Positions 1-64,000 of a stretch of DNA of 64,000 nucleotides are shown here, piece by piece. This stretch comes from Marinobacter szutsaonensis (GTDB taxonomy: Bacteria; Pseudomonadota; Gammaproteobacteria; Pseudomonadales; Oleiphilaceae): positions 1,984,001-2,048,000 of the forward strand of contig NZ_BAAAFC010000001.1 of NCBI RefSeq assembly GCF_039523335.1, read 5' to 3'. The notes under the pieces are model-generated. The model searched no databases, was not told where the DNA came from, and was given only the letters and a program-made list of their open reading frames with translations. Position 1 is the stretch's first letter. Each line of letters begins with the position of its first letter. A program made the position numbers and the translations under genes.

Positions 1-513
1 ACCCGTCTCAATGATGTCGTCGGGCGCTGGATAGCCCTGCTGGTGTTCGCGATGTTTGCGTTCCTTTTGCTGGAAGTGGGCTTCCGCTACCTGTTCAACT
101 CGCCGACGGTCTGGACCAATGAGCTGACCCAGATGCTGTTCGGTATCTATGCGGTGATGTCCGGTGGCTACATCATGGCCCATCGCGGTCACGTCAATGT
201 CGACCTGGTGCATTCCCACCTGGCGCCGCGCAAGCGGGCGACGCTGGACATCGTCACCTCCACGGTATTCTTCATCTTCACGCTCGCGCTGCTCTGGTTC
301 GGCATCGACATGGCCACGGAGTCCATGTCCAGCTGGGAAACCTCCTACTCCGCCTGGAATCCGCCCATCTGGCCGGTCAAGCTGGCGATTCCGGTCGGCA
401 CGGCACTGCTGGTCCTGCAGGGCCTGGTCAAGCTCCTTGAGGACATCGCCGTAGCCTTCAACCTGGATTACTACACCCCCGAAGACACTGATTCCGAAGG
501 AGAGCAGCTGTGA
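1..513 (+). CDS. dctQ: TRAP transporter small permease (DctQ), 5' end missing
   Basis: This is the small membrane subunit of a tripartite ATP-independent periplasmic transporter, which moves organic acids or similar solutes with Na+. The reading frame is open from base 1, so the true start lies outside the window; the in-frame ATG at 43 is internal to the first membrane helix. About four hydrophobic helices are visible, together with the DctQ-type stretch FRYLFNSPTVWTNEL. It overlaps dctM by 4 bp (GTGA), the usual TRAP arrangement, and the binding protein dctP is expected just upstream. Family assignment is firm; the substrate cannot be read from this part. Confidence 0.93.
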   Translation, partial: TRLNDVVGRWIALLVFAMFAFLLLEVGFRYLFNSPTVWTNELTQMLFGIYAVMSGGYIMAHRGHVNVDLVHSHLAPRKRATLDIVTSTVFFIFTLALLWFGIDMATESMSSWETSYSAWNPPIWPVKLAIPVGTALLVLQGLVKLLEDIAVAFNLDYYTPEDTDSEGEQL

Positions 514-1820
514 GTATTGAAGCCCTGACCCTGCTGTTCTTCGGCGCCCTGCTGTTTTTCCTGCTGCTGGGCCTGCCGCTGGCGTTTGTGCTGGGCGGTG
601 TATCCGTGGTGTTCCTCTATTTCACCTGGGGCTTTGACTCCTTTTACATGGTGGCGTCCCAGATCTGGGGCACCATGGAAAGCTTCACGCTGGTGGCCAT
701 TCCCCTGTTTGTGTTCATGGCCATGATCCTGGAACGCACCGGCGTTGCCCGGGATCTGTACCGGATGATGCACCTCTGGTGCGGCGGCCTCAGAGGCGGC
801 CTTGCGCTGGGCACCCTGGGCATCTGCGCCGTGTTTGCCGCCATGGTAGGCATCAGCGGGGCTGCGGTGGTCGCCATGGGCACCATTGCGCTGCCGTCCA
901 TGCTCGAACGGGGTTACGACAAGAACATGGCCCTGGGTGTGATCAATACCGGCGGCGGCTGGGGTATCCTGATTCCGCCCAGCATCCTGATGATCCTCTA
1001 TGCCCTGATCACTGGTGTGTCGGTGGGCCAGATGTTCGCCGCCGGCATCATGCCCGGCATCCTGCTGATGGTCCTGACCGCCATCTACATCATTGTCCGA
1101 TGCCACCTGCAGCCGGATCTTGCACCCGCGCTACCGAAAGAGGAACGGGGCACCTGGCCGGAGAAATTCCGGGCCCTGCGCGCGGTGCTGCTGCCGATTG
1201 GTGTGGTGGTCATGGTGCTGGGCTCCATCATCGGCGGCATCACCACCCCGACCGAAGCCGCCGCCATGGGCGTTCTTGGCGCACTGATCTCGGCCGCCGT
1301 CTACAAGCAGTTCAAGTGGAGCATCCTGCAGGAAGCGGCGATCCGCACCTTCAAACTGACCGGCATGATCATGTGGATCCTGTTTGCCGCCCATGCCTTC
1401 AGCGCCGCCTACCAGAGCATGGGCGCCCAGGAGCTGATCGAGGGCCTGATGAACATGGTCCCGGGTGGTCCCTGGGGCATTATCATCGCCATGATGGTGA
1501 TCGTGTTCCTGCTCGCCATGGTACTGGATCCGGTGGGCATCATGCTGATCACCCTGCCGGTATTCATGCCGATCGTGGAATCCCTGGGCTTCGATCCGAT
1601 CTGGTTCGGCATCCTGTTCGTGATCAACATGGAAATCGGCTACATGACCCCGCCCTTCGGCTTCAACCTGTTCTATCTGAAGGGCATCGTGCCGCCGTCG
1701 ATCACCATGAAGGATATCTACAAGTCGATTATCCCGTTCGTGATTGTCGAGATCATCGGCATCATCCTGATCATGATCTTCCCGGAGATCGCCACCTGGC
1801 TGCCGGATCTGTTCTTCTGA
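510..1820 (+). CDS. dctM: TRAP transporter large permease (DctM)
   Basis: This is the 436-residue, 12-helix transport subunit of the TRAP system, close to the usual family length. It starts at a GTG that overlaps the dctQ stop by 4 bp, with an AGGAGAG ribosome site inside dctQ. Typical DctM features are the glycine-rich segment GVINTGGGWGILIPPSILM and the C-terminal stretch GYMTPPFGFNLFYLKG. It forms the membrane complex with DctQ and receives substrate from a periplasmic DctP. A strong hairpin terminator follows 22 bp after the stop, so it is the last gene of the operon. Confidence 0.95.
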   Translation: MSIEALTLLFFGALLFFLLLGLPLAFVLGGVSVVFLYFTWGFDSFYMVASQIWGTMESFTLVAIPLFVFMAMILERTGVARDLYRMMHLWCGGLRGGLALGTLGICAVFAAMVGISGAAVVAMGTIALPSMLERGYDKNMALGVINTGGGWGILIPPSILMILYALITGVSVGQMFAAGIMPGILLMVLTAIYIIVRCHLQPDLAPALPKEERGTWPEKFRALRAVLLPIGVVVMVLGSIIGGITTPTEAAAMGVLGALISAAVYKQFKWSILQEAAIRTFKLTGMIMWILFAAHAFSAAYQSMGAQELIEGLMNMVPGGPWGIIIAMMVIVFLLAMVLDPVGIMLITLPVFMPIVESLGFDPIWFGILFVINMEIGYMTPPFGFNLFYLKGIVPPSITMKDIYKSIIPFVIVEIIGIILIMIFPEIATWLPDLFF

Positions 1821-1842
1821 TCCGATCAGCCTGACAGGCAAC

Positions 1843-1879
1843 AAAAAAGCCCGGCGGATATCCTCCACCGGGCTTTTTT
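1843..1879. terminator. Bidirectional rho-independent terminator after dctM
   Basis: AAAAAAGCCCGG and its exact complement CCGGGCTTTTTT flank a 13-base centre. An A-run on one side and a T-run on the other let it work in both directions. It lies between convergent dctM and the NSS transporter gene. Confidence 0.92.
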
Positions 1880-1930
1880 CTGTCTTTTCCCGGCCTGCCC
1901 GAGGACGGCAACCGGGGCGGGAGTTAAAAC

Positions 1931-1960
1931 GGGGTCAGATGAAAGCTTTCATCTGACCCC
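1931..1960. repeat. 30-bp perfect palindrome with GGGGTCAGA ends
   Basis: The 30 bases are a perfect inverted repeat: GGGGTCAGATGAAAG followed by its complement. It lies between convergent genes. The same outer nine bases with a different centre recur at 22846-22875, again between convergent genes. There is no T-run, so it may not itself terminate transcription. It resembles REP-type palindromes, which is inference. Confidence 0.75.
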
Positions 1961-1995
1961 TGCTTTGACCCGGGGTTTGGCGGCAACTGTGGAGA

Positions 1996-3393
1996 TCAGG
2001 CCATCAGGTTGTAGATGAACACGATCACCACCGCAATGGGGGTCACGAACCGGATCAGGTTGTACCACAGGCCGAAGGCGCCACCGGTCAGAGCCAGGTC
2101 GGACTTGAGCGACTCCCGGGCCACGAACCAGCCCACGAACAGGGCCGTCAACAGGCCGGAAAGCGGCAGCATGATGTTGGCGGTGACGTAGTCCAGCAGA
2201 TCAAAGATGGTCTTACCTTCGAACCGGTCGAACATGCCCAGCGGCGTGATATCGGACCAGACGTTCAGGGACAGAATGGAGGCAATACCCAGTGCCCAGC
2301 ACAGCACACCCACCAGCACCGCGCTGCCGGTACGGGCCAGGCTGGTCTTTTCCTCGACCCACTCAACCACCGGCTCCAGCAGGGAAATGCCGGACGTCCA
2401 GGCTGCGAACAGCAGCAGCACGAAGAACAGGGCGCCGAACAGACTGCCAAACGGCATGTTGCCAAATGCCAGCGGCAGGGTCTGGAAGATCAGGCCGGGG
2501 CCGGCGCCGGCTTCCAGGCCATTGGCGAAGACCACCGGGAAGATGGCCAGGCCCGCCAGCAAGGCGACGGCGGTGTCCATGATCGCCACGCTGATGGCGG
2601 TCCGGCCGATGGAGACATCCCGCCCCAGGTAGGAGCCATAGGCCATCATGATCGCCATACCCAGGCTCAGGGTGAAGAAGGCATGCCCGAGGGCAACCAG
2701 GACACCACTGACCGTAAGCGCGCCGAAGTTGGGGCTGAACAGGAAGCTGACCGCCTCACCGAAATGGCCGGTGGTAGTGGCATAGCCCACCGCAACCAGC
2801 AACAGGATGAACAGGGCGGGCATCAGAATGGTGGCCGCACGCTCCAGACCTCCTTTAAGGCCTCGGGAAACCACCAATACCACCAGTGCCATGAATACGG
2901 TGTGCCAGATCAGCAGCTGCACCGGGCTGCCGAGCAGGCCGCCGAACAGGTCACCGATGGACTCGGCGGTACCGCCGGTGAAATCACCAGCAGCGGCGTG
3001 GCCGATGTAGGAAGCCGCCCAGCCACCAATCACCGAATAAAAAGACAGGATGATAAAGGCGGCGAGCATGCCCACGATCGCCGAGATGCGCCAGACCGGT
3101 GACGCCAGGTTGCGCTCGGCCACCAGGCGAAAGCTGGTGATCGGGTTATGGCGACCATTCCGGCCAATGAACACCTCAGCCATCATGATGGGAATACCGA
3201 TGATGGCGATGCACAACAGATATACCAGGACAAAGGCACCACCGCCGTTCTCACCGGTGACGTAAGGGAATTTCCAGACATTGCCCAGACCGACGGCAGA
3301 ACCAGTTGCCGCCAGAATGAACGCCAGCCGGGACGACCAGAGGCCACGGGCGGTGTAATCGCCGTTACCCGACACAGAGTTGGATTGAGACAT
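1996..3393 (-). CDS. Sodium-dependent transporter, NSS (SNF) family
   Basis: This 465-residue inner-membrane protein is of neurotransmitter:sodium symporter type; bacterial members carry amino acids such as tryptophan, leucine or tyrosine with Na+. The N-terminal signature SRLAFILAATGSAVGLGNVW, which forms the unwound TM1 substrate/Na+ site, is clear, followed by KFPYVTGENGGGAF. About 11-12 helices are visible, the typical length. The ATG at 3393 has AGGA about 8 bases upstream. It stands alone, convergent with dctM. The substrate is not predictable here. Confidence 0.93.
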   Translation of the reverse strand: MSQSNSVSGNGDYTARGLWSSRLAFILAATGSAVGLGNVWKFPYVTGENGGGAFVLVYLLCIAIIGIPIMMAEVFIGRNGRHNPITSFRLVAERNLASPVWRISAIVGMLAAFIILSFYSVIGGWAASYIGHAAAGDFTGGTAESIGDLFGGLLGSPVQLLIWHTVFMALVVLVVSRGLKGGLERAATILMPALFILLLVAVGYATTTGHFGEAVSFLFSPNFGALTVSGVLVALGHAFFTLSLGMAIMMAYGSYLGRDVSIGRTAISVAIMDTAVALLAGLAIFPVVFANGLEAGAGPGLIFQTLPLAFGNMPFGSLFGALFFVLLLFAAWTSGISLLEPVVEWVEEKTSLARTGSAVLVGVLCWALGIASILSLNVWSDITPLGMFDRFEGKTIFDLLDYVTANIMLPLSGLLTALFVGWFVARESLKSDLALTGGAFGLWYNLIRFVTPIAVVIVFIYNLMA

Positions 3394-3439
3394 GTTGATT
3401 TCCTGTGCTTTTGGCTAAGGAATTGAAAGAGGATCGAGC

Positions 3440-3507
3440 GCCCGGGACAGACCCGGGCTGTTGGGTCGCGATTCTGCCAGCACTGACGTGCCGATGCCAG
3501 TGCTGGC
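3440..3507 (-). terminator. Two hairpins downstream of the EamA gene
   Basis: 3440-3458 is GCCCGGG-ACAGA-CCCGGGC. 3476-3507 has 10-base arms GCCAGCACTG / CAGTGCTGGC around a 12-base loop. Both lie just past the end of the minus-strand EamA gene. Neither has a T-run, so termination is plausible but not certain. Confidence 0.45.
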
Positions 3508-3512
3508 GTGCA

Positions 3513-4385
3513 TCAGGCGGTAGCCGTCAGACGGGCCCGGGGGTGGAAGCGGGCATTCACCCACAGGGAAAACACGATGACCGCACCACCAATGGCCAGC
3601 CGGAGCAGATCGGCATCCCGGTTCCAGATCAACAGGTTGACCAGCAGGCCCGCCGGCACCAGGGCATTGTTCATGATCGCCAGAGTCCCCGCATCCACCT
3701 TGCAGGCACCCCGGTTCCACAGGAACAACCCGAGGCCGGAGGCGGCAAAGCCGAGCCAGGCCAGCACGCCCCACTGCAGGCCGGTGGACGGCAACCGCTC
3801 GGGATTGCCGAAGATCAGGAACGACGGCAGGGCAATGATCAGTGCACCGAAGAAGAAATAGCCGAAGGTCCGGAACGAGCCCAGATCCAGCGGATACCGC
3901 TGCATGATGTGTTTGTAGCCCACCTGGCCAGCGGCAAAAGTGAAGTTGGCCACCTGCAGCAGCAGGAAGCCGGTCACGAAGTCCTGACTGAGGCCGTCGT
4001 AGCGGATGATCCCTGCCCCAACAGTGGCGATCGCGGCCGCCAGCAGCGCCACCGGCGAGAAACGTCGGAACAGCGCATCATCGAGCAGGGTCACGTACAG
4101 GGGCGTGAAAATGGTGAACAGCAGGACTTCCGGAACCGTGAGGTAGCTGAACGAGCGGTAGAGACACAGATAGGTCACCCCGAACTGCAGCATACCGGTC
4201 ACCAGAATGCCCAGCTTGAGTCCGGAGGGCACACCGCGCCAGCGGGTAAAGGGCAGAAAGATCAGTGACGCGATCAGCACCCGGGTCAGCACTGCAAAAT
4301 CACTGTCCACTTGCCCGGCAAGGAATTCTCCAATCAGGCTGAAGGAAAACGCCCAGAGAACCGTTACAAAAACCAGCAAACCCAT
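3513..4385 (-). CDS. EamA-type (DMT superfamily) permease
   Basis: This is a 290-residue ten-helix drug/metabolite transporter protein with the two EamA repeats expected for the family, about residues 1-135 and 145-285. Its role is probably export of a small metabolite or amino acid; the substrate is unknown. I chose the ATG at 4385 because GGGAGAG sits 9 bases upstream. In-frame starts at 4403 and 4499 are possible but would add a hydrophilic extension without a better ribosome site. It is divergent from the MATE gene about 70 bp away, so the two may share a control region. Confidence 0.88.
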   Translation of the reverse strand: MGLLVFVTVLWAFSFSLIGEFLAGQVDSDFAVLTRVLIASLIFLPFTRWRGVPSGLKLGILVTGMLQFGVTYLCLYRSFSYLTVPEVLLFTIFTPLYVTLLDDALFRRFSPVALLAAAIATVGAGIIRYDGLSQDFVTGFLLLQVANFTFAAGQVGYKHIMQRYPLDLGSFRTFGYFFFGALIIALPSFLIFGNPERLPSTGLQWGVLAWLGFAASGLGLFLWNRGACKVDAGTLAIMNNALVPAGLLVNLLIWNRDADLLRLAIGGAVIVFSLWVNARFHPRARLTATA

Positions 4386-4457
4386 GTTGATAATCTCTCC
4401 CATTAACCGAGGCGCGTACTGTAACTGCTTTTCGGGTAGGATGCAGGCCTGTTTCAC

Positions 4458-5876
4458 ATGGAGATCCCGGGACCAAGCGCCACGATGGACGAAACCCACC
4501 AGCCATTACCCGAAGCCCGGCAACCACTACTGAGCCGGGTATTTGCCGAATGGCGCACCCTCGCCATTCTTGGCGGACCGATCCTCATCGCCCAGGTTGC
4601 GCAGATGGCGAACGGGGTGATCGATACGGTCATGGCCGGTCACGCCAGCGCCGAGGACCTGGCTGCCGTAGGTATCGGCAGTAGCCTCTGGATGCCACTG
4701 TTCCTGTTTTTCATGGGCGCCCTGAGCGCCCTGCAACCCATCATCTCCGGCTACAACGGCGCCGGTAGCCGAGAAAAGATCATGCCGGCCACCTGGCAAG
4801 GCCTCTACCTGGCCGCCGCCGGCTCGGTGGTCATGATCCTGCTGCTGATCAATGTGAAGCCAGTCCTCACACTGCTGGAACTGGATGCCAACACCACCCG
4901 CATCACCCAGGGTTACCTGGATGCCTTTGCCTGGGGCGTTCCGGCCATGCTGCTGATGGCGGCCTTACGGGGACTGACGGACGGCCTGGGACACACCCGG
5001 GTGATCATGGCATTCTCGGTGCTCAGCACCCTGATCAATCTACCCCTGAACTACATCTTCATCTATGGCAAGCTCGGGCTTCCGGCCATGGGAGGCATCG
5101 GCTGTGGCTGGGCCACATCGTTGTCCAACGGCTTTGCCGCAGTGGCGATGCTGGTTTACCTGAACCGGAGCCGGGTGTACCGGAGCTTCCACCTGATTGC
5201 CGACTGGGCCGCCCCGGACCGGGCGGGTCTGGGTTATATCCTGCGTATCGGCGTGCCAATCGGCTTCACCATTTTCGTCGAAGCGAGCATGTTCGCGGTG
5301 ATTGCGCTGTTCCTGGCACCCCTCGGCCCGGTGGTGGTCGCAGGCCACCAGATTGCCCTGAACGTGGTGTCGCTGCTATTCATGCTGCCATTGAGCCTGG
5401 GTATGGCCCTGACCCTGCGGGTGAGCTTTCTGATCGGCGCCCGGGCGCCGGACAGCGCCCGCCTGATTTCCCGCAGTTCACTGGTACTGGCGGCGGCCAT
5501 TGCACTGGTTTTTGCCACCCTGCTCTACACCTTTTCCCCGGAAATTGCCGCACTGTATTCCGGCGAGGCCGATGTCCGGGCCGTCACCGTGGCCCTGCTG
5601 GGCTTCGCCGCCCTGTTCCAGGTAGCCGATGTGGTGCAGGTAACCTGCATCAGCGCCCTGCGGGGGTACAAGGACACCCGGATTCCCATGTTCATCATGC
5701 TGTTTTCATTCTGGGGGATCGGCCTGCCGCTGGGTTACACCCTGACGTTCACCGACTGGATCGTGCCCGCCATGGGGGCAGCGGGGTTCTGGGTAGGACT
5801 GACCTGTGGCCTTATGTCCGCCAGCCTGCTGCTGGGCTGGCGCCTGTTCCGCTTTACGCCGGATCAGGCTGACTGA
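4458..5876 (+). CDS. MATE family multidrug/Na+ (or H+) antiporter
   Basis: This 472-residue protein has about 12 helices in two related halves. The first half begins with GGPILIAQVAQMANGVIDTV, the typical MATE TM1-TM2 region, and continues with LAAVGIGSSLW. It should export cationic compounds across the inner membrane in exchange for Na+ or H+, as NorM does. The ATG at 4458 is used; an in-frame ATG at 4485 is an alternative and would leave a shorter tail ahead of the first helix. Its end overlaps the convergent diguanylate cyclase by 13 bp. Confidence 0.93.
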   Translation: MEIPGPSATMDETHQPLPEARQPLLSRVFAEWRTLAILGGPILIAQVAQMANGVIDTVMAGHASAEDLAAVGIGSSLWMPLFLFFMGALSALQPIISGYNGAGSREKIMPATWQGLYLAAAGSVVMILLLINVKPVLTLLELDANTTRITQGYLDAFAWGVPAMLLMAALRGLTDGLGHTRVIMAFSVLSTLINLPLNYIFIYGKLGLPAMGGIGCGWATSLSNGFAAVAMLVYLNRSRVYRSFHLIADWAAPDRAGLGYILRIGVPIGFTIFVEASMFAVIALFLAPLGPVVVAGHQIALNVVSLLFMLPLSLGMALTLRVSFLIGARAPDSARLISRSSLVLAAAIALVFATLLYTFSPEIAALYSGEADVRAVTVALLGFAALFQVADVVQVTCISALRGYKDTRIPMFIMLFSFWGIGLPLGYTLTFTDWIVPAMGAAGFWVGLTCGLMSASLLLGWRLFRFTPDQAD

Positions 5877-6868
5877 GGTACCGCGCGAATCCGGGGCTCC
5901 GCAAACACCGCCCGGTCCCGGCCGGTTTCTTTGGCCTGGTACAGGGCGTCGTCGGCCCGGGCAAGCCAGCTATCCACGCGCTCGCCCCAATCGAGCTCGG
6001 CGACACCGAAGGACGCCGTGATTGAACCACCCGGATGCTTCACATGGTTCCGGAGCAGTTGCTGGAGGTTGCCGATCATCGTTTTGAGCCCGACCCCGTC
6101 GATGGCCGGGACCAGCAGAACGAATTCTTCACCACCGTAACGGAACAGCTGGTCGGATTTCCGGGTGTTTTTACGAAGCACGTTGACCAGATCGACAAGA
6201 ACCTCATCCCCGACACTGTGACCATACTCGTCATTGATCTGTTTGAAATGATCGATATCCAGCAGGATCAGGGCACAGGCAATTCCGGTCCGGCTGGCAT
6301 GGGCCTGGGCAATGGCCAGCTCCTCGTCCATGGCCCGGCGGTTCTTCACCCCGGTCAGCGGATCGATGGTGGCCAGGTGTTCCAGACGCCGGCGCTGATC
6401 CTCATTGCGGCTGGCGAAAACGAAGGCGCAGGCACTGACCACCAGGGCAGTGGAGACGAACGAGCCCATCTGTTCAAGGCCGGAGAAGGCCTCCCCCAGG
6501 GCAACCATCAGAACCACCGCCGAGACATTGATGGCGATGGCGACCCGGGGCGGTGTCAGGAAGAAACTGGTAATCAGGCAGGGGTAGAGCCAGAACAGCC
6601 CGGGGTCACCCACAAGCCCCGCCACCACCACGGCCCCGAACGAGGCCACGATGGCCATGACCAGGCCGCTGCGCCGGGTATCGCCGGTTACCCACGCATA
6701 GACCACGCCACCGCAGACACCGCAAAGAATCAGGACGTCGACCACACCCGTCACGACATCGCCCTGGTGAAAGCGCAACACGGCAAACGGCGTAATACCC
6801 AGAAAGCCGCTCAGCCCCAGCAGGGTAATGATGGACAGGCGAAAATCCGATCTAAGGCGTTGGAACAT
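5864..6868 (-). CDS. Membrane diguanylate cyclase (GGDEF)
   Basis: About 334 residues. The N-terminal half holds about six hydrophobic helices. A C-terminal GGDEF domain carries the intact active-site motif GGEEF and, five residues upstream, the RxxD product-inhibition site (RKSD), so it should make c-di-GMP and be feedback-inhibited. LATIDPLTGVKNRRAMDEEL marks the domain start. I prefer the ATG at 6868; a TTG at 6907 would add 13 residues but lacks a ribosome site. It is divergent from the large signalling operon that starts at 7134, separated by 265 bp. Confidence 0.92.
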   Translation of the reverse strand: MFQRLRSDFRLSIITLLGLSGFLGITPFAVLRFHQGDVVTGVVDVLILCGVCGGVVYAWVTGDTRRSGLVMAIVASFGAVVVAGLVGDPGLFWLYPCLITSFFLTPPRVAIAINVSAVVLMVALGEAFSGLEQMGSFVSTALVVSACAFVFASRNEDQRRRLEHLATIDPLTGVKNRRAMDEELAIAQAHASRTGIACALILLDIDHFKQINDEYGHSVGDEVLVDLVNVLRKNTRKSDQLFRYGGEEFVLLVPAIDGVGLKTMIGNLQQLLRNHVKHPGGSITASFGVAELDWGERVDSWLARADDALYQAKETGRDRAVFAEPRIRAVPQSA

Positions 6869-7093
6869 GGAAAAAAGTTTCCGACAAAGGTCGCATGGTG
6901 GTGCCAAGCGTAGCCGAACAAGTCCGACAGGTCGTCATGTCTGGCTATTTTTTAACAATGTTTCATGGTGCGTACAGATTGATACGCAGTGCATCCTTAA
7001 ATGAACCGAAAAACCACATAACCAACAGGGATTTGATAACGTAACTCCGCATTCCGGAAACCAAAATTTACCAAGCGGCAAAAAACGGGCATC

Positions 7094-7099
7094 TATACT
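7094..7099 (+). promoter_or_regulatory. Possible -10 box of the signalling operon
   Basis: TATACT lies 35 bp before the ATG at 7134 within the AT-richer 265-bp divergent space. I see no good -35 at the right distance, so the call is weak. The rest of the space holds only a small dyad, GCGTA/TACGC, at 6970-6987. Confidence 0.25.
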
Positions 7100-7133
7100 G
7101 GGAGCAGCTGAAATTTCACGGTTACGGTTGTCT

Positions 7134-7979
7134 ATGCCCAACGCCCCAACACCCCCGTCAGAACAGGATTTGCTCAACGCCCGCCTGGAGCAGGCCAATC
7201 AACAATTGCTCCAGTCGGAAAAACTGGCGGCCATTGGCCAGCTTGCCGCCGGCGTCGCCCACGAGATCAACAATCCCGTGGGCTACGTCTATTCCAACCT
7301 GCAAACCCTGGACACCTATCTCAACGACCTGTTCCGGCTGACCGAGGCAGTAGACAGCGCCAGGTCACTGGACGACCTCCGGTTGATCAAGCAGAACATT
7401 GACTACGACTATCTGCGGAACGACCTGCGGGATCTGCTGGCGGAGTCCCGGGAAGGCATCGAGCGGGTCAAGACCATCATCGCGGCCATGAAGGACTTCT
7501 CCCACATCGAGGAGGAAGAATTCAAGCCGGCGGATATCCATCGGGGCATCGAGACCACCCTGAACGTGGTCAACAACGAACTGAAGTACAAGGCCGAGGT
7601 GGTGCGGGAGTTCGGAGAGCTGCCGGAGGTGGAATGCATCATCTCCCAGATCAACCAGGTGGTGATGAACCTGCTGGTCAACGCCGCCCATGCCATTGAA
7701 AGTTTTGGCCGAATCACCATTCGCACCCGCCAGCAGGGTGACACTGTCATCATCGAAGTGCAGGACACCGGCAAAGGCATCTCGCCGGAGCATCGGCACC
7801 GGATCTTCGAACCTTTCTTTACCACCAAGCCGGTCGGCAAGGGCACGGGTCTGGGCCTCTCCCTGTCCTTCAACATCATCGAAAAGCATCAGGGCAGCCT
7901 CGACGTGGACAGCACTCCCGGTGAAGGCACCTGCTTCCGCCTGACCCTGCCCATCACTCAACCCGACCTCAACGAATAA
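7134..7979 (+). CDS. Soluble sensor histidine kinase, no obvious input domain
   Basis: This 281-residue cytoplasmic kinase begins with a short coiled coil of about 35 residues. The phosphoacceptor His43 follows in GVAHEINNPVG, and then the HATPase_c domain, with the N-box NLLVNAAHAI, the G1 box DTGKGI and the G2 box GKGTGLGLSL. No membrane segment or PAS domain is visible, so its signal probably comes through a partner. I use the ATG at 7134 (a TTG at 7128 is also in frame). It is the first gene of the eight-gene set, 23 bp ahead of a receiver protein. The HEINNPVG-type H-box is the same as in the second kinase at 9203. Confidence 0.92.
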   Translation: MPNAPTPPSEQDLLNARLEQANQQLLQSEKLAAIGQLAAGVAHEINNPVGYVYSNLQTLDTYLNDLFRLTEAVDSARSLDDLRLIKQNIDYDYLRNDLRDLLAESREGIERVKTIIAAMKDFSHIEEEEFKPADIHRGIETTLNVVNNELKYKAEVVREFGELPEVECIISQINQVVMNLLVNAAHAIESFGRITIRTRQQGDTVIIEVQDTGKGISPEHRHRIFEPFFTTKPVGKGTGLGLSLSFNIIEKHQGSLDVDSTPGEGTCFRLTLPITQPDLNE

Positions 7980-8002
7980 CCGCGGCGATACGGAGACAAG
8001 CC

Positions 8003-8530
8003 ATGATCAAGATTCAGCTGGTGGACGACGAACGCAATATTCTCAGTGCACTGCGCCGGCTGCTCAAACCCGAAGGTTGGGAGGTGCATACCTACGACAA
8101 TGTCGAGGAAGCGCTCGGCAGTCTCCTGGAACACGAGTACGCGGTCATTATCTCGGATTACCGGATGCCCACCGCCGACGGCGTCACCTATCTGCAGTTC
8201 GCCAAACAGCGCCAGCCCGATGCCATCCGTCTGGTACTCAGTGCCTACGGTGATCGGGACTCCATGATCAAGGCCATCAACCAGGCAGAAGTGCATCGGT
8301 ACCTGTCCAAACCCTGGGAAGACCATGAGGTGGTGAGTGCCATCCGCTCGGCCATCGACCTGTACCAGCTGAAAAAGGAAAACCAGCGCCTGCGCCAGGA
8401 AAACGACCGCCAGAAAGACATGCTCCGGGCCCGTGAGGAAGAATTGTTGCGGCTCGAGGCCGAAAACCCGGGCATCACCCGGGTCCAGCGGGATGCCGAT
8501 GGCTCGGTGCTGATTGGCGACGATGACTGA
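8003..8530 (+). CDS. Response regulator: receiver plus C-terminal coiled coil
   Basis: 175 residues. The receiver domain (about 1-120) has the acidic pocket VDDE, the phosphoacceptor Asp in IISDYRMPTADG and the conserved Lys in LSKPWED. The SDYRMP and KPWED signatures place it with receivers of the RpfG/HD-GYP type, but no output domain is present. Instead, residues 120-155 form a charged coiled coil, then a short acidic tail. A likely role is phospho-dependent binding to a partner, perhaps the GTPase encoded 14 bp downstream or the receiver-ATPase; that is inference. Confidence 0.9.
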   Translation: MIKIQLVDDERNILSALRRLLKPEGWEVHTYDNVEEALGSLLEHEYAVIISDYRMPTADGVTYLQFAKQRQPDAIRLVLSAYGDRDSMIKAINQAEVHRYLSKPWEDHEVVSAIRSAIDLYQLKKENQRLRQENDRQKDMLRAREEELLRLEAENPGITRVQRDADGSVLIGDDD

Positions 8531-8544
8531 AGCGGACCTGCGTA

Positions 8545-9213
8545 ATGCCTGATTTCAGCCCGGAAGACAACAAACTCGCCCTGAAGGTGGTGTTCTACGG
8601 CCCGGCCCTGAGCGGCAAGACCACCAACCTGATGCAGCTGCATTCCCTGCTCAATCCGGAGCGCAAGGGCGAGCTGATGGTGCTAGAGACCCGGGACGAC
8701 CGCACCCTGTTTTTCGACATGCTGCCCATCGGTCTGCGCAGCCGCTCCGGGCTGGACCTGAGGCTGAAGCTCTATACCGTGCCCGGACAGGTCCAGCACG
8801 ACAGTACCCGCAAGGCGGTACTGTCCCGGGCCGACGGCGTGGTATTCGTGGCCGACTCCCAGGTCGCCCAGCAGGACAACAACGCCATCGCCTTCGGCAA
8901 CCTGGAAGATAACCTGGACAAGGTAGGCCTGGATATCGACACCCTGCCCATGGTGGTGCAATTCAACAAGCGAGATCTGCCCGCGGTGGTGGACGAGGCC
9001 GAACTCCAGGCACGCTGGGCCGGCACGCCCTGGGCGCCACTGGCCATGGCCTCGGCGCTGCAGGGCACGGGGGTCATCGAAACCTTTCAGGCTTTGCTCG
9101 GCCGTCTTTATACGGGCATCGATGCCGAGTTCGACCTTGCCGGCAAGCACGGCATTGACCGGGCCACTTTCATCGGCCGACTGAGCGCCAGTCACGGGGT
9201 GGATGATGCGTAA
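8545..9213 (+). CDS. MglA-type small Ras-like GTPase
   Basis: 222 residues. The P-loop GPALSGKTTN (about 19-28, Lys25) and the following NLMQLH match bacterial MglA-type GTPases. The G3 region reads TVPGQVQHDSTRK and the G4 motif NKRDLP starts near residue 141. In gliding and twitching bacteria MglA switches cell polarity and recruits motility machinery to a pole. No roadblock/MglB GAP gene is adjacent, so its GAP is elsewhere or replaced by a neighbour. The gene overlaps the next kinase by 11 bp, which suggests coupled synthesis. The nucleotide-binding assignment is firm; the biological role is inferred. Confidence 0.88.
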   Translation: MPDFSPEDNKLALKVVFYGPALSGKTTNLMQLHSLLNPERKGELMVLETRDDRTLFFDMLPIGLRSRSGLDLRLKLYTVPGQVQHDSTRKAVLSRADGVVFVADSQVAQQDNNAIAFGNLEDNLDKVGLDIDTLPMVVQFNKRDLPAVVDEAELQARWAGTPWAPLAMASALQGTGVIETFQALLGRLYTGIDAEFDLAGKHGIDRATFIGRLSASHGVDDA

Positions 9214-10342
9214 CTTCGAGGACGATCCGACACTGTCCGACCTGCTGAACCCGGACCAGCTCCAGAGACTGAGCAACGGGCTGAGCGCCCTGTGCCGGAA
9301 GCCGGTTGAGATCAGCGAAAACCGTGCCCCGGACGCCGTTCCGGTGGAATTCAACCTGGAAACCGTCGGCTGGCTGAGCGGTGGCGCCTCGGCCGGGGAG
9401 CGCGAGGCCGCGGCCGAACTGGTGTCCTTCCTGATGCTGTTCGTGGCCAAGTATCGCCTGGCCGCCAATATCCACCATGACACCACCGAAGCCAGCTATG
9501 CGGAGCTTCAGCGCCAGAACGAAGCCCTCAGGGCATCCGAGGCCAAATACCGGGAACTGTCCGATCAGCTGCAGCAGAAAGTGGATGAACAGGTCGCCGT
9601 GATCCGCCAGACCCAGCAGGAACTCTACGAGAGTGCCCGGTTGCGTTCCGTTGGCCATCTGGCCGCCGGTGTCGCCCATGAGATCAACAATCCCGTCGGG
9701 TTCATCAGCAGCAACCTGCGGATGGCCCGGGAGTATGTCCAGAACCTGGAACCCCTGCTGCCGGAAACCCCCGAGAACCGGGAGCTGCTGGAGGACTTCC
9801 AGGATCTGCTCAGCGAGTCGATCGAGGGAACCGACCGCATTGCCAGCATCGTCGCTGACCTGAAGACCTTCTCCAGCATCGACCAGGCCGACAACGCCCT
9901 GTGCGACCTGAACAGCCTGCTGCGCAGCGCCTGCCACCTGGTACAGACTGAACATGACCACCGCCTGAACATCACCGAGAACCTGGCAGAGCTGCCCAGG
10001 ATTCCGGGCCACCCCTCCAGGCTGTCACAGACCCTTTTCAATTTGCTGGACAACGCGGCCCGGGCAATCGGGGACGATGGCCGCATCCTGGTCAGGACCC
10101 TGGCGGACAATACCGGCATTCAGGTGATTATCCAGGACACCGGCTGTGGCATCCCGGAGACGGTTCGCAGCCAGGTCTTCGATGCCTTTTTCACCACCCG
10201 ACCGGTGGGTTCCGGCACCGGGCTGGGACTCACGGTAGCCCGGGATACGGTCCGCGCCCATGGTGGCCAACTGACACTCGACAGCCAGGAGGGCGCGGGT
10301 ACCCGCGTCGTCCTCTCGCTGCCAGTCCAACAAGGTTCCTGA
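9203..10342 (+). CDS. Histidine kinase with novel N-terminal domain
   Basis: 379 residues. Residues 1-95 are a compact region I do not recognise. A coiled coil (about 95-145) follows, then His159 in GVAHEINNPVGF and an HATPase_c domain with DTGCGIPE and GSGTGLGLTV. No membrane segment is visible. ATG codons at 9203 and 9206 follow a GGGGTGG ribosome site inside the GTPase gene. Its start overlaps the GTPase stop and its TGA abuts the next ATG, so GTPase, kinase and receiver-ATPase are probably made together. The N-terminal domain may sense the GTPase; that is inference. Confidence 0.9.
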   Translation: MMRNFEDDPTLSDLLNPDQLQRLSNGLSALCRKPVEISENRAPDAVPVEFNLETVGWLSGGASAGEREAAAELVSFLMLFVAKYRLAANIHHDTTEASYAELQRQNEALRASEAKYRELSDQLQQKVDEQVAVIRQTQQELYESARLRSVGHLAAGVAHEINNPVGFISSNLRMAREYVQNLEPLLPETPENRELLEDFQDLLSESIEGTDRIASIVADLKTFSSIDQADNALCDLNSLLRSACHLVQTEHDHRLNITENLAELPRIPGHPSRLSQTLFNLLDNAARAIGDDGRILVRTLADNTGIQVIIQDTGCGIPETVRSQVFDAFFTTRPVGSGTGLGLTVARDTVRAHGGQLTLDSQEGAGTRVVLSLPVQQGS

Positions 10343-12589
10343 ATGGCAAATCGCTACGCATCCCTGTTTTACGGAAACGACACCGACAAGCAACCGGCCC
10401 CGGAGCCAACCAAGCGCGCCGCGCCCTATCGGCTGCTGCTGGTGGACGACGAGCCTAACATTCTGGCGTCCCTGCGCCGGGTGTTCCAGCGGGAAAACTA
10501 CGAACTGCTGTTTGCGCGCAGCGGTGCCGAGGCCCTGAAAATCCTGGAAAAGCAGCCGGTCGAGCTGATCATGACCGACTTCATGATGCCGGGGATGAAT
10601 GGCAGCGAACTGCTCCGGGAGGTCCGGGAGCGCTGGCCCCAGACCATCCGTATCATGCTCACCGGCCACGCCAACACCGACGCGGTGATGGGCTCGATCA
10701 AAGACGGCGCCGTCTACCGCTTCATCCTCAAGCCCTGGAACGACGACGACATCCGCCTGACCATCGCCCTGGCGCTGGAGCAGTACGAGCTGATGCAACG
10801 TAACCGGTCTCTGGAGCAACAGACCCAGAAGCAGGACCGGGACCTGGAGACCATCAGCAAGCTGACCGCCACCAACCGCAGTCAGCTGGCCATCCTGCTG
10901 CACAAGAAAGGCTGGCTCAATCCCCAACAGATCCAGCAACTGCACCGGGAAATGCAGAGCCAGAAGACACCGGTGGTGCGACAGCTACTCAAGCATGACT
11001 GGGTGGACTTCACCAAGGTCTTCGAACTGCTGCGGGACGAGATGCTGTTCGAAGAGGTGGACCTGAGGGAGTTCCAGCCGGACCCCAGCCTGCTGTCCCT
11101 GATCCCCCAGAAGATCTGTACCCGCCAGCTGGTGCTGCCGCTGCGGGTCAGTGGCCAGCGCCTGCGCCTGGCCATGGTGGACCCCATGGACATCAACCTG
11201 ATCGACGAGCTCGGGTTCATGACCGGCTACACCATCCACCCGCTGCTGTGCGAAACCTCGCAGATGCAGAACAAGCTGGCGGAGATCTTTGGCGACACCA
11301 ACGATCTGGACGATATCACCACCAAGGTGGGCTCCGACGATCCTTATGAAGGCATCGAGATCGTCCTGGACGAGGACGCCGACCAGGAATCCCTGGAACA
11401 ATTACTGGGCAGCTCCGAAGAGCCACCGGCGATCCGCCTGGTGAATGCCATCATCCTCGAGGCCCTGCGCCTGGGTGCCAGCGACATCCACGTTCATCCC
11501 CGCACCAAGTCGCTGGTGGTGCGCTACCGCATTGACGGGGTACTTCAGGACAAGATCCACATCCCGACCAACCTGCTGATGTCGGTAGTCTCGCGAATCA
11601 AGGTCATGGCCGAACTGGACATCACCGAGCGGCGGCGGCCCCAGGATGGCCGGATTACCGTCAAGACCCCGATGCGGATCGTCGACCTGCGGATTTCCAC
11701 CCTGCCCACCATTAACGGGGAGAAGGTGGTCATGCGGGTTCTGGAGCGCCAGTCCTCCGCGCAGTCTCTGGAGGATCTCGGGCTGTCACAACACAACCTG
11801 GCCCGGCTCAAGCATGTCATCGCCAAGCCCCAGGGCATCATCCTGGCCACCGGCCCCACCGGCAGCGGCAAGACCACCACCCTGTATGCGCTGCTGCAGC
11901 ACAATGCCTCGCCGGAGCGCAATTACGTCACCATTGAGGACCCGGTGGAGTTCCACGTCGACATGGCCGGCCAGGTGCCGGTCAAGGACCGGATCGGACT
12001 GGATTTCGCCAGCGTGCTAAGGGCGATCCTGCGCCAGGATCCGGATGTGATCCTGCTGGGCGAGATCCGGGACGAGGAAACCGCCGATGTGGCGTTCCAC
12101 GCGGCGATGACCGGCCACCTGGTCTATTCTACCCTGCATACCAGTTCCGCCGCGGCCACCGTGGCACGGCTGCTGGATCTGGGCCTGAAGCCTTTCGTGC
12201 TGGCCTCGGCGCTGGAAGCCATCATCGCCCAGCGCCTGGTGCGGCGGATCTGCACCCACTGCCGGGAAGAGACCGAACGGCCGACAGAGGTTCTGGAACA
12301 GCTGGGGCCACAGTTCCTGAGTGAGGATCTGCGTTTCTATCGCGGCCGGGGCTGCGAGAAATGTCACAAGGGTTACAAGGGCCGGGTCGCCATTCACGAA
12401 GTGCTGACCATGAACGAGGAACTCCGGATTGCCATTACCGAAGGGGCCAGTGCCATGCAGATTGAGACCCTCGCACGGGAGAAGGGCATGATGGTGCTGC
12501 TGGACGATGCCCTGGAAAAACTGCGGGACGGTCTGACCACCGCCGACGAAATCCTGCGACTGCTGGGCCCCCAGGTACTCCATGGTTAA
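10343..12589 (+). CDS. Receiver-GspE/PilB-type secretion ATPase fusion
   Basis: 748 residues. A receiver domain (about 28-150; VDDE, phosphoacceptor Asp79 in MTDFMMPGMNG, ILKPWND) is joined to a region resembling the MshEN/GspE N-domain (about 170-330). A complete type II/IV secretion ATPase follows: Walker A GPTGSGKTTT (504-513), Walker B region DPDVILLGEIRDEET, and a zinc-type tetracysteine (Cys637, 640, 671, 674) as in GspE/PilB. Such ATPases power pilus or pseudopilus assembly. No pilus or secretion genes lie in the window, so this is an orphan motor whose activity is probably set by phosphorylation of Asp79. The N-domain might bind c-di-GMP as MshE does, but I cannot confirm the motif. 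Confidence 0.9.
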   Translation: MANRYASLFYGNDTDKQPAPEPTKRAAPYRLLLVDDEPNILASLRRVFQRENYELLFARSGAEALKILEKQPVELIMTDFMMPGMNGSELLREVRERWPQTIRIMLTGHANTDAVMGSIKDGAVYRFILKPWNDDDIRLTIALALEQYELMQRNRSLEQQTQKQDRDLETISKLTATNRSQLAILLHKKGWLNPQQIQQLHREMQSQKTPVVRQLLKHDWVDFTKVFELLRDEMLFEEVDLREFQPDPSLLSLIPQKICTRQLVLPLRVSGQRLRLAMVDPMDINLIDELGFMTGYTIHPLLCETSQMQNKLAEIFGDTNDLDDITTKVGSDDPYEGIEIVLDEDADQESLEQLLGSSEEPPAIRLVNAIILEALRLGASDIHVHPRTKSLVVRYRIDGVLQDKIHIPTNLLMSVVSRIKVMAELDITERRRPQDGRITVKTPMRIVDLRISTLPTINGEKVVMRVLERQSSAQSLEDLGLSQHNLARLKHVIAKPQGIILATGPTGSGKTTTLYALLQHNASPERNYVTIEDPVEFHVDMAGQVPVKDRIGLDFASVLRAILRQDPDVILLGEIRDEETADVAFHAAMTGHLVYSTLHTSSAAATVARLLDLGLKPFVLASALEAIIAQRLVRRICTHCREETERPTEVLEQLGPQFLSEDLRFYRGRGCEKCHKGYKGRVAIHEVLTMNEELRIAITEGASAMQIETLAREKGMMVLLDDALEKLRDGLTTADEILRLLGPQVLHG

Positions 12590-15500
12590 CGCGCTCAAGC
12601 GACCGGCCTTCTGGCATTGCCTGACCCTCGCCCTGGCCATATCCCTGGGCTCCGTGGGGCTGATCATCCTGATTGACTTCGGCGTCAGCGGGCCGGAAGG
12701 CGTCGGCCGTCTGTCACTGCGTCCCGGCGGTGGGCTGATCGCACTGACCCTGTCCGCCGCCCTCCTGGCGCTGTTGTTGCGGTACCGCTGGCTCGCGACC
12801 GGCCTGGGTTTCGGCCTTATTGCCCTGGCCTCGCTGCTGACACTGGCACCTCGCTTACCCGACAGCGACTGGCTGGATATCGCTGCTCTCAATCCGTTAC
12901 TGCTGCTAGTGATTCTGCTGATCAGCCTGAGCGGGCTCGCCGCCATGCACCTGTCCCGGGGCTGGTTTGTCGGGCTGGTCTGCGGCCCGATAGTGTTCAG
13001 CCTCGGCCTGCTGTCCTTGCTGTCCCACTGGCATCCGGGATTGGCCGCCCTGGGGCTGGGCAATATCACAGAATCCACCCTGGTCCTCAGTCCCCTGGTG
13101 ATGCTCGCGGGCTTGATCCTGCCGTTCCTGTATTCCATCTATCACAGCGAAGTGCAGTTCTATTCCAAGGGTCTGCTCGTGCTTGGCATCCTGGGCATCC
13201 TGATCACCACTCTGAGCTGGCACGCCCTGCGCCTGCAATCCGGTGAGCGCCTGATCGAACGGGCCGAGTCACTGGCGAGTCAGCTCGAGGCCTCCGCCAA
13301 CTCCGCGTTCGACGTCAAACTGGCGTTGATCCGCCGCCTGGCCGAGCGCTGGGAGCTGCTCGACGGTGTCCCCTCACAGACGTTCTGGGAGCAGGAAGTG
13401 AGCAGCTACCTCCGTGACTTCCCGGACCTTCGGCTGATCAGCATCCTCAACCGGGAGCACAACCCGGTGCGCACCGAATCCCGCACCCTCGACTACCGTG
13501 GCTGGCTGGAGATCTTCCTGTCAGACCGGCGAAACCGGGATTGGCTCGATCACATCATCAAGTCCCGCAGCGCACACCTCAGTGCACCACTGGCCGACAA
13601 TCAAGACCGATATCATGCGGCCATCGCCGTTCCAATCACTCCGGGCCCGGGGTATTCGTGGTCGGTTCTTGCCGTGGTGGATCTCCAGACCGTCTACGAG
13701 AAGTTGACGGCCTATTATGATGGCAACTTGCACATCAAGGTGTACCACCACGGCGAGGCCGTCTTCGATAGCGCACCGGATATCCCCCCGGCCCAGGAAT
13801 CCCTGCTGGCTTCCCAGCGAATCACGCCACACCACGACAGTGAACGTCGGATCGAAGTCTACACCCGCAGAGGCAGCCTTCCGCCGGGCGAACTCTACCT
13901 GCCACCGGCGGTTCTGTTCACCGGCCTGGGACTGAGCTTCCTGGTGATGCTGTCGCATTTTTTCTGGCGTCAGTCCGAACAACGTACCCGAAGCCTGGCG
14001 GAACTGAACGAGGTGCTGAACCAGCACCTGGAGGAGGAGCGGGAACTGCGGACCACCAACGAGACCCTGTCCCGGGAACGGGACCAGTTCTTCGCACTGT
14101 CTCCGGACATGTTCTGCATCGTTGACCTCAACAGCCATTTCTTCGAGCTCAACGAAACCTTTGTCCATACCCTGGGCTACACCCGCGACCAGCTGCTGGG
14201 CAGCTCCTACATGGACCTGATCCACGCAGAAGATCACGAGAAGGTCATCCGGGCGGTGCAATCACTGACCGAAGGCCACGAGGTCAAGGACCTGCTGATC
14301 CGGGCCCTGGACTGTGAAGGCAACCCGCACTGGCTGCAGATCAACGCCATTCTCAGTGCCGACGACCTGATCTACGTGGTCGCCAGGGACACCACCGACC
14401 AGCTGGCGATTGAAGAGAAGCTGAGGGAAAACGAGGCCCTGCTCAAACTCGCCGAACGCCTGGCGCAGCTGGGCGGCTGGGTGATTGACCTGTCAACCGG
14501 CAAATCGGTCTGGTCGGATGCCGTCTGCGACATCCACGAGCTACCGCGGGGCCAGGCGCCGGACGTGGAGGACGCCATCAATTTCTATGTCGACGAGCAC
14601 CGGGAGCAAATCCGGGCAGCGGTGGTGCTGTGTGCAGAAACCGGCATTCCGTTCGACGAGGAGCTGCAGATACGCACTGCCAAGGGTAACCTGCGCTGGG
14701 TGCGATCCATCGGCCATGCGGTACAGGACGATGAGGGCAAGGTGGTGAAACTCCAGGGCGCGTTCCAGGACATCACCGCCAGCCATCAGGCCGTGGAGCA
14801 GATCCGGCGCTATGCGGAACGACAAGCGATCATTTTCGAGAGCATCACAGACGCTTTCTACACTGTCGACAACGACTGGCGCTTTACCTACATCAACCGC
14901 AAATCTGAAGAGCTGCTACGCAAAAACCGGGACGACTTGTTGGGCCACAACCTCTGGGAGATTTTCCCGGATACCATCGGCACGGAGCTGGATGACCAGT
15001 ATCGGTACGCAATGGAAACCGGCAACTCGGTGTCGTTCGAATTTTATTACCCGCCCCTGAACGAATGGCTCGAAGTCAGCGCCTACCCCTCGGACGAAGG
15101 ACTGGCGGTCTACTACCGCAGCATCTGGGAGCGCAAGGAAGCCCAGCAGAAACTGGAAGCGGCCATGGCCGAGCTGGAACGCAGCAACCGTGAACTCCAG
15201 GATTTCGCCTTCGTCGCATCCCATGACCTGCAGGAACCCCTGCGCAAAATCCAGGCCTTCTCCGACCGGCTGATCACCAAGTCCGACCAGTTTGGCTCGA
15301 CTGAACAGGACTACCTCAACCGCATGCAGTCTGCTGCAGGGCGCATGCAACAGCTGATCGAGGATCTGCTGAGTTATTCCCGGGTGACCACGCGCGCCAA
15401 GCCGATGGCACTGTGCCACACCGATGACGTCCTCGCAGGCGTGCTGCAGGATCTGGACACCGCCATTACCCGGGAGCAGGCCCGCATCAAGGTTCAGCCG

Positions 15501-15884
15501 CTACCGGACCTGGTGGGAGACGCGACCCAGCTGCGCCAGGTGTTCCAGAATCTGCTCAGCAACGCCATCAAATTCCATGCCCCCGACACACCACCGGAAA
15601 TTTCCGTCTATGCTGAGAATGTCAGTGACTCGGGCTGGACCCTGGTGGTGCAGGACCAGGGGATCGGATTCGATCCACGCTACACCCAGAAATTGTTCCA
15701 CCCGTTCCAGCGCCTGCATAGCCGGGAAGGGTATGCAGGTACCGGGATTGGCATGGCCATTGTGAAAAAAATCCTGGATCGCCACGGTGCGGAGATCACC
15801 GTGGTTAGCGCGCCCGGGGAAGGAACCACGTTCCGGATCCGGTTCACAAGCAGTCCTGCACAGGAGCAGAGCAAGGATGGATAA
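12582..15884 (+). CDS. Membrane multi-PAS sensor histidine kinase
   Basis: 1100 residues. About seven N-terminal helices (1-220) precede a probable extracytoplasmic sensor domain (225-440) and another helix (about 443-465). Three PAS domains follow (about 500-620, 625-745, 750-870), then HisKA with His881 in FVASHDLQEPLRK and an HATPase_c domain ending in GYAGTGIGMAIVKK. The SHDLQEPLRK H-box is typical of phytochrome-like kinases whose partner is an Rcp1-like receiver, and such a gene overlaps its 3' end by 8 bp. It overlaps the ATPase gene upstream by 8 bp. The signal is unknown; no chromophore-binding GAF/PHY domain is visible. Confidence 0.92.
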   Translation: MVNALKRPAFWHCLTLALAISLGSVGLIILIDFGVSGPEGVGRLSLRPGGGLIALTLSAALLALLLRYRWLATGLGFGLIALASLLTLAPRLPDSDWLDIAALNPLLLLVILLISLSGLAAMHLSRGWFVGLVCGPIVFSLGLLSLLSHWHPGLAALGLGNITESTLVLSPLVMLAGLILPFLYSIYHSEVQFYSKGLLVLGILGILITTLSWHALRLQSGERLIERAESLASQLEASANSAFDVKLALIRRLAERWELLDGVPSQTFWEQEVSSYLRDFPDLRLISILNREHNPVRTESRTLDYRGWLEIFLSDRRNRDWLDHIIKSRSAHLSAPLADNQDRYHAAIAVPITPGPGYSWSVLAVVDLQTVYEKLTAYYDGNLHIKVYHHGEAVFDSAPDIPPAQESLLASQRITPHHDSERRIEVYTRRGSLPPGELYLPPAVLFTGLGLSFLVMLSHFFWRQSEQRTRSLAELNEVLNQHLEEERELRTTNETLSRERDQFFALSPDMFCIVDLNSHFFELNETFVHTLGYTRDQLLGSSYMDLIHAEDHEKVIRAVQSLTEGHEVKDLLIRALDCEGNPHWLQINAILSADDLIYVVARDTTDQLAIEEKLRENEALLKLAERLAQLGGWVIDLSTGKSVWSDAVCDIHELPRGQAPDVEDAINFYVDEHREQIRAAVVLCAETGIPFDEELQIRTAKGNLRWVRSIGHAVQDDEGKVVKLQGAFQDITASHQAVEQIRRYAERQAIIFESITDAFYTVDNDWRFTYINRKSEELLRKNRDDLLGHNLWEIFPDTIGTELDDQYRYAMETGNSVSFEFYYPPLNEWLEVSAYPSDEGLAVYYRSIWERKEAQQKLEAAMAELERSNRELQDFAFVASHDLQEPLRKIQAFSDRLITKSDQFGSTEQDYLNRMQSAAGRMQQLIEDLLSYSRVTTRAKPMALCHTDDVLAGVLQDLDTAITREQARIKVQPLPDLVGDATQLRQVFQNLLSNAIKFHAPDTPPEISVYAENVSDSGWTLVVQDQGIGFDPRYTQKLFHPFQRLHSREGYAGTGIGMAIVKKILDRHGAEITVVSAPGEGTTFRIRFTSSPAQEQSKDG

Positions 15885-16317
15885 ACCTGTAAAGCCCGCC
15901 CTGGTGGTGGTTGCCGATGATGACCCGGACGACTGCCTGATGATCCGGGAAGCCTTCGAGGATCAGTGTGCCGACTGCACCCTGTGTTTTGTCCACGACG
16001 GCGAAGAACTGATGGATTTCCTCCATGGCCAGCATCCGGACCGCGAGGGCCAGATCTGTCCGGTTCCGGACCTGTTGCTGCTGGACCTGAACATGCCACT
16101 AAAGGATGGCCGCCAGTCCCTGCAGGAGATCAAGTCCGATCCCCGACTGCAGGTACTGCCTACGGTCATCATGACCACATCCAGTGATCAGGATGACCGG
16201 GACTTCTGCCAGCAGCGGGGTGCCAACGACTACATCGTCAAGCCCCGGAAATACAGTGATTTGCTGGATGTCGTAGAGTCACTCACAAAACAGTGGATTA
16301 ACAGGGAACATGACTGA
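15877..16317 (+). CDS. Rcp1-like single-domain response regulator
   Basis: 146 residues, a lone receiver of the Rcp1 type: acidic pocket ADDDPDD, phosphoacceptor Asp in LLLDLNMPLKDG, conserved Thr in IMTTSSD and Lys in IVKPRKY. The ATG at 15877 lies within the kinase gene and gives the standard length; it overlaps the kinase stop by 8 bp. It should be the direct phosphotransfer partner of the kinase at 12582 and could pass phosphate to or from the receivers of the following LOV protein. It also overlaps that gene by 8 bp, so the three are probably coupled in translation. Confidence 0.92.
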   Translation: MDKPVKPALVVVADDDPDDCLMIREAFEDQCADCTLCFVHDGEELMDFLHGQHPDREGQICPVPDLLLLDLNMPLKDGRQSLQEIKSDPRLQVLPTVIMTTSSDQDDRDFCQQRGANDYIVKPRKYSDLLDVVESLTKQWINREHD

Positions 16318-19162
16318 TCCGATGCTCCGCGTCCTGCTCATCGAGGACGACGAAGACGATTACCTGATCACACGGGATCTCCTGCACGACGTCAGCCCCT
16401 CGGGCGTTGAACTGATCTGGCGCGACACCATGACGGCCGGCCTCGAAATCCTCGAGCAGGAGCGGATCGATGTCACCCTGGTGGATCTCCGTCTGGGCCC
16501 GGATTCCGGCCTGGAGGTTATCCGGGAAGCCCAGGCCAGCGGCGTTACCTCTCCCTTCATCCTGCTCACCGGTCAGGGCGATGCGGAACTGGATGCCCGA
16601 GCCGTGGAACTGGGTGCGGCAGACTACCTGGTCAAGGGCCGACTGGATGGCCAGACCCTGATTCGCAGCATTCGTTACGCGGCAGACCGGGCGGCGGCCA
16701 ATGAGGACCTGGCCAGCAGCGAAGCCCATTACCGCCTGCTGTTTGAAAACAATCCCGCGCCCATGTACCTGGTGCAGCCGGAGTCGGGGCGTATCGAATC
16801 CATGAACGGCGCTGCCATGGCGCTCTATGGCTTCAGGGCCGGAGAAACCGTTGACCTGTCACTGCCGGATCTGCGGTGCAATGCCAGTCCCGTCCCCCGG
16901 GAGGGCGTCATCCTGCGCGAGGGTAGCAGCCTGGAGGAACACCTGACCCGGAATGGCAACAGCCTGTATGTCGAACTCCTTTCCGAGCGCATTTTTGTCG
17001 ATCATCATCCCCTCGATCTGGTGATGGTCACCGACATGACCCGGCAGATCGACAACAACCGTCGGCTGCGTTTACTGCAACAGTGCATCGAATCCAGCTC
17101 CAACGGCATTATCATCTCCGATGCCCAACAGCCGGACATGCCACTGGTTTACGTGAATCCCACTTTTGAGCGAATCACCGGCTACAGTCGGGAGGAATCA
17201 ATTGGCCGTAACTGCCGCTTCCTTCAGGGTAGCGGTGAGGACCCTAGCAACGAACAGGCGCTGGTGGAGATCCGTAAAGCCCTCGCCACCGGCGGTGAAA
17301 CGTCCGTGGTGCTGCGCAACTTCCGCAAGGATGGGACGCCCTTCTGGAACGACTTGTACCTGTCGCCAATCCGGAATGACGAGGGTGAAGTGACCCACTT
17401 CGTCGGCGTCCAGAATGATATTTCCGAACGCAAAGATGTGGAAAACCAACTGGCCTATAACGCCAGCCACGATGTGCTTACCCAACTGCCCAACCGGGCC
17501 CTGCTGGAAGACCGTCTGGAACAGGCCTGCCGCTTCGCCCAGCGCCATGGCCGCACCCTGGCCCTGCTGTTCATCGACCTGGACGGCTTCAAGCTGATCA
17601 ATGACTCACTCGGCCATCGCACCGGGGACAAGCTGCTGATCGAGGTGGCCCGCCGGCTCATGGAGGTCTGCCGGACCGGGGATACGGTGGCGCGGGTCAG
17701 TGGCGACGAGTATGTGATGTTGTTGCCGGACCTGGACCGCAACGACGATGCGCTGATGGTGGTCGAACAGATCATGCGCACGCTCTCCGCGCCCTATAAC
17801 GTCAACGACGAAAACCTGCACCTGACCGCCAGCATCGGCATTGCCACCACCGACGGCAGCATCAGCCAGCCCACGGAACTGATCCAGCAGGCCGACCTGG
17901 CCATGTACCGGGCCAAACAGATGGGGCGGAACAGCTATCAGTGGTTTTCCGAGCAGCTCAACACCGAGGCCAGCTACCGGGTCAAGCTGCGCAATGAGCT
18001 ACAGGATGCCATCGACAATGAGCGGCTCACGCTCTATTACCAGCCTCTGATCGATTCCCGAACCGGCAAGGCCCGGGCCGTGGAAGCCCTGGTGCGCTGG
18101 AACCACCCGGAACGGGGCCTGGTATCTCCGGGAGATTTCCTGCCCCTGGCGGAAGAAACCGGGCAGATCATCGCGCTGGGCCAGTGGGTCTTGGAGCAAG
18201 CCTGCAAAGACATGCTCCGGCTGCATAAGGCCGGGTTCAAGGACTGCACGGTAGCCGTGAACGTGTCACCGATGCAGGTACGCAAATCCGGCTTTATTGG
18301 CACCGTCAGCGATACCCTGGAAACCTCCGGCCTGCCCCCGGAAGCCCTGGAACTGGAAATTGTCGAGTCGGCGGTGCTCTACGACGCCGATCAGGTGATC
18401 AGGACCCTGCATGATCTGAGAGATCTCGGGGTAGGCATTGCCATTGACGATTTCGGCACCGGTTTTTCCAGTCTCAGCTACATCAAACTGTTGCCGGCCA
18501 ACAAGATCAAGATCGACCGCTCCTTCATCCGGGACGTCATCCAGGACCGCAGTGACGCTGCCATCACCCAGGGGGTGATTTCCATGGCCCATCACCTGTC
18601 CCTGGACGTGGTGGCGGAAGGGGTGGAGACCGACGCCCAGGCCGCTTTCCTGCGCCGGAATCAGTGCGACCTGCTGCAGGGGTTCCTGTTCGCCCGGCCC
18701 ATGCCGCTCGATCTGCTGGAAGAGTACATGCATACCCGGGGCGGCTACGCCAGCAGCGCTGCCGATGATCAGGACAGCCCCGATAAGACCCTGTTGCTGC
18801 TGGATGACGAGAGCAACATCCTGCGGGCACTGACCCGGGTATTACGACGGGATGGCTACCGGATCCTGACCACCACCAGTGTGCAGGAAGCCTTCAGCCT
18901 GCTGGCCGAGAACGATGTCCAGGTGATCATCTCGGACCAGCGGATGCCGGAAATGTCCGGCACGGAGTTTCTCAGCCGGGTGAAGGCAATACACCCGGGT
19001 ACTGTCCGTATTGTGCTATCCGGTTACACCGACCTGAAATCGGTGACCGAAGCCATCAACGAGGGCTCGATCTACAAGTTCCTGACCAAGCCCTGGGATG
19101 ACAAACAGATCCGGGAGCACGTACAGAAGGCGTTCCAGCACCACCAGACCCTCCAGGGCTGA
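16310..19162 (+). CDS. REC-PAS-LOV-GGDEF-EAL-REC light-type c-di-GMP enzyme
   Basis: 950 residues. An N-terminal receiver (Asp59 in LVDLRLG) is followed by a PAS domain (about 140-250) and a LOV domain (258-375). The LOV motif GRNCRFLQG holds the flavin-adduct Cys302, with supporting RNFRKDG, FWND and FVGVQND. The GGDEF domain has a variant SGDEY (464-468). The EAL domain (E592-A-L) keeps AVNVSP, ELEIVES, IDDFGTGFSS, KIDRSF, VAEGVET and LLQGF, so phosphodiesterase activity is likely. A second receiver (Asp876 in ISDQRMPEM; LTKPWDD) ends it. Blue light and phosphorylation should both set c-di-GMP turnover. It is the last gene of the operon and abuts convergent fghA. Confidence 0.93.
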   Translation: MTDPMLRVLLIEDDEDDYLITRDLLHDVSPSGVELIWRDTMTAGLEILEQERIDVTLVDLRLGPDSGLEVIREAQASGVTSPFILLTGQGDAELDARAVELGAADYLVKGRLDGQTLIRSIRYAADRAAANEDLASSEAHYRLLFENNPAPMYLVQPESGRIESMNGAAMALYGFRAGETVDLSLPDLRCNASPVPREGVILREGSSLEEHLTRNGNSLYVELLSERIFVDHHPLDLVMVTDMTRQIDNNRRLRLLQQCIESSSNGIIISDAQQPDMPLVYVNPTFERITGYSREESIGRNCRFLQGSGEDPSNEQALVEIRKALATGGETSVVLRNFRKDGTPFWNDLYLSPIRNDEGEVTHFVGVQNDISERKDVENQLAYNASHDVLTQLPNRALLEDRLEQACRFAQRHGRTLALLFIDLDGFKLINDSLGHRTGDKLLIEVARRLMEVCRTGDTVARVSGDEYVMLLPDLDRNDDALMVVEQIMRTLSAPYNVNDENLHLTASIGIATTDGSISQPTELIQQADLAMYRAKQMGRNSYQWFSEQLNTEASYRVKLRNELQDAIDNERLTLYYQPLIDSRTGKARAVEALVRWNHPERGLVSPGDFLPLAEETGQIIALGQWVLEQACKDMLRLHKAGFKDCTVAVNVSPMQVRKSGFIGTVSDTLETSGLPPEALELEIVESAVLYDADQVIRTLHDLRDLGVGIAIDDFGTGFSSLSYIKLLPANKIKIDRSFIRDVIQDRSDAAITQGVISMAHHLSLDVVAEGVETDAQAAFLRRNQCDLLQGFLFARPMPLDLLEEYMHTRGGYASSAADDQDSPDKTLLLLDDESNILRALTRVLRRDGYRILTTTSVQEAFSLLAENDVQVIISDQRMPEMSGTEFLSRVKAIHPGTVRIVLSGYTDLKSVTEAINEGSIYKFLTKPWDDKQIREHVQKAFQHHQTLQG

Positions 19163-20008
19163 TCAGATCAGCCCGAGGGCCTTGGCATGATGGTTCAGGT
19201 GATCGTCGATGAACGAGGCGATGAAGAAATAGCTGTGGTCGTAGCCCCGGTGCATGCGCAGGTTGATGTGGTGGTGGAATTTTTCACAGATGTCCGCCAG
19301 CGCCTCCGGGTTGAGCTGGGTCTCGAGAAACTCGTCGGCGGTACCCTGGTCCACCAGCAGCGGCAGACGTTCCCGGGCCGTGGGGATCAGCAGTGTAGCA
19401 TCCCACTGCTCCCAGCTTGACCGATCGTCGCCCAGGTAACCGCTGAACGCCTTCTGGCCCCAGGGGCATTCAGTCGGATTGGCAATCGGTGCAAACGCAG
19501 ACACCGACTGGTAGCGCCCCGGGTTTTTCAGGGCACAGATCAGGGCACCGTGCCCCCCCATGGAATGGCCACTGACCGATCGCTGGTCCGTCACCGGCAG
19601 TTCGTTCTCCACCAGCTGCGGCAATTCCTTCACCACGTAATCGTACATCCGGTAATGGGGAGCCCAGGGCTGCTGGGTGGCATTGATGTAGAAACCCGCG
19701 CCGGTTCCGAAGTCGTAGTTGTCATCCTCGCCCGGCAAGTTGAGTCCCCGTGGGCTGGTGTCCGGGCACACGATGGCCAGACCCAGTTTCGCGGCCAGTT
19801 TCTGGGCACCGGCTTTCTCCATGAAGTTCTGGTCGGTGCAGGTCAGCCCGGACAGCCAGTAGAGTACCGGTGCCGGTTTAGGCGAGTTGCCCACGGCGGA
19901 GGGAGGCAGAAACACCGCGAACTCCATATCGCATTCGAGGCTCGCGGAGGTGTGGCGATAACGGCGGTGCTCGCCACCGAAACAAACGTTTGTGGATAGC
20001 AGTTCCAT
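19163..20008 (-). CDS. fghA: S-formylglutathione hydrolase
   Basis: 281 residues, the usual length for the esterase D family. It hydrolyses S-formylglutathione to formate and glutathione, the second step of glutathione-dependent formaldehyde removal. The nucleophile elbow GHSMGGHGAL is clear, preceded by the family stretch YWLSGLTCTDQNF; the C-terminal HRGYDHSYFF supplies the catalytic His. The expected partner, a glutathione-dependent formaldehyde dehydrogenase (adhC), is not next to it. It is separated by 27 bp from the upstream CBS gene on the same strand. Confidence 0.95.
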   Translation of the reverse strand: MELLSTNVCFGGEHRRYRHTSASLECDMEFAVFLPPSAVGNSPKPAPVLYWLSGLTCTDQNFMEKAGAQKLAAKLGLAIVCPDTSPRGLNLPGEDDNYDFGTGAGFYINATQQPWAPHYRMYDYVVKELPQLVENELPVTDQRSVSGHSMGGHGALICALKNPGRYQSVSAFAPIANPTECPWGQKAFSGYLGDDRSSWEQWDATLLIPTARERLPLLVDQGTADEFLETQLNPEALADICEKFHHHINLRMHRGYDHSYFFIASFIDDHLNHHAKALGLI

Positions 20009-20035
20009 AATGGATCCCGGTCTGAAAAGGTGAAC

Positions 20036-20470
20036 TCAGTCCTCGTCCGCGCTGGCGTATTTCGGCAACTCAAGACCACAGCCGGTTCGGGCCAGCTCGG
20101 ACAGGATAGCACTGCGTGTGACAATGCCGACCAGTTTGCCATGGTCGACTACCGGATACACTTTCGGCTTGCCGGCGCCAAGATTCTGCGCCAGATCCAC
20201 CACTGCCATCTCCGGTGTGATGGTCAGGGGCTGACGGAACATGACATCGTCCACGATCGGGTCACCCTCACAGTGATAGCTGCTCACCAGCAGAGAATGG
20301 ATGCAGTCCTGCTCGGAAACAAACCCCAGGACACGCCGCTGGTCATCCACCACGGGCAGACCGGTGACATGGTTGGTCAGCAGGGCCTTGACCACCTTCG
20401 TCAGTGGTGTACCGCAGCGAATTGGCTCAATGTGGTTCCACATCACATCGGATACTTTCAGTGACCGCAT
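20036..20470 (-). CDS. Tandem CBS-domain protein
   Basis: 144 residues made of two CBS domains (about 8-65 and 72-130), a Bateman module that binds adenosyl ligands such as AMP, ATP or SAM. Visible CBS cores are VTGLPVVDDQRRVLGFVSE and VYPVVDHGKLVGIVTR. The ATG at 20470 has GGAGG 9 bases upstream; a TTG at 20476 would place the start too close to that site. There is no attached enzyme or channel domain, so its target is unknown. It probably shares a transcript with fghA. Confidence 0.88.
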   Translation of the reverse strand: MRSLKVSDVMWNHIEPIRCGTPLTKVVKALLTNHVTGLPVVDDQRRVLGFVSEQDCIHSLLVSSYHCEGDPIVDDVMFRQPLTITPEMAVVDLAQNLGAGKPKVYPVVDHGKLVGIVTRSAILSELARTGCGLELPKYASADED

Positions 20471-20554
20471 GGGCAAATTCCTCCACTTCCGTTTTCATCG
20501 CAGACCAAACCGACACGTCTATCCCTAAACATAGGCAATCAGGGGGCAAAAGGA

Positions 20555-20614
20555 AAACCGATTCGGTGAAAACGGTTTACAGGTGAAAATAACTGACTAA
20601 ACTCAATCAGTTAT
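20555..20614. promoter_or_regulatory. Two dyads before the AGCS symporter gene
   Basis: AAACCG/CGGTTT (20555-20560 and 20573-20578) and ATAACTGA/TCAGTTAT (20589-20596 and 20607-20614) lie in the 200-bp space between the divergent CBS and symporter genes. The second is a perfect 8+8 dyad with a 10-base spacer, operator-like. No known regulator is assigned. Confidence 0.4.
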
Positions 20615-20670
20615 ACCCAAGACAGGGTAAATCCACTTTCTCAATCCATGGCAAACGCAGGGAGATCCCC

Positions 20671-22035
20671 ATGTCAGCCATTGAAAACTTTGTTGGTCAG
20701 ATCAACGGCCTGGTGTGGGGCCCTCCCATGCTGGTCATGATCCTCGGGGTCGGGCTGTTCCTCAGTATCGGCCTCAAACTGATGCCGGTCCTCAAGCTGG
20801 GGGCCGGCTTCAGACTCATGTGGCAGGGGCGCAAGGCCACCGGTGCCGAAACCGAAGGTGAAATTCCGCCGTTCCAGGCCCTGATGACCGCGCTCTCGGC
20901 AACCGTCGGAACCGGTAACATTGCCGGCGTGGCCACTGCGGTGTTCCTGGGTGGACCGGGTGCCCTGTTCTGGATGTGGCTGACAGCCCTGGTGGGTATG
21001 GCCACCAAGTACTCCGAGGCGGTACTGGCGGTTCGCTTCCGTGAGGTGGATGAGCGCGGCAACCACGTGGGTGGCCCCATGTATTACATCCGCAACGGCC
21101 TGGGTAGCAAATGGACCTGGCTCGGTGTCCTGTTCGCCATTTTTGCCGCCATCGCCGGCTTCGGTATCGGCAACACGGTACAGGCCAACTCGGTGGCGGA
21201 TGTGATGGAAGCCAACTTCGGTCTGCCCCACTGGGCCACCGGCGTGATCCTCATGGTGCTGGTGGGCATGGTACTGATTGGCGGCATCCGCCGGATCGGC
21301 CATGTGGCCAGCGCTCTGGTTCCCTTTATGGCCATCTCCTACCTGCTGGCCGGCATTGTAGTGCTTGCGATCAACGCCGCGGACATTCCCGCTGCCATCT
21401 CGCTGGTATTCAAACATGCCTTCAGCCCGATCGCCGCCGAAGGTGGCTTCGCCGGCGCCGCCGTCTGGGCCGCCATCCGTTTCGGTGTCGCCCGTGGCGT
21501 CTTCTCCAACGAGGCGGGGCTGGGCTCCGCGCCCATTGCCCACGCCGCCGCGCAGACCCGTGACCCGATCAGCCAGGGCATGGTGGCAATGCTGGGTACC
21601 TTCATCGACACCATCATCATCTGCACCATCACCGGCCTGGTGATCATCACCTCCGGGGTCTGGACCAGCGGCGTTTCCGGGGCGGAGCTCACTTCCCTGG
21701 CATTTGCCGATGCACTTCCGGGTGTGGGCAACTATATTGTGGCTATTGCCCTGGCGGTGTTTGCCTTTACCACTATTCTGGGCTGGTCGTTCTACGGCGA
21801 GCGCAGCATCGAGTTCCTGTTTGGCGTGAAGGCGATCGTGCCTTACCGGGTTGCCTGGATCATTGCGATCCCCATCGGCGCCACCCTGAACCTGGGATTT
21901 GTCTGGCTGGTGGCCGATACCCTGAACGCCATGATGGCGCTGCCCAACCTGGTGGCCCTGTTACTGCTCAGTCCGGTGGTGTTCAAACTGACCCGGGAGC
22001 ACTTTGCCCGGGAGAAAGCACTGGGGGTTGATTGA
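20671..22035 (+). CDS. Alanine/glycine:cation symporter (AGCS family)
   Basis: 454 residues with about 11 helices. It imports alanine or glycine with Na+ (or H+). Family landmarks are the N-terminal VGTGNIAGVATAVFLGGPGA, then GGPMYYIRNGL, VFSNEAGLGSAPIAHAAAQT and GWSFYGERSIEFLFG. The ATG at 20671 follows GGGAGAT with suitable spacing. It stands alone. The 145 bp after it, up to the peroxiredoxin, hold repeats rather than a clear terminator. Confidence 0.94.
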   Translation: MSAIENFVGQINGLVWGPPMLVMILGVGLFLSIGLKLMPVLKLGAGFRLMWQGRKATGAETEGEIPPFQALMTALSATVGTGNIAGVATAVFLGGPGALFWMWLTALVGMATKYSEAVLAVRFREVDERGNHVGGPMYYIRNGLGSKWTWLGVLFAIFAAIAGFGIGNTVQANSVADVMEANFGLPHWATGVILMVLVGMVLIGGIRRIGHVASALVPFMAISYLLAGIVVLAINAADIPAAISLVFKHAFSPIAAEGGFAGAAVWAAIRFGVARGVFSNEAGLGSAPIAHAAAQTRDPISQGMVAMLGTFIDTIIICTITGLVIITSGVWTSGVSGAELTSLAFADALPGVGNYIVAIALAVFAFTTILGWSFYGERSIEFLFGVKAIVPYRVAWIIAIPIGATLNLGFVWLVADTLNAMMALPNLVALLLLSPVVFKLTREHFAREKALGVD

Positions 22036-22080
22036 TAGGCAGGCTCTCAAGTTCCTGTTATATCGATGTAAAAAAGTGTT

Positions 22081-22144
22081 TGGATGAGATGGATCATTGC
22101 ACCCTTGTATTCACCTCATCCAGCACCAGAATACTTGTATACAC
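22081..22144 (+). promoter_or_regulatory. Repeats upstream of the peroxiredoxin gene
   Basis: A perfect inverted pair TGGATGAG/CTCATCCA (22081-22088, 22115-22122) overlaps a direct repeat CTTGTATTCAC (22104) and CTTGTATACAC (22134). The direct repeats start exactly 30 bp apart, about three helical turns. The set lies 37-100 bp before the ATG and is a plausible regulator-binding region; the regulator is unknown. Confidence 0.4.
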
Positions 22145-22180
22145 TCAAGAAACCGGAACGACCATCAGAGGAGAGAATCT

Positions 22181-22834
22181 ATGAGTTTGCGTCTTGGAGA
22201 TACCGCACCGGATTTCGAACAGGATTCAACAGAAGGCAAGATCCGTTTCTACGACTGGCTTGGCGACAGCTGGGGGGTTCTGTTCTCGCACCCGGCAGAC
22301 TTCACCCCGGTGTGCACCACCGAGCTCGGCCTCACCGCCAAGCTGAAGGACCAGTTCGCCAAGCGTAACGTCAAGGCCATTGCCCTGAGTGTCGACCCGG
22401 TCGACTCCCACAAGGAATGGGTAAAAGACATCGAGGAAACCCAGGGCTGCTCGGTGAACTTCCCGATCATCGCCGACGAGGACCGCAAGGTTTCCGAGCT
22501 GTACGACATGATCCACCCCAATGCCGACAGCAGCCTGACCGTGCGCTCCCTGTTCGTGATCGATCCGAACAAGAAGGTGCGCCTGATCATCACCTATCCC
22601 GCGTCTACCGGCCGCAACTTCAATGAGGTGCTGCGAGTCATCGACTCCCTGCAGCTGACCGACGAGCACAAGGTCGCGACCCCGGGCAACTGGGAGCGTG
22701 GCGGTGACGTGGTGATCGTACCGTCCCTGCAGGACGAGGAAGAAATCAAGGAACGGTTCCCGCAGGGCTACAAGGCGGTGAAGTCCTACCTGCGCATGAC
22801 GCCGGATCCCAAGACCAACTGGGGTGGTGACTGA
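22181..22834 (+). CDS. 1-Cys (Prx6-type) peroxiredoxin
   Basis: 217 residues. It reduces hydrogen peroxide and organic peroxides through the peroxidatic Cys45 in HPADFTPVCTTELG. The long C-terminal part (TPGNWERGGDVVIVPSL) is typical of the Prx6/AhpC-TSA 1-Cys group and forms the dimer arm. A second Cys near residue 92 (QGCSVNFP) is not in the usual resolving position. The ATG at 22181 is fixed by GAGGAGAG 8 bases upstream; longer in-frame starts have no ribosome site. It ends at a convergent hairpin shared with metQ. Confidence 0.94.
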   Translation: MSLRLGDTAPDFEQDSTEGKIRFYDWLGDSWGVLFSHPADFTPVCTTELGLTAKLKDQFAKRNVKAIALSVDPVDSHKEWVKDIEETQGCSVNFPIIADEDRKVSELYDMIHPNADSSLTVRSLFVIDPNKKVRLIITYPASTGRNFNEVLRVIDSLQLTDEHKVATPGNWERGGDVVIVPSLQDEEEIKERFPQGYKAVKSYLRMTPDPKTNWGGD

Positions 22835-22845
22835 GGAATGAAGAA

Positions 22846-22875
22846 GGGGTCAGAAGAACTCGTTCTTCTGACCCC
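22846..22875. terminator. GGGGTCAGA palindrome, probable bidirectional terminator
   Basis: 14-base arms GGGGTCAGAAGAAC / GTTCTTCTGACCCC flank a 2-base centre, followed on the plus strand by ATTTTT. It lies between the convergent peroxiredoxin and metQ genes. The outer bases match the palindrome at 1931-1960 while the inner bases differ. Confidence 0.75.
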
Positions 22876-22890
22876 ATTTTTACACCTCGA

Positions 22891-23676
22891 TCAGAATGCC
22901 GGAACAACGGCACCCTCATACTTCTCCATAATGAAATCCTTCACCGCCTCGGACTTCAATGCCGCCGCCAGCTTCTGCATGGCTTCGCTGTCCTTGTTGT
23001 CCGGACGGGCAACCAGGATGTTCACATACGGAGACTCGGAACCTTCGATCACCAGCGCGTCTTCAGACGGGTTCAGGCCCGCTTCCAGCGCGTAGTTGGT
23101 GTTGATCAGGGCGATGTCCACCTGGTTCAGGATACGCGGCAGGGTGGCCGCTTCCAGTTCCTTGAAGTCCAGGTCTTTCGGGTTCTCGGCAATATCACGC
23201 GGAGTCGCGGTGATCTTGCTCGCATCCTTGAGCTTGATCAGACCGGCCTTCTGCAGCAGGAGCAGGGCACGGCCGCCGTTGGTCGGGTCGTTCGGGATCG
23301 CTACCACGGCACCGTCTTCCAGCGCGTCCAGGGAGTCGATCTTGCTGGAATAGGCGCCGAACGGCTCAACGTGAACGCCGGTGACAGTGACCAGGTTGGT
23401 ACCACGACCTTCGTTGAACTCGTCCAGGTATGGCTGGTGCTGGAAGAAGTTGGCGTCCATCCGCTTCTGGTCTACCTGGATGTTGGGCTGGATGTAGTCA
23501 GTGAACACTTTCACATCCAGCTCCACACCCTGCTCAGCCAGAGTCGGCTTCACAAACTCCAGGATTTCCGCGTGGGGAACCGGAGTCGCGGCAACGGACA
23601 GCTCCTCGGCGGAAGCGGCGACGGAAAAAGTGGCGGCTGCGGCAAGCGCGGCCAGGGTCTTCTTGAAGTTCATCAT
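22891..23676 (-). CDS. metQ: D-methionine ABC transporter substrate-binding protein
   Basis: 261 residues of the NlpA/MetQ family: signal peptide ending near AASA|EE, then the mature protein with FTDYIQPN, NFFQHQPYLDEFN and IPNDPTNGGRALLLLQKAGL. It delivers methionine to MetNI. No lipobox cysteine is present, unlike the usual MetQ lipoprotein, so this one is probably soluble in the periplasm. AGGAGAACAT precedes a double ATG. It is the last gene of metNIQ, separated from metI by 181 bp that hold a large inverted repeat. Confidence 0.95.
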   Translation of the reverse strand: MMNFKKTLAALAAAATFSVAASAEELSVAATPVPHAEILEFVKPTLAEQGVELDVKVFTDYIQPNIQVDQKRMDANFFQHQPYLDEFNEGRGTNLVTVTGVHVEPFGAYSSKIDSLDALEDGAVVAIPNDPTNGGRALLLLQKAGLIKLKDASKITATPRDIAENPKDLDFKELEAATLPRILNQVDIALINTNYALEAGLNPSEDALVIEGSESPYVNILVARPDNKDSEAMQKLAAALKSEAVKDFIMEKYEGAVVPAF

Positions 23677-23725
23677 ATGTTCTCCTGTTTGAGAGACGTC
23701 AAAGGTAGATTGTCCTGCTGGCTCG

Positions 23726-23838
23726 GGCCGCCGTCGGGCGCTGCGTCCCGAAAACGTGGAGCGCCATGGATGGCGCGACCGAGCCCTACAGGGATGTATT
23801 CACGGGCGTTTTTCGGGACGCAGCGCCCGACGGCGGCC
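23726..23838. repeat. Large inverted repeat between metI and metQ
   Basis: Arms at 23726-23756 and 23807-23838 are complementary over about 29 bases apart from one extra T (GGCCGCCGTCGGGCGCTGCG and so on). The loop of about 50 bases contains a second hairpin, GCGCCATGGATGGCGC (23761-23776). I recall similar central sequences as dispersed repeats in related genomes, but this needs a search. In the metNIQ transcript it would fold strongly just ahead of metQ. Confidence 0.8.
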
Positions 23839-23857
23839 TCCCCCCAAACTCGAACGA

Positions 23858-24523
23858 CTACTTACGACTGAAATACAGCACCAGACGGTCGCCCACCATC
23901 TGGAGTACTTGTACAAAAATCACCAACAACGCAACGGTAATCACCATCACGTCGGTCTGGAATCGCTGATAACCGAAGCGGATGGCCAGGTCACCCAGGC
24001 CACCACCGCCGATGACGCCGGACATGGCGGCATAGGACACCAGGGTAATGGCGGTAACGGTAATGCCGGCGATGATGCCCGGCAGGGCCTCCGGCAGTAA
24101 AGCCCCGAAGATGATCTGGCGCACGTTGGCTCCCATGGCCTGGGTAGCTTCGATGATGCCCCGGTCCACTTCCCGCAGGGAGGTTTCCACCAGGCGGGCG
24201 AAGAAGGGCGCGCCCCCGGCCACCAGCGGCGGGATGGCACCGGCCACACCCAGGGAGGTGCCAATCAGCATGACGGTGAACGGGATCATCACGATCAGCA
24301 GGATGATGAACGGCACCGATCGCAGCACGTTCACGACAAAAGACAGCACCGCGTAGGCCACTGGCTGCTCCAGCAGCTGGCGCTTGCCGGTCAGGAACAG
24401 CAACACCCCGATGGGCAGGCCGATCAGTACGCTGAACAGCAGGGACATACCCACCATGACCAGGGTATCCCAGCTGGCCCAGCCGATTTCGCTCCAGTCG
24501 ACGTTACTCAGTAAGGCTTCCAT
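23858..24523 (-). CDS. metI: D-methionine ABC transporter permease
   Basis: 221 residues with about five helices and the BPD-type permease motif EALPGIIAGITVTAITLVSY, which docks onto the ATPase. Together with MetN and MetQ it imports methionine. The start ATG overlaps the metN stop by one base (TGATG), so translation is coupled. Length and order match the family. Confidence 0.96.
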   Translation of the reverse strand: MEALLSNVDWSEIGWASWDTLVMVGMSLLFSVLIGLPIGVLLFLTGKRQLLEQPVAYAVLSFVVNVLRSVPFIILLIVMIPFTVMLIGTSLGVAGAIPPLVAGGAPFFARLVETSLREVDRGIIEATQAMGANVRQIIFGALLPEALPGIIAGITVTAITLVSYAAMSGVIGGGGLGDLAIRFGYQRFQTDVMVITVALLVIFVQVLQMVGDRLVLYFSRK

Positions 24524-25530
24524 CAGCGCAGCACCTCCACATGGACGTCAGCGGCTTCGAATTCCTGCATGGCCACATTCAGGTCACCACCGACCAGGGA
24601 CAGGGTCAGCTGGCCGTAGGGGGTATCCTTGATGTGGTCGATTCGGCCGGACAGGATGCTGAAATCCACGCCGGATTTGCGGGCCACGCTGCCCAGCAAC
24701 GGCTGGTAGGTGGACTCGCCCTTGAAGGTCAGGCGCAGGATGCGACCATTGGCCTTTTGCAGGTCTTCCTGCAGCTCTTCATGGTCAATGCTCTCGCTCT
24801 CGAACACGAAATCCCGGGTGGTGGGATGCTGCGGGTGCAGGAACACCTCGCTCACCGGTCCCATTTCCACCACGCGACCGGCGTCCATCACCGCCACCCG
24901 GTCACAGACCCGGCGTACCACATCCATCTCGTGGGTGATCAGCACGATGGTCAGGCCCAGCTCGCGGTTGATGTCCGCCAGCAGTTTCAGCACCGACTGG
25001 GTGGTCTGCGGGTCCAGGGCGCTGGTGGCCTCGTCGCACAGCAAAATGGTCGGGCGGCAGGCCAGGGCACGGGCAATGCCCACCCGCTGCTTCTGGCCAC
25101 CGGAGAGCTGGGACGGGTACTTGTTGGCATGGTCGGTCAGGCTGACCCGGGCCAACAATTCCTCGACCCGGTCACGGATCTCGGTCTTCGAGTAGATACC
25201 CGCCAGCTTCATGGGGAAAGCGATGTTGTCCTCCACGGTCTTGGAGGACAGCAGGTTGAAGTGCTGGAAGATCATGCCCACCTTGCGGCGGAATGCCCGC
25301 AACTGGGCCGGGTTGTAGCCGGTGATGTCCTCGTCGTCGATCAGGATGCGACCACCGGTGGGTGGCTCCAGCAGATTGATCAGACGCACCAGGGTGGACT
25401 TGCCCGCCCCGGAGTGACCGACGATGCCGAAGACCTCGCCGGTTTCAATGGTCATATCGGTGGGGTGCAGCGCGGGGATCGCCCGGCCGGCCACCTGATA
25501 CGACTTCTGTACCTGGTCAAATACAATCAC
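24523..25530 (-). CDS. metN: Methionine ABC transporter ATPase
   Basis: 335 residues. The ABC domain (about 1-240) has Walker [11 protein letters not shown], the Q-loop, the signature [15 protein letters not shown] and Walker [15 protein letters not shown]-terminal NIL domain (about 260-335) binds methionine and gives trans-inhibition in E. coli MetN. It is the first gene of metNIQ. I see no MetJ-box-like repeat and no SAM riboswitch in the 143 bp upstream. Confidence 0.96.
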
Positions 25531-25611
25531 AGTCAGCGCCTTGTGGGTGCAGCGTTAAAAGCCGCCGATTATAGCGCAATCAGTGCCCAAACCCGAATGG
25601 GAATGAATTAC

Positions 25612-25656
25612 GAACCGTGGCGAGGGCATGGGTAAATGCCCTTATAACCACGGTTC
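25612..25656. terminator. Nested hairpin between metN and the anti-sigma gene
   Basis: Outer arms GAACCGTGG / CCACGGTTC (25612-25620, 25648-25656) enclose inner arms AGGGCAT / ATGCCCT. It lies 18 bp past the end of the minus-strand anti-sigma gene. No T-run follows, so it could equally be a regulatory cruciform. Confidence 0.45.
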
Positions 25657-25673
25657 AGGTTGCCCGTGCCAGC

Positions 25674-26369
25674 CTACAGTGAGTAGAGCTTGGTCACATG
25701 CAGGATCGGCCCGGTGGGCGCACCGGTCGGTGAGCCGCCCCGGGGCTCCAGACTGATGGCCAGGGTCCGGCTCCGGGACAGCGCCTCGCGGGCCTCGTCA
25801 CTCAGCCGGACCCGGTGAACGCCGCCGGCGGGAATGACCCCGAGCGAGAGCGGTTGGCCATTTTCCGGTACCACCCAGAGTTCATAGTCCTTCCCGGCCT
25901 CCGCAGCGCTGGCAGCCACCGAGCGCAGTTTCAACAGGTTCTCGGCCCCGGATTCGCTGACCAGCCAGAGCGGGTCTTCCAGGTTTGCCTGCACGATGGC
26001 ACCGGAGAGCTGCTCCCCGGTCGGGCGGGGCTGCTGGACCAGTACCACCGCCAGAACCAGCACGGCGGCGGTCGCCAGCACGCTCCAGCTGGGCCAGAAC
26101 CAGCGACCGATGCTGCGAACGTTGTTCTCAGTGGGTTGTTCCGCCCCCCACAACCTGCGCTCAATGTTTTTCCAGACCGAAGCGGGCGGCTGGTTCTCGG
26201 GGACGTCCTCGGCCAGGCCCCCGAGTTTTTCTTCCCAGAACCAGACTTCCTGGCGCACCCGGGCCGATTCCATCATCCATTGTTCGAAACGGCGACGGGC
26301 TCCCCCTCGGAGTGAACCGAGGACATATTCCGCCGCCAGTACTTCGATGCGTTCCGGTGTCTTTTTCAT
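25674..26369 (-). CDS. Anti-sigma factor, RskA type
   Basis: 231 residues. The cytoplasmic N-terminus (about 1-75) has the zinc-less anti-sigma helix pattern LAAEYVLGSLRGGARRRFE typical of RskA-like proteins. One membrane helix follows (about 92-110, SVLATAAVLVLAVVLV), then a periplasmic RskA domain (YELWVVPENGQPLSLGVIPA). It should hold the ECF sigma factor encoded 4 bp upstream (overlapping) until an envelope signal triggers release. The divergent DUF4331 operon is the probable target. Confidence 0.88.
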   Translation of the reverse strand: MKKTPERIEVLAAEYVLGSLRGGARRRFEQWMMESARVRQEVWFWEEKLGGLAEDVPENQPPASVWKNIERRLWGAEQPTENNVRSIGRWFWPSWSVLATAAVLVLAVVLVQQPRPTGEQLSGAIVQANLEDPLWLVSESGAENLLKLRSVAASAAEAGKDYELWVVPENGQPLSLGVIPAGGVHRVRLSDEAREALSRSRTLAISLEPRGGSPTGAPTGPILHVTKLYSL

Positions 26370-26923
26370 TGTTCAAGGCACCTTTTCAGGGCCATCAGTC
26401 CGCGCCGGATCCAGCTCTTTACGGTACCGATGGGAGAGCTCAACGCCTGCGCCAGCTCTTCATGGGTAAAGCCACGGTAATAGGACAACAGGATGCTGTC
26501 ACGCTGAACATCGGACAGCTCATCAAGGCAGCCGGTCAGTTTTTCCGCGCCGGACTCGCGCAGGGAGAATTCCAGCGGCCCCTCGCGGCCGTCATCCAGT
26601 TCGTTCAGGTCCTCATCGTTGACTGTTTGTCGGGCCTTGCGGGCACGGATGAGGTCGAGGGTGCGGTACCGGGCAATGGTCATCATCCAGCTCAGGGGCG
26701 CCCCCCGGTCACTGTGGTACTCACCGGCACGGTGCCAGATCTGGATGAAGGCGTCCTGCAGCGCTTCCTCTGCCAGTTCCCGCTGCCCCGCCAGCCTGAG
26801 GCAAAGCCCGAACATACGCGCGGCAATGTGTTCATACAGCTCCTGGAATGCCCGGCGATCCTGCTGGGCAATCTTCATCAGCAGCCGCATGAGCTGATCC
26901 TGATCGGCATCAGTCTGTGCCAT
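26366..26923 (-). CDS. ECF RNA polymerase sigma factor (SigK-like)
   Basis: 185 residues with region 2 (about 25-95; FQELYEHIAARMFGLCLRLA, then LQDAFIQIWHRA) and region 4 (about 130-183; LSYYRGFTHEELAQALSSP followed by GTVKSWIRRGL), joined by a short linker. It pairs with the RskA-type anti-sigma, overlapping it by 4 bp. It is divergent from the DUF4331 gene across 164 bp, which should contain promoters for both. I could not place an ECF promoter with confidence. Confidence 0.93.
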   Translation of the reverse strand: MAQTDADQDQLMRLLMKIAQQDRRAFQELYEHIAARMFGLCLRLAGQRELAEEALQDAFIQIWHRAGEYHSDRGAPLSWMMTIARYRTLDLIRARKARQTVNDEDLNELDDGREGPLEFSLRESGAEKLTGCLDELSDVQRDSILLSYYRGFTHEELAQALSSPIGTVKSWIRRGLMALKRCLEQ

Positions 26924-27087
26924 AACTACCCCTTTTGTCCTCGTTGTTTTCGGGTAATACGCGGCCCCCGGCTTCCGGGATGCGCCTCAAGGCTATTCGG
27001 AAATATTTATTCAGCTTTGCATCTTTCCTGCTCGTTCTCCCGTTACTCCTGTGCAACACCAAGAAACCCTTACCTGAGGAGAACGGG

Positions 27088-28575
27088 ATGAACAATGTAC
27101 TAAAACGCTCCGGCCTCACCATTGCAGTGGCCAGCGCTGTGCTGTCCGCCGGCCTTAGCCACGGCTCCAGTCATCGCGAGGCACCTTTCATCACAGAGGT
27201 GCCCAAGGTCGATGGTACCGACTTCTACATGTTTCGCAGCTACGAATCCGGTCGCGAGGAATTTGTGACCCTTATTGCCAATTATCTGCCCCTGCAGGAT
27301 GCCTATGGCGGCCCGAATTACTTTGACCTGGACGAAGACGCCATCTACGAGATCCATGTCGATAACGATGGTGACGCGGTGGAGGATCTGACGTTCCGGT
27401 TTGAACTCAAGGATGTACTGAACGACATTCAGCTCCCCGTCGGGACCGAAGGCAACACGGAAATGGTGTCTGTGCCACTGAAAAACATTGGCGACGCCAC
27501 CGATAACGCAAATGTGCAACTCCGCCAGGAATACAGCGTGAAGGTTGTTACCGGGGATCGGAACACGGGTACGGTACAGACCGCCACCAATGTCAGCACC
27601 GGTACCGACACCTTCGCCAAGCCCCTGGACAACATCGGTGCGAAGTCCTTCGCTGACTATGCGGCCTACGCAAACCAGCACGTATTCGGTATCGATATCC
27701 CCGGCTGTAACACCAACGGCCGGGTCTTCGTCGGCCAGCGCAAAGAGGCGTTTGCGGTCAATCTCGGCGAGATCTTTGACCTGGTCAACACCAACCCGCT
27801 CGGGCCGCGCAACGGCGAGGGTGCCGGTGACCTGGCGGACAAGAATGTCACTTCCTTCGCACTGGAAGCACCAACCACCTGCCTCACCGGATCGGCCGTG
27901 AACTCCAACGACCAACCGGTGATCGGCGCCTGGACCACCGCCAGTGTTCGTCAGGCAAGGGTGCTCAATCCTGCGCCTGCTGCCAACGGCAAAGGGGCGA
28001 CTGTGGAAGGCGGGGCCTACACCCAGGTCTCCCGGCTGGGCATGCCGCTGGTGAACGAGGTGGTGATCGGCCTCAAGGACAAGGATCGCTTCAATGCCAG
28101 CGAACCCAGGGATGACGGGCAGTTCCTCACCTATGTCACTCATCCGACTCTGCCCGAGTTACTGGAGATACTGTTTGAGGCACCGGCTCCAAACAATTTC
28201 CCGAGGAATGACCTGGTGACTGCGTTCCTGACCGGCGTTCCCGGCGTGAACATGCCGGTCGGCGTGACCGCGTCCGAGATGCTGCGCCTGACTCCCGCCA
28301 TTGATCCGACGCCACTGGACGCCCAATCCGATCTGGGCGTCCTCGGCGGGGATAATGCCGGCTTCCCGAACGGTCGCCGCCCCTATGATGACACCGTCGA
28401 CATCTCACTTCGTGTCGCCATGGGCGTTCTGGTGGGTGACACAACCCTCGCCCCGGCCGGTAACGCAGAGTTTACCGACGGAGTCCAGCTGGCTGCAGAC
28501 CCGACGACGCTGCCGGCGGATTATGAGGTATTCCCGTACCTGGCAACGCCGATTGCAGGTTCACCCAACGATTAA
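27088..28575 (+). CDS. DUF4331 secreted protein
   Basis: 495 residues. A signal peptide (LTIAVASAVLSAGLSHGSS) leads into the family hallmark SSHREAPFITEVPKVDGTDF, then YMFRSYESG. Residues near 90 (DNDGDAVEDLTF) resemble a calcium-binding loop, a common feature of this family. The function of DUF4331 is unknown; it is exported. GAGGAG lies 6 bases before the ATG at 27088, and an upstream in-frame start at 26935 has no ribosome site. It heads a four-gene operon divergent from the ECF sigma factor. Confidence 0.9.
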   Translation: MNNVLKRSGLTIAVASAVLSAGLSHGSSHREAPFITEVPKVDGTDFYMFRSYESGREEFVTLIANYLPLQDAYGGPNYFDLDEDAIYEIHVDNDGDAVEDLTFRFELKDVLNDIQLPVGTEGNTEMVSVPLKNIGDATDNANVQLRQEYSVKVVTGDRNTGTVQTATNVSTGTDTFAKPLDNIGAKSFADYAAYANQHVFGIDIPGCNTNGRVFVGQRKEAFAVNLGEIFDLVNTNPLGPRNGEGAGDLADKNVTSFALEAPTTCLTGSAVNSNDQPVIGAWTTASVRQARVLNPAPAANGKGATVEGGAYTQVSRLGMPLVNEVVIGLKDKDRFNASEPRDDGQFLTYVTHPTLPELLEILFEAPAPNNFPRNDLVTAFLTGVPGVNMPVGVTASEMLRLTPAIDPTPLDAQSDLGVLGGDNAGFPNGRRPYDDTVDISLRVAMGVLVGDTTLAPAGNAEFTDGVQLAADPTTLPADYEVFPYLATPIAGSPND

Positions 28576-28587
28576 GAGGTGCAAGCC

Positions 28588-28818
28588 ATGAGAATTCTGC
28601 TCCGATTGGCAACCATCGGGTTACTGGCAGCGGCTCTTAGCGGCTGTTTCGGAGGCTCCAGCAACGGACGCCCGAATCCATCGGTTGATTTCACGACCTT
28701 CGTGAAAGCCCAGATCGCTTCGACCGGCAAGGTCACGGCATCTGTGGCAGTCAACCCGATCGACTTCAGTTTCAACGATCAGAACAACCCACAGGCCTAT
28801 GACGATCTTTTCCGTTAA
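28588..28818 (+). CDS. Small outer lipoprotein, unknown function
   Basis: 76 residues: MRILLRLATIGLLAAALSGC is a lipoprotein signal with lipobox LSGC, giving a mature peptide of about 57 residues with no recognised domain. AGAGGTG precedes the ATG at 28588, 12 bp after the DUF4331 stop, so it is in the same operon. Its end overlaps the possible start of the next gene by 20 bp. Confidence 0.8.
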   Translation: MRILLRLATIGLLAAALSGCFGGSSNGRPNPSVDFTTFVKAQIASTGKVTASVAVNPIDFSFNDQNNPQAYDDLFR

Positions 28819-30019
28819 CACCAAAGGCAGCCGGGCATTGTTTGACCTGTGTCCGGCCACCTTCCTCCCTGCCCTCCGGGGCAGGGCTTTTTGGATTGGG
28901 CTCGGTTTAGCTAGCCCGTTGTTGTGTCCAGACTCGTTGCAGGCGGCGCCGAGTCCAATCCAAAGCAATTTCGCGGATGACGCTGTATTGGCGACCCTGC
29001 CCGACTCCCCGCCGATACCCGAACAGCTCCCGACGACATCAACCGACCTTGCCGACCGGGTTCAGAACCTGATCGGCCAGGCCCGCAGCACCGGCGACCC
29101 GCGTTACCTGGGTTATGCGGAGCGGCTGTTCCAGCGGTGGCCGGAATCGCAGCTCGATGACCGGCTGCTGGTACTCCGAGCCACGCTCTCCCAGAGCCTG
29201 CACAGGTTCGAGCAAGCCCGGGAGGATCTCACCCTGGTGCTGGAACGAAGCCCGAACCGCCAACACCGGATCCAGGCCTGGCTTACCCTGGCCAACTTGG
29301 AGACAGTGCGGGGTCGCTACGCTGAAGCGCAACACCACTGCCACCAGCTGGCACTCGAATACCCGGGTCTTATCGCCGAGAGCTGCTCCGCCCAGGCTGT
29401 CGCCCGAACCGGGGACCCCGAGACCGCGTACCGGACACTCGCAGCATTATTGGTCAGGGCCGAGGGAGAACGCCCGACCGCCCGACTCTGGGCCGAGGGA
29501 ACCCTGGGAGACATCGCAGCACAGTTGGGCCGGGACGTGGCAGCCAAACACTGGCGCCATGCGCTGTCAGCCTCCCCTTCCGATCTCTACACGCGCGCCC
29601 AGCTCGCGGACTGGCACCTTCAGCGGAGACATTATCAGGCGGTACTGGCGCTCACAGAGGGCCATGAGCAAGTGGACTCACTGGCAGTCATTCGCGCCAT
29701 CGCGATGCTCCGCAGCAACCACCCGGAACAGGCTGTCCTGACCCGAAAACTCCGGGAGCGTTTCAGCGAGGCCCGTTGGCGCGGGCCATTGCTGCATCAG
29801 CGCGATTACGCCCGATTTCTGCTGGATGTGGAATCCCGTCCCGAACAGGCTCTGGAACACGCCTGGGAGAACTGGCAATCCCAACGCGAACCCCTGGATA
29901 CCCGGCTGCTGCTGCGCGCGGCGCAGGCCTCCGGAAATAAAGATACGCTCGCGGTGCTCCACCAATGGCTAGAGCAGTATGGGCAAACCGATGCCCGCTA
30001 TCCGGAGCCAGCTTCATGA
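28799..30019 (+). CDS. Exported tetratricopeptide-repeat protein
   Basis: 406 residues from the ATG at 28799. A hydrophobic segment (about 31-48, FWIGLGLASPLLCPDSLQAA) looks like a signal peptide with an unusually long N-region. From about residue 95 helical pairs of TPR type follow (RYLGYAERLFQRWPESQLDD, then LANLETVRGRYAEAQHHCHQ). No enzyme motif is seen; TPR proteins usually scaffold complexes. The start is uncertain because it overlaps the lipoprotein gene and a strong terminator-like hairpin lies at 28867-28892 within the first 32 codons. It ends ATGA-overlapped with the HupE-like gene. Confidence 0.75.
   Translation: MTIFSVNTKGSRALFDLCPATFLPALRGRAFWIGLGLASPLLCPDSLQAAPSPIQSNFADDAVLATLPDSPPIPEQLPTTSTDLADRVQNLIGQARSTGDPRYLGYAERLFQRWPESQLDDRLLVLRATLSQSLHRFEQAREDLTLVLERSPNRQHRIQAWLTLANLETVRGRYAEAQHHCHQLALEYPGLIAESCSAQAVARTGDPETAYRTLAALLVRAEGERPTARLWAEGTLGDIAAQLGRDVAAKHWRHALSASPSDLYTRAQLADWHLQRRHYQAVLALTEGHEQVDSLAVIRAIAMLRSNHPEQAVLTRKLRERFSEARWRGPLLHQRDYARFLLDVESRPEQALEHAWENWQSQREPLDTRLLLRAAQASGNKDTLAVLHQWLEQYGQTDARYPEPAS
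28867..28892 (+). terminator. Rho-independent terminator, inside the TPR gene's 5' end
   Basis: CCCTGCCC, loop TCCG, GGGCAGGG, then CTTTTT: a textbook terminator 49 bp past the lipoprotein stop. It lies inside the open frame of the TPR gene (codons about 23-32), so it may attenuate transcription into the last two genes of the operon. Confidence 0.8.
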
Positions 30020-31128
30020 TTGCGCTCAGACTCTGGACACCATGGCTGCTGCTTCTGACATTCCTCACCCAGAGCGGCCCTGCACTGGCTCACAAGGCCA
30101 GCGACAGTTTTATCTACCTGGACTCGGATGCCGGGGAGCTGCGGATCGATGTCGCCCTGCGTGACCTTGCATTACTGGTGCCACTGGATCAAAACCGGGA
30201 CCGGCAAATTACTGGCCGCGAGGTTCGCAATCAGCGCCCGGTCATCACCCGAACGGTGGAGAACGGCCTCGAGCTATCGGCAGAGTCCGGTGTCTGCCGC
30301 CTTCAGGGCCTTGATTGGGGGCTGAGCCGGCACAGTGACGGCCGATATGCGGCAGCGCGTTACCGGATCGTTTGCCCGGATGGTGATGATCCCGAGCAAC
30401 TGCAGTATTCGCTGCTGTTCGACCGGGACAGTCTCCACCGGGGGCTGGTCCGGATCACCTCCGATTCCGGTTCCACGCTTGCGGTACTGTCGCCGGACCG
30501 CAACACGTTGCCGCTGACCTCTGGATCATCCCGACCGCTGGAGACCTTTACAGCATTCCTGGTGGAAGGGGTGGTTCATCTGATGATTGGACTCGATCAT
30601 ATCCTGTTCCTGCTGGTTCTCGTTCTGCCGGTCAGCCTCATGGCCAAAGGCCCGGAGAACGACACCGCTAAATCCCGCATCCTGCGGCTCGCCGGGATCG
30701 TCACCGCTTTTACCGTGGCTCATTCCGTCACACTGGCACTGGCGGCGCTGAATCTGGTGACCCTGCCCATCGCCTGGGTCGAGACGGTCATTGCGCTGTC
30801 CATTGCCATTGCGGCAGTGAACGTGGTCTGGCCTGTGCTTGGCCGGAAAACCTGGAAGCTGGCGTTTGCCTTCGGCCTGATACACGGCTTCGGCTTCGCC
30901 AGTGTGCTGGGAGATCTGACCAGTGGGGTTTCGGATTTAGCCCTGGCGCTGGCCGGATTCAATCTGGGCGTGGAGCTGGGGCAGTTGGGGCTGCTGGTGC
31001 TGGGATTCCCTGTTCTGTGCCTGTTCTCGCGGTGGCGACTTTACCAGCGGGCTGTCGTCCCGGCCATACTGTTGGCAGTGGTGGGTATGAGCCTTGTGTG
31101 GGCAGCCGAGCGGGCCGCCTTCATCTGA
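30016..31128 (+). CDS. HupE/UreJ-like membrane protein with EF-hand-type loop
   Basis: 370 residues. A signal peptide ends near ALAHKAS. A periplasmic domain (about 25-180) contains DQNRDRQITGRE, a good match to the 12-residue EF-hand calcium loop. A C-terminal HupE/UreJ_2 membrane domain (about 180-370) has GLDHILFLLVLVLP and HGFGFASVLGDL. Relatives are thought to move metal ions such as nickel; the substrate here is unknown. It overlaps the TPR gene by ATGA and closes the ECF-linked operon. Confidence 0.85.
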   Translation: MIALRLWTPWLLLLTFLTQSGPALAHKASDSFIYLDSDAGELRIDVALRDLALLVPLDQNRDRQITGREVRNQRPVITRTVENGLELSAESGVCRLQGLDWGLSRHSDGRYAAARYRIVCPDGDDPEQLQYSLLFDRDSLHRGLVRITSDSGSTLAVLSPDRNTLPLTSGSSRPLETFTAFLVEGVVHLMIGLDHILFLLVLVLPVSLMAKGPENDTAKSRILRLAGIVTAFTVAHSVTLALAALNLVTLPIAWVETVIALSIAIAAVNVVWPVLGRKTWKLAFAFGLIHGFGFASVLGDLTSGVSDLALALAGFNLGVELGQLGLLVLGFPVLCLFSRWRLYQRAVVPAILLAVVGMSLVWAAERAAFI

Positions 31129-31170
31129 AATGGCCTGCGGCAGCCGTTGCCGGCTACCGCGTTATCGGTC

Positions 31171-31776
31171 TTAGTGCAGGGCGCGCATCTGGCGCGGGTA
31201 GAGTGCGGCGCTCACTTCCGGTTCCTCGAGGAGGTCCGCCAGTTCACGGTCCACGTCTGTTTCCTCCCCCTCGGCCGGCAACGGCTCAAAGAGCGTATTC
31301 AGCCAGGCAGTGACCGACGGCGCTTCGTCCCGCCGGTAATCCGTGGACAGCGCCTTGATCCGGCGGAAGCCGATAATGCGCTGGTGGCGTGGATCCCGGA
31401 TCTGTTCAAAGCCTCGCCAGTAGACATGATCCCGGGTGTGGAGCTGAACGAACAGGGTGTCGATGGGGCCACCGGAATCGTCGTCCGAGGCGGCTTCATC
31501 TGTATCGTTTGCTTCGCCTTCTTCGGTTTTCTTATGGCGAATAGTGGTCCAGGCCGGGTAGAGCACCGCCACGGCGTCCGCTTCCACGTGCTCCCGCGCA
31601 GCACGGAGAATCAGTCCCCAACGGGCCTTGTCGGCATCGCTTTCAAGGGAGTTAATGGGCAAGTCGTAGCTTTGCTCACTGGACAGGACGATTGCCATCA
31701 TCGGGGCGTCAAGCTCCCCCATGGCCTCGGCCTGTGCTACTGATACCAGTTCGTCGATTGCCATCGGTTGGTTCAT
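31171..31776 (-). CDS. Conserved-looking hypothetical protein
   Basis: 201 residues, acidic, no signal peptide and no membrane helix. Residues 88-106 are a run rich in Glu, Asp and Ser that is probably disordered; the flanking parts look folded (RWGLILRAAREHVEADAVAV, then DTLFVQLHTRDHVYWRGFEQ). I do not recognise a family. It lies alone between a plus-strand operon and the amidase gene, 42 bp from the HupE-like stop. Codon use is like that of its neighbours. Confidence 0.65.
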   Translation of the reverse strand: MNQPMAIDELVSVAQAEAMGELDAPMMAIVLSSEQSYDLPINSLESDADKARWGLILRAAREHVEADAVAVLYPAWTTIRHKKTEEGEANDTDEAASDDDSGGPIDTLFVQLHTRDHVYWRGFEQIRDPRHQRIIGFRRIKALSTDYRRDEAPSVTAWLNTLFEPLPAEGEETDVDRELADLLEEPEVSAALYPRQMRALH

Positions 31777-31898
31777 AAGACGCTCGCCTCCTCGATGCCA
31801 TCTGGTGGGTCAGGAAGAAGATGCCTTCCTGACTCACAGCATAGCCTGTTCCACACACAAAGATAAACGTGGAGTTTCGGAAGCCGGATCACAACCCC

Positions 31899-33386
31899 TC
31901 AGAATGCATCTTCCAGGCGTTCATAGTGACTGAACCAGGGCGTGGCCTCCTCGAGCTGCGCCGCCAGCTGGAACAGTACGTCCTCACCACCGTGGGGCGC
32001 CCCGAACTGGACGCCGACCGGCAACCCCGATAGGGTCCAGTGCAGGGGCACCGACATGGCCGGCGTACCGGTCAGGTTCGCCAGCTGAGTGAACGGCGTG
32101 CGTGCCAGGCTTTCCATGGCCATCTGGTCCACCTGGCCGCTGCGATGCACCAGCCGGCCCGCCTTCAGCGCCAGCATCAGCTTGGCGGCGAATTTCAGAT
32201 GAGACGGCGTGTCCAGTTCGCCGATGCGGGCCGGCAACTGGCCCGTGGTCGGACACAGGTAGAGATCATAACTCTCGAAGAAGGTGCCCAGCGCCCGGGC
32301 GAACTCGTTCCACTGCTGGCGCCGGCGGACATACTCCGGTAGCGGCATGGTCCGGCCGAGCATGGCGATCAGCCGGGTATCCAGCTCGAAATCATCATCG
32401 GTGGCGCCGAACTGCTCCCGGGCCCGCTCCATCAGGGCCGACACCTCGCCGAAATACAGTGCGAGGTAACAGCGGGCCAAGGCCATACCATCGAATTCAG
32501 GCTGGGCGTACTCGACAATGTGGCCCATCCTCTCCAGGGTACGGGCGGTCTCCTCCACGGCGGCAATGCATTCGGGCGCGACGTCGGTATCGTAGGGGGA
32601 GTCGGTGAATACACCGATGCGCAGCCGGCCGGGGGTCTTCTGCATCAGCTCGGTGTAGGGCGCGGACGGAGGCGCAATGACAAAGGGATCACCCGTGGCG
32701 GGCCGGGCCAGCACATCAAGCATGGCCGCGCTGTCGCGCACGGTTCGGGTCACCACGTGGTCGACCGAGGCTCCGGTCCAGGTCTCACCCAGGAACGGCC
32801 CACTGGATATCCGGCCCCGGGAAGGCTTGAGTCCGAACAGCCCGTTGTAGGCCGCCGGAATACGAATGGAGCCACCGCCATCGTTGGCACCGGCCATCGG
32901 CACCACACCGGCGGCCACGGCGGCGCCGGAACCCCCGCTGGAACCACCCGGGGTGAGATCAAGGTTCCAGGGGTTACGGCTCGCGCCCCAGAGCTCGGAT
33001 TCGGTCACGGCCTTCAGACCAAATTCCGGGGTGGTCGTTCTCCCGAGGAAGACCAGACCACCCTGACCAGCGCGTCGGGTAAACTCGGAATCCACCGGCG
33101 CAATGTTGTTTTTCAGACCACGGCTACCGTAGCTGCACGGGTGACCAGCCTGCTCCTGGGCCAGGTCCTTGAACAGAAACGGTACACCGCTGAAGGGAGC
33201 GGATTCGGTAAACTTCTGTTCCAGTGCTTCGGAAAACTGGGGGTGGCAAATGGCATTCAGGGTGCCATTGACCCGGGTTGCCCGATCAATAGCCGCTTCG
33301 CAGACATCCCGGGCACGGATCTCGCCACGTCGGATCAGGTCGGCGAGGGCGGTGGCATCAAGTCTCAGATACTCGGATTGCTTCAT
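31899..33386 (-). CDS. Amidase signature family enzyme
   Basis: 495 residues, normal for the family. The Ser-cisSer-Lys triad can be placed at Lys73 (FLFKDLAQ), Ser149 in the signature LTPGGSSGGSGAAVAAG, and Ser173 in NDGGGSIRIPAAYNGLFGLK. It hydrolyses an amide bond; the substrate is unknown. It is unlikely to be GatA because there are no gatB/gatC neighbours and the C-terminal half differs. I prefer the ATG at 33386; a GTG at 33392 is also possible. It is divergent from a transglycosylase-like gene 52 bp away. Confidence 0.92.
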   Translation of the reverse strand: MKQSEYLRLDATALADLIRRGEIRARDVCEAAIDRATRVNGTLNAICHPQFSEALEQKFTESAPFSGVPFLFKDLAQEQAGHPCSYGSRGLKNNIAPVDSEFTRRAGQGGLVFLGRTTTPEFGLKAVTESELWGASRNPWNLDLTPGGSSGGSGAAVAAGVVPMAGANDGGGSIRIPAAYNGLFGLKPSRGRISSGPFLGETWTGASVDHVVTRTVRDSAAMLDVLARPATGDPFVIAPPSAPYTELMQKTPGRLRIGVFTDSPYDTDVAPECIAAVEETARTLERMGHIVEYAQPEFDGMALARCYLALYFGEVSALMERAREQFGATDDDFELDTRLIAMLGRTMPLPEYVRRRQQWNEFARALGTFFESYDLYLCPTTGQLPARIGELDTPSHLKFAAKLMLALKAGRLVHRSGQVDQMAMESLARTPFTQLANLTGTPAMSVPLHWTLSGLPVGVQFGAPHGGEDVLFQLAAQLEEATPWFSHYERLEDAF

Positions 33387-33438
33387 GATCACGTCCGTTT
33401 GTTATTGTGTTATCTGAATGGTGACGGGTATTACTGAT

Positions 33439-34566
33439 ATGAACCGGAAAATCGGAAGCTTACGCCAGCGCGTTCTGTTTTTCATCCTGGCCCTGCAGGC
33501 CTTTGCAGCAACCGGAGCTACGTCACAGGACGAGAGCGAAAATGACGGCTGGACCGGCATTATCCGCGAGTCACCGTACTGGGTCAGCCAGGGGGTCTAT
33601 CAGAACATCCAGACTATCCGCAGCTGGGTGCTCGCCGAGAATGCCTATTGCTCGGAATCCGAACGCCACATCCTGTTCGACATGCGCGGCCGGTTCCTGG
33701 GCTGGATTGCCGATGGCCCCGACACGGCCAGCACCCAGCAAAAGTTGAACAGTACCCGCCAGTCTCTCCATAATCGCGGCGAAGTGGACAGCTGGCTGGC
33801 CGGCAGTGAGGGGCAAACCGGCTATCCCTTCGCCCTGGCCTGTGATCAGCCTCACGTCAACTTACCGGAAGCGCTCGCCCGTTATCTGGGCACTCTGCCC
33901 GCCGACCGCCTCTGGGGCCGCTGGGACGACCTGAGCTTCGCCAGCAGCGAACAGCCCGGCAACCTTCACGATGCCCTGCTCTACGTGTACAACACCCGCC
34001 AGCAACAGGGACGACTGGACCTACCAGCCGCCATGCCCCTCTATCTTGCCGGTCAGCTGTTGATCGAGAGCGGCGGCCAGGCCCGGGCCCACTCGGCCGC
34101 CAACGCCCGGGGCATACTGCAGCTTTCCCCCAGCGCGCTGTCCGATTGCGGCCTCAGGCCCGAAAACTACTGGCACCGCCTGGCGCAGATCGACTGCGCC
34201 CTGCGCCTGACCAACCAGAATGCCCGCAATCTTCGCCCGGCGTTCGAATCACGGTTCGGGCACCTGCCGGCGGACAAACAGGACCGGCTGTTCACCCTGC
34301 TGCTGATCCAGGCCTATCATGGCGGGGCAGCACGGGTGCAGTCGCTGCTCGACGATGAGACCCTGGCCCGCCCCGCGGCTTATTTTGCCGAACACCAGGA
34401 GCGCTTCTCCGCCGGCGATATTGCTTTTGGGACGGTGTTCCACAACCTCGGCCGCGACCGGTTCGGCCTGGCATCACTGTACTATGTGGCCGACGTACAA
34501 CTTGCCACCGAAGCCCTGTGCCGGACCGCCCGACTCAAGGACACGGATTTCTGCCAATGGAACTGA
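33439..34566 (+). CDS. Secreted lytic transglycosylase-like protein
   Basis: 375 residues with a signal peptide (RVLFFILALQAFAATGA). In the C-terminal half LLIESGGQARAHSAANARG places a Glu at about residue 210, followed by GILQLSPSAL, resembling the catalytic region of SLT-type lytic transglycosylases; later HGGAARVQSLL and FGTVFHNLGRD fit weakly. The N-terminal 200 residues are not recognised. The family call is tentative. ATG 33439 is preferred over 33418 because it gives a cleaner signal peptide. It overlaps the TauE/SafE gene by 10 bp. Confidence 0.65.
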   Translation: MNRKIGSLRQRVLFFILALQAFAATGATSQDESENDGWTGIIRESPYWVSQGVYQNIQTIRSWVLAENAYCSESERHILFDMRGRFLGWIADGPDTASTQQKLNSTRQSLHNRGEVDSWLAGSEGQTGYPFALACDQPHVNLPEALARYLGTLPADRLWGRWDDLSFASSEQPGNLHDALLYVYNTRQQQGRLDLPAAMPLYLAGQLLIESGGQARAHSAANARGILQLSPSALSDCGLRPENYWHRLAQIDCALRLTNQNARNLRPAFESRFGHLPADKQDRLFTLLLIQAYHGGAARVQSLLDDETLARPAAYFAEHQERFSAGDIAFGTVFHNLGRDRFGLASLYYVADVQLATEALCRTARLKDTDFCQWN

Positions 34567-35333
34567 CCCTGATCCCGGAGGCGCTATCGCCGGGGATTGC
34601 CCTGTTCCTGCTGGCCTGCTCGACGCTGACCTCGATGATTACCGCCAGCCTGGGCGCGGGCGGTGGCCTGCTGTTGCTGGTCCTGATGGCGAGCTGGCTA
34701 CCAGCCACCGCTATCATCCCGGTTCACGGCATGATCCAGATGGGCTCCAACGCCGGTCGAATGGTACTGACCTGGAAACACATCGACTGGAAAGTGATCG
34801 CCGCCTTCGCACCGGGCGTTGTCGCCGGTGCCGGCATCGGGGCCTGGCTGCTGGTGAACCTGCCTGAACACCTCTGGCAACTGGCCATTGCCGCGTTCGT
34901 GCTCTATCTGTGCTGGGGCCCGGCCCTGCCGAAAGCGGCCTTCGGACGCATAGGCGTTTTCCTCGCGTCGGGTCTGACCAGTTTCATCAGTCTGTTCGTG
35001 GGCGCCACCGGCCCCCTGGTGGCCGCCTTCATCAAGCAGATCCACCGGGACCGGTTTGCCACGGTCGCCACCTTCGCCACGGCCATGACCCTGCAGCATT
35101 TGCCCAAGGCACTGGTGTTCGGCTTTGCCGGTTTTGTCTTCGCCGACTGGCTGGTGTTCATCCTCGCCATGGTGGCATTCGGCTTTGCCGGCACCTGGCT
35201 CGGGCTGCACGTGCTCCGGTCCATGGGTAACCGCTGGTTCACCCTGGTATTCAACGTGATGCTCACGGCCCTGGCTCTGCGGCTGCTCTGGCAGGCGGGC
35301 ATCACTGCCGGCTGGTGGTCGGCGCCTCTCTAA
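34557..35333 (+). CDS. TauE/SafE (TSUP) family permease
   Basis: 258 residues with about eight helices. The N-terminal pattern SLGAGGGLLLLVLMASWLP, then PVHGMIQMGSN, and the second-half repeat GATGPLVAAFIKQI are typical of TSUP proteins, which export sulfite, sulfoacetate or related anions. The substrate is unknown. The ATG at 34557 lies within the 3' end of the transglycosylase-like gene. Its stop overlaps the convergent diguanylate cyclase by 4 bp. Confidence 0.88.
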   Translation: MELTLIPEALSPGIALFLLACSTLTSMITASLGAGGGLLLLVLMASWLPATAIIPVHGMIQMGSNAGRMVLTWKHIDWKVIAAFAPGVVAGAGIGAWLLVNLPEHLWQLAIAAFVLYLCWGPALPKAAFGRIGVFLASGLTSFISLFVGATGPLVAAFIKQIHRDRFATVATFATAMTLQHLPKALVFGFAGFVFADWLVFILAMVAFGFAGTWLGLHVLRSMGNRWFTLVFNVMLTALALRLLWQAGITAGWWSAPL

Positions 35334-37294
35334 CCCCCGGGCTCATCCGGATCGGGAGGAGCAGGAACCACCACCACGGCATTCCGCCCCCCGGATTTGG
35401 CCACGTAACAGCCCTCATCCGCCCGAGCCAGCACCTCACGGGGGCCGCTATCCGTGGCCGTAAGTTCCGTCAGACCTATCGATGCGGTCACCCCGAAACT
35501 GCGGCCATCATGCGCGATACGCAGCGCCTCGACGCCGGCGCGGATCTTTTCCGCCAGCAGTTCAGCCGGGCCGAGCCCGCAGGAAGGCAGGATCACGCCA
35601 AACTCATCGCCCCCGAGCCGGGCGACCGTATCCGAATGGCGCACGGAGTCTCTTAACAGGTCCCCGAGCTGACGAAGCAGGTCGTCACCGAGCAGGTGGC
35701 CACCCTGATCGTTGACCGGTTTGAAGTGATCCAGGTCGATCAGCATCAGCACTGAAGGCGTATCCTGCCGAGCAGCTTCGCCCAGCAGTTTGACCAGGGT
35801 TGCGGTAAAGGCACGGCGATTCAACAACTGGGTCAGGCTGTCGTGGGTTGCTTCCCAGGACAATCGCTGTTCCTCCCGACGGCGCTCGGTATCATCCCTC
35901 AGCACAAACACCATCTGCTCGTTGTGCAGGCCCTGACGGATGTGGAGGAGGGTCAGGTCGATGTCGAACTCCACCTCCCGGCGATTGCGCAGGGTGGCGT
36001 ACAGACTGTCGATGTCCTCGCCCTTGAGAAAATCGGTGCGATGCCAGGATTTGCCATCCACCTCGATGGTCACCAGGTCGAAAAAATTGTAGCCCGGGCA
36101 ATCGTCGTCAACTCCAATGAAGCGGCAGGCCGCCCCGTTGGCAAAGCGGATCGACCCGTGGGCGTCGAGCATCAGGACCCCTTCCTGCAGGACACCCAGA
36201 ATGCTCTCTGCCCGCTGCTGCTCCTGGTGCAGGGTTTCGGTCACTGTGTTGAATACCTCGGCAACCCGTCGGATTTCGCGGCCACCGGCCACGTCCACGG
36301 GGTTTCTCCGGGTACCGCGATAGCGCTCCTGGATCTGCTCGCTCAGGGTCTGCAGGGGAGCCATCAGGCGACGGAAGCGCCACAACGCCAGCGGTACGAG
36401 GATGACGATGACGGCGAGCAGAATCCAGATGAAGGTGTCCGCCACCCGGGTGAGAGGTGCATAGGCTTCCCGGGCCGGCCAGACGGCGACCACGAACCAG
36501 GGCACCTGGCCCATTTGCTGGAAGGACATGATGCTGTTCTGACCGGTACTGCTCTGATTCCGGGTAGTGCCCTCAAAACCTTCCAACGCCTGCATCATTA
36601 CCGGGTTATCCGGGCTCACCGGAACCATGACCTCGCCAGTCCCTCCGTGACTGATCACAATGCCTTGACGGCTGACCAATTTGATATATCCGGTCTTGCC
36701 AAGGGTCAGGTCCGTGAATTCCTCCATGAAGTTGTCACCTTTAAGGAGGACCGCACCGCCGAGCATGCCAATAAACCGGCCCTTGTGATTGAAGACCGGG
36801 GCCGCGATCATCACCGCCGGCTTGTCCTCGTAGTTGGACACGTAGGGCTCGCTGATTACCGGAGCCAGCTTGTCAGAGACTTCCTTGAAATAGTCCCGGT
36901 AACTGATATCCAGGCCCGTCTGACGATAGTTTTCGGGAGACTCCGCGAGTATTTCGCCATCGGCACCAATCAAGAACAGCGCATCGAACTGGTGGTGCAG
37001 GGCAACCTGTTGCTGCACCAACACCCGCGCACGCCCCCTTAGCGCCGTTTCACTCATGGTGAAACTGTCGGTCACGTCGGTCAGCATCTCCAGCCGGCGC
37101 TGGAGCTTGTCGTCCAACTCCACCGCGACCAACTCGGCGATGGTGGCGACCTGGTTGCGCGCCTGCTGCTCCAGCTCGGCACGGCTGAGCAGGGAGCCCG
37201 CGCCTGCCACAATCAACGCGGTCACCAGAACCACGATGGTCACCAGGGCCACCGCCCGGTTCACCAGGCTTCCGAACCACCGTTGGATCAGCAC
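35330..37294 (-). CDS. Cache-HAMP-PAS diguanylate cyclase
   Basis: 654 residues: a membrane helix (about 11-35), a periplasmic double-Cache sensor (40-275, with YRDYFKEVSDKLAPVISEPY), a second helix (about 288-308), HAMP, a PAS domain (360-470), and a GGDEF domain with intact GGDEF and RxxD (RHSD) five residues before it. It should make c-di-GMP in response to a small periplasmic ligand bound by the Cache domain. It stands alone, read towards the TauE/SafE gene. The 201 bp upstream are shared with the exbB operon. Confidence 0.94.
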   Translation of the reverse strand: MLIQRWFGSLVNRAVALVTIVVLVTALIVAGAGSLLSRAELEQQARNQVATIAELVAVELDDKLQRRLEMLTDVTDSFTMSETALRGRARVLVQQQVALHHQFDALFLIGADGEILAESPENYRQTGLDISYRDYFKEVSDKLAPVISEPYVSNYEDKPAVMIAAPVFNHKGRFIGMLGGAVLLKGDNFMEEFTDLTLGKTGYIKLVSRQGIVISHGGTGEVMVPVSPDNPVMMQALEGFEGTTRNQSSTGQNSIMSFQQMGQVPWFVVAVWPAREAYAPLTRVADTFIWILLAVIVILVPLALWRFRRLMAPLQTLSEQIQERYRGTRRNPVDVAGGREIRRVAEVFNTVTETLHQEQQRAESILGVLQEGVLMLDAHGSIRFANGAACRFIGVDDDCPGYNFFDLVTIEVDGKSWHRTDFLKGEDIDSLYATLRNRREVEFDIDLTLLHIRQGLHNEQMVFVLRDDTERRREEQRLSWEATHDSLTQLLNRRAFTATLVKLLGEAARQDTPSVLMLIDLDHFKPVNDQGGHLLGDDLLRQLGDLLRDSVRHSDTVARLGGDEFGVILPSCGLGPAELLAEKIRAGVEALRIAHDGRSFGVTASIGLTELTATDSGPREVLARADEGCYVAKSGGRNAVVVVPAPPDPDEPGG

Positions 37295-37446
37295 GTCGGG
37301 CCAACTCCGTAGTCGAGTATCAAGGGTGCGATAGATCTCCCCCCGTTGAACGGAATTCCGTCACCAGCCAGTTTAGCGAGCCGGCAACCCCCTGCAAAAG
37401 ACCAACACAGGCCAGTCCACAACATTTACCATGTTTGAAATTTTAC

Positions 37447-37461
37447 TGATAATCGTTATTA
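37447..37461 (+). promoter_or_regulatory. Probable Fur box before exbB
   Basis: TGATAATCGTTATTA matches the 7-1-7 Fur consensus TGATAATNATTATCA at all but two bases. It lies 35 bp before the exbB start, which fits iron repression of the Ton energising system. Confidence 0.75.
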
Positions 37462-37495
37462 TTTAGATCCAACTTTTAAAGCCGAGAGGATTCCA

Positions 37496-38287
37496 ATGTC
37501 TGATCCTGCCAATGTAGTCAGCTTTCCCTTCCTGCAGGGTCCGATTGCGCAACTGATTGATATGGGCGGCCCGGTCATGATGGTGTTGCTGGCTCTCGCC
37601 GTCCTGGGCGTGGTGACGTTTTTCTACCTGATGCTCTCGGGCACACTCTACGCCCCGAGGCTGAACCGGCACCTGAAGCAAACCCTTCGCCATTGGCAGG
37701 CCAACCCGGGCGCCGTTGACCCGGAGCACCTCCGCAGCCAGGCCCGATTCCGGGACCGGATGAACCCACTGCTTCACCTTGTGGCGGACACCATCGACGC
37801 CTGCAAGAAACGTGTCGACGGCCAGCAGATCCGGGAAACCGCTGCACGGGACGCACAGCACGCCCTGGAGCCCTTTGAAGCACCGTTAAAAATCATTGAA
37901 GTGATTGCCGCCCTTGCCCCTCTGCTGGGACTTCTCGGTACGGTTATGGGAATGATGGAGGCCTTCAGTGCCATGGCCGCCACCGAAGGCCGCGCCAACG
38001 CCGCACAACTCAGCGGCGGCATCTACGAGGCCCTGACCACCACCGCGGCCGGTCTGGTCGTGGCCATTCCCTTTGCCGCCCTGGCCGCCTGGATCGAATT
38101 CCGCCTGCGCCGGATTCACAAGACCATCAACAGCACCCTGGTCAGCATCCTGAGCGTAGCGGATACGGCCCGGAGCAACGAGGACGATCTTTCACCCTCC
38201 GGAGAGGCCGGCGCCGCTAGGCCTCGGGAACAGGCTGAAAACAACGGATTCACCGGCAGGCAGCGGTTTGCCCATGCAACTGGTTGA
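37496..38287 (+). CDS. exbB: ExbB/TolQ-type proton channel subunit
   Basis: 263 residues with three helices and the MotA/TolQ/ExbB domain (about 75-215; PLLGLLGTVMGMMEAFSAMA, then GGIYEALTTTAAGLVVAIP). With ExbD and TonB it couples the proton gradient to outer-membrane receptors. GAGAGG precedes the ATG. It is the first gene of a four-gene operon behind a Fur box and overlaps exbD by 14 bp. A hydrophilic tail of about 35 residues after the last helix is a little long. Confidence 0.93.
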   Translation: MSDPANVVSFPFLQGPIAQLIDMGGPVMMVLLALAVLGVVTFFYLMLSGTLYAPRLNRHLKQTLRHWQANPGAVDPEHLRSQARFRDRMNPLLHLVADTIDACKKRVDGQQIRETAARDAQHALEPFEAPLKIIEVIAALAPLLGLLGTVMGMMEAFSAMAATEGRANAAQLSGGIYEALTTTAAGLVVAIPFAALAAWIEFRLRRIHKTINSTLVSILSVADTARSNEDDLSPSGEAGAARPREQAENNGFTGRQRFAHATG

Positions 38288-38669
38288 TCCCCGACCCAGC
38301 CGACCCATCCCGATCCGCATCACGCCATTGATCGATGTGGTGTTCATCCTGCTGGTGTTCTTCATGCTTACCAGCCGGCTGTTGCCGGTGGGCGCCCTGG
38401 AGCTGGCCAACGACACCAGCCAGCACAGCGGCGCGGACGGCGCCCCCCTGCCTGCATTGACCATCGTCCGTGACGGAAAGGTTCGCTGGGAGGATCGGAC
38501 TTACCAGCCCGGTGAACTGGCAGCGGTGCTGAAGCAGCGGGGCATCAACGAAGTCAACCTGGCCACCGAAGCGCAAACACCGCTTTCGGGCTTCACCCGA
38601 ACTCTGAGCCTGCTCGACGGGCAGGGCATTACCACCCACTGGCAACGAACAGATCCGAAACAACCATGA
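38274..38669 (+). CDS. exbD: ExbD-type subunit
   Basis: 131 residues: a short cytoplasmic N-terminus, one helix with the key Asp (TPLIDVVFILLVFFMLTSR; the Asp carries protons) and a periplasmic domain. It partners ExbB. ATG 38274 is chosen over a TTG at 38268. It overlaps its neighbours on both sides. Confidence 0.92.
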   Translation: MQLVDPRPSRPIPIRITPLIDVVFILLVFFMLTSRLLPVGALELANDTSQHSGADGAPLPALTIVRDGKVRWEDRTYQPGELAAVLKQRGINEVNLATEAQTPLSGFTRTLSLLDGQGITTHWQRTDPKQP

Positions 38670-39072
38670 CCAACCTGGTTCCGCCTCCGGCCACCTCCGG
38701 CAAGTCCCTGCTGGAACGGGTGGAGGACGCCCTGTTACCACTCATCAACCTGGTATTCCTGCTGCTGATGTTCTTCATCGTGGCGGGCCAGCTTGCCAAT
38801 GAGCCCTTACCCGAGCTGCCGGGCGCTGCCGCCAGCGGGCAGGAACAGACACCGGACGCCGACCTGAAAGTCACCGAAGGCGGACGCTGGCTGGTCGGTG
38901 CCAGCAGCGTCGATGAACAGACCCTGCTGGCCAGCCTGCCGGAACCGGGGGCCGGGCAACCCTTGCGAGTGGCTGCAGCCGAGTCCGTGACCATGGCCGA
39001 ACTGGAGCGCCTGTTCCGGATCCTCGAGCGGGGTGGTTACAACGACGTCCTGCTGCTGACGGAGCCCGGCTC

Positions 39073-39076
<4 letters not shown>
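38666..39076 (+). CDS. Second ExbD-like subunit lacking the helix Asp
   Basis: 136 residues with the ExbD layout: cytoplasmic start, one helix (LLPLINLVFLLLMFFIVAGQ) and a periplasmic domain. The residue matching the ExbD proton-carrying Asp is Asn (LIN instead of LID), so it may not conduct protons by itself. It may form a mixed complex with the first ExbD; that is inference. It overlaps exbD and tonB by 4 bp each. Confidence 0.82.
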
Positions 39077-39753
<677 letters not shown>

Positions 39754-39823
39754 CCATGTCGTTCTGTGAGCCAAGGAGTTGACCAGCCTGATTGTCTTCC
39801 TAAGACCGCTTGGCCTCCCGACT

Positions 39824-39842
39824 CTGCACGTTAAAAGTGCAG
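39824..39842 (+). promoter_or_regulatory. NtrC-type enhancer site before nirC
   Basis: CTGCACGTTAAAAGTGCAG is a perfect dyad that matches the NtrC pattern TGCAC-N7-GTGCA. It lies about 100 bp upstream of the sigma-54 promoter, the usual distance for an enhancer. Confidence 0.7.
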
Positions 39843-39939
39843 GAACTCTCCCGGACATTCGGCAGCTCGGCGCGCCCCTGATCGCAGCTCTTTTTTCAAC
39901 CCATTGAAAACACGATCCTTTCCGACATAAAACAGGATC

Positions 39940-39955
39940 TGGCACGAACTCTGCT
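39940..39955 (+). promoter_or_regulatory. Sigma-54 promoter of nirC
   Basis: TGGCACGAACTCTGCT has the invariant GG and GC ten bases apart, as required for RpoN. The start of transcription would be near 39966, leaving a leader of about 120 bases before nirC. Confidence 0.85.
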
Positions 39956-39965
39956 CATCCTCTCC

Positions 39966-40067
39966 CAGGCGAGGCCACTGGGGGCCCGCCCACAGCGACA
40001 GACTTATTCAGACGACGGCGTCTTCCCGTTTCCGGTCTCACCGGTCAAACGGGAGCGCCGTTTTTTT
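39966..40067 (+). ncRNA. nirC leader RNA with ANTAR-type hairpins
   Basis: Hairpin 1 (39968-39990) has stem GGCC/GGCC with a six-base loop ACTGGG, supported by an outer GGC/GCC. The loop has A at position 1 and G at position 4, as in ANTAR targets. Hairpin 2 (40010-40023, AGACG/CGTCT) overlaps the left arm of the terminator at 40015, so the two exclude each other. This fits NasR-type antitermination; a NIT-ANTAR gene lies at 44237. Confidence 0.7.
40015..40067 (+). terminator. Leader terminator before nirC
   Basis: A long hairpin built from ACGGCG/CGCCGT, CCCGTTT/AAACGGG and CCGG/CCGG, ending in seven T. It lies in the untranslated leader, 18 bp before the nirC start. Confidence 0.9.
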
Positions 40068-40085
40068 CGTTCAGAGGGAAACACT

Positions 40086-40940
40086 ATGTCTTATATCGTG
40101 CCTTCGGAATTCGCCACCAAGATGGTGGATGCCGGCGAATCCAAGATCTACATGTCCACCCGGGATACGCTCATCCGGTCTTTCATGGCCGGCGCAATTC
40201 TCGCCCTGGCAGCCGCCTTCGCAGTTACCGTAGCCGTCCAGACCGGGGTTTTCCTGATCGGTGCACTGCTGTTCCCGGTGGGATTCATCATGTTGTACCT
40301 GATGGGCTTCGACCTGCTCACAGGCGTTTTCATGCTGACCCCCCTGGCCCTGCTGGATAAGCGTCCCGGCGTGACCGTCAAAGCCATCCTCCGTAACTGG
40401 GGCTGGGTCTTTCTGGGCAACTTTGCCGGCGCACTCACCGTCGCCTTTCTGATGGCTTTTATCTTCACCTACGGTTTCAATACGGAACCCGGCGCCATTG
40501 GCCAGAAGCTGGCCAGTGTGGGGGAGGCCCGAACCCTGGGATATGCGGAATTCGGCCTGGCGGGATGGATCACAATCTTCATCCGCGGCATGCTGTGCAA
40601 CTGGATGGTTTCCATGGGTGTGGTCGGCGCCATGATCTCCACCAGCGTCAGTGGCAAGTTTCTGGCCATGTGGATGCCGATCATGCTGTTCTTCTTCATG
40701 GGCTTTGAGCACTCGGTCGTGAACATGTTCCTGTTCCCCTCCGCCATGCTGATGGGCGGTGGCTTCTCGGTCGCCGACTACTTCCTCTGGAACGAGATCC
40801 CGACGGCGCTGGGCAACCTCGTGGGCGGTCTGGCTTTCACCGGGCTCACCCTCTACGTCACCCACGTCCGCACGGCTCCGAAGCGCCAGGTTGCTCCGGC
40901 AACCATAGACAATGCGGCGATGTCCTCGGGCCGCGCCTGA
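40086..40940 (+). CDS. nirC: Formate/nitrite transporter (NirC type)
   Basis: 284 residues with six helices of the FNT fold (for example FNT pore region GNFAGALTVAFLMAF, then GMLCNWMVSMGVVGAMISTS). Because it is the first gene of a nirBD region under sigma-54 and ANTAR control, nitrite (or nitrate-derived nitrite) uptake is the likely role. It is 3 bp ahead of the kinase/phosphatase gene. The intergenic stretch from the tonB stop to here (332 bp) is filled by the enhancer, promoter and leader described separately. Confidence 0.92.
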   Translation: MSYIVPSEFATKMVDAGESKIYMSTRDTLIRSFMAGAILALAAAFAVTVAVQTGVFLIGALLFPVGFIMLYLMGFDLLTGVFMLTPLALLDKRPGVTVKAILRNWGWVFLGNFAGALTVAFLMAFIFTYGFNTEPGAIGQKLASVGEARTLGYAEFGLAGWITIFIRGMLCNWMVSMGVVGAMISTSVSGKFLAMWMPIMLFFFMGFEHSVVNMFLFPSAMLMGGGFSVADYFLWNEIPTALGNLVGGLAFTGLTLYVTHVRTAPKRQVAPATIDNAAMSSGRA

Positions 40941-40943
40941 TCG

Positions 40944-42686
40944 ATGGCAACCGCCTGCTCAAAGACCGGCCTGCGTATTGCGGCCGGTCAGTATTCGTCA
41001 AAGGGCCGCAAGCCGGTCAACCAGGACTTCCATGGGTTGTATCTGCCCACCAATCATCAGTTATTGACCAAGGGCATCGCCCTGGCCGTCGCCGACGGCA
41101 TCAGCACCAGTACCGTCAGCCAGGAAGCCAGTGCAGCAGCCATCACCGGCTTCCTGAGCGACTATTACTCAACACCAGACACCTGGAGTACCCGGCAGTC
41201 GGCCGGACGGGTAATACGGGCCACTAATGCCTGGTTGCACGCACAGACCCGTCAGAGCCGTTTCCGTTATGACCTGGATCGCGGCTATGTCTGTACCTTC
41301 AGCGCGCTGATCCTGAAGTCCGCCACGGCCCACCTGTTCCACGTGGGAGACAGCCGTATATACCGGCTTGCCGGCGATCGGGCGGAACAACTCACGACCG
41401 ACCACCAGTTGTCCCTGGCCACCGAGGAGGGTTATCTGACCCGGGCCCTGGGCCTGGATCACGACGTCGATATTGACTATTTCCGGCTGCCAGTGATGGC
41501 CGGCGACGTATTCATGCTCTCGACCGATGGCGTCCATGAGTATCTCCGAGACCGGGATCTGGTGGACGTCGTGCGTGACCACGGCAATAACCTCGATGAT
41601 GCTGCCAGGGCTCTGGTGGACCTGGCCTTGGCCCGTGGCAGCAAGGATAATCTCACGGTACAGCTTGCCCGTATTGAATCGTTACCGCTTGCCCGCCAAC
41701 GGGAAGAACTGCAGCCGCAGTGGCGGGATCTGCCGTTTGTTCCGGAGTTGAGGCCAGGGCAGGAGCTCGACGGGTTCCGCATCGTCCGACAGCTGCACGC
41801 CAGCAGCCGAAGTCACGTTTACCTGACCGAGGATGACGCATCGGGCGTGGAGGTTGTACTCAAGTGTCCTTCACTGGAGCAACGGTCGAACCCGGATTAC
41901 CTGGAGCAGTTCCAGGGCGAGGAATGGATTGCCCGGCGGATCGACAGTCCCCACGTGGTCCGGCCCTTCACCCTCGATCGGGTCCGCTCTTGCTGCTATC
42001 TCCCGATGGTCTACGTGCCCGGCCAGAGCCTCCGGCAGTGGATGCTGGACAACCCGCGCCCGGAACTGGAAACCGTTCGGGCATTGGTGGAGCAGATTGC
42101 CATCGCGCTACGCGCTTTCCACCGGCTGGAGATGGTGCATCGGGACCTGAAACCCGACAACATCCTGGTGGATCCCCATGGCACAGTCACACTGATCGAT
42201 TTCGGCGCCACCCGGGTTGCCGGACTCCAGGAGCTCTGGGCAGAGCCGGAAGCCGACTGGCCCCGGGGCGCGGCACTGTATAGTGCTCCGGAATGTTTCC
42301 TCGGAGATCCGGGGACCTGGCGAAGCGACCTGTTCTCTCTCGGCGTCATCGCCTACCAGCTCATGACCGGGCAGCTTCCATACGGAGCCGAAATTCCGAA
42401 GCTCCGCACATTGTCCAGGCAGCGGCGCCTGCGCTACCGACCGATCACCGGCTTCCGACCCGACATCCCGGCCTGGGTGGATCGGACCATCGCCCGCGCT
42501 GTCTCAATCGCACCCCATCGGCGCCATGGCTCGCTCTCGGAGTGGCTGTTCGACCTGAGGCATCCTGCCAGCGACTGGCTCGCGGGTCGTTCGGTGCCTC
42601 TGATCGAACGGCACCCCCTGGCGTTCTGGCAGGGCGTGTCTCTGGCTTTGCTGGCGGCACTGATTACGGTGCTAATTGCCGACTGA
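40944..42686 (+). CDS. Fused PP2C phosphatase and Ser/Thr protein kinase
   Basis: 580 residues. An N-terminal PP2C phosphatase (about 8-240) shows NQDFHG, VADGIS, HVGDSRIYRL, LSTDGVHEYL and KDNLTV. The protein kinase domain (about 270-540) has the Lys in VVLKCPSLE, the catalytic loop HRDLKPDN (Asp401) and the metal site LIDFGATR. A C-terminal helix (about 558-578) anchors it to the membrane. Fused kinase/phosphatases of this type neighbour nitrite reductase genes in Pseudomonas, which suggests control of nitrate/nitrite assimilation. It shares the nirC transcript. Confidence 0.93.
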   Translation: MATACSKTGLRIAAGQYSSKGRKPVNQDFHGLYLPTNHQLLTKGIALAVADGISTSTVSQEASAAAITGFLSDYYSTPDTWSTRQSAGRVIRATNAWLHAQTRQSRFRYDLDRGYVCTFSALILKSATAHLFHVGDSRIYRLAGDRAEQLTTDHQLSLATEEGYLTRALGLDHDVDIDYFRLPVMAGDVFMLSTDGVHEYLRDRDLVDVVRDHGNNLDDAARALVDLALARGSKDNLTVQLARIESLPLARQREELQPQWRDLPFVPELRPGQELDGFRIVRQLHASSRSHVYLTEDDASGVEVVLKCPSLEQRSNPDYLEQFQGEEWIARRIDSPHVVRPFTLDRVRSCCYLPMVYVPGQSLRQWMLDNPRPELETVRALVEQIAIALRAFHRLEMVHRDLKPDNILVDPHGTVTLIDFGATRVAGLQELWAEPEADWPRGAALYSAPECFLGDPGTWRSDLFSLGVIAYQLMTGQLPYGAEIPKLRTLSRQRRLRYRPITGFRPDIPAWVDRTIARAVSIAPHRRHGSLSEWLFDLRHPASDWLAGRSVPLIERHPLAFWQGVSLALLAALITVLIAD

Positions 42687-42690
42687 CAGC

Positions 42691-42747
42691 GGGCAATGTC
42701 TTGCCCGTCGGCAACCGCTTGCCAGCGGCATGGGCACAGTTTTGCCC
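42691..42747 (+). promoter_or_regulatory. Three tandem GGCA-N6-TGCC dyads before hcp
   Basis: GGGCAATGTCTTGCCC (42691), GGCAACCGCTTGCC (42710) and GGGCACAGTTTTGCCC (42732) share the pattern GGCA-N6-TGCC with their centres 18 and 23 bp apart. They lie about 65-120 bp before the sigma-54 promoter of hcp, where activator sites are expected. The activator is unknown. Confidence 0.65.
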
Positions 42748-42811
42748 GGAACCGGCCATGCTCACTCCCAGAAGATCATCAACCTACTGTTTTAATTAGG
42801 TTTTCAAATTC

Positions 42812-42828
42812 TGGCACGGAGCTTGTTA
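42812..42828 (+). promoter_or_regulatory. Sigma-54 promoter of hcp
   Basis: TGGCACGGAGCTTGTTA has the -24 box TGGCACG and a -12 TTGTT at the right spacing. The -12 has GT instead of the usual GC, so it is slightly off consensus. Transcription would start about 55 bp before hcp. Confidence 0.7.
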
Positions 42829-42891
42829 TCAACGGCCTGTCCAGGGAACGATCCAGGGACGTACATTCATTACAAGTCATGGAGCAGACTC

Positions 42892-43410
42892 ATGCCAACC
42901 CCTTGCTATATCAGTATCGAAGGCCAGACCCAGGGCAACATCACCGCCGGCGCTTTCACCTCCGATTCCGTCGGCAACATCTACGTGGAGGGCCACGAAG
43001 ACGAAGTTCTGGTCCAGGAATTCAGCCACGTGGTCACGGTACCGACTGATCCCCAGTCCGGTCAGCCCTCCGGTCAGCGGGTACACAAACCCTTCAAATT
43101 TACCGCCGCCCTTAACAAGGCCACACCGCTGATGTACAACGCGCTGGCGTCCGGTGAAATGCTGCCGAAGGTTGAGCTGAAGTGGTACCGCACCTCCGTT
43201 GAAGGCAAGCAGGAGCACTTCTTCTCCACCATCCTGGAAGATGCCACCGTTATCAATATCGACTGCAACATGCCTCACTGCCAGGACCCCGCCAAGGCCG
43301 AATTCACCCAGCTGGTGGAAGTCTCCCTGGCCTATCGCAAGGTGACCTGGGAGCATGCCGTGGCCGGCACTTCCGGCGCGGACGACTGGCGTTCGCCGAT
43401 CGAGGCCTGA
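42892..43410 (+). CDS. hcp: Hcp, type VI secretion tube protein
   Basis: 172 residues of the Hcp1 family, which forms hexameric rings in the T6SS tube. Visible landmarks are the start PTPCYISIEGQTQGNI, then GQRVHKPFKFTAALNKATPL, LPKVELKWYR and the C-terminal VSLAYRKVTWEH. GGAG precedes ATG 42892. It is a solitary gene: no vgrG, tssBC or other T6SS gene lies in the window, so it presumably serves a system encoded elsewhere. It has its own sigma-54 promoter with three upstream dyads, and a terminator follows. Confidence 0.95.
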   Translation: MPTPCYISIEGQTQGNITAGAFTSDSVGNIYVEGHEDEVLVQEFSHVVTVPTDPQSGQPSGQRVHKPFKFTAALNKATPLMYNALASGEMLPKVELKWYRTSVEGKQEHFFSTILEDATVINIDCNMPHCQDPAKAEFTQLVEVSLAYRKVTWEHAVAGTSGADDWRSPIEA

Positions 43411-43428
43411 TAGTCGCCGCCCGATCCG

Positions 43429-43468
43429 CGAAAACGGCTGGCCCTGGAGGTCGGCCGTTTTCGTTTGT
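43429..43468 (+). terminator. Terminator after hcp
   Basis: CGAAAACGGC and GCCGTTTTCG pair around a 15-base loop, followed by TTTGT. It lies 18 bp after the hcp stop. Confidence 0.8.
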
Positions 43469-43517
43469 GCTACCTGCCGCCCGCCGTTAACATGATGGTC
43501 TGCGCAACAGGTTCAAC

Positions 43518-44216
43518 ATGCACAATTCATCATCCGCCCTACATCAGATCGGCCAACTCATGTGCCTGGCTACCCGGGAAATCCTCTGGCAGCCCGCGGC
43601 TGGCCGGCTCAGCACCCAGTCCACTGGCGGTGCCCTGCGTTGCCGACTGGGTTCCGGACAGGCCACCTACCATCGCTACGATCCCCGGCGTAAACTGCAC
43701 CTGATCAACTACGGGTTGAGGATGATTGCGGCCAAACAGCAGGCTGAAACCGCCGACGGATGGCTGTCCACCCGGGAACTCCGGGGCCGCAACTATTTCG
43801 GCGGGGAACTGAGCACCCTGAATCTTCTGGCGCACACCTGCTGTCATGAGTTCGCCCACCTGCTCCAGTACAGTGCTGGCCAACGGGTCTACGGCTCGGT
43901 CCATAATCGCCATTTCTATGACATCCTTGACCACTTGCATGACAGCGGCGCCGCCATGGCTACCCGAGACTTCTTGCTCCAGTGCAGCAGAAGCCAGGGC
44001 ATCCGCATTCCGGACGCGCCTTTCGAACTGCCTGACCGGGCCTCACTTGCCAGCCAATGGCAAGTGGGCGAGCCCGTAGCTTTCGGTGAAGGTTCCCGCC
44101 GGCGGGAGGGCCAGATCGTTCGGGTCAACCGGAAAACCTGCACGGTCCAGGGTACTGGTGACTGCAGAGGCAGTCGCTACCGGGTTCCCTTGTCCATGTT
44201 GAGGAAAAGCCGGTAG
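43518..44216 (+). CDS. SprT-like zinc metallopeptidase domain protein
   Basis: 232 residues. HTCCHEFAHLLQY contains the zinc-binding HExxH motif, and HNRHFYDIL about 20 residues on supplies a plausible third ligand, as in SprT/Spartan-like proteins. The C-terminal 50 residues (WQVGEPVAFGEGSRRREGQI) look like a small beta domain. Substrate and role are unknown. It lies between hcp and convergent nasR, with 20 bp to the latter. It may be independently transcribed because a terminator precedes it. Confidence 0.8.
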   Translation: MHNSSSALHQIGQLMCLATREILWQPAAGRLSTQSTGGALRCRLGSGQATYHRYDPRRKLHLINYGLRMIAAKQQAETADGWLSTRELRGRNYFGGELSTLNLLAHTCCHEFAHLLQYSAGQRVYGSVHNRHFYDILDHLHDSGAAMATRDFLLQCSRSQGIRIPDAPFELPDRASLASQWQVGEPVAFGEGSRRREGQIVRVNRKTCTVQGTGDCRGSRYRVPLSMLRKSR

Positions 44217-44236
44217 CACCGTCCCTCGACACACTC

Positions 44237-45517
44237 TCAGTTCAACACATCAGCCATCGATACCAGCGCCCGGGCAACCTCCGGCAGCTTCCGGCCCTGG
44301 TCCATGGCCAGCTTGCGCAACACCCGGTGGGCCTCATCGTTGTCGATTTGCCGGTGCTTCATCAACAGTAGCACCGCTTTCTCCTGCGTCCGTCGATCCT
44401 CCAGCGTCTCTTTGACGACCTGCAGTTCATCCGTCATCTGCTGCAGGCGACGGGTCTGTTCCTGGACCAGTTCAAGGATCGACCGTCCGAACTGCTGCCC
44501 GACCCCATCGCTCTGCCAGGACTCGCCGGAGCTGCAAAGAACCAGCATCGGTTGTGAAGACTCGCCACCCTCATCCAGCGTCGCCAACAGGGTTTCCTGG
44601 TGCGCCAGCGAATTCCGGGCTTCACCAAACCGGTCGACACAGCGGGCGTGGAAACAGCTCTCCACGGCGTCTTCCACTTTTTTGAGCGCATCCATACGTT
44701 CGGTCATCAGCCCGAACCACTGATCCGCCAGCTCCCGGTCAAGAATCCTGTGGGGGCCTACCGACCAGCCCAGGCGACGAAACCGCTCCAGGTCCGCTTC
44801 CCGGGGGTGGGAACGGAGTTCGTACCAGAGCGCCCTGGAATCGGCGTCTGCGAGGCTGACAAAGACCTCGAAACATCGCTCCTGCGCTTCAACCAGGTGC
44901 ATCATGCGCCGGGACAGTGCAGCATCGAAGCCACCACTGGAAAAACCGGCAGAGCCTGCAGCCCGCTCCTGACCACAGAATTCCTTGCCATTCATCAGGT
45001 GCACCATGGCCACCAGAAGGCCCGCGATCGTCGGGTCAACGGCCGTATCCGCAGCCTCGAATACCACCGTGATCAGGCCCTGGATCAGCCGGCTATACGC
45101 CTCGGTCGCCTCGACTGCGGTCAGATTCTGGCACTCCACCTGACGGCGCAGGCCGGACAGCGTCTCCAGGCCATGGACCGCACTGGCAATGTGGTTGAGC
45201 AGCTGGGGGCTGACCGGCTGCTCGGTCAGGGACTCGTGGACCTCAGCCAGTGCAGCGTTGAAAACCAGCTGGCGACTTTCCGACTCGCGGATCATGCCTT
45301 GGCGTTCGTTGCCGAACTTCGTCCCACCGGAGCCGAGAAAGACATTGGAGGCGCCTCGCTCCTGCTGTAACCCATGCACCAGATTGCTGATGCTCTGAAT
45401 CAGTTTACCCATCTGCAGGAAGTGCTGAAGATGCATCAACTCGCACTGCTTGGAGGCAATCAGGTAATCCCCGGCGGAAGGGGCCACGGGTCGGCGGGGC
45501 TGGCGTTTGCTGTTCAT
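44237..45517 (-). CDS. nasR: NIT-ANTAR antiterminator (NasR type)
   Basis: 426 residues. The NIT sensor domain (about 45-290; HGLQQERGASNVFLGSGG) binds nitrate or nitrite in NasR. A C-terminal ANTAR RNA-binding domain (about 355-415; QEKAVLLLMKHRQIDNDEAH and KLPEVARALV) follows a coiled linker. By family knowledge it binds paired hairpins in leader RNAs and prevents termination; two such leaders lie close by, before nirC and nirB. It is divergent from nirB. About 190 bp of the space (45518-45700) hold no gene and only a weak NtrC-like site near 45595. Confidence 0.93.
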   Translation of the reverse strand: MNSKRQPRRPVAPSAGDYLIASKQCELMHLQHFLQMGKLIQSISNLVHGLQQERGASNVFLGSGGTKFGNERQGMIRESESRQLVFNAALAEVHESLTEQPVSPQLLNHIASAVHGLETLSGLRRQVECQNLTAVEATEAYSRLIQGLITVVFEAADTAVDPTIAGLLVAMVHLMNGKEFCGQERAAGSAGFSSGGFDAALSRRMMHLVEAQERCFEVFVSLADADSRALWYELRSHPREADLERFRRLGWSVGPHRILDRELADQWFGLMTERMDALKKVEDAVESCFHARCVDRFGEARNSLAHQETLLATLDEGGESSQPMLVLCSSGESWQSDGVGQQFGRSILELVQEQTRRLQQMTDELQVVKETLEDRRTQEKAVLLLMKHRQIDNDEAHRVLRKLAMDQGRKLPEVARALVSMADVLN

Positions 45518-45701
45518 CCTGTTACTCCGGGGTTTTTCTCATCAGGTTGCCTTACCGGCAGCAATTCCCGGGCCACCGTCGCGTCTCCACCGGCTGCAGC
45601 ATCGTGCAAGACGCCCCAGGGGAGGGCAAAAGTAAGCACTCGTCAGAGGCTCCGAAAAGCGGCGATTTCATAACCTTCTGTTTTTAAAGGAAACAAAAAG
45701 T

Positions 45702-45718
45702 TGGCACGAAGATCGCTA
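45702..45718 (+). promoter_or_regulatory. Sigma-54 promoter of nirBD
   Basis: TGGCACGAAGATCGCTA has GG and GC ten bases apart, as RpoN requires. Transcription would start near 45728, about 138 bases before nirB. A partial NtrC-like dyad, TGCAGCATCGTGCA at 45595-45608, lies about 100 bp upstream but is three bases shorter than the consensus. Confidence 0.85.
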
Positions 45719-45727
45719 AATCCTTCG

Positions 45728-45838
45728 CAGGGATGAATGTCCCGGCCAAGGACTCGGCCGGACCATCAGATCATTGTTGTTGGCATTGGCGCCGGACCCT
45801 CAGATCCCACTCGGGACATGAGGCTCCGGCTTTTTTTT
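45728..45838 (+). ncRNA. nirB leader RNA with ANTAR-type hairpins
   Basis: Hairpin 1 pairs CCGGCC with GGCCGG (about 45742-45762) around an eight-base loop. Hairpin 2 (45780-45795) pairs TTGGC with GCCGG, using two G-U pairs, around the six-base loop ATTGGC, which has the A1 and G4 of ANTAR targets. Its right arm uses bases 45791-45795, which are also the left arm of the terminator, so the folds exclude each other. This is the expected layout for NasR-type antitermination. Confidence 0.7.
45791..45838 (+). terminator. Leader terminator before nirB
   Basis: Nested arms GCCGGA/TCCGGC, CCTCA/TGAGG and TCCC/GGGA, followed by eight T. It lies 28 bp before the nirB start inside the untranslated leader. 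Confidence 0.92.
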
Positions 45839-45865
45839 GTTTGGAGAAAAGCAGCAGAGGGCACC

Positions 45866-48367
45866 ATGAGCAAGAAAACCCTGATCGTAATCGGCAACGG
45901 TATGGTGGGTCACCATTTCCTGGAGCAGTTCGCGGCCAGCCCCGCTGCAACCGAGTATGATGTCCTTGTCTTCGGCGAGGAGAAGCAGCTGGCCTACGAC
46001 CGGGTCCACCTGTCCGAATACTTCTCGGGCTCCACCCACGCGGACCTGGCCATGGGCACCGCAGACTGGTACACCGACCATCACATCACGCTGAAGCTCG
46101 GTGAGCCGGTGCTTGCCATCGATCGTGACCGGAAAACGGTCACCACGCCCGCCGGCGACTATCCCTACGATGAACTGGTGCTGGCGACCGGCTCCTATCC
46201 CTTTGTTCCGCCGATTGAGGGCAACGACAACGAGCGCTGCTTTGTCTACCGGACCCTCGACGATCTGGACGCCATCCGTGCCAGCGCCAGCAATGCCAAA
46301 ACCGGCGTGGTTGTCGGTGGCGGGCTGCTGGGCCTGGAAGCGGCCAACGCCCTGAAAAGCCTGGGGCTGGAAGCGCACGTGGTGGAGTTCGCACCGCGTT
46401 TGATGCCGGTGCAGCTGGATACCGATGGCGGTGCCGTGTTGCGCGGGAAGATCGAAGAACTGGGCGTCCGGGTGCATACCGAAAAGGCGACCACCGCGAT
46501 CGTCGAGGGCGAGAATGCCAGCCTGCGCATGAACTTCAGTGACGGGGATTTTCTGGAAACCGACCTGATCGTGTTTTCCGCCGGCATCAGGCCCCAGGAC
46601 ACCCTGGCACGCGAGAGCGGACTCGAAGTGGGCGAACGAGGCGGCATCGTCGTCGACAACCAGTGCACCACCTCCGATCCCCACATCCATGCAATCGGGG
46701 AATGCGCCCTGTGGAACCAGAGAATCTTTGGCCTGGTCGCCCCCGGCTACACCATGGCCAGAACCCTGTCGGCGGTACTCAACGGTGACGCCGCCTTCAC
46801 TGGCGCTGACATGAGCACCAAGCTCAAGTTGCTGGGTGTGGACGTAGGCTCCATCGGCGATGCCCATGGCCAGACCGCCGGGGCCCGAAATATCCGCTAC
46901 AACGACGAACAGGCAGGCCACTACCGCCGCATGGTGGTCAGCAGTGACGGCAAGAAACTGTTGGGGGCCATCCTGGTTGGCGATAACAGTTACTACGATA
47001 CCTTGCTGCAATATGCGTTGAACGGCATCGATCTTCCGGAGAACGCTGAAAGCCTGATCCTCCCGGAAAGCCAGGGGGGCGCGCCGGCACTGGGTGCCGA
47101 TGCCCTGCCGGATACGGCCTCGATCTGCTCCTGCCACAACGTCACCAAAGGCGATATCTGCGGCGCCATCGACGCCGGCTGCAGTGACCTCGGCGGCATC
47201 AAGGCCGAAACCAAGGCCAGCACCGGCTGCGGTGGTTGCGCCGCGCTGCTGAAGAACGTGGTGGACAGTGAACTCGAGAAACGGGGCGTGGAAGTCAGCA
47301 AGGACATCTGCGAGCACTTCCCGTACAGCCGACAGGAGCTGTTCCACCTGGTCAAGGTCAACGGCATCCGGACCTTCCGCACGCTGATCAACCAGTATGG
47401 CAAGGGCCATGGCTGCGACATCTGCAAGCCGGCGGTCGGCTCCATTCTCGCCACCTGCTGGAACGAGCACATTCTGGCCACCGACCACGTCCCGCTGCAG
47501 GACACCAACGACACCTTCATGGCCAACATGCAGAAGAACGGTACCTACTCCATCGTGCCGCGCATTCCCGGCGGCGAGATTACCCCGGACAAGCTGATTG
47601 TTCTGGGTGAGGTGGCCAAGGAGTACGATCTCTACACCAAGATCACCGGTGGCCAGCGGGTGGACCTGTTCGGTGCGACCCTGAGCCAGCTGCCGGAAAT
47701 CTGGGAGAAGCTCATTGCCGCCGGATTCGAAACCGGTCACGCCTACGGCAAGTCCCTGCGCACCGTGAAATCCTGCGTTGGCAGTACCTGGTGCCGCTAT
47801 GGCGTGCAGGACAGCGTGGGCATGGCGATCTTCCTGGAGAACCGCTACAAGGGCCTGCGTGCCCCCCATAAGGTAAAGATGGCCGTTTCCGGCTGCACCC
47901 GTGAGTGCGCCGAGGCGCAAAGCAAGGATATCGGGGTGATCGCCACGGAGAACGGCTGGAACCTGTATGTCTGCGGTAATGGCGGCATGCGTCCGCGCCA
48001 CGCCGATCTGTTCGCGACCGATCTCTCCGACGAGGAGCTGATCCGGACCATTGACCGGGTATTGATGTTCTACGTGCGCACGGCTGACCGGCTTCAGCGG
48101 ACCAGTGTCTGGATGGAAAACCTGGAGGGCGGCCTCGACTACCTCAAGGAGGTGGTACTGGAGGACAGCCTCGGCATTGGTGCCGAACTCGAGGAGCACA
48201 TGGAAGGCATTGTCGGCACTTACCAGTGCGAGTGGAAGACGGCGGTTGAGGATCCGGAGAAGCGCAAGCGGTTCCGGGAGTTTGTGAATGCGCCGGAGAA
48301 AACGGATCCGGTGCAGCAGTGGACGACGGAGCGGGATCAGCGGCGGCCTGTTTTGGAGTCTGCCTGA
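45866..48367 (+). CDS. nirB: Assimilatory nitrite reductase (NADH), large subunit
   Basis: 833 residues. It reduces nitrite to ammonium in the cytoplasm. In order: FAD/NAD(P)H domains (1-410; VIGNGMVGHHFLEQF, GVVVGGGLLGLEAANAL), a BFD-like [2Fe-2S] domain (CSCHNVTKGDICGAIDAGC, then STGCGGCAALLK), a nitrite/sulfite reductase ferredoxin-like domain, and the siroheme-[4Fe-4S] domain (CVGSTWCRYG and SGCTRECAEAQ). ATG 45866 has AGAGGG in place. It is under sigma-54 and leader control. nirD follows after 185 bp, a gap unusually wide for this pair because it holds a long palindrome. Confidence 0.97.
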   Translation: MSKKTLIVIGNGMVGHHFLEQFAASPAATEYDVLVFGEEKQLAYDRVHLSEYFSGSTHADLAMGTADWYTDHHITLKLGEPVLAIDRDRKTVTTPAGDYPYDELVLATGSYPFVPPIEGNDNERCFVYRTLDDLDAIRASASNAKTGVVVGGGLLGLEAANALKSLGLEAHVVEFAPRLMPVQLDTDGGAVLRGKIEELGVRVHTEKATTAIVEGENASLRMNFSDGDFLETDLIVFSAGIRPQDTLARESGLEVGERGGIVVDNQCTTSDPHIHAIGECALWNQRIFGLVAPGYTMARTLSAVLNGDAAFTGADMSTKLKLLGVDVGSIGDAHGQTAGARNIRYNDEQAGHYRRMVVSSDGKKLLGAILVGDNSYYDTLLQYALNGIDLPENAESLILPESQGGAPALGADALPDTASICSCHNVTKGDICGAIDAGCSDLGGIKAETKASTGCGGCAALLKNVVDSELEKRGVEVSKDICEHFPYSRQELFHLVKVNGIRTFRTLINQYGKGHGCDICKPAVGSILATCWNEHILATDHVPLQDTNDTFMANMQKNGTYSIVPRIPGGEITPDKLIVLGEVAKEYDLYTKITGGQRVDLFGATLSQLPEIWEKLIAAGFETGHAYGKSLRTVKSCVGSTWCRYGVQDSVGMAIFLENRYKGLRAPHKVKMAVSGCTRECAEAQSKDIGVIATENGWNLYVCGNGGMRPRHADLFATDLSDEELIRTIDRVLMFYVRTADRLQRTSVWMENLEGGLDYLKEVVLEDSLGIGAELEEHMEGIVGTYQCEWKTAVEDPEKRKRFREFVNAPEKTDPVQQWTTERDQRRPVLESA

Positions 48368-48380
48368 CGGTTTGGGGGTG

Positions 48381-48482
48381 GAGCACGGCGGCGCGGGGGA
48401 TGTCTTTCTTCTGGGAACAAAGAACTCGCTTCGCTCAGACAATTGTTCCCGGCAGAAAGACATCCCCCGCACCACCGCGCTC
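48381..48482. repeat. Loop-conserved inverted repeat between nirB and nirD
   Basis: Two 40-base arms (48381-48420, 48443-48482) match at 35 positions. The 22-base loop contains AACTCGCTTCGCTCAGACA. The same loop with one change, but wholly different arms, occurs at 50825-50909. Confidence 0.85.
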
Positions 48483-48552
48483 GCAGACCTTTTGAAAATA
48501 CGTAGCGAAAAAATTAGTTGAATCTGGCTCAAAAAAATCTGGGAGATTGAGC

Positions 48553-48921
48553 ATGAAAGTTCGTACTCGTTGGGATGTGGTTTGTATGGTTGAGGATCTG
48601 GTGCCGGAATCGGGTATTGCGGTCTGGACAGAGAACGGGCCGGTTGCGGTGTTCTACCTGCCACACCGGCTGCCGGCCCTGTTTGCGGTCAGTCACACCG
48701 ATCCGTTCAGCGGCGCCAATGTGCTGGCCCGGGGGATTACCGGGGATCTGAAAGGCGAACCGGTCGTCGCCTCTCCACTTTATAAGCAGCACTTCAGCCT
48801 GCGCACCGGCGCCTGTCTTGAGGATGACACTGTCAGCATCAAAACCTATCCGGTCCTCCTGGACGGAAACCGTATTCGCCTGGAAATTCCTGCAACACAG
48901 CAACAACCTCAGGCGGCCTAA
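48553..48921 (+). CDS. nirD: Nitrite reductase small subunit
   Basis: 122 residues, the usual length, of the Rieske-like NirD family (RTRWDVVCMVEDLVPESGIA, then YKQHFSLRTGACLEDD). Like other NirD proteins it lacks the Rieske Cys/His cluster ligands. It partners NirB. GGGAG lies 7 bases before ATG 48553. It probably depends on read-through from nirB past the palindrome at 48381-48482. Confidence 0.93.
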   Translation: MKVRTRWDVVCMVEDLVPESGIAVWTENGPVAVFYLPHRLPALFAVSHTDPFSGANVLARGITGDLKGEPVVASPLYKQHFSLRTGACLEDDTVSIKTYPVLLDGNRIRLEIPATQQQPQAA

Positions 48922-48964
48922 CTAGGGTAAGATCACGGAAAACAAAACGACAAGGATGCGCCCC

Positions 48965-50329
48965 GTGAAGCCCCTGAGTCCCACCGACCAGTTGTTCCTC
49001 TGGCTTGAGAAACGCCAGCAACCCATGCATGTGGGCGGGCTGCAGCTGTTTTCCTTTCCGGAGGATGCACCGGACGATTATGTAGCCCGACTCGCTGATC
49101 AGCTACGGGAACACACGCTGGTCACCCCACCTTTCAACCAGCGCCTGAGCTACCGCCTGGGCCAGCCGGTCTGGGTCGAGGACGAGCATCTGGACCTGGA
49201 GCACCATTTCCGCTTCGAGGCCCTGCCGACACCCGGTCGTGTTCGCGAGCTGCTGACCTTTGTTTCGGCGGAACATTCCCATTTGATGGATCGGGAGCGG
49301 CCAATGTGGGAAGTGCACCTGATCGAGGGGCTGGGCAAGCGACAGTTTGCCCTGTACACCAAGGTCCATCACTCTCTCGTCGATGGCGTCTCGGCCATGC
49401 GCATGGTGACCCGCACCCTGTCGGAGGACCCTGAACAGCGGGGCATGCCGCCGATCTGGGCACTGCCGCCCAGGGTCCGGGGCGAATCCGGTGAGGGCGC
49501 ATCACTGTGGCGCAGCATCGGGCACCTGCTGGGAGAGTCCGGCAAACAACTGGGCACGATACCCACCGTGGCCAGGGAGTTGCTGAGGACCATCAACGAG
49601 GCCCGCAAGGATCCGGCCTACGATTCCATTTTCCACGCGCCTCGCAGTGTGCTGAACCAGAAAGTCACCGGCTCCCGCCGGTTTGCCGCCCAATCCTTCT
49701 GTCTGAAGCGGATCAAGGCGGTATGCCAGGCCTACGGCACCACCGTGAATGATGTGGTCACGGCCATGTGCGCCACGGCGTTGCGGGGCTACCTGATGAA
49801 TCAGGAGGCGCTGCCGACCAAGCCGCTGATTGCCATGGTGCCGGTGTCTCTGCGCCGGGACGACAGTTCCGGCGGCAACCAGGTGGGCGTGATCCTGGCC
49901 AACCTGCACACCGACGAGCCGGACCCGGCCGAGCGGCTTCGCAAGATCCATCAGGGCATGCAGGAAGCCAAGGACCGCTATGCCCACATGTCGCCCGAGG
50001 AGATCATCAACTATACCGCGCTGACCCTGGCTCCGGCCGCGTTCCACCTGCTCACCGGTATGGCCCCGAACTGGCAGACGTTCAATGTGGTGATCTCCAA
50101 CGTTCCGGGCCCCCGGGAAACCCGGTACTGGAACGGCGCGAAACTGGAAGGCATGTACCCGGTATCGATCGCCATGGACCGGCTGGCCCTGAACATGACG
50201 CTGACCAGCTATAACGATCAGGTGGAATTCGGTCTGATCGGTTGCCGGCGCACCCTGCCCAGTCTCCAGCGCATGCTGGATTACCTGGACGAGGGCCTGA
50301 CCGAGCTGGAGACCGCCGCTGGGCTGTGA
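48965..50329 (+). CDS. Wax ester synthase/acyl-CoA:diacylglycerol acyltransferase
   Basis: 454 residues from the GTG at 48965, which has AAGGA 8 bases upstream; an ATG at 48956 is also in frame but sits directly on that site. The catalytic motif HHSLVDG (135-141) is intact. The C-terminal domain shows VPVSLRRDDSSGGNQVG, NVVISNVPGPRETRYWNGAK and PVSIAMDRLALNMT. It joins acyl-CoA to fatty alcohol or diacylglycerol to store wax esters or triacylglycerol. It closely resembles Marinobacter WS/DGAT enzymes as I recall them. It abuts a convergent TM2 gene, stop to stop. Confidence 0.95.
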   Translation: MKPLSPTDQLFLWLEKRQQPMHVGGLQLFSFPEDAPDDYVARLADQLREHTLVTPPFNQRLSYRLGQPVWVEDEHLDLEHHFRFEALPTPGRVRELLTFVSAEHSHLMDRERPMWEVHLIEGLGKRQFALYTKVHHSLVDGVSAMRMVTRTLSEDPEQRGMPPIWALPPRVRGESGEGASLWRSIGHLLGESGKQLGTIPTVARELLRTINEARKDPAYDSIFHAPRSVLNQKVTGSRRFAAQSFCLKRIKAVCQAYGTTVNDVVTAMCATALRGYLMNQEALPTKPLIAMVPVSLRRDDSSGGNQVGVILANLHTDEPDPAERLRKIHQGMQEAKDRYAHMSPEEIINYTALTLAPAAFHLLTGMAPNWQTFNVVISNVPGPRETRYWNGAKLEGMYPVSIAMDRLALNMTLTSYNDQVEFGLIGCRRTLPSLQRMLDYLDEGLTELETAAGL

Positions 50330-50737
50330 TCAGCCGAAGCGGCGCTCTTCGTTGCGGACGGAAATCTGGTCGTTCAGTGTCCAGAAGTCGTAAAGCACGC
50401 CGATCATGAACAGGCCGCCGGTCAACAGGTACAGGAGACCGGTCAGCCATTTGCCCATGTACATCCGGTGAATCCCGAAGACCCCGAGGAAGGTGAGCAG
50501 CAGCCAGGCGATGTTGTAGCTGATCTCGCCCTGGCGGAAGCGCAGGTCTGCCTCCCGGTCCATGGCGGGGATCAGGAACAGGTCGATGATCCAGCCGATG
50601 AAGAACAGGCCGAGGGTGAAGAACCAGATGGTTCCGGTTACCGGTTTGCCGTAGTAGAAGCGGTGTGAGCCCAGGAATCCGAAGATCCAGAGGAGGTAGC
50701 CAAAGATTTTGCTGTGCGTGTTAGGTCTGTCAGTCAT
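50330..50737 (-). CDS. TM2-domain membrane protein, duplicated domain
   Basis: 135 residues with about four helices forming two TM2 repeats: FGFLGSHRFYYGKPVTGTIW and LGVFGIHRMYMGKWLTGLLY, each followed by a second helix ending in Asp (IDLFLIP, LYDFWTL). Function is unknown; TM2 proteins are small inner-membrane proteins. Its stop lies directly against that of the wax ester synthase gene. Confidence 0.85.
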   Translation of the reverse strand: MTDRPNTHSKIFGYLLWIFGFLGSHRFYYGKPVTGTIWFFTLGLFFIGWIIDLFLIPAMDREADLRFRQGEISYNIAWLLLTFLGVFGIHRMYMGKWLTGLLYLLTGGLFMIGVLYDFWTLNDQISVRNEERRFG

Positions 50738-50824
50738 TTACACGTCCTGGTGAGAATTTGGATTTACGGAGTTACATGGGGGCCTGAAGTCAAATTAGCA
50801 AGGTTTCGGGTCTGGTGCCGGGCC

Positions 50825-50909
50825 GGAGGGCGGATATTTTTCTCCTTGGGAAAAACAACTCGCTGCGCTCAGACATCTTTTTCCTGGCAGAGAAAAATAT
50901 CCGCCCTCC
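50825..50909. repeat. Loop-conserved inverted repeat upstream of the TM2 gene
   Basis: Perfect 20-base arms (50825-50844, 50890-50909) continue inward through a bulge and a second short stem (GGGAAAAA/TTTTTCC). The loop contains AACTCGCTGCGCTCAGACA, which matches the loop of the 48381 element at 18 of 19 bases, while the arms are unrelated. It fills most of the 214-bp space between the TM2 and AraC genes. Confidence 0.85.
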
Positions 50910-50951
50910 GTCCTGCTTTACCTCACGATAACGCTGACCCTATGCCCGCGT

Positions 50952-52058
50952 TTATGGACCCACTTCAGGCGCTGGATCGGGACCATCTTCCCGGAATTCG
51001 CTGGCCGATTTCCCGGTCCACTTGCGGAACGCGCGGCTGAAGTTGGACAGGTCGGCGTAGCCCAGTTCGTAGGCGATTTCGCTGACTGACTGGTTGGTGT
51101 AACGCAGCAGCTGGATGGCCCGGTCCTTGAGCACCGATTCGAGGATTTCCCGGTAGCTGGTGTCCTTGTCCGCCAGCCGCCGTTTCAGGGTTCGGGAGGA
51201 GACGCAGAACCGATCGGCCATCGCTTCCAACGAGGGTAACGGGCCGGGGGTCATGCGCAGCATGTTACGGACCGCGAGGGCGATGTCGCCCTGTTCTTTC
51301 AGGGCCTTTTGCAGTTCGAACTCGCATTGTTCCCGGGCCATGGCGGAGGCGTCGGCATCGGCCAGGCGCATGCGGACGTCCAGCATGGTCTTCGGGAAGA
51401 TCATCATTTGTTCCGGCTGGCCGTATTCGAATCGTACCGGAAGCTGGTCGGCGAACTTGCGGTAATACGGCGGTTCCGGCGCGCTCAGGTGGACGGATAC
51501 GCCGGGGAGTTTTCCGTCTTCCAGGGCGAAGCCCCGGGCTTCGGCGTCTTCCCGGTCGAGGAGCTGTTCGGTCAGCAGGATCAGCGTGGCGCTGACGGTT
51601 TCGGCGAGGAAGGCATACAGCTCCGGCACGTCGAATTCGGCGCACAATTGCACCAGGACGTGGTCCCCGGCCAGGGACTGGTTCATGGTCAGGAACGGGG
51701 CGCGCAGCTGCAGGTAGCGGCGCACGGAGTCCAGCGCTCCCTCGAAGGTGGGGCTGGTCAGCGCGGCGAAACCCAGGGCTCCGTGAATGGTCAGCCGCAG
51801 TTCCCGGGCAAGGGCAAAGCTCAGGCCCTCGTCACCGACAAGCTCCCTGGCCCGCTGGGCCATGATGGTGGCGTCGGTGACGAAGACCCGGCTGTCGTTG
51901 GCTTTCAGGTCACCGGCGGTGAATGACAGCCCTTCATACAACTTCCGATCATTGTGGCCCAGTTTCCGGACAGTCTCCGCCAGCACCCGCAGGTACACGC
52001 CGGGCACCAGGAAAAATCCCAGCATCTGCCGCTCGTTGTCCGGGGTACCTGTTGCCAT
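50952..52058 (-). CDS. AraC family transcriptional regulator (OruR/ArgR-like)
   Basis: 368 residues. An N-terminal arabinose-binding-type domain (about 15-200) is followed by a C-terminal AraC double helix-turn-helix (about 265-360; FCVSSRTLKRRLADKDTSYR and VSEIAYELGYADLSNFSRAF). It is divergent from the metal-dependent hydrolase gene across 232 bp and may regulate it. ATG 52058 has AGGAA upstream; longer starts lack a ribosome site. The effector is unknown. Confidence 0.92.
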   Translation of the reverse strand: MATGTPDNERQMLGFFLVPGVYLRVLAETVRKLGHNDRKLYEGLSFTAGDLKANDSRVFVTDATIMAQRARELVGDEGLSFALARELRLTIHGALGFAALTSPTFEGALDSVRRYLQLRAPFLTMNQSLAGDHVLVQLCAEFDVPELYAFLAETVSATLILLTEQLLDREDAEARGFALEDGKLPGVSVHLSAPEPPYYRKFADQLPVRFEYGQPEQMMIFPKTMLDVRMRLADADASAMAREQCEFELQKALKEQGDIALAVRNMLRMTPGPLPSLEAMADRFCVSSRTLKRRLADKDTSYREILESVLKDRAIQLLRYTNQSVSEIAYELGYADLSNFSRAFRKWTGKSASEFREDGPDPAPEVGP

Positions 52059-52290
52059 ACGCGGTTCCTGATTCCTGTATTGGTTGTTACCGGACTCTAT
52101 CAGAAGCCGTCGGCCCGGACAGTGGGGCCACACACACCACCGGCACCGTCACCGGAGTCAATCGACCCAAGGTGCCTGTGTCCCATCCTGAATGATGGCC
52201 GTCCCGTTCGAGCATTCAGCCTTGCCGTTGACCGGCGCACACTGGTGGCATGACATCGGCCAAAGTGCGTAAGCGCAGAGGAGTAGCACC

Positions 52291-53184
52291 ATGCTGAATA
52301 CCAAGACTGCCGGGACCAGCACCCCGGTTTCCCAGACCCCGGACCACGTTGCCATCAAACCACAGCGGATGGGCTTCGAGTTCGGCGAACAGGTTCCCCG
52401 TTACTGGCTCAATGACAATTACCTGCTGAGCCACATGATGAATGCGTTGTCGGTGCTGTTTCCCCAGGGCGAACAGTTTTTCGTGGATTCGGTCCGTCAG
52501 TTCCGTGACCAGATCACCGACCCCAAACTCAAGGAGGAGGTCCGGGGTTTCATTGGCCAGGAAGCAATGCACTCCCTGGAACACATTGCCATGAACCAGC
52601 ACGTGCGTGATCATGGCATGCCGGTGGAGGAGATGGAGAAACACCTGGAGGTGGTCCTGGGAATCGCCAGCAAGCTGCCCAAACGGCACCAGCTGGCCAT
52701 CACCTGCGCCCTTGAGCACATGACCGCGATGATGGCGGACATGCTGCTGGCGAGGGACGACGTGCGCGAGGACATGCACGAGTCCATGCGCCCGCTGTGG
52801 GTGTGGCACGCCATCGAGGAGACCGAGCACAAGGCGGTCACCTACGATGTGTTCCAGCAGGTCGGTGGCACCTACGCCGAACGTTCTTTCTACCTGGCGT
52901 TCAGCACCGCCGCCCTGGGGGTGATGGCCACCTACTTCACCACCCGGATGATGCTGAACGACCGCAAGGGTTTCTCACTGAAGGACGCCGGTAAGGGTCT
53001 GTGGCGCATGTGGGGCAGGAACGGCACTTTCTCGAGCCTGATTCCCACCTGGCTGGAGTATTTCAAGCCGGACTTTCATCCCTGGGATCACGACAACAGC
53101 GAGCTGATTGCCCGGTTCAAGGAACAGATCCAGGCTCATATCGCACCCCAGTACCGCGACGGTAACCGTCGCACGCTGCAGTAA
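52291..53184 (+). CDS. Predicted metal-dependent hydrolase (PF10118 type)
   Basis: 297 residues. Clustered His and Glu/Asp residues (GFIGQEAMHSLEHIAMN, then RPLWVWHAIEETEHKAVTYD) are typical of this family, whose helical fold probably binds two metal ions. No confirmed reaction is known to me. One hydrophobic segment (FYLAFSTAALGVMATYF) lies near residue 200. RBS GAGGAG is present before the ATG. Its stop is 6 bp from the convergent amidotransferase gene; a half GGGGTCAG motif sits in that gap. Confidence 0.85.
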   Translation: MLNTKTAGTSTPVSQTPDHVAIKPQRMGFEFGEQVPRYWLNDNYLLSHMMNALSVLFPQGEQFFVDSVRQFRDQITDPKLKEEVRGFIGQEAMHSLEHIAMNQHVRDHGMPVEEMEKHLEVVLGIASKLPKRHQLAITCALEHMTAMMADMLLARDDVREDMHESMRPLWVWHAIEETEHKAVTYDVFQQVGGTYAERSFYLAFSTAALGVMATYFTTRMMLNDRKGFSLKDAGKGLWRMWGRNGTFSSLIPTWLEYFKPDFHPWDHDNSELIARFKEQIQAHIAPQYRDGNRRTLQ

Positions 53185-53190
53185 ACGGGG

Positions 53191-53979
53191 TCAGTCGGGC
53201 CGGGCAGGCGCCAGGCCCGATTGTACTACCTCGCCCTTGCACCAGAGGCGCCACTCCCCGGGCTGGTAGATATCCCAGGTTTCATCGGTGGTCAGCGGTT
53301 CGGTCACGATCACGCTGACGATGTCATTGGGGGTGGTTTCCGCCTCGAAGTCCACGGTGACATCGGCATCCTTGAGCCGCGCCGGTCCGAACGGTGCCCG
53401 CCGGGTAATGCTGGCCATTTTTGTGGTGCAGTAAGTGAACAACCAGTCCCCGTTGCTCAGCAGCAGGTTGAACACGCCGTGGCGGGCGTAACCACTGGAC
53501 AACCGGACCAGGCGCTCGACAATCTCATCGGTGGGGCAGTCCCGGTCACAGTGTGTACGAAGGTGATTGAGGATGTCGCAGAACAGTGCCTCGCTGTCGG
53601 TAGTGCCCACCGGCTCGTAAAAGCCACCGCTGTAATGGAAGTCACTCAGCTGTCCGTTGTGGGCAAAAACCCAGTAACGGCCCCACAGCTCCCGCATGAA
53701 CGGGTGAGTATTGGCCAGGCAAATGGAACCGACGTTGGCCTGCCGGATGTGGCAGATGGCCACTTCACTCTTGATGGGGTGGGTCTGTACCACCTCGGCA
53801 ATGCGGGAATTGGCGCTGGCGTCGGCATCGTGGAAGGCCCGCACGCCCTTGCCCTCATAGAAGGCCACGCCCCAACCATCCTTGTGCGGCCCGGTGTCGC
53901 CACCCCGACGGGTGAGGCCGGTAAAGCTGAAACAGAGATCGGTGGGGGTGTTGGCACTCATGGCCAGCAATTCGCACAT
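53191..53979 (-). CDS. Class II glutamine amidotransferase (YafJ-like)
   Basis: 262 residues. The mature N-terminus MCELLAMSANTPTDLCFSF places the nucleophile at Cys2. The glutaminase landmarks RRGGDTGPHKDGWGVAFYEG and AHNGQLSDFHY follow. The family cleaves glutamine but no synthase domain is attached; YafJ relatives have no clear substrate, and some act on gamma-glutamyl compounds. It stands alone, 50 bp downstream of nothing on its own strand except the diguanylate cyclase gene upstream. Confidence 0.92.
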   Translation of the reverse strand: MCELLAMSANTPTDLCFSFTGLTRRGGDTGPHKDGWGVAFYEGKGVRAFHDADASANSRIAEVVQTHPIKSEVAICHIRQANVGSICLANTHPFMRELWGRYWVFAHNGQLSDFHYSGGFYEPVGTTDSEALFCDILNHLRTHCDRDCPTDEIVERLVRLSSGYARHGVFNLLLSNGDWLFTYCTTKMASITRRAPFGPARLKDADVTVDFEAETTPNDIVSVIVTEPLTTDETWDIYQPGEWRLWCKGEVVQSGLAPARPD

Positions 53980-54029
53980 GGACTTGATGACTTCCTGACG
54001 GTTCCGGGTTCACCCCAAGAATACCGGAA

Positions 54030-55136
54030 TCAGGTTCCTGTGCCAGCCAGCAAGTCACCCTGACCCACGCTGAGGTTCATGCCAGCCCCGGCTACCCGGT
54101 TGCGTCCGGCACGTTTGCCGCCCAGCAGACAATGGTCAGCCACCCGGAACAGGGTCTCGGCATCGCGCCCGTGCTCCGGCCACTGGGCAATGCCAAACGA
54201 GGCGGTCACCCGGATGGTTCTGTCGCCATAGGTCAGTTCATTGCTGGCGATACACAGGCGCAACTCTTCGATCAGTTCGTAGGCGTCCGCCGGCTTCACA
54301 TCCCTCAGGATCAGGCCGAACTCCTCGCCGCCAAGCCGGCCCACGGAATCGGTACTGCGAAGCCGCTCGGTCAGGCAGGCGCCGATGTGGCCCAGGACAT
54401 GGTCTCCGGCGTCATGGCCCAGGGTGTCGTTCACCTGTTTGAAGTGATCAATGTCCATGATCGCCAGGGCAAACCCGGAACCACTTCGCTCGCACTCCGC
54501 GATGGTCCGGCTCAGTGTGCCCTGGAAACTGGAACGGTTGGCTAGCCCGGTCAGGGCATCGGTCTGGGCCAGGTCCACCAGGCGCTGTTCGGCGGCTTCC
54601 CGCCGCACCTCGTACATGTGAATGAACACCAGCATCAATGCGCCACAGAGCACCATGTTCAGAAGGTCAATCAGGGCATGGGGGCTGGCCAGGTTACCGA
54701 GGTGAATCCAGTAAACCACACCACCGGCGAGCATGAAGGGCAGGCTAAGCATCATGCCCTCACGCTTGCCCAGCAGCAGGTAGGCGAGTACCGGCATCAT
54801 CAGTACCCACACAAAGGCCGACACCGACGCCTCCGGTAACAACATGATGACCAGGAAAAAGCTGAACAGCGGGATGAGATAGCCGTAGATCCACTGCTGC
54901 AACCGGCGGGTGCGTTCGAGGCGCCAAAAACCGTATAACAGCAGGGCACTGGCCGTAAATTCGCCAACCCCGATCCAGAAGAATCCGTTAAGGATCTGGA
55001 GGCAGGCAAAAACCACCAGCGCACTGCCGGTGACCAAAAACAGAAGCCGCGTCAGGGAGCGGCGATGACCCTGTCGGAGACCCGAGCGACTCTGCTCCAG
55101 TGTCGCTCCCAGGTCCGTATGCTGAGGCAATTTCAT
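54030..55136 (-). CDS. Membrane diguanylate cyclase (GGDEF)
   Basis: 368 residues. About six helices (35-185) precede a coiled linker and a GGDEF domain with intact GGEEF and the RxxD site (RSTD) five residues upstream, so it should be active and product-inhibited. DALTGLANRSSFQGTLSR marks the domain start. ATG 55136 follows AGGGAAG; a longer frame to 55229 lacks a ribosome site and runs into the SDR terminator. The layout resembles the cyclase at 5864, but the membrane parts differ. Confidence 0.92.
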   Translation of the reverse strand: MKLPQHTDLGATLEQSRSGLRQGHRRSLTRLLFLVTGSALVVFACLQILNGFFWIGVGEFTASALLLYGFWRLERTRRLQQWIYGYLIPLFSFFLVIMLLPEASVSAFVWVLMMPVLAYLLLGKREGMMLSLPFMLAGGVVYWIHLGNLASPHALIDLLNMVLCGALMLVFIHMYEVRREAAEQRLVDLAQTDALTGLANRSSFQGTLSRTIAECERSGSGFALAIMDIDHFKQVNDTLGHDAGDHVLGHIGACLTERLRSTDSVGRLGGEEFGLILRDVKPADAYELIEELRLCIASNELTYGDRTIRVTASFGIAQWPEHGRDAETLFRVADHCLLGGKRAGRNRVAGAGMNLSVGQGDLLAGTGT

Positions 55137-55195
55137 GCTGTATCTTCCCTGGATGAACAGCAAGTATAGTCTGACGACATTGTATGTAAAATGTA

Positions 55196-55225
55196 CAGCA
55201 GGTTGGCATCCCGTCCAACCTGCTG
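55196..55225 (-). terminator. Terminator after the SDR gene
   Basis: An 11-base stem CAGCAGGTTGG / CCAACCTGCTG with an 8-base loop, 13 bp past the SDR stop on the minus strand. The T-rich stretch following it (ACATTTTACA) is only a weak T-run. Confidence 0.75.
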
Positions 55226-55238
55226 CCACTGGCAGGCT

Positions 55239-56054
55239 TCAGATATAGAGGTTCTTGCGGGAGAAACGTTCCACCAGGGGCTGGTAGGCAGAACCCAGAA
55301 GCCGGTTGATGGCGTCGATGCCCCAGGCATCCGGACCCACCAGGATCCGGGATTCGTCCCGGAGGATGCCCTTGACGATAGTCTCTGCCGCCTTGTCCGG
55401 GGTGGTCATGGCCAGCTTGTCGAACCCCTTGCGCTGGGCCGCGCCGTTCTCGGACTTGCCCATACGGGCGGAGTTGGCGATGTTGGTCCGGATACCGCCG
55501 GGGTGGACACAGCTGACCGACACCGGCTGGCCCTCAAGCTTCATCTCCTGACGCAGGGACTCGGTGAAGCCCCGCACCGCAAACTTGGCGGCGTTGTAGG
55601 CACTTTGCTTGGGGACGCCGATCAGCCCGAAGACACTGGAAATGTTGACCACGTGTCCGTCACCGGAAGCAATCAGATGCGGCAGAAAGGCCCGGGAGCC
55701 ATGGGCCACGCCCCAGAAATCGATATCCATGATCCACTTGAAGTCCTCGTCGGTCATTTCCCGGACCGACGCAGACAGGGCGACACCGGCGTTGTTGATC
55801 ACCAGGTTGACCTGACCGAAATCCCGGACCACCTCTTCCGCGTGGGCGTAGATCGCCTCACGGTCTGACACGTCCAGCCGGTAGCTGCGGAATTCCGCAT
55901 CCTTGAGTTCGGCCGCAGTTTCCGCCAGACCGGTTTCATTCACGTCCGAGATCGCCAGTCGGCAACCCCGTGCCGCCAGAGCCTTGGCAAGGGACCGGCC
56001 GATACCGGAGCCTGCCCCGGTGACCACGGCGACTTTGTTGTTCAGATCCTTCAT
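55239..56054 (-). CDS. Short-chain dehydrogenase/reductase
   Basis: 271 residues, classical SDR. The NAD(P) motif TGAGSGIG is at about 13-20, NNAG appears in VNLVINNAG, and the catalytic Ser (NISSVFG) and YxxxK (YNAAK) are intact. The acid after strand 2 (ISDVNE) suggests NAD(H) preference. The substrate is unknown; several Marinobacter SDRs act on fatty aldehydes or alcohols, but nothing here proves that. The gene is preceded by a strong hairpin at 56071-56112, directly ahead of its AGAGG ribosome site. Confidence 0.92.
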   Translation of the reverse strand: MKDLNNKVAVVTGAGSGIGRSLAKALAARGCRLAISDVNETGLAETAAELKDAEFRSYRLDVSDREAIYAHAEEVVRDFGQVNLVINNAGVALSASVREMTDEDFKWIMDIDFWGVAHGSRAFLPHLIASGDGHVVNISSVFGLIGVPKQSAYNAAKFAVRGFTESLRQEMKLEGQPVSVSCVHPGGIRTNIANSARMGKSENGAAQRKGFDKLAMTTPDKAAETIVKGILRDESRILVGPDAWGIDAINRLLGSAYQPLVERFSRKNLYI

Positions 56055-56070
56055 GGCGGGAGCCTCTTGT

Positions 56071-56112
56071 AGTGGTTTTCCTTGTATAGCAGAACTGCTA
56101 TGGAAAACCACT
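56071..56112 (-). promoter_or_regulatory. Nested palindrome ahead of the SDR start
   Basis: Outer 11-base arms AGTGGTTTTCC / GGAAAACCACT enclose an inner palindrome TAGCAG-AA-CTGCTA. It ends 17 bp before the SDR start codon and just ahead of the ribosome site, so it could be an operator or a translation-affecting RNA hairpin. Confidence 0.6.
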
Positions 56113-56172
56113 TTAGACCCCGGACGCACCCGCGCCTATGGCAGCATGTGCTCCCCGAGCCAGGCAATGTGG

Positions 56173-56769
56173 TCAGTCGCCCAGCAGGTTATCCAGAGGC
56201 TGGTCATAGCTGGGGGCGAAAACCTCGAGGAAATACTGCACTTCCGGCAGCCCATCCTGCTCGAGCCTTTTCCGGATCTGGCTGGCAGCGGGCCCGAATT
56301 CCTGGTTACCCGCGCGGATCTCCGCCTGGCACTTGAGCCAGGCTGACAGCCGGTCCGCGGCCTTGATCAGCTCCTTCTCCTCCGTTGCCAGCTTCGACTC
56401 CTGCAGATAGGGTGCGAACGGTCCCTGCAGGTCCTCCGGCAGCAGGGCCAGCAACTCCGCCTCGGCCTTGTGCTCGATATCACCAAAGGCTTCGCGCATG
56501 ACCCGCGAGTGATACTTCACCGGTGTCGGCATGTCGCCGGTAATGACCTCGGTGGCATCGTGATAGAGCGCCGCGGCGGCAATGCGATCCGCATTGACCG
56601 TGCCATTGAACCGGTGGTTGCGGATGATCGCCAGGGCATGGGCCAGGGTAGCCACTTCCCAGGAGTGGGTGGCAACATTCTCCTCGATGGCATTACGCAT
56701 CAGGCCCCAGCGCTTGATCCAGCGCAGGCGTGACACATAGGCGAAGAAGTGGCTTGCGATGGCGGCCAT
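56173..56769 (-). CDS. yfbR: 5'-deoxynucleotidase YfbR (HD domain)
   Basis: 198 residues. It removes phosphate from deoxyribonucleoside 5'-monophosphates. The HD-domain metal ligands are at His35 (ATHSWEVA), His70-Asp71 (LYHDATE) and Asp near 138 (KAADRLSAW), matching E. coli YfbR, with TGDMPTPVKYHS after the HD pair. It stands alone, about 110 bp before the divergent binding-protein gene. Confidence 0.94.
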   Translation of the reverse strand: MAAIASHFFAYVSRLRWIKRWGLMRNAIEENVATHSWEVATLAHALAIIRNHRFNGTVNADRIAAAALYHDATEVITGDMPTPVKYHSRVMREAFGDIEHKAEAELLALLPEDLQGPFAPYLQESKLATEEKELIKAADRLSAWLKCQAEIRAGNQEFGPAASQIRKRLEQDGLPEVQYFLEVFAPSYDQPLDNLLGD

Positions 56770-56879
56770 ACCCCGATTCCTTTTTTCATTAATTGATGAC
56801 GCGTGAAACCTATTTCAGGTATCTGCGTGTTAGCTTTAGAACTGGTGAATGTGTTGCGATCTTAGCAGGTGGATTATAC

Positions 56880-57698
56880 GTGCCCGGACTCCGATGTTTC
56901 TGCAAGCTGGTGTTGATTACGCTGTTCCCACTGGCACCGCTGCCGGCCGCTTGGGCAGACACGGACATCGTTGTCGGTGTCTACGATTTCCCGCCGGTTG
57001 CCCGCATCGACGAGGACAAAAAGGTTGAGGGCCTGCTGGGAGACCTTCTGAGAGAGCTGGAAACCGTCCATCAGGATGTTACTTTCCGGATCTTCCACAC
57101 CTCCCCCAAACGCCGTTACCTGGATTTCGACGCACACCGGTACGACGTCATATTCTTTGAAAGCCCGAGTTGGGAGTGGCAGGACAAACAGGCGCTGATC
57201 AGCCCGCCACTCCTGATGGACGAAGATATCTACATCGCCCTCAACAAGCCGGGCCGGGACGCGAGCTTTTTCGAAGACCTTGAGCAGCGAAATATTGTCG
57301 CCCTTTCCGGTTACCACTATGGGTTTGCCGGTATGGAAACCGATCCGCAAGAACTCGAACAACGCTTCAACATCGAGTTCTCGGACAGTCACAGCCGCAA
57401 CCTGGATCTGATCAAGGCAGACCGGCCCTCCGTCGCTCAGGTGGCCATCATCAACGACTCGTACCTGCAGATGCATCTGGACCAGCATCCTGAAGACCGG
57501 AACCGGTTCCTGATTTCGGACCAACCGGACCAGAACTACCAGCTGAGCATCATCACGCATCCCGAAGGACCCGTCACCGCCCGGGACATGATGGATCTCC
57601 TGACGCCGCTGATCGAGACCGGTCGTTACCAGGGTCTGGTGCAGAAGTGGGGGCTGGATCTGCCCCCCTCTCTTTCACCTGACTCCGGAGAAAACTGA
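56880..57698 (+). CDS. Periplasmic solute-binding protein (SBP family 3 type)
   Basis: 272 residues from the GTG at 56880, chosen because AGGTGG lies 7 bases upstream and it gives a normal signal peptide ending PAAWA|DTD. The mature protein begins IVVGVYDFPPVARIDEDKKV, typical of the amino-acid-type binding fold. No ABC permease or ATPase is nearby, so it may act as a signal receptor or serve a distant transporter. Ligand-binding Arg/Asp positions could not be placed with confidence. Confidence 0.82.
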   Translation: MPGLRCFCKLVLITLFPLAPLPAAWADTDIVVGVYDFPPVARIDEDKKVEGLLGDLLRELETVHQDVTFRIFHTSPKRRYLDFDAHRYDVIFFESPSWEWQDKQALISPPLLMDEDIYIALNKPGRDASFFEDLEQRNIVALSGYHYGFAGMETDPQELEQRFNIEFSDSHSRNLDLIKADRPSVAQVAIINDSYLQMHLDQHPEDRNRFLISDQPDQNYQLSIITHPEGPVTARDMMDLLTPLIETGRYQGLVQKWGLDLPPSLSPDSGEN

Positions 57699-57706
57699 CA
57701 GCACAC

Positions 57707-60532
57707 TCAGCGGACATCCAGAGTGAAAGGCACCACCACATTGCCTTCGGCACCCACCTGGGCATCCCGCGCCGGGTCCAGCAGGAACAGCTGATCGCCC
57801 GGCACCTCCTGGGTGTCGGTCAGCAACCGGCGCACCGCCAGGCCCCGATCCCGGGCCAGGTTGTTGAGCGCTTCCGGCGACAGGGTCCGTTCACCCGAGA
57901 GATAGGCCTCGCGGGCACGTGCCCAGGCCTCCTCCGAGAGCTCTTTCTGGCCGCCATTGGTAAGTTCATCCCGCAACAGCGCCAGACCATCGGTTTCCGG
58001 TGACACCGCACCACGCACATTCAGCAGTAACTCGGGACGCTCGCGCAGGGCATCAGCCAGCGCTGACAGCTTGGCCGCCTCACCTTCCGCCAGCTCGACA
58101 CTTCCCGGGACAAAACTGACCTGGCCCAGGTCCTCGCCGGTCAGGCCCGCCATCTCGGCAATGGAACCCAGCATGCTGAACGGTGAAGCCGCCGCCTTGA
58201 CCAACAGGTTCACGAACGCACGCATGACCACCTGACCGACGCTGAAGTCCGGGTCCGACAGGTCGCCGCTGATCGGCAGATCCACCTCGATGACGCCATC
58301 GCGATCCCGGAGCAGTGCCAGGCCCAGTTTTACCGGCGCATTGACGGCTTCATCACTGGCCACCGCCTGCCCGAGCTGCAACCGGTCCATGACAACCAGG
58401 TTCGAGGCGTCAATCCGGCTTCCGGCAATCTCGTAATCCAGGTCCAGGTTGAGCTTGCCACTGTCCACACCGTAACCCAGGTAGCGACCGAAATAGGGCG
58501 ACAGCTCCGGCAGGGACAGGTTGTCCATGGCCAGCGTTAGATCACTGACATCATCGGTGCCCAGGGTGCCGAGGGTGCCCTGGAAATTCACGTCACCCAC
58601 CTGGCCAACCCGGCCCTTAAGAGACACCTTGCCCTGTTGCGGCGGGATATTGCTGATCCCGATCACCGAGCCGGAAAGCTCGTCAAACGAAGTGGTAAAG
58701 GCCGGGCTCAGGGTCCGGTCCGTATAGGCCACCGAACCGTTCTCGATGGCCAGTTCCCCGATCCGGAAAATTAAGGAGGGCTGGCCATTTCCGGAGTCCG
58801 CGGCTTCGTCTGATTCGGGATCCGATGCCGCGCCACCGCCGGACACCGGAATCCGCTCGACGTTATGCACCGCATCGGTGCCGCGTACGATGTTGGCAAC
58901 CGGCTGCACCACGCTGATAGTACCGATTTCCAGACGCGCAGGGCTGACGTTGTATTCGATTGGAGCAAGGCGCACCGTCTGCCAGGACAACAGGCGGTCC
59001 TGCTGGCCTGCCAGGCGCAGATTCAGGTTGCTGACCTCTGCGGTGCCGCTGAAGGTTCCGGTCATCGGTTCCTGCTGGCTGTCCAGGTCGAGATTACCGT
59101 CAAAACCCAGTTGGCCATTGGCGACACTCAGGTTGGCACCCTGCTGCAGGTAGGGTTGGAAGGCGGCCAGGGTGATCCCCGATCCGGACACAGCCGCTTC
59201 AAAAGTGAATGGCGCCGGTGTTACCTGACCCTGCAGCGCCAATCGGCCGCCACTGGCCAGGGTGGCACTCAAATCATAGCTGACCGGCTCTTCCAGGCGG
59301 TGGCTTACGGTTCCGGTGGAGAGGGAGATTTCCTGCAGCCGCAGATCTGCTTCGCTGGCCGGAACCCGGTCCTGCCAGCTTACCGCGGAGCGGGCGACGC
59401 GAATGCCGTCCACCGACCAGCGGAACGGCCGGGTGTCGGCGGCCGATTCCGGTGCGGACTCCTCGGCCTCTGCGCCGGCGGTGTCACCCGCCAGCGGCGC
59501 CAGCCAGTCGATCGATCCCCCGGAATCCCGGGCCACCGCCAGGTCCAGGTTATCCACCGTTACCTGTCCAACCCGGGCCTCCCGGGCGGTCAGGTCGAAC
59601 CCGATCTGGTCGACACCGATACGCCCCGTGGTCAGCCTGCTGGCCTCCGACTCCGCGTCGAGAGCGACCGCCAGATCCTCCAGGGACAGTTCGCCATTCT
59701 CCGTGGCCAGGTAAAACACCTCACCCGCCTGAAGTTCATAGTCGGACCGGACAGTAACATTGCCCCCACGCAGGTCGTAGGGCAGATAGGGTGCCAGGAA
59801 ATGTTCGAGGGTTTCATAACTGATGTCGGCAACGCGCAGGCTGCCCCGTGAATAGAGCGGCGTCACGCTCAGGTCGCCCTGCCATTCAACCGTCTGGCTG
59901 CCAATAGCCGCCAGCAGATAGTAGTTGCTGTCGCCTTCCTCCCGCGGCCATGTGGCCAGCTCGTTGAGGGAAAGGTCCAGAGGCGTGATCCGGAACTCGG
60001 CCGGCTCGGCCTGACTGAAATCCCGGAACAGGAGCTCGCCGCCATCAATGGCCAGCTGCTGGAAGAATAGCTTCGGAGGACCGCTGTCCTGATCGGCGGT
60101 TTCGGGTTCGGCCGCCGGCTGGGGTTCCGGGTGAGCGGCCTGCCAGTCCCGCGCGAAATTGATGCCGTAGTCTTCGAGCAGGTCAACCCGGATATAGGGC
60201 TCCTGCAGGCGGATCTCCTGGAAACCGACAATACCCCGGAACAACTGGAAAAAACTGAGGTTCACAAACAGCCGGTCGAAGCCAAGGACCTTCTCACCAT
60301 CCCTGTCGTTGGCAGACAGCTCCGTCGCTTCGACCGTCAGGGCAAACGGATTGATGGCAAGGTCTGTTACCTGTGCCTGCCACCCCATCTGCTGATCCAG
60401 CTGCTCGGGGACTGCGCTCTTGAGCCACCAGGGCAACAGCAGGAAGCCCGCGAGGGCATAAAGAACAACCAGAACGACGACCGCGATGGCGAGGTTCCTT
60501 GGTAGACGACTCTTTTGACGGCTCCGGGCCAC
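57707..60532 (-). CDS. Large DUF748/AsmA-like envelope protein
   Basis: 941 residues from the GTG at 60532, which has AGGAG 6 bases upstream; a start at 60589 would add 19 residues. One N-terminal helix (about 15-35) is followed by a long periplasmic region of repeated beta-type segments of the DUF748 family (IQEIRLQEPYIRVDLLEDYG-like stretch near 95-115, then FDELSGSVIGIS and LGLALLRDRDGVIEVDLPIS near 760). DUF748/AsmA-like proteins are thought to bridge the periplasm and aid lipid or envelope traffic. It ends 8 bp past the convergent binding-protein gene. Confidence 0.88.
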   Translation of the reverse strand: MARSRQKSRLPRNLAIAVVVLVVLYALAGFLLLPWWLKSAVPEQLDQQMGWQAQVTDLAINPFALTVEATELSANDRDGEKVLGFDRLFVNLSFFQLFRGIVGFQEIRLQEPYIRVDLLEDYGINFARDWQAAHPEPQPAAEPETADQDSGPPKLFFQQLAIDGGELLFRDFSQAEPAEFRITPLDLSLNELATWPREEGDSNYYLLAAIGSQTVEWQGDLSVTPLYSRGSLRVADISYETLEHFLAPYLPYDLRGGNVTVRSDYELQAGEVFYLATENGELSLEDLAVALDAESEASRLTTGRIGVDQIGFDLTAREARVGQVTVDNLDLAVARDSGGSIDWLAPLAGDTAGAEAEESAPESAADTRPFRWSVDGIRVARSAVSWQDRVPASEADLRLQEISLSTGTVSHRLEEPVSYDLSATLASGGRLALQGQVTPAPFTFEAAVSGSGITLAAFQPYLQQGANLSVANGQLGFDGNLDLDSQQEPMTGTFSGTAEVSNLNLRLAGQQDRLLSWQTVRLAPIEYNVSPARLEIGTISVVQPVANIVRGTDAVHNVERIPVSGGGAASDPESDEAADSGNGQPSLIFRIGELAIENGSVAYTDRTLSPAFTTSFDELSGSVIGISNIPPQQGKVSLKGRVGQVGDVNFQGTLGTLGTDDVSDLTLAMDNLSLPELSPYFGRYLGYGVDSGKLNLDLDYEIAGSRIDASNLVVMDRLQLGQAVASDEAVNAPVKLGLALLRDRDGVIEVDLPISGDLSDPDFSVGQVVMRAFVNLLVKAAASPFSMLGSIAEMAGLTGEDLGQVSFVPGSVELAEGEAAKLSALADALRERPELLLNVRGAVSPETDGLALLRDELTNGGQKELSEEAWARAREAYLSGERTLSPEALNNLARDRGLAVRRLLTDTQEVPGDQLFLLDPARDAQVGAEGNVVVPFTLDVR

Positions 60533-60616
60533 GAAACTCTCCTCTTTTTCGGCGGAAAAGCGGGGCTTTAACAGCCCCCTGCCTGACACAAGGATAGTCG
60601 GCCCGGTGTCCGTTTG

Positions 60617-61903
60617 TCAGCTTGCGGTATTCTGACCCGGCAAAACCAGGTCGGGATCGGCCTTTACATTGTCGAACCGGCCAATCTGGTCCAGATCCCG
60701 GGGAACCATCGCCGCCCGGACCAGCTTGCGGCTGGAATTGCCGGTAAGCGGGAACACCGACTGGCCCGCTCGCCAGGTCACCGGCATGGCCGGCGTCCCG
60801 ATGCGCTGGTCCAGCTCCCTCAGGCGCTTGTACATGAAGCTATAGGAGGGATCAGAATAATCCGGAACCATCAGGAAGAAGGTACTGGACGAATACCGGG
60901 CCAGATAGACCGGATCCGGGGTCAGGTCTCTGATCGCCTGAGTGATTTCCCGCACCACGGCGTTCATGGACTCTGAGCCCAGAGTTCCGGACAACTCCCG
61001 GTAGTTGGCAATATCCAGGTAGATCAGGGCAAAGGGATGCTCCCGAGCGCCGTCCTGGGCCAGGGTGTCCAGCAGCCGCTGTTCCAGGGCGGAGCGATTG
61101 GGCAGTCCGGTCGCCGCATCCAGGAACGCCATACGCGCAACCCGGTCATTCTCTTCCGCCTTCCGGCGGGCCAGCTGACGTTGCTGACGGATATCGAAAG
61201 CAGCAATGAACACACTCACGGCCAGCAGCGCGACACAGAACAGCGCCAGGGGAATACCCATCCAGTCGCCACGCAGGCCATTGTCAGCCGCGGGCATGGC
61301 GCCTTCCGGGAAGGTCATCGCGAGCATACCGGTGTAATGCATGCCACAAATAGCGGCCGCCATCACCAGGGCGGCGCCGAAGCGGGCGACTGTGACACGA
61401 CTGCCCTGCAGGGACCGTATCTTGCGGGAAACACCCAGCGCTGCGGCGGAGGCAGCAACGGCAATGGCAATCGAGACCGCCAGCCAGACGCCGTCAAAAA
61501 CCGGCGGCGCCGACATTCTCATGGCGTACATGCCAAGGTAATGCATGACAACAATACCCCCGGACATCATCAGCGTTGCGGCCGCGAACAATCCCGCGCC
61601 AATCTTCTCCCGCCCGATGATGTGCAGGGCGACCCCGGAGGCGAGCACCGCCGCCAGCCAGGAAATGACGGTCATGGCGCTATCAAATGTCATCGCCATG
61701 TCCATGGACATGGCCTTCATGCCGACAAAATGCATGGTCCAGACGCCGGTGCCCATGGCCAGACCTCCGGTCACCAGCCAGGGCAGCCGTTTGCCGTCGC
61801 CAACGGAGCCGAGCCGCGCCCCGAAAAAGAGTGCCGTGTATGCGGCCAGTACAGCCACCACGTATGAAGCTATTACAAGCGATAGATCGTAATGGGTCAT
61901 CAT
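60617..61903 (-). CDS. MHYT membrane sensor with degenerate GGDEF domain
   Basis: 428 residues. Seven helices hold three MHYT motifs (MHFVGMKAMSM, MHYLGMYAMRM, MHYTGMLAMTF), a proposed copper or gas-sensing unit. A GGDEF-type domain (about 260-400; LDAATGLPNRSALEQRLLDT) follows, but the active-site motif reads SSSTF in ARYSSSTFFLMVP, so it should not make c-di-GMP. There is no EAL domain. It could be a sensor or a GTP/c-di-GMP binder. It lies 84 bp upstream of the DUF748 gene on the same strand. Confidence 0.9.
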   Translation of the reverse strand: MMTHYDLSLVIASYVVAVLAAYTALFFGARLGSVGDGKRLPWLVTGGLAMGTGVWTMHFVGMKAMSMDMAMTFDSAMTVISWLAAVLASGVALHIIGREKIGAGLFAAATLMMSGGIVVMHYLGMYAMRMSAPPVFDGVWLAVSIAIAVAASAAALGVSRKIRSLQGSRVTVARFGAALVMAAAICGMHYTGMLAMTFPEGAMPAADNGLRGDWMGIPLALFCVALLAVSVFIAAFDIRQQRQLARRKAEENDRVARMAFLDAATGLPNRSALEQRLLDTLAQDGAREHPFALIYLDIANYRELSGTLGSESMNAVVREITQAIRDLTPDPVYLARYSSSTFFLMVPDYSDPSYSFMYKRLRELDQRIGTPAMPVTWRAGQSVFPLTGNSSRKLVRAAMVPRDLDQIGRFDNVKADPDLVLPGQNTAS

Positions 61904-62122
61904 TTTCTGTACTCATCGGTTTTTGTGGGTAAAGGCTGCCTGCAAGCCCGAGGATTTACGCAGGTAATGTGAACCGGCTCTCAAAAAAATGTAGAGATAT
62001 GTAACCGACGGCAACAGGTCGTGCCAGCACCGGTGACTGACACAAGGGTGTGAACCCGCTATGCTCAGATGCCGTACCTGTACACGGTTATCGCGGTGGT
62101 TGAGAAAGACGAGGAGGAGTGG

Positions 62123-62758
62123 ATGGACATCGGCGACATGCGTCGTGATTTCGAGAGCGAAGGCCTGGATCGGGAGCATCTGGACGACAATCCGGTCCGG
62201 CAGTTCCAGCACTGGTTCGAGGATGCCCGGACAGCCGGCATACTGGAGCCGAACGCCATGTCCCTGGCAACCACCGGCCACGATGGCATGCCGGACCTGC
62301 GCACGGTTCTGCTCAAGTATTTTGATGCGCAGGGCTTTGTGTTCTACACCAATTACGGCAGCCGCAAGGCCCGGGAGATCGAGGAAAACCCCCGGGCAGC
62401 CCTGTTGTTCCCCTGGATTGGTCTGAATCGCCAGGTACGGATCCAGGGGGCGGTCGAGAAAGTCAGCAAGGCCGAGTCCCTGCGTTATTTTGCCTCCCGG
62501 CCCCGGGGCAGCCAGATTGGTGCCTGGGTATCCGAGCAGAGCCAGGCCATCACCTCCCGCGGCCTGCTGGAACAGAAGGTCGCCGAAATCAAACGCAAGT
62601 TCTCCGAGGGGGAAGTCCCGCTGCCGAGTTTCTGGGGCGGTTACCGGGTGGTTCCGGAACGGATCGAATTCTGGCAGGGGCGACCCAGCCGGCTTCATGA
62701 TCGCTTTGAATATGTGAGGGAAGGCGATGGCTGGCTCATCCAAAGACTCCAACCCTGA
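62123..62758 (+). CDS. pdxH: Pyridoxamine 5'-phosphate oxidase
   Basis: 211 residues. It oxidises PNP and PMP to pyridoxal 5'-phosphate with FMN. Family landmarks are TVLLKYFDAQGFVFYTNYGS, RKAREIEENPRAALLFPW, SRPRGSQIGAWVSEQS, the PLPSFWGGYRV block and the C-terminal RLHDRFEY. ATG 62123 follows GGAG and gives the standard length; a longer frame to 62069 has no ribosome site. It overlaps the phosphopantetheinyl transferase gene by 32 bp. Confidence 0.96.
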   Translation: MDIGDMRRDFESEGLDREHLDDNPVRQFQHWFEDARTAGILEPNAMSLATTGHDGMPDLRTVLLKYFDAQGFVFYTNYGSRKAREIEENPRAALLFPWIGLNRQVRIQGAVEKVSKAESLRYFASRPRGSQIGAWVSEQSQAITSRGLLEQKVAEIKRKFSEGEVPLPSFWGGYRVVPERIEFWQGRPSRLHDRFEYVREGDGWLIQRLQP

Positions 62759-63515
62759 ACGAGTACCGAGCCCGACGCCGCAAATCTGGCTGTGCCATGA
62801 GACTCCGGGCGGCGATCCCGAGGTTCCGGCCTGGCTCACGGACTACGAACGGAAGACCGTCGCGAAATTCGGCGGCCCGCGCAAACGGGAATACCTGACC
62901 AGCCGCTGGCTGATCCGCCAGGCCATCGGCCGCACCAGTGGCGAACCGGTCATTAACTGCCGTCCGGTACCAGGGCGGCCGAACCGCTCAGAGGTGCCAT
63001 CCGGGTTTTACCTGTCCCTGAGTCACAGCCATGGCCTGTCAGCCTGCGTGGCCGGCCCGGTGCAGGGCCTGGGTATCGACATTGAGCCTCTGCAGCGGCA
63101 TCCTCAATGGCACAAAGTGGTCAAGCGCTGGTTTACACCCAGGGAGCAGGAATGGCTGTTCCGTACCGATGATCCGGGCAACTTCCTGGTCACCTGGACC
63201 CTCAAGGAGGCCTGGCTGAAGGCGACCGGCCGCGGTATCGCCAACAACCTGCAGACCCTGGAGGTCCTGGAGGGCTTTGAACTCTATGGCGATCAGGACG
63301 ACAATGACTGGTCGGCGTACTGCTACGAGTGCGAGGGTTTCCTGGTCACCCTGGTCTGCCGGCAACCCGGGGCAACCGGCCAGCCCGGCTGGCCCTCCAT
63401 TCAGTTGCTGCAGCCGCCCCCCGAGGACTTCAGCCTGAGTGAGGCGGAGGATCTGGACACTTACTGGGACCCCCGCGTCCAGCGCATCATCCACCCTGCA
63501 ACCGGGACAGAGTGA
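62727..63515 (+). CDS. 4'-phosphopantetheinyl transferase (Sfp type)
   Basis: 262 residues. It moves the phosphopantetheine arm from CoA to a carrier protein. The motifs YLSLSHSHG, GIDIEP (metal-binding Asp and Glu) and WTLKEAWLKATGRG are all present and in order. Length and motifs fit the Sfp/AcpT group rather than the small AcpS. No carrier protein gene is adjacent. The ATG lies inside pdxH. It is followed after 8 bp by tag. Confidence 0.93.
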   Translation: MAGSSKDSNPERVPSPTPQIWLCHETPGGDPEVPAWLTDYERKTVAKFGGPRKREYLTSRWLIRQAIGRTSGEPVINCRPVPGRPNRSEVPSGFYLSLSHSHGLSACVAGPVQGLGIDIEPLQRHPQWHKVVKRWFTPREQEWLFRTDDPGNFLVTWTLKEAWLKATGRGIANNLQTLEVLEGFELYGDQDDNDWSAYCYECEGFLVTLVCRQPGATGQPGWPSIQLLQPPPEDFSLSEAEDLDTYWDPRVQRIIHPATGTE

Positions 63516-63523
63516 GAGGCAAT

Positions 63524-64000
63524 ATGACTGAATCCGGACGCTGCCCCTGGTGCGGCACCGATCCGCTGTACGTGAATTACCACGATACCGTCTGGGGCCG
63601 GCCCGAATACGACGACCGGGCCCTGTTCGAGAAACTCTGCCTGGACGGCCAGCAGGCCGGCCTGAGCTGGATCACCATTCTGCGCAAGCAGGACAGTTAC
63701 CGGTCCGCCTACGACGGCTTCAATCCCGAACGGATTGTCCGCTATGGCGACGACAAGGTGGCAGACTTGCTGGCCAACCCCGGGATCATCCGTAACCGAC
63801 TGAAAGTTCAGTCGATCATCCGCAATGCCCGGGGCTACCTGGAGCTCCGGGAACGGGGCCAGGGGTTTGCCGATTTCCTGTGGTCCTTCGTGGATGGCCA
63901 ACCCATCCAGAACCGGTGGCGCACGCTCGACGAGGTGCCGGTTACCACCAATGAATCCGAGGCCATGTCCCGGGCGCTGAAGAAACAGGGCTTCACCTTC
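63524..64000 (+). CDS. tag: DNA-3-methyladenine glycosylase I, 3' end missing
   Basis: The first 159 residues are present and the frame is open to the end of the window. It removes 3-methyladenine from alkylated DNA. The N-terminus RCPWCGTDPLYVNYHDTVWG supplies zinc-ligand Cys and His and the Tag signature; LFEKLCLDGQQAGLSW then WITILRKQDSYRSAY, and NRLKVQSIIRNARG follow. GAGAGG precedes the ATG. The C-terminal zinc ligands lie outside. Confidence 0.95.
   Translation, partial: MTESGRCPWCGTDPLYVNYHDTVWGRPEYDDRALFEKLCLDGQQAGLSWITILRKQDSYRSAYDGFNPERIVRYGDDKVADLLANPGIIRNRLKVQSIIRNARGYLELRERGQGFADFLWSFVDGQPIQNRWRTLDEVPVTTNESEAMSRALKKQGFTF

Follow-up and report, generated by a model that had tools for sequence, protein, structure and literature searches.

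A linked MglA-type GTPase, histidine kinase and receiver-bearing PilB/GspE-like ATPase in Marinobacter and other Gamma- and Betaproteobacteria

Eight signalling genes lie one behind another in a 64,000-nucleotide stretch of the Marinobacter szutsaonensis genome (the window, to which all positions refer). An earlier note read them as a single machine. Comparison with relatives shows that the conserved unit is three genes, encoding an MglA-type GTPase, a soluble histidine kinase (HK2) and a receiver-bearing, PilB/GspE-like ATPase, and that the five further signalling genes are accessories varying between lineages. The notion of one eight-gene machine is supported for the GTPase-ATPase pair and finds no support for the eight genes as one conserved unit.

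Organization of the Locus

All eight open reading frames were found on one strand, at 7134-19162, and Pfam bore out the domain list for all eight products, with HisKA and HATPase_c in all three kinases and a lone REC in two proteins. The HEINNPVG box described as shared by the two soluble kinases, HK1 and HK2, is present in both; their kinase regions share 40% identity, and HK3 shares 25% with either. The first three genes, said to be 14-23 bp apart, are separated by 23 and 14 bp. From the GTPase gene onward, the end-to-end junction of the earlier note is there, but its count of five overlaps besides is not: the five junctions comprise four 8-bp overlaps and one end-to-end contact, and the GTPase/HK2 overlap becomes 11 bp if HK2 starts at the ATG at 9203. 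The GGDEF protein reported to diverge from the front of the island was located at 5864-6907 on the minus strand. By Pfam and its GGEEF motif it is a diguanylate cyclase, a putative membrane protein to judge by eye from its hydrophobic N-terminus, and its gene precedes the module in many Marinobacter loci.

Between 6800 and 20200, 2 promoter-like and 11 terminator-like sites were counted, against 2.9 and 9.2 expected from shuffles; being near expectation, these numbers neither break nor prove an operon. No structured RNA reached the gathering score within 5500-20500.

A Conserved Three-Gene Core

The loci compared were the best 80 of 293 matches to the window ATPase. In 74 of these 80, the GTPase, HK2 and ATPase genes are consecutive among matched genes and on one strand, and the gaps between them are small. 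Four exceptions (L069, L077, L081, L106) are contig ends, L055 has HK2 split over two ORFs and L099 holds one extra receiver. Because these are the best of 293 ATPase matches, more distant ATPase relatives without the GTPase may exist. The pair proposed in the earlier note, GTPase plus receiver-ATPase, did prove to be linked: at the cut-offs used, of 163 genomes of the family, 46 have both genes and 117 have neither; in all 46 the two share a strand, with 1133-1450 bp between them. That spacing is the length of one kinase gene. The module is uncommon in a 369-genome sample of the class (7 genomes), where all six other carriers hold the two genes together; in the order, the GTPase was found in 7 of 194 genomes, one of them by a weak match of 28% identity.

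Conservation of gene order, fixed beforehand as the point on which the idea could fail, was examined, and the core order is kept in relatives. It recurs in named Gamma- and Betaproteobacteria, which argues that the cluster is not due to chance, and holds across many genera down to about 34% identity for HK2, 52% for the GTPase and 57% for the ATPase. When the distance matrices of the three proteins were compared over 74 loci, a set that excludes L055 and L112, the correlations, uncorrected for species phylogeny, were r 0.958-0.962. That the three genes are linked is well supported.

Two further candidates were rejected. In L090 and L092, ORFs of 1102 and 1169 aa looked like a fusion of HK2 with the ATPase, but each is the ATPase's reading frame extended upstream; HK2 has its own frame there, which overlaps it and stops 4 bp inside the ATPase gene. 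A defence-system role for the three core proteins found no support, the search yielding one weak match, at the P-loop.

The GTPase and Its Potential Partners

The first core gene (8545-9213, plus strand) has a weak Arf-type Pfam match (23.2 bits, cut-off 22.3). Its assignment as MglA-type comes from conserved residues and from the nearest solved structures, whose molecule is named MglA (E 2.7e-42 to 2.1e-41) and which we take to be the M. xanthus and T. thermophilus proteins. In all 76 aligned GTPases from the best 80 of 293 loci, R53 and T54 are invariant, as are T78, V79, P80, G81 and Q82 (TVPGQ), K142 and D144. R53 beside T54 supplies the arginine finger next to the G2 threonine by which Wuichet and Sogaard-Andersen, as described in PMC4316618, delimit MglA Group 1, and the TVPGQ of G3 and the [NT]KxD of G4 belonging to that group are also present.

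A Roadblock or MglB protein in the genome, the mark of MglA-MglB coupling, is missing from most carriers: of 52 carrier genomes searched for Roadblock (PF03259), 9 gave a match and 43 gave none. The window's own genome has two Roadblock proteins. The stand-alone one was considered as the cognate GAP and discarded, since of the 8 genomes (among 163) that have it, 5 carry the GTPase and 3 do not; the other is encoded some 4 kb away from another GTPase, one of GTPGQ type.

HK2

The second core gene (9206-10342, plus strand) encodes a soluble kinase with a short N-terminal domain of about 90 residues (9206-9480) ahead of HisKA and HATPase_c, two domains found at E up to 1 in every one of 58 aligned copies. 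The AlphaFold model of the window protein has a mean pLDDT of 88.9, and a fold search with the full-length protein is dominated by generic kinase cores among the 50 matches listed. The N-terminal domain, compared by means of the model of a relative's copy (L107), may have a GAF/Roadblock-like fold: a second aligner placed MglB level with many GAF domains, Foldseek returned no match at E <= 0.001, and sequence comparison gave no support for Roadblock. It is conceivable, but in our judgement unlikely, that this domain binds the GTPase in place of the missing MglB, making HK2 a joint kinase and GTPase regulator and the module a proteobacterial counterpart of the conservons. Were this so, one protein would govern both the hydrolysis of GTP and the phosphorylation of the motor's receiver, and a conservon counterpart would drive a secretion-class motor directly.

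A Receiver-Bearing ATPase

The third core gene (10343-12589, plus strand) encodes a PilB/GspE-class ATPase with the order REC-(N1D)-MshEN-T2SSE (PF00072, PF05157, PF00437). Its receiver spans residues 32-140 (10436-10762), with D35 and W132 present in all 80 aligned copies (the best 80 of 293); the T2SSE motor domain, residues 359-739 (11417-12559), carries GPTGSGKTT and two CxxC pairs. Against the PilB profile TIGR02538 the window protein scores 573.3 bits, below the curated cut-off of 675.65, and four relatives score 532-566; the genome's own PilB, the positive control, gave 851.7 bits. Scores for GspE (TIGR02533, 544.5 against 630.25) and TfpB (NF053534, 423.1 against 850), profiles run without such a control, are likewise below cut-off. 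The match to TIGR02538 runs from position 2 to 560 of 564, so that the whole motor layout is retained, and none of the genome's own PilB, GspE and MshE-like proteins is notably closer to the ATPase than the others (36-38% identity).

Binding of c-di-GMP by MshEN domains involves two RLGxx(L/V/I)...G...Q motifs (PMC10333796). In the window ATPase these are degenerate (SQLAILL and PVVRQLL, against RLGDLLV and KLGKTLV in the genome's MshE-like protein). R and G are kept in the first motif of 20 to 21 of the 80 copies, among them those of L100 and L115, in which the second motif is degenerate. Direct c-di-GMP control of the window ATPase was considered and is not favoured: with these motifs, gating of the motor by the nucleotide appears unlikely.

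Two Accessory Blocks

In relatives, the core is often accompanied by a block of HK1, a REC-HD-GYP protein and a lone receiver. HK1 (7134-7979, plus strand; Pfam, NCBIfam) is a soluble kinase scoring 333 bits against T2SS_HK (NF038348), and six relatives of its type score 322-395, all below the cut-off of 450; the match covers its kinase half, not its sensor half. RR1 (8003-8530, plus strand) is a lone receiver with a C-terminal tail, in which D52 and K103-P104-W105 are found in 65 of 65 aligned copies. The gap between them (7980-8002) is where many relatives hold the REC-HD-GYP gene (about 440-460 aa). At this locus it is missing from the cluster; HK1 likewise adjoins RR1 directly in L040-L043, L047, L067 and L086, and most of the remaining Marinobacter loci have the gene in between. 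Three REC-HD-GYP proteins examined against the NosR-family profile NF053512 (cut-off 400) all pass it (L084 566, L044 553 and L076 579 bits), and in those of many gammaproteobacterial relatives the HD pair is lost. A clean exchange of HD-GYP for EAL was considered and rejected, since in several loci of Betaproteobacteria the HD pair is intact and a GGDEF-EAL-like gene lies upstream as well.

The second block follows the core on the plus strand. HK3 (12582-15884) is a multi-PAS kinase, with several PAS matches besides HisKA and HATPase_c, and from its hydrophobic N-terminal half, judged by eye, a putative membrane protein. It is followed by the lone receiver RR2 (15877-16317) and by a REC-PAS-LOV-GGDEF-EAL-REC enzyme (16310-19162), in which Pfam matches both receivers, PAS, GGDEF and EAL, and the LOV-type motif GRNCRFLQG stands beside EAL, DDFG and SGDEY motifs. 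Receivers of a KPW type are found in RR1, the ATPase and the C-terminus of this enzyme (32-52% identical among one another and with those of the REC-HD-GYP proteins); RR2 and the enzyme's N-terminal receiver stand apart.

Among the best 80 of 293 loci, 68 had enough downstream sequence to judge; the HK3-RR2-EAL block occurs in 30, all from Marinobacter, Pseudomonas or Stutzerimonas except L096. By the criterion used, the other 38 lack it, and these are mostly Betaproteobacteria or other non-Marinobacter; as part of one conserved machine, this block did not hold up. Six Zoogloea-type loci (L090, L093, L097, L100, L111, L112) have the core with neither block nearby, some with another kinase upstream. 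In L145-L147 and L150, the HK1 block lies on the opposite strand as a unit and the core is intact.

A Model for the Core and Its Alternatives

We propose that the core is a three-protein switch in which the motor ATPase is itself a response regulator. HK2 would phosphorylate the ATPase's own receiver, so that a signal would bypass gene expression and act directly on the motor, setting its assembly, its placement or its activity. The GTPase, supplying its own arginine finger in carriers that mostly have no detectable MglB-type partner, would be the switch, spatial or on/off, that HK2 or the ATPase reads or sets by binding it. Since no platform gene lies beside the ATPase (none of this genome's T2SSF matches falls within the window), the motor would work on the cell's existing PilC platform, as an auxiliary or alternative extension motor. 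The HK1/REC-HD-GYP/RR1 block would add environmental input, an intact HD-GYP lowering c-di-GMP; in this lineage HD-GYP is absent from the cluster, and the core is followed by the LOV-EAL enzyme with its ATPase-type receiver.

The pilus as target is our inference. Of 52 carriers, 49 have a complete platform of PilC type (at least 55% identity); G295 and G302 (82 and 88% complete) have platform paralogues only, and G346 a fragment only. This co-occurrence, counted in carriers, lends the pilus weak support. There are precedents for both parts of the proposal: MglA-GTP places PilB through SgmX, as reported in PMC7519303, and two extension motors run one pilus in A. baylyi, as reported in PMC8213720. 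Against the sharing of a pilus, a review describes extension ATPases as serving, in general, only the machinery they belong to (PMC11656802). We give an auxiliary motor of the type IV pilus platform, gated by phosphorylation and by GTP, about an even chance.

The same coupling might instead serve another, T2SS- or MSHA-like platform, or the ATPase might be a regulatory subunit, either joining PilB, GspE or MshE in mixed assemblies or holding them in check, which we regard as possible though rather doubtful. Its like distance from all three proteins (36-38% identity), its scores below the PilB, GspE and TfpB cut-offs, the lack of a T2SSF match inside the window and the NCBI name T2SS_HK for the HK1-like family, a hint of a secretion-type ATPase nearby, would all suit this reading. 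However, the 99%-complete genome G576 has the module, and its only platform match at E <= 1e-20 is of the PilC type, disfavouring an obligatory T2SS or MSHA target, and the PilB profile is matched over 2-560 of 564 positions with the motor layout whole.

That all eight genes form one machine, with light, membrane signals and c-di-GMP jointly resetting a polar motor, seems quite improbable. The junctions linking every gene from the GTPase on (8-bp overlaps or end to end), the 30 of 68 loci in which the HK3-RR2-EAL block comes after the core and the ATPase-type receiver at the end of the EAL enzyme speak for it; the 38 loci without that block and the six Zoogloea-type loci with a bare core speak against it. 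Least credible, and very improbable, is a transferred cassette co-inherited without joint function. Its distribution is indeed patchy (33 of the 46 carriers are from the same genus, in which many genomes lack both genes), but 0 of 163 genomes has only the GTPase or only the ATPase at the cut-offs used, the core stays intact where the HK1 block is flipped as a unit (L145-L147, L150), and gene order is kept across many genera to about 34% (HK2), 52% (GTPase) and 57% (ATPase) identity.

If the proposed three-protein switch is correct, a two-component kinase and a Ras-like GTPase would have a direct chemical link to a PilB-class motor that is itself a response regulator. The co-encoded switch protein, sensor kinase and receiver-bearing motor suggest an unrecognised way of controlling surface appendages. 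Since this compact, linked set, found in Gamma- and Betaproteobacteria, is amenable to deletion and reconstitution, it makes testable how MglA-type GTPases manage without MglB and why some bacteria keep extra pilus-type motors.

Comparison with Known Systems

Actinobacterial conservons consist of the kinase CvnA, the Roadblock protein CvnB, CvnC and the GTPase CvnD. The core resembles them in having a histidine kinase and an MglA-family GTPase as neighbours. It differs in its TVPGQ and arginine, where Groups 2-5 have GTPGQ, in the added motor ATPase and in the lack of a Roadblock protein in most carriers: in the mapped loci the GTPase gene is followed by HK2 and then the ATPase, and 43 of 52 carriers have no Roadblock match. 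MshE and other c-di-GMP-binding MshEN ATPases also place MshEN before T2SSE; the window ATPase, in contrast, has degenerate RLG motifs and an additional receiver at its N-terminus.

Polarity control of type IV pili by MglA-SgmX-PilB in Myxococcus xanthus, as presented in PMC7519303 and PMC7668184, shares the Group 1 residues and the tie of a GTPase to a PilB-class motor; unlike there, the motor here carries a receiver, a kinase gene stands between the GTPase and motor genes, most carriers have no Roadblock/MglB, and everything lies in one gene cluster. SofG, an orphan MglA paralogue positioning PilB and PilT, has an arginine finger and a tie to pilus ATPases and, as in most carriers here, no dedicated MglB identified; its description in PMC4316618 includes no kinase or receiver-motor partner, and the module has both. 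TfpB, the second extension motor of Acinetobacter baylyi, is likewise a PilB-class ATPase beside a canonical PilB, but the window ATPase scores 423 bits against its cut-off of 850, and the account of TfpB in PMC8213720 mentions no receiver, kinase or GTPase. Finally, PdeK-PdeR-FimX-PilZ-PilB of Xanthomonas, as outlined in PMC11656802, also directs a phosphorelay and a c-di-GMP phosphodiesterase to an extension ATPase; there the regulator is a separate EAL enzyme acting via FimX, whereas the module described here has its receiver fused to the motor and includes a GTPase.

Conserved core of the gene cluster

The earlier note described eight co-directional genes and proposed that they form one machine. 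All eight open reading frames are present in the same direction, and the proposed domain assignments agree with Pfam: the kinase HK1 (7134..7979), the lone receiver RR1 (8003..8530), an MglA-type GTPase (8545..9213), the kinase HK2 (9206..10342), a REC-MshEN-T2SSE ATPase (10343..12589), the kinase HK3 (12582..15884), the receiver RR2 (15877..16317) and a REC-PAS-LOV-GGDEF-EAL-REC enzyme (16310..19162), all on the plus strand. The first two intergenic gaps are 23 and 14 bp. From the GTPase onward the genes do overlap or abut, but the junction count first given (five overlaps plus one end-to-end) was off by one, since there are four 8-bp overlaps and one end-to-end junction. The diguanylate cyclase said to diverge from the front of the island is there, with a GGEEF motif, and a convergent esterase gene lies downstream of the cluster. 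The whole window corresponds to C1:1984001-2048000 in a genome of 3.96 Mb.

Named genomes were scanned using the ATPase alone as query, and the GTPase played no part in collecting loci. The loci nearest to that of the window came from Marinobacter pelagius, and the best 80 of the 293 related stretches, which span Marinobacter, Pseudomonas, Stutzerimonas and many Betaproteobacteria (Dechloromonas, Zoogloea, Sulfuricella, Methylotenera, Gallionella and others), were mapped. GTPase, HK2 and ATPase were consecutive among the matched genes and on one strand in 74 of these best 80 loci, with small gaps or overlaps between them across the mapped loci. Four of the six misses (L069, L077, L081, L106) lie at contig ends, where 0-844 bp of upstream sequence remain, and another, L099, has one extra receiver ahead of the ATPase. 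The locus of Marinobacter sp. X15-166B (L055), also counted as a miss, has HK2 in two open reading frames while GTPase and ATPase are full length; the split may be real or may stem from a sequencing error. The gene-neighbourhood search proposed in the earlier note thus finds GTPase and ATPase linked across Marinobacter and relatives with HK2 between them, whereas its idea of a single eight-gene machine is only partly borne out: 30 of the 68 loci that extend 7 kb or more downstream have HK3, RR2 and the LOV-EAL enzyme after the ATPase, judged by RR2-type and EAL-type matches within the first few labelled genes. These 30 all belong to Marinobacter, Pseudomonas or Stutzerimonas, save one gammaproteobacterial MAG (L096). 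The conserved unit is three genes, GTPase, HK2 and ATPase.

Among 163 genomes of the family, the GTPase (E <= 0.001) and the ATPase (E <= 1e-200, only the best candidates per genome being scored) were each detected in 46, and the two sets are identical. In all 46 carriers, 33 of the window's genus and 13 from four other genera, the two genes share contig and strand with 1133-1450 bp between them. Fisher's exact test gives p ~1e-41 for their co-presence, a value that overstates independence because the genomes are related. An even sample of the class yielded the ATPase in 7 of 369 genomes, our own included, and in 6/6 of the others the GTPase lies 1.2-1.3 kb from it; the module is therefore uncommon yet tightly linked. 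A sample of the order gave a GTPase match in 7 of 194 genomes, one of them weak. Across 74 loci, with L055 and L112 excluded, the three core proteins have correlated pairwise distances (r = 0.96), which shows joint inheritance and is no proof of interaction. One GTPase match, at G595:C1:2335381-2336046 in another genome, carries a single in-frame TGA inside the aligned stretch, which may be a natural end or a break.

Flanking genes and possible phosphorelay wiring

The genes preceding the core form a second block, which in relatives includes a REC-HD-GYP protein. Of 68 loci that reach 5.5 kb or more upstream, 55 showed HK1, 49 a REC-HD-GYP on the same strand and 53 RR1, counts that similarity thresholds may have lowered. 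This block is separable from the core, because all three genes lie past the ATPase on the opposite strand in L145-L147 and L150, as do the HD-GYP and HK1 genes, the only two labelled, in L087 and L114. An HD-GYP and RR1 pair was seen downstream instead in L151 and L060. Zoogloea-type loci showed neither the second nor the add-on block beside the core, and another kinase stands upstream in some. HK1-type kinases differ in their sensory part: that next to the module in Formivibrio citricus (L088:12226-13698) has a hemerythrin domain and others have PAS or GAF domains, so the input domain of this family is variable.

The REC-HD-GYP is NosR-family by the NCBI cut-off in 3/3 proteins tested. Of 69 aligned rows, among them three or more repeats of a single contig, 33 keep its H-D pair, 24 have Y-N instead and the other 12 vary. 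The Y-N rows (L044, L045, L048-L059, L061-L066, L095, L104, L117 and L152) all come from Marinobacter, Pseudomonas, Stutzerimonas or a genome of the window's genus. Replacement of the pair while the gene is kept suggests a pseudo-enzyme that still serves as a receiver. The cluster lacks this gene in the window and in the nearest relatives (L040-L043, L086), and it looks as if a c-di-GMP phosphodiesterase decayed and was then lost from the cluster in the window's lineage.

The receivers of RR1, the ATPase, the C-terminus of the EAL enzyme and two REC-HD-GYPs share 32-52% mutual identity, while RR2 and the N-terminal receiver of the EAL enzyme are 12-24% identical to the others and to each other. 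In the kinase region HK1 and HK2 are 40% identical, against 25% for HK3 to both. The simplest inference would be two partly separate phosphorelays, one from HK1 and HK2 to the KPW-type receivers (those of RR1, the ATPase and the EAL enzyme C-terminus) and one from HK3 to RR2 or the remaining receiver, with the EAL enzyme apparently placed so as to read both.

The GTPase, the ATPase and its candidate platform

The closest solved structure to the GTPase is MglA, and the residue criteria published for Group 1 MglA hold in 76/76 copies (PMC4316618). The same source reports that 390 of 449 MglA proteins are coupled to an MglB and that Group 1 gene neighbourhoods vary widely. A Roadblock protein was undetectable in 43 of the 52 carrier genomes searched, so MglB does not seem to be an essential component of the module; our own genome is among the nine that have one. 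There, a separate cluster (L130:5043-10359; G000:C1 about 1,951,000-1,956,400) encodes a Roadblock protein, a 177-aa small GTPase with GTPGQ, and a 934-aa protein that matches c-di-GMP phosphodiesterase models below their cut-offs. Its Roadblock and GTPGQ-GTPase pairing resembles the Group 3 MglA systems of PMC4316618.

Behind a receiver and a linker, the ATPase retains the full PilB architecture (N1D, MshEN/N2D, motor domain, Walker A and cysteine pairs), with degenerate RLG c-di-GMP motifs. It is about equidistant from the PilB, GspE and MshE-like proteins of its own genome and scores under the NCBI cut-offs for PilB, GspE and TfpB; as a positive control, own-genome PilB clears the PilB cut-off. 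This genome has ten T2SSE matches and eight T2SSF matches, the latter within three two-domain proteins and one tandem pair; none of the eight lies inside the window, and each T2SSF protein adjoins an ATPase other than the core one. In the carriers, the only genomes surveyed, a full PilC-type platform occurs in 49 of 52; the incomplete genomes G295 and G302 yielded just paralogues, and G346 a fragmentary match. G576 has PilC as its sole platform match at E <= 1e-20. Outside the window, at L132:4791-8188 (G000:C1 about 796,800-800,200), our genome encodes a second PilB/GspE-like ATPase without an adjoining T2SSF match. Its N-terminal domain is protein-isoaspartate methyltransferase-like, and its gene neighbours an AAA_5 ATPase gene, alongside what, from the look of its sequence, is presumably a MinD/ParA gene.

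Proposed mechanism and known systems

A full-text literature search, with most subscription papers and supplementary files outside its scope, did not find this gene set described. The NCBI family of the HK1-like kinase is named T2SS_HK, a hint that its curators may have come across some of these neighbouring genes.

It is highly probable that the three core genes are functionally coupled. In the most likely mechanism, HK2 would phosphorylate the receiver of the motor ATPase, the GTPase would gate or position the complex, and the motor would act conditionally, driving extension on the PilC platform. We consider it probable that HK2 or HK1 phosphorylates the ATPase receiver, and give the type IV pilus an even or slightly better chance of being the target. 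Precedents include Myxococcus xanthus, where PilB is reported to be placed by MglA-GTP with SgmX (PMC7519303, PMC7668184), and Acinetobacter baylyi, described as having one pilus with two extension motors (PMC8213720, PMC11656802); in certain species, according to the latter source, localisation of PilB and FimX requires PdeK-PdeR (PMC11656802).
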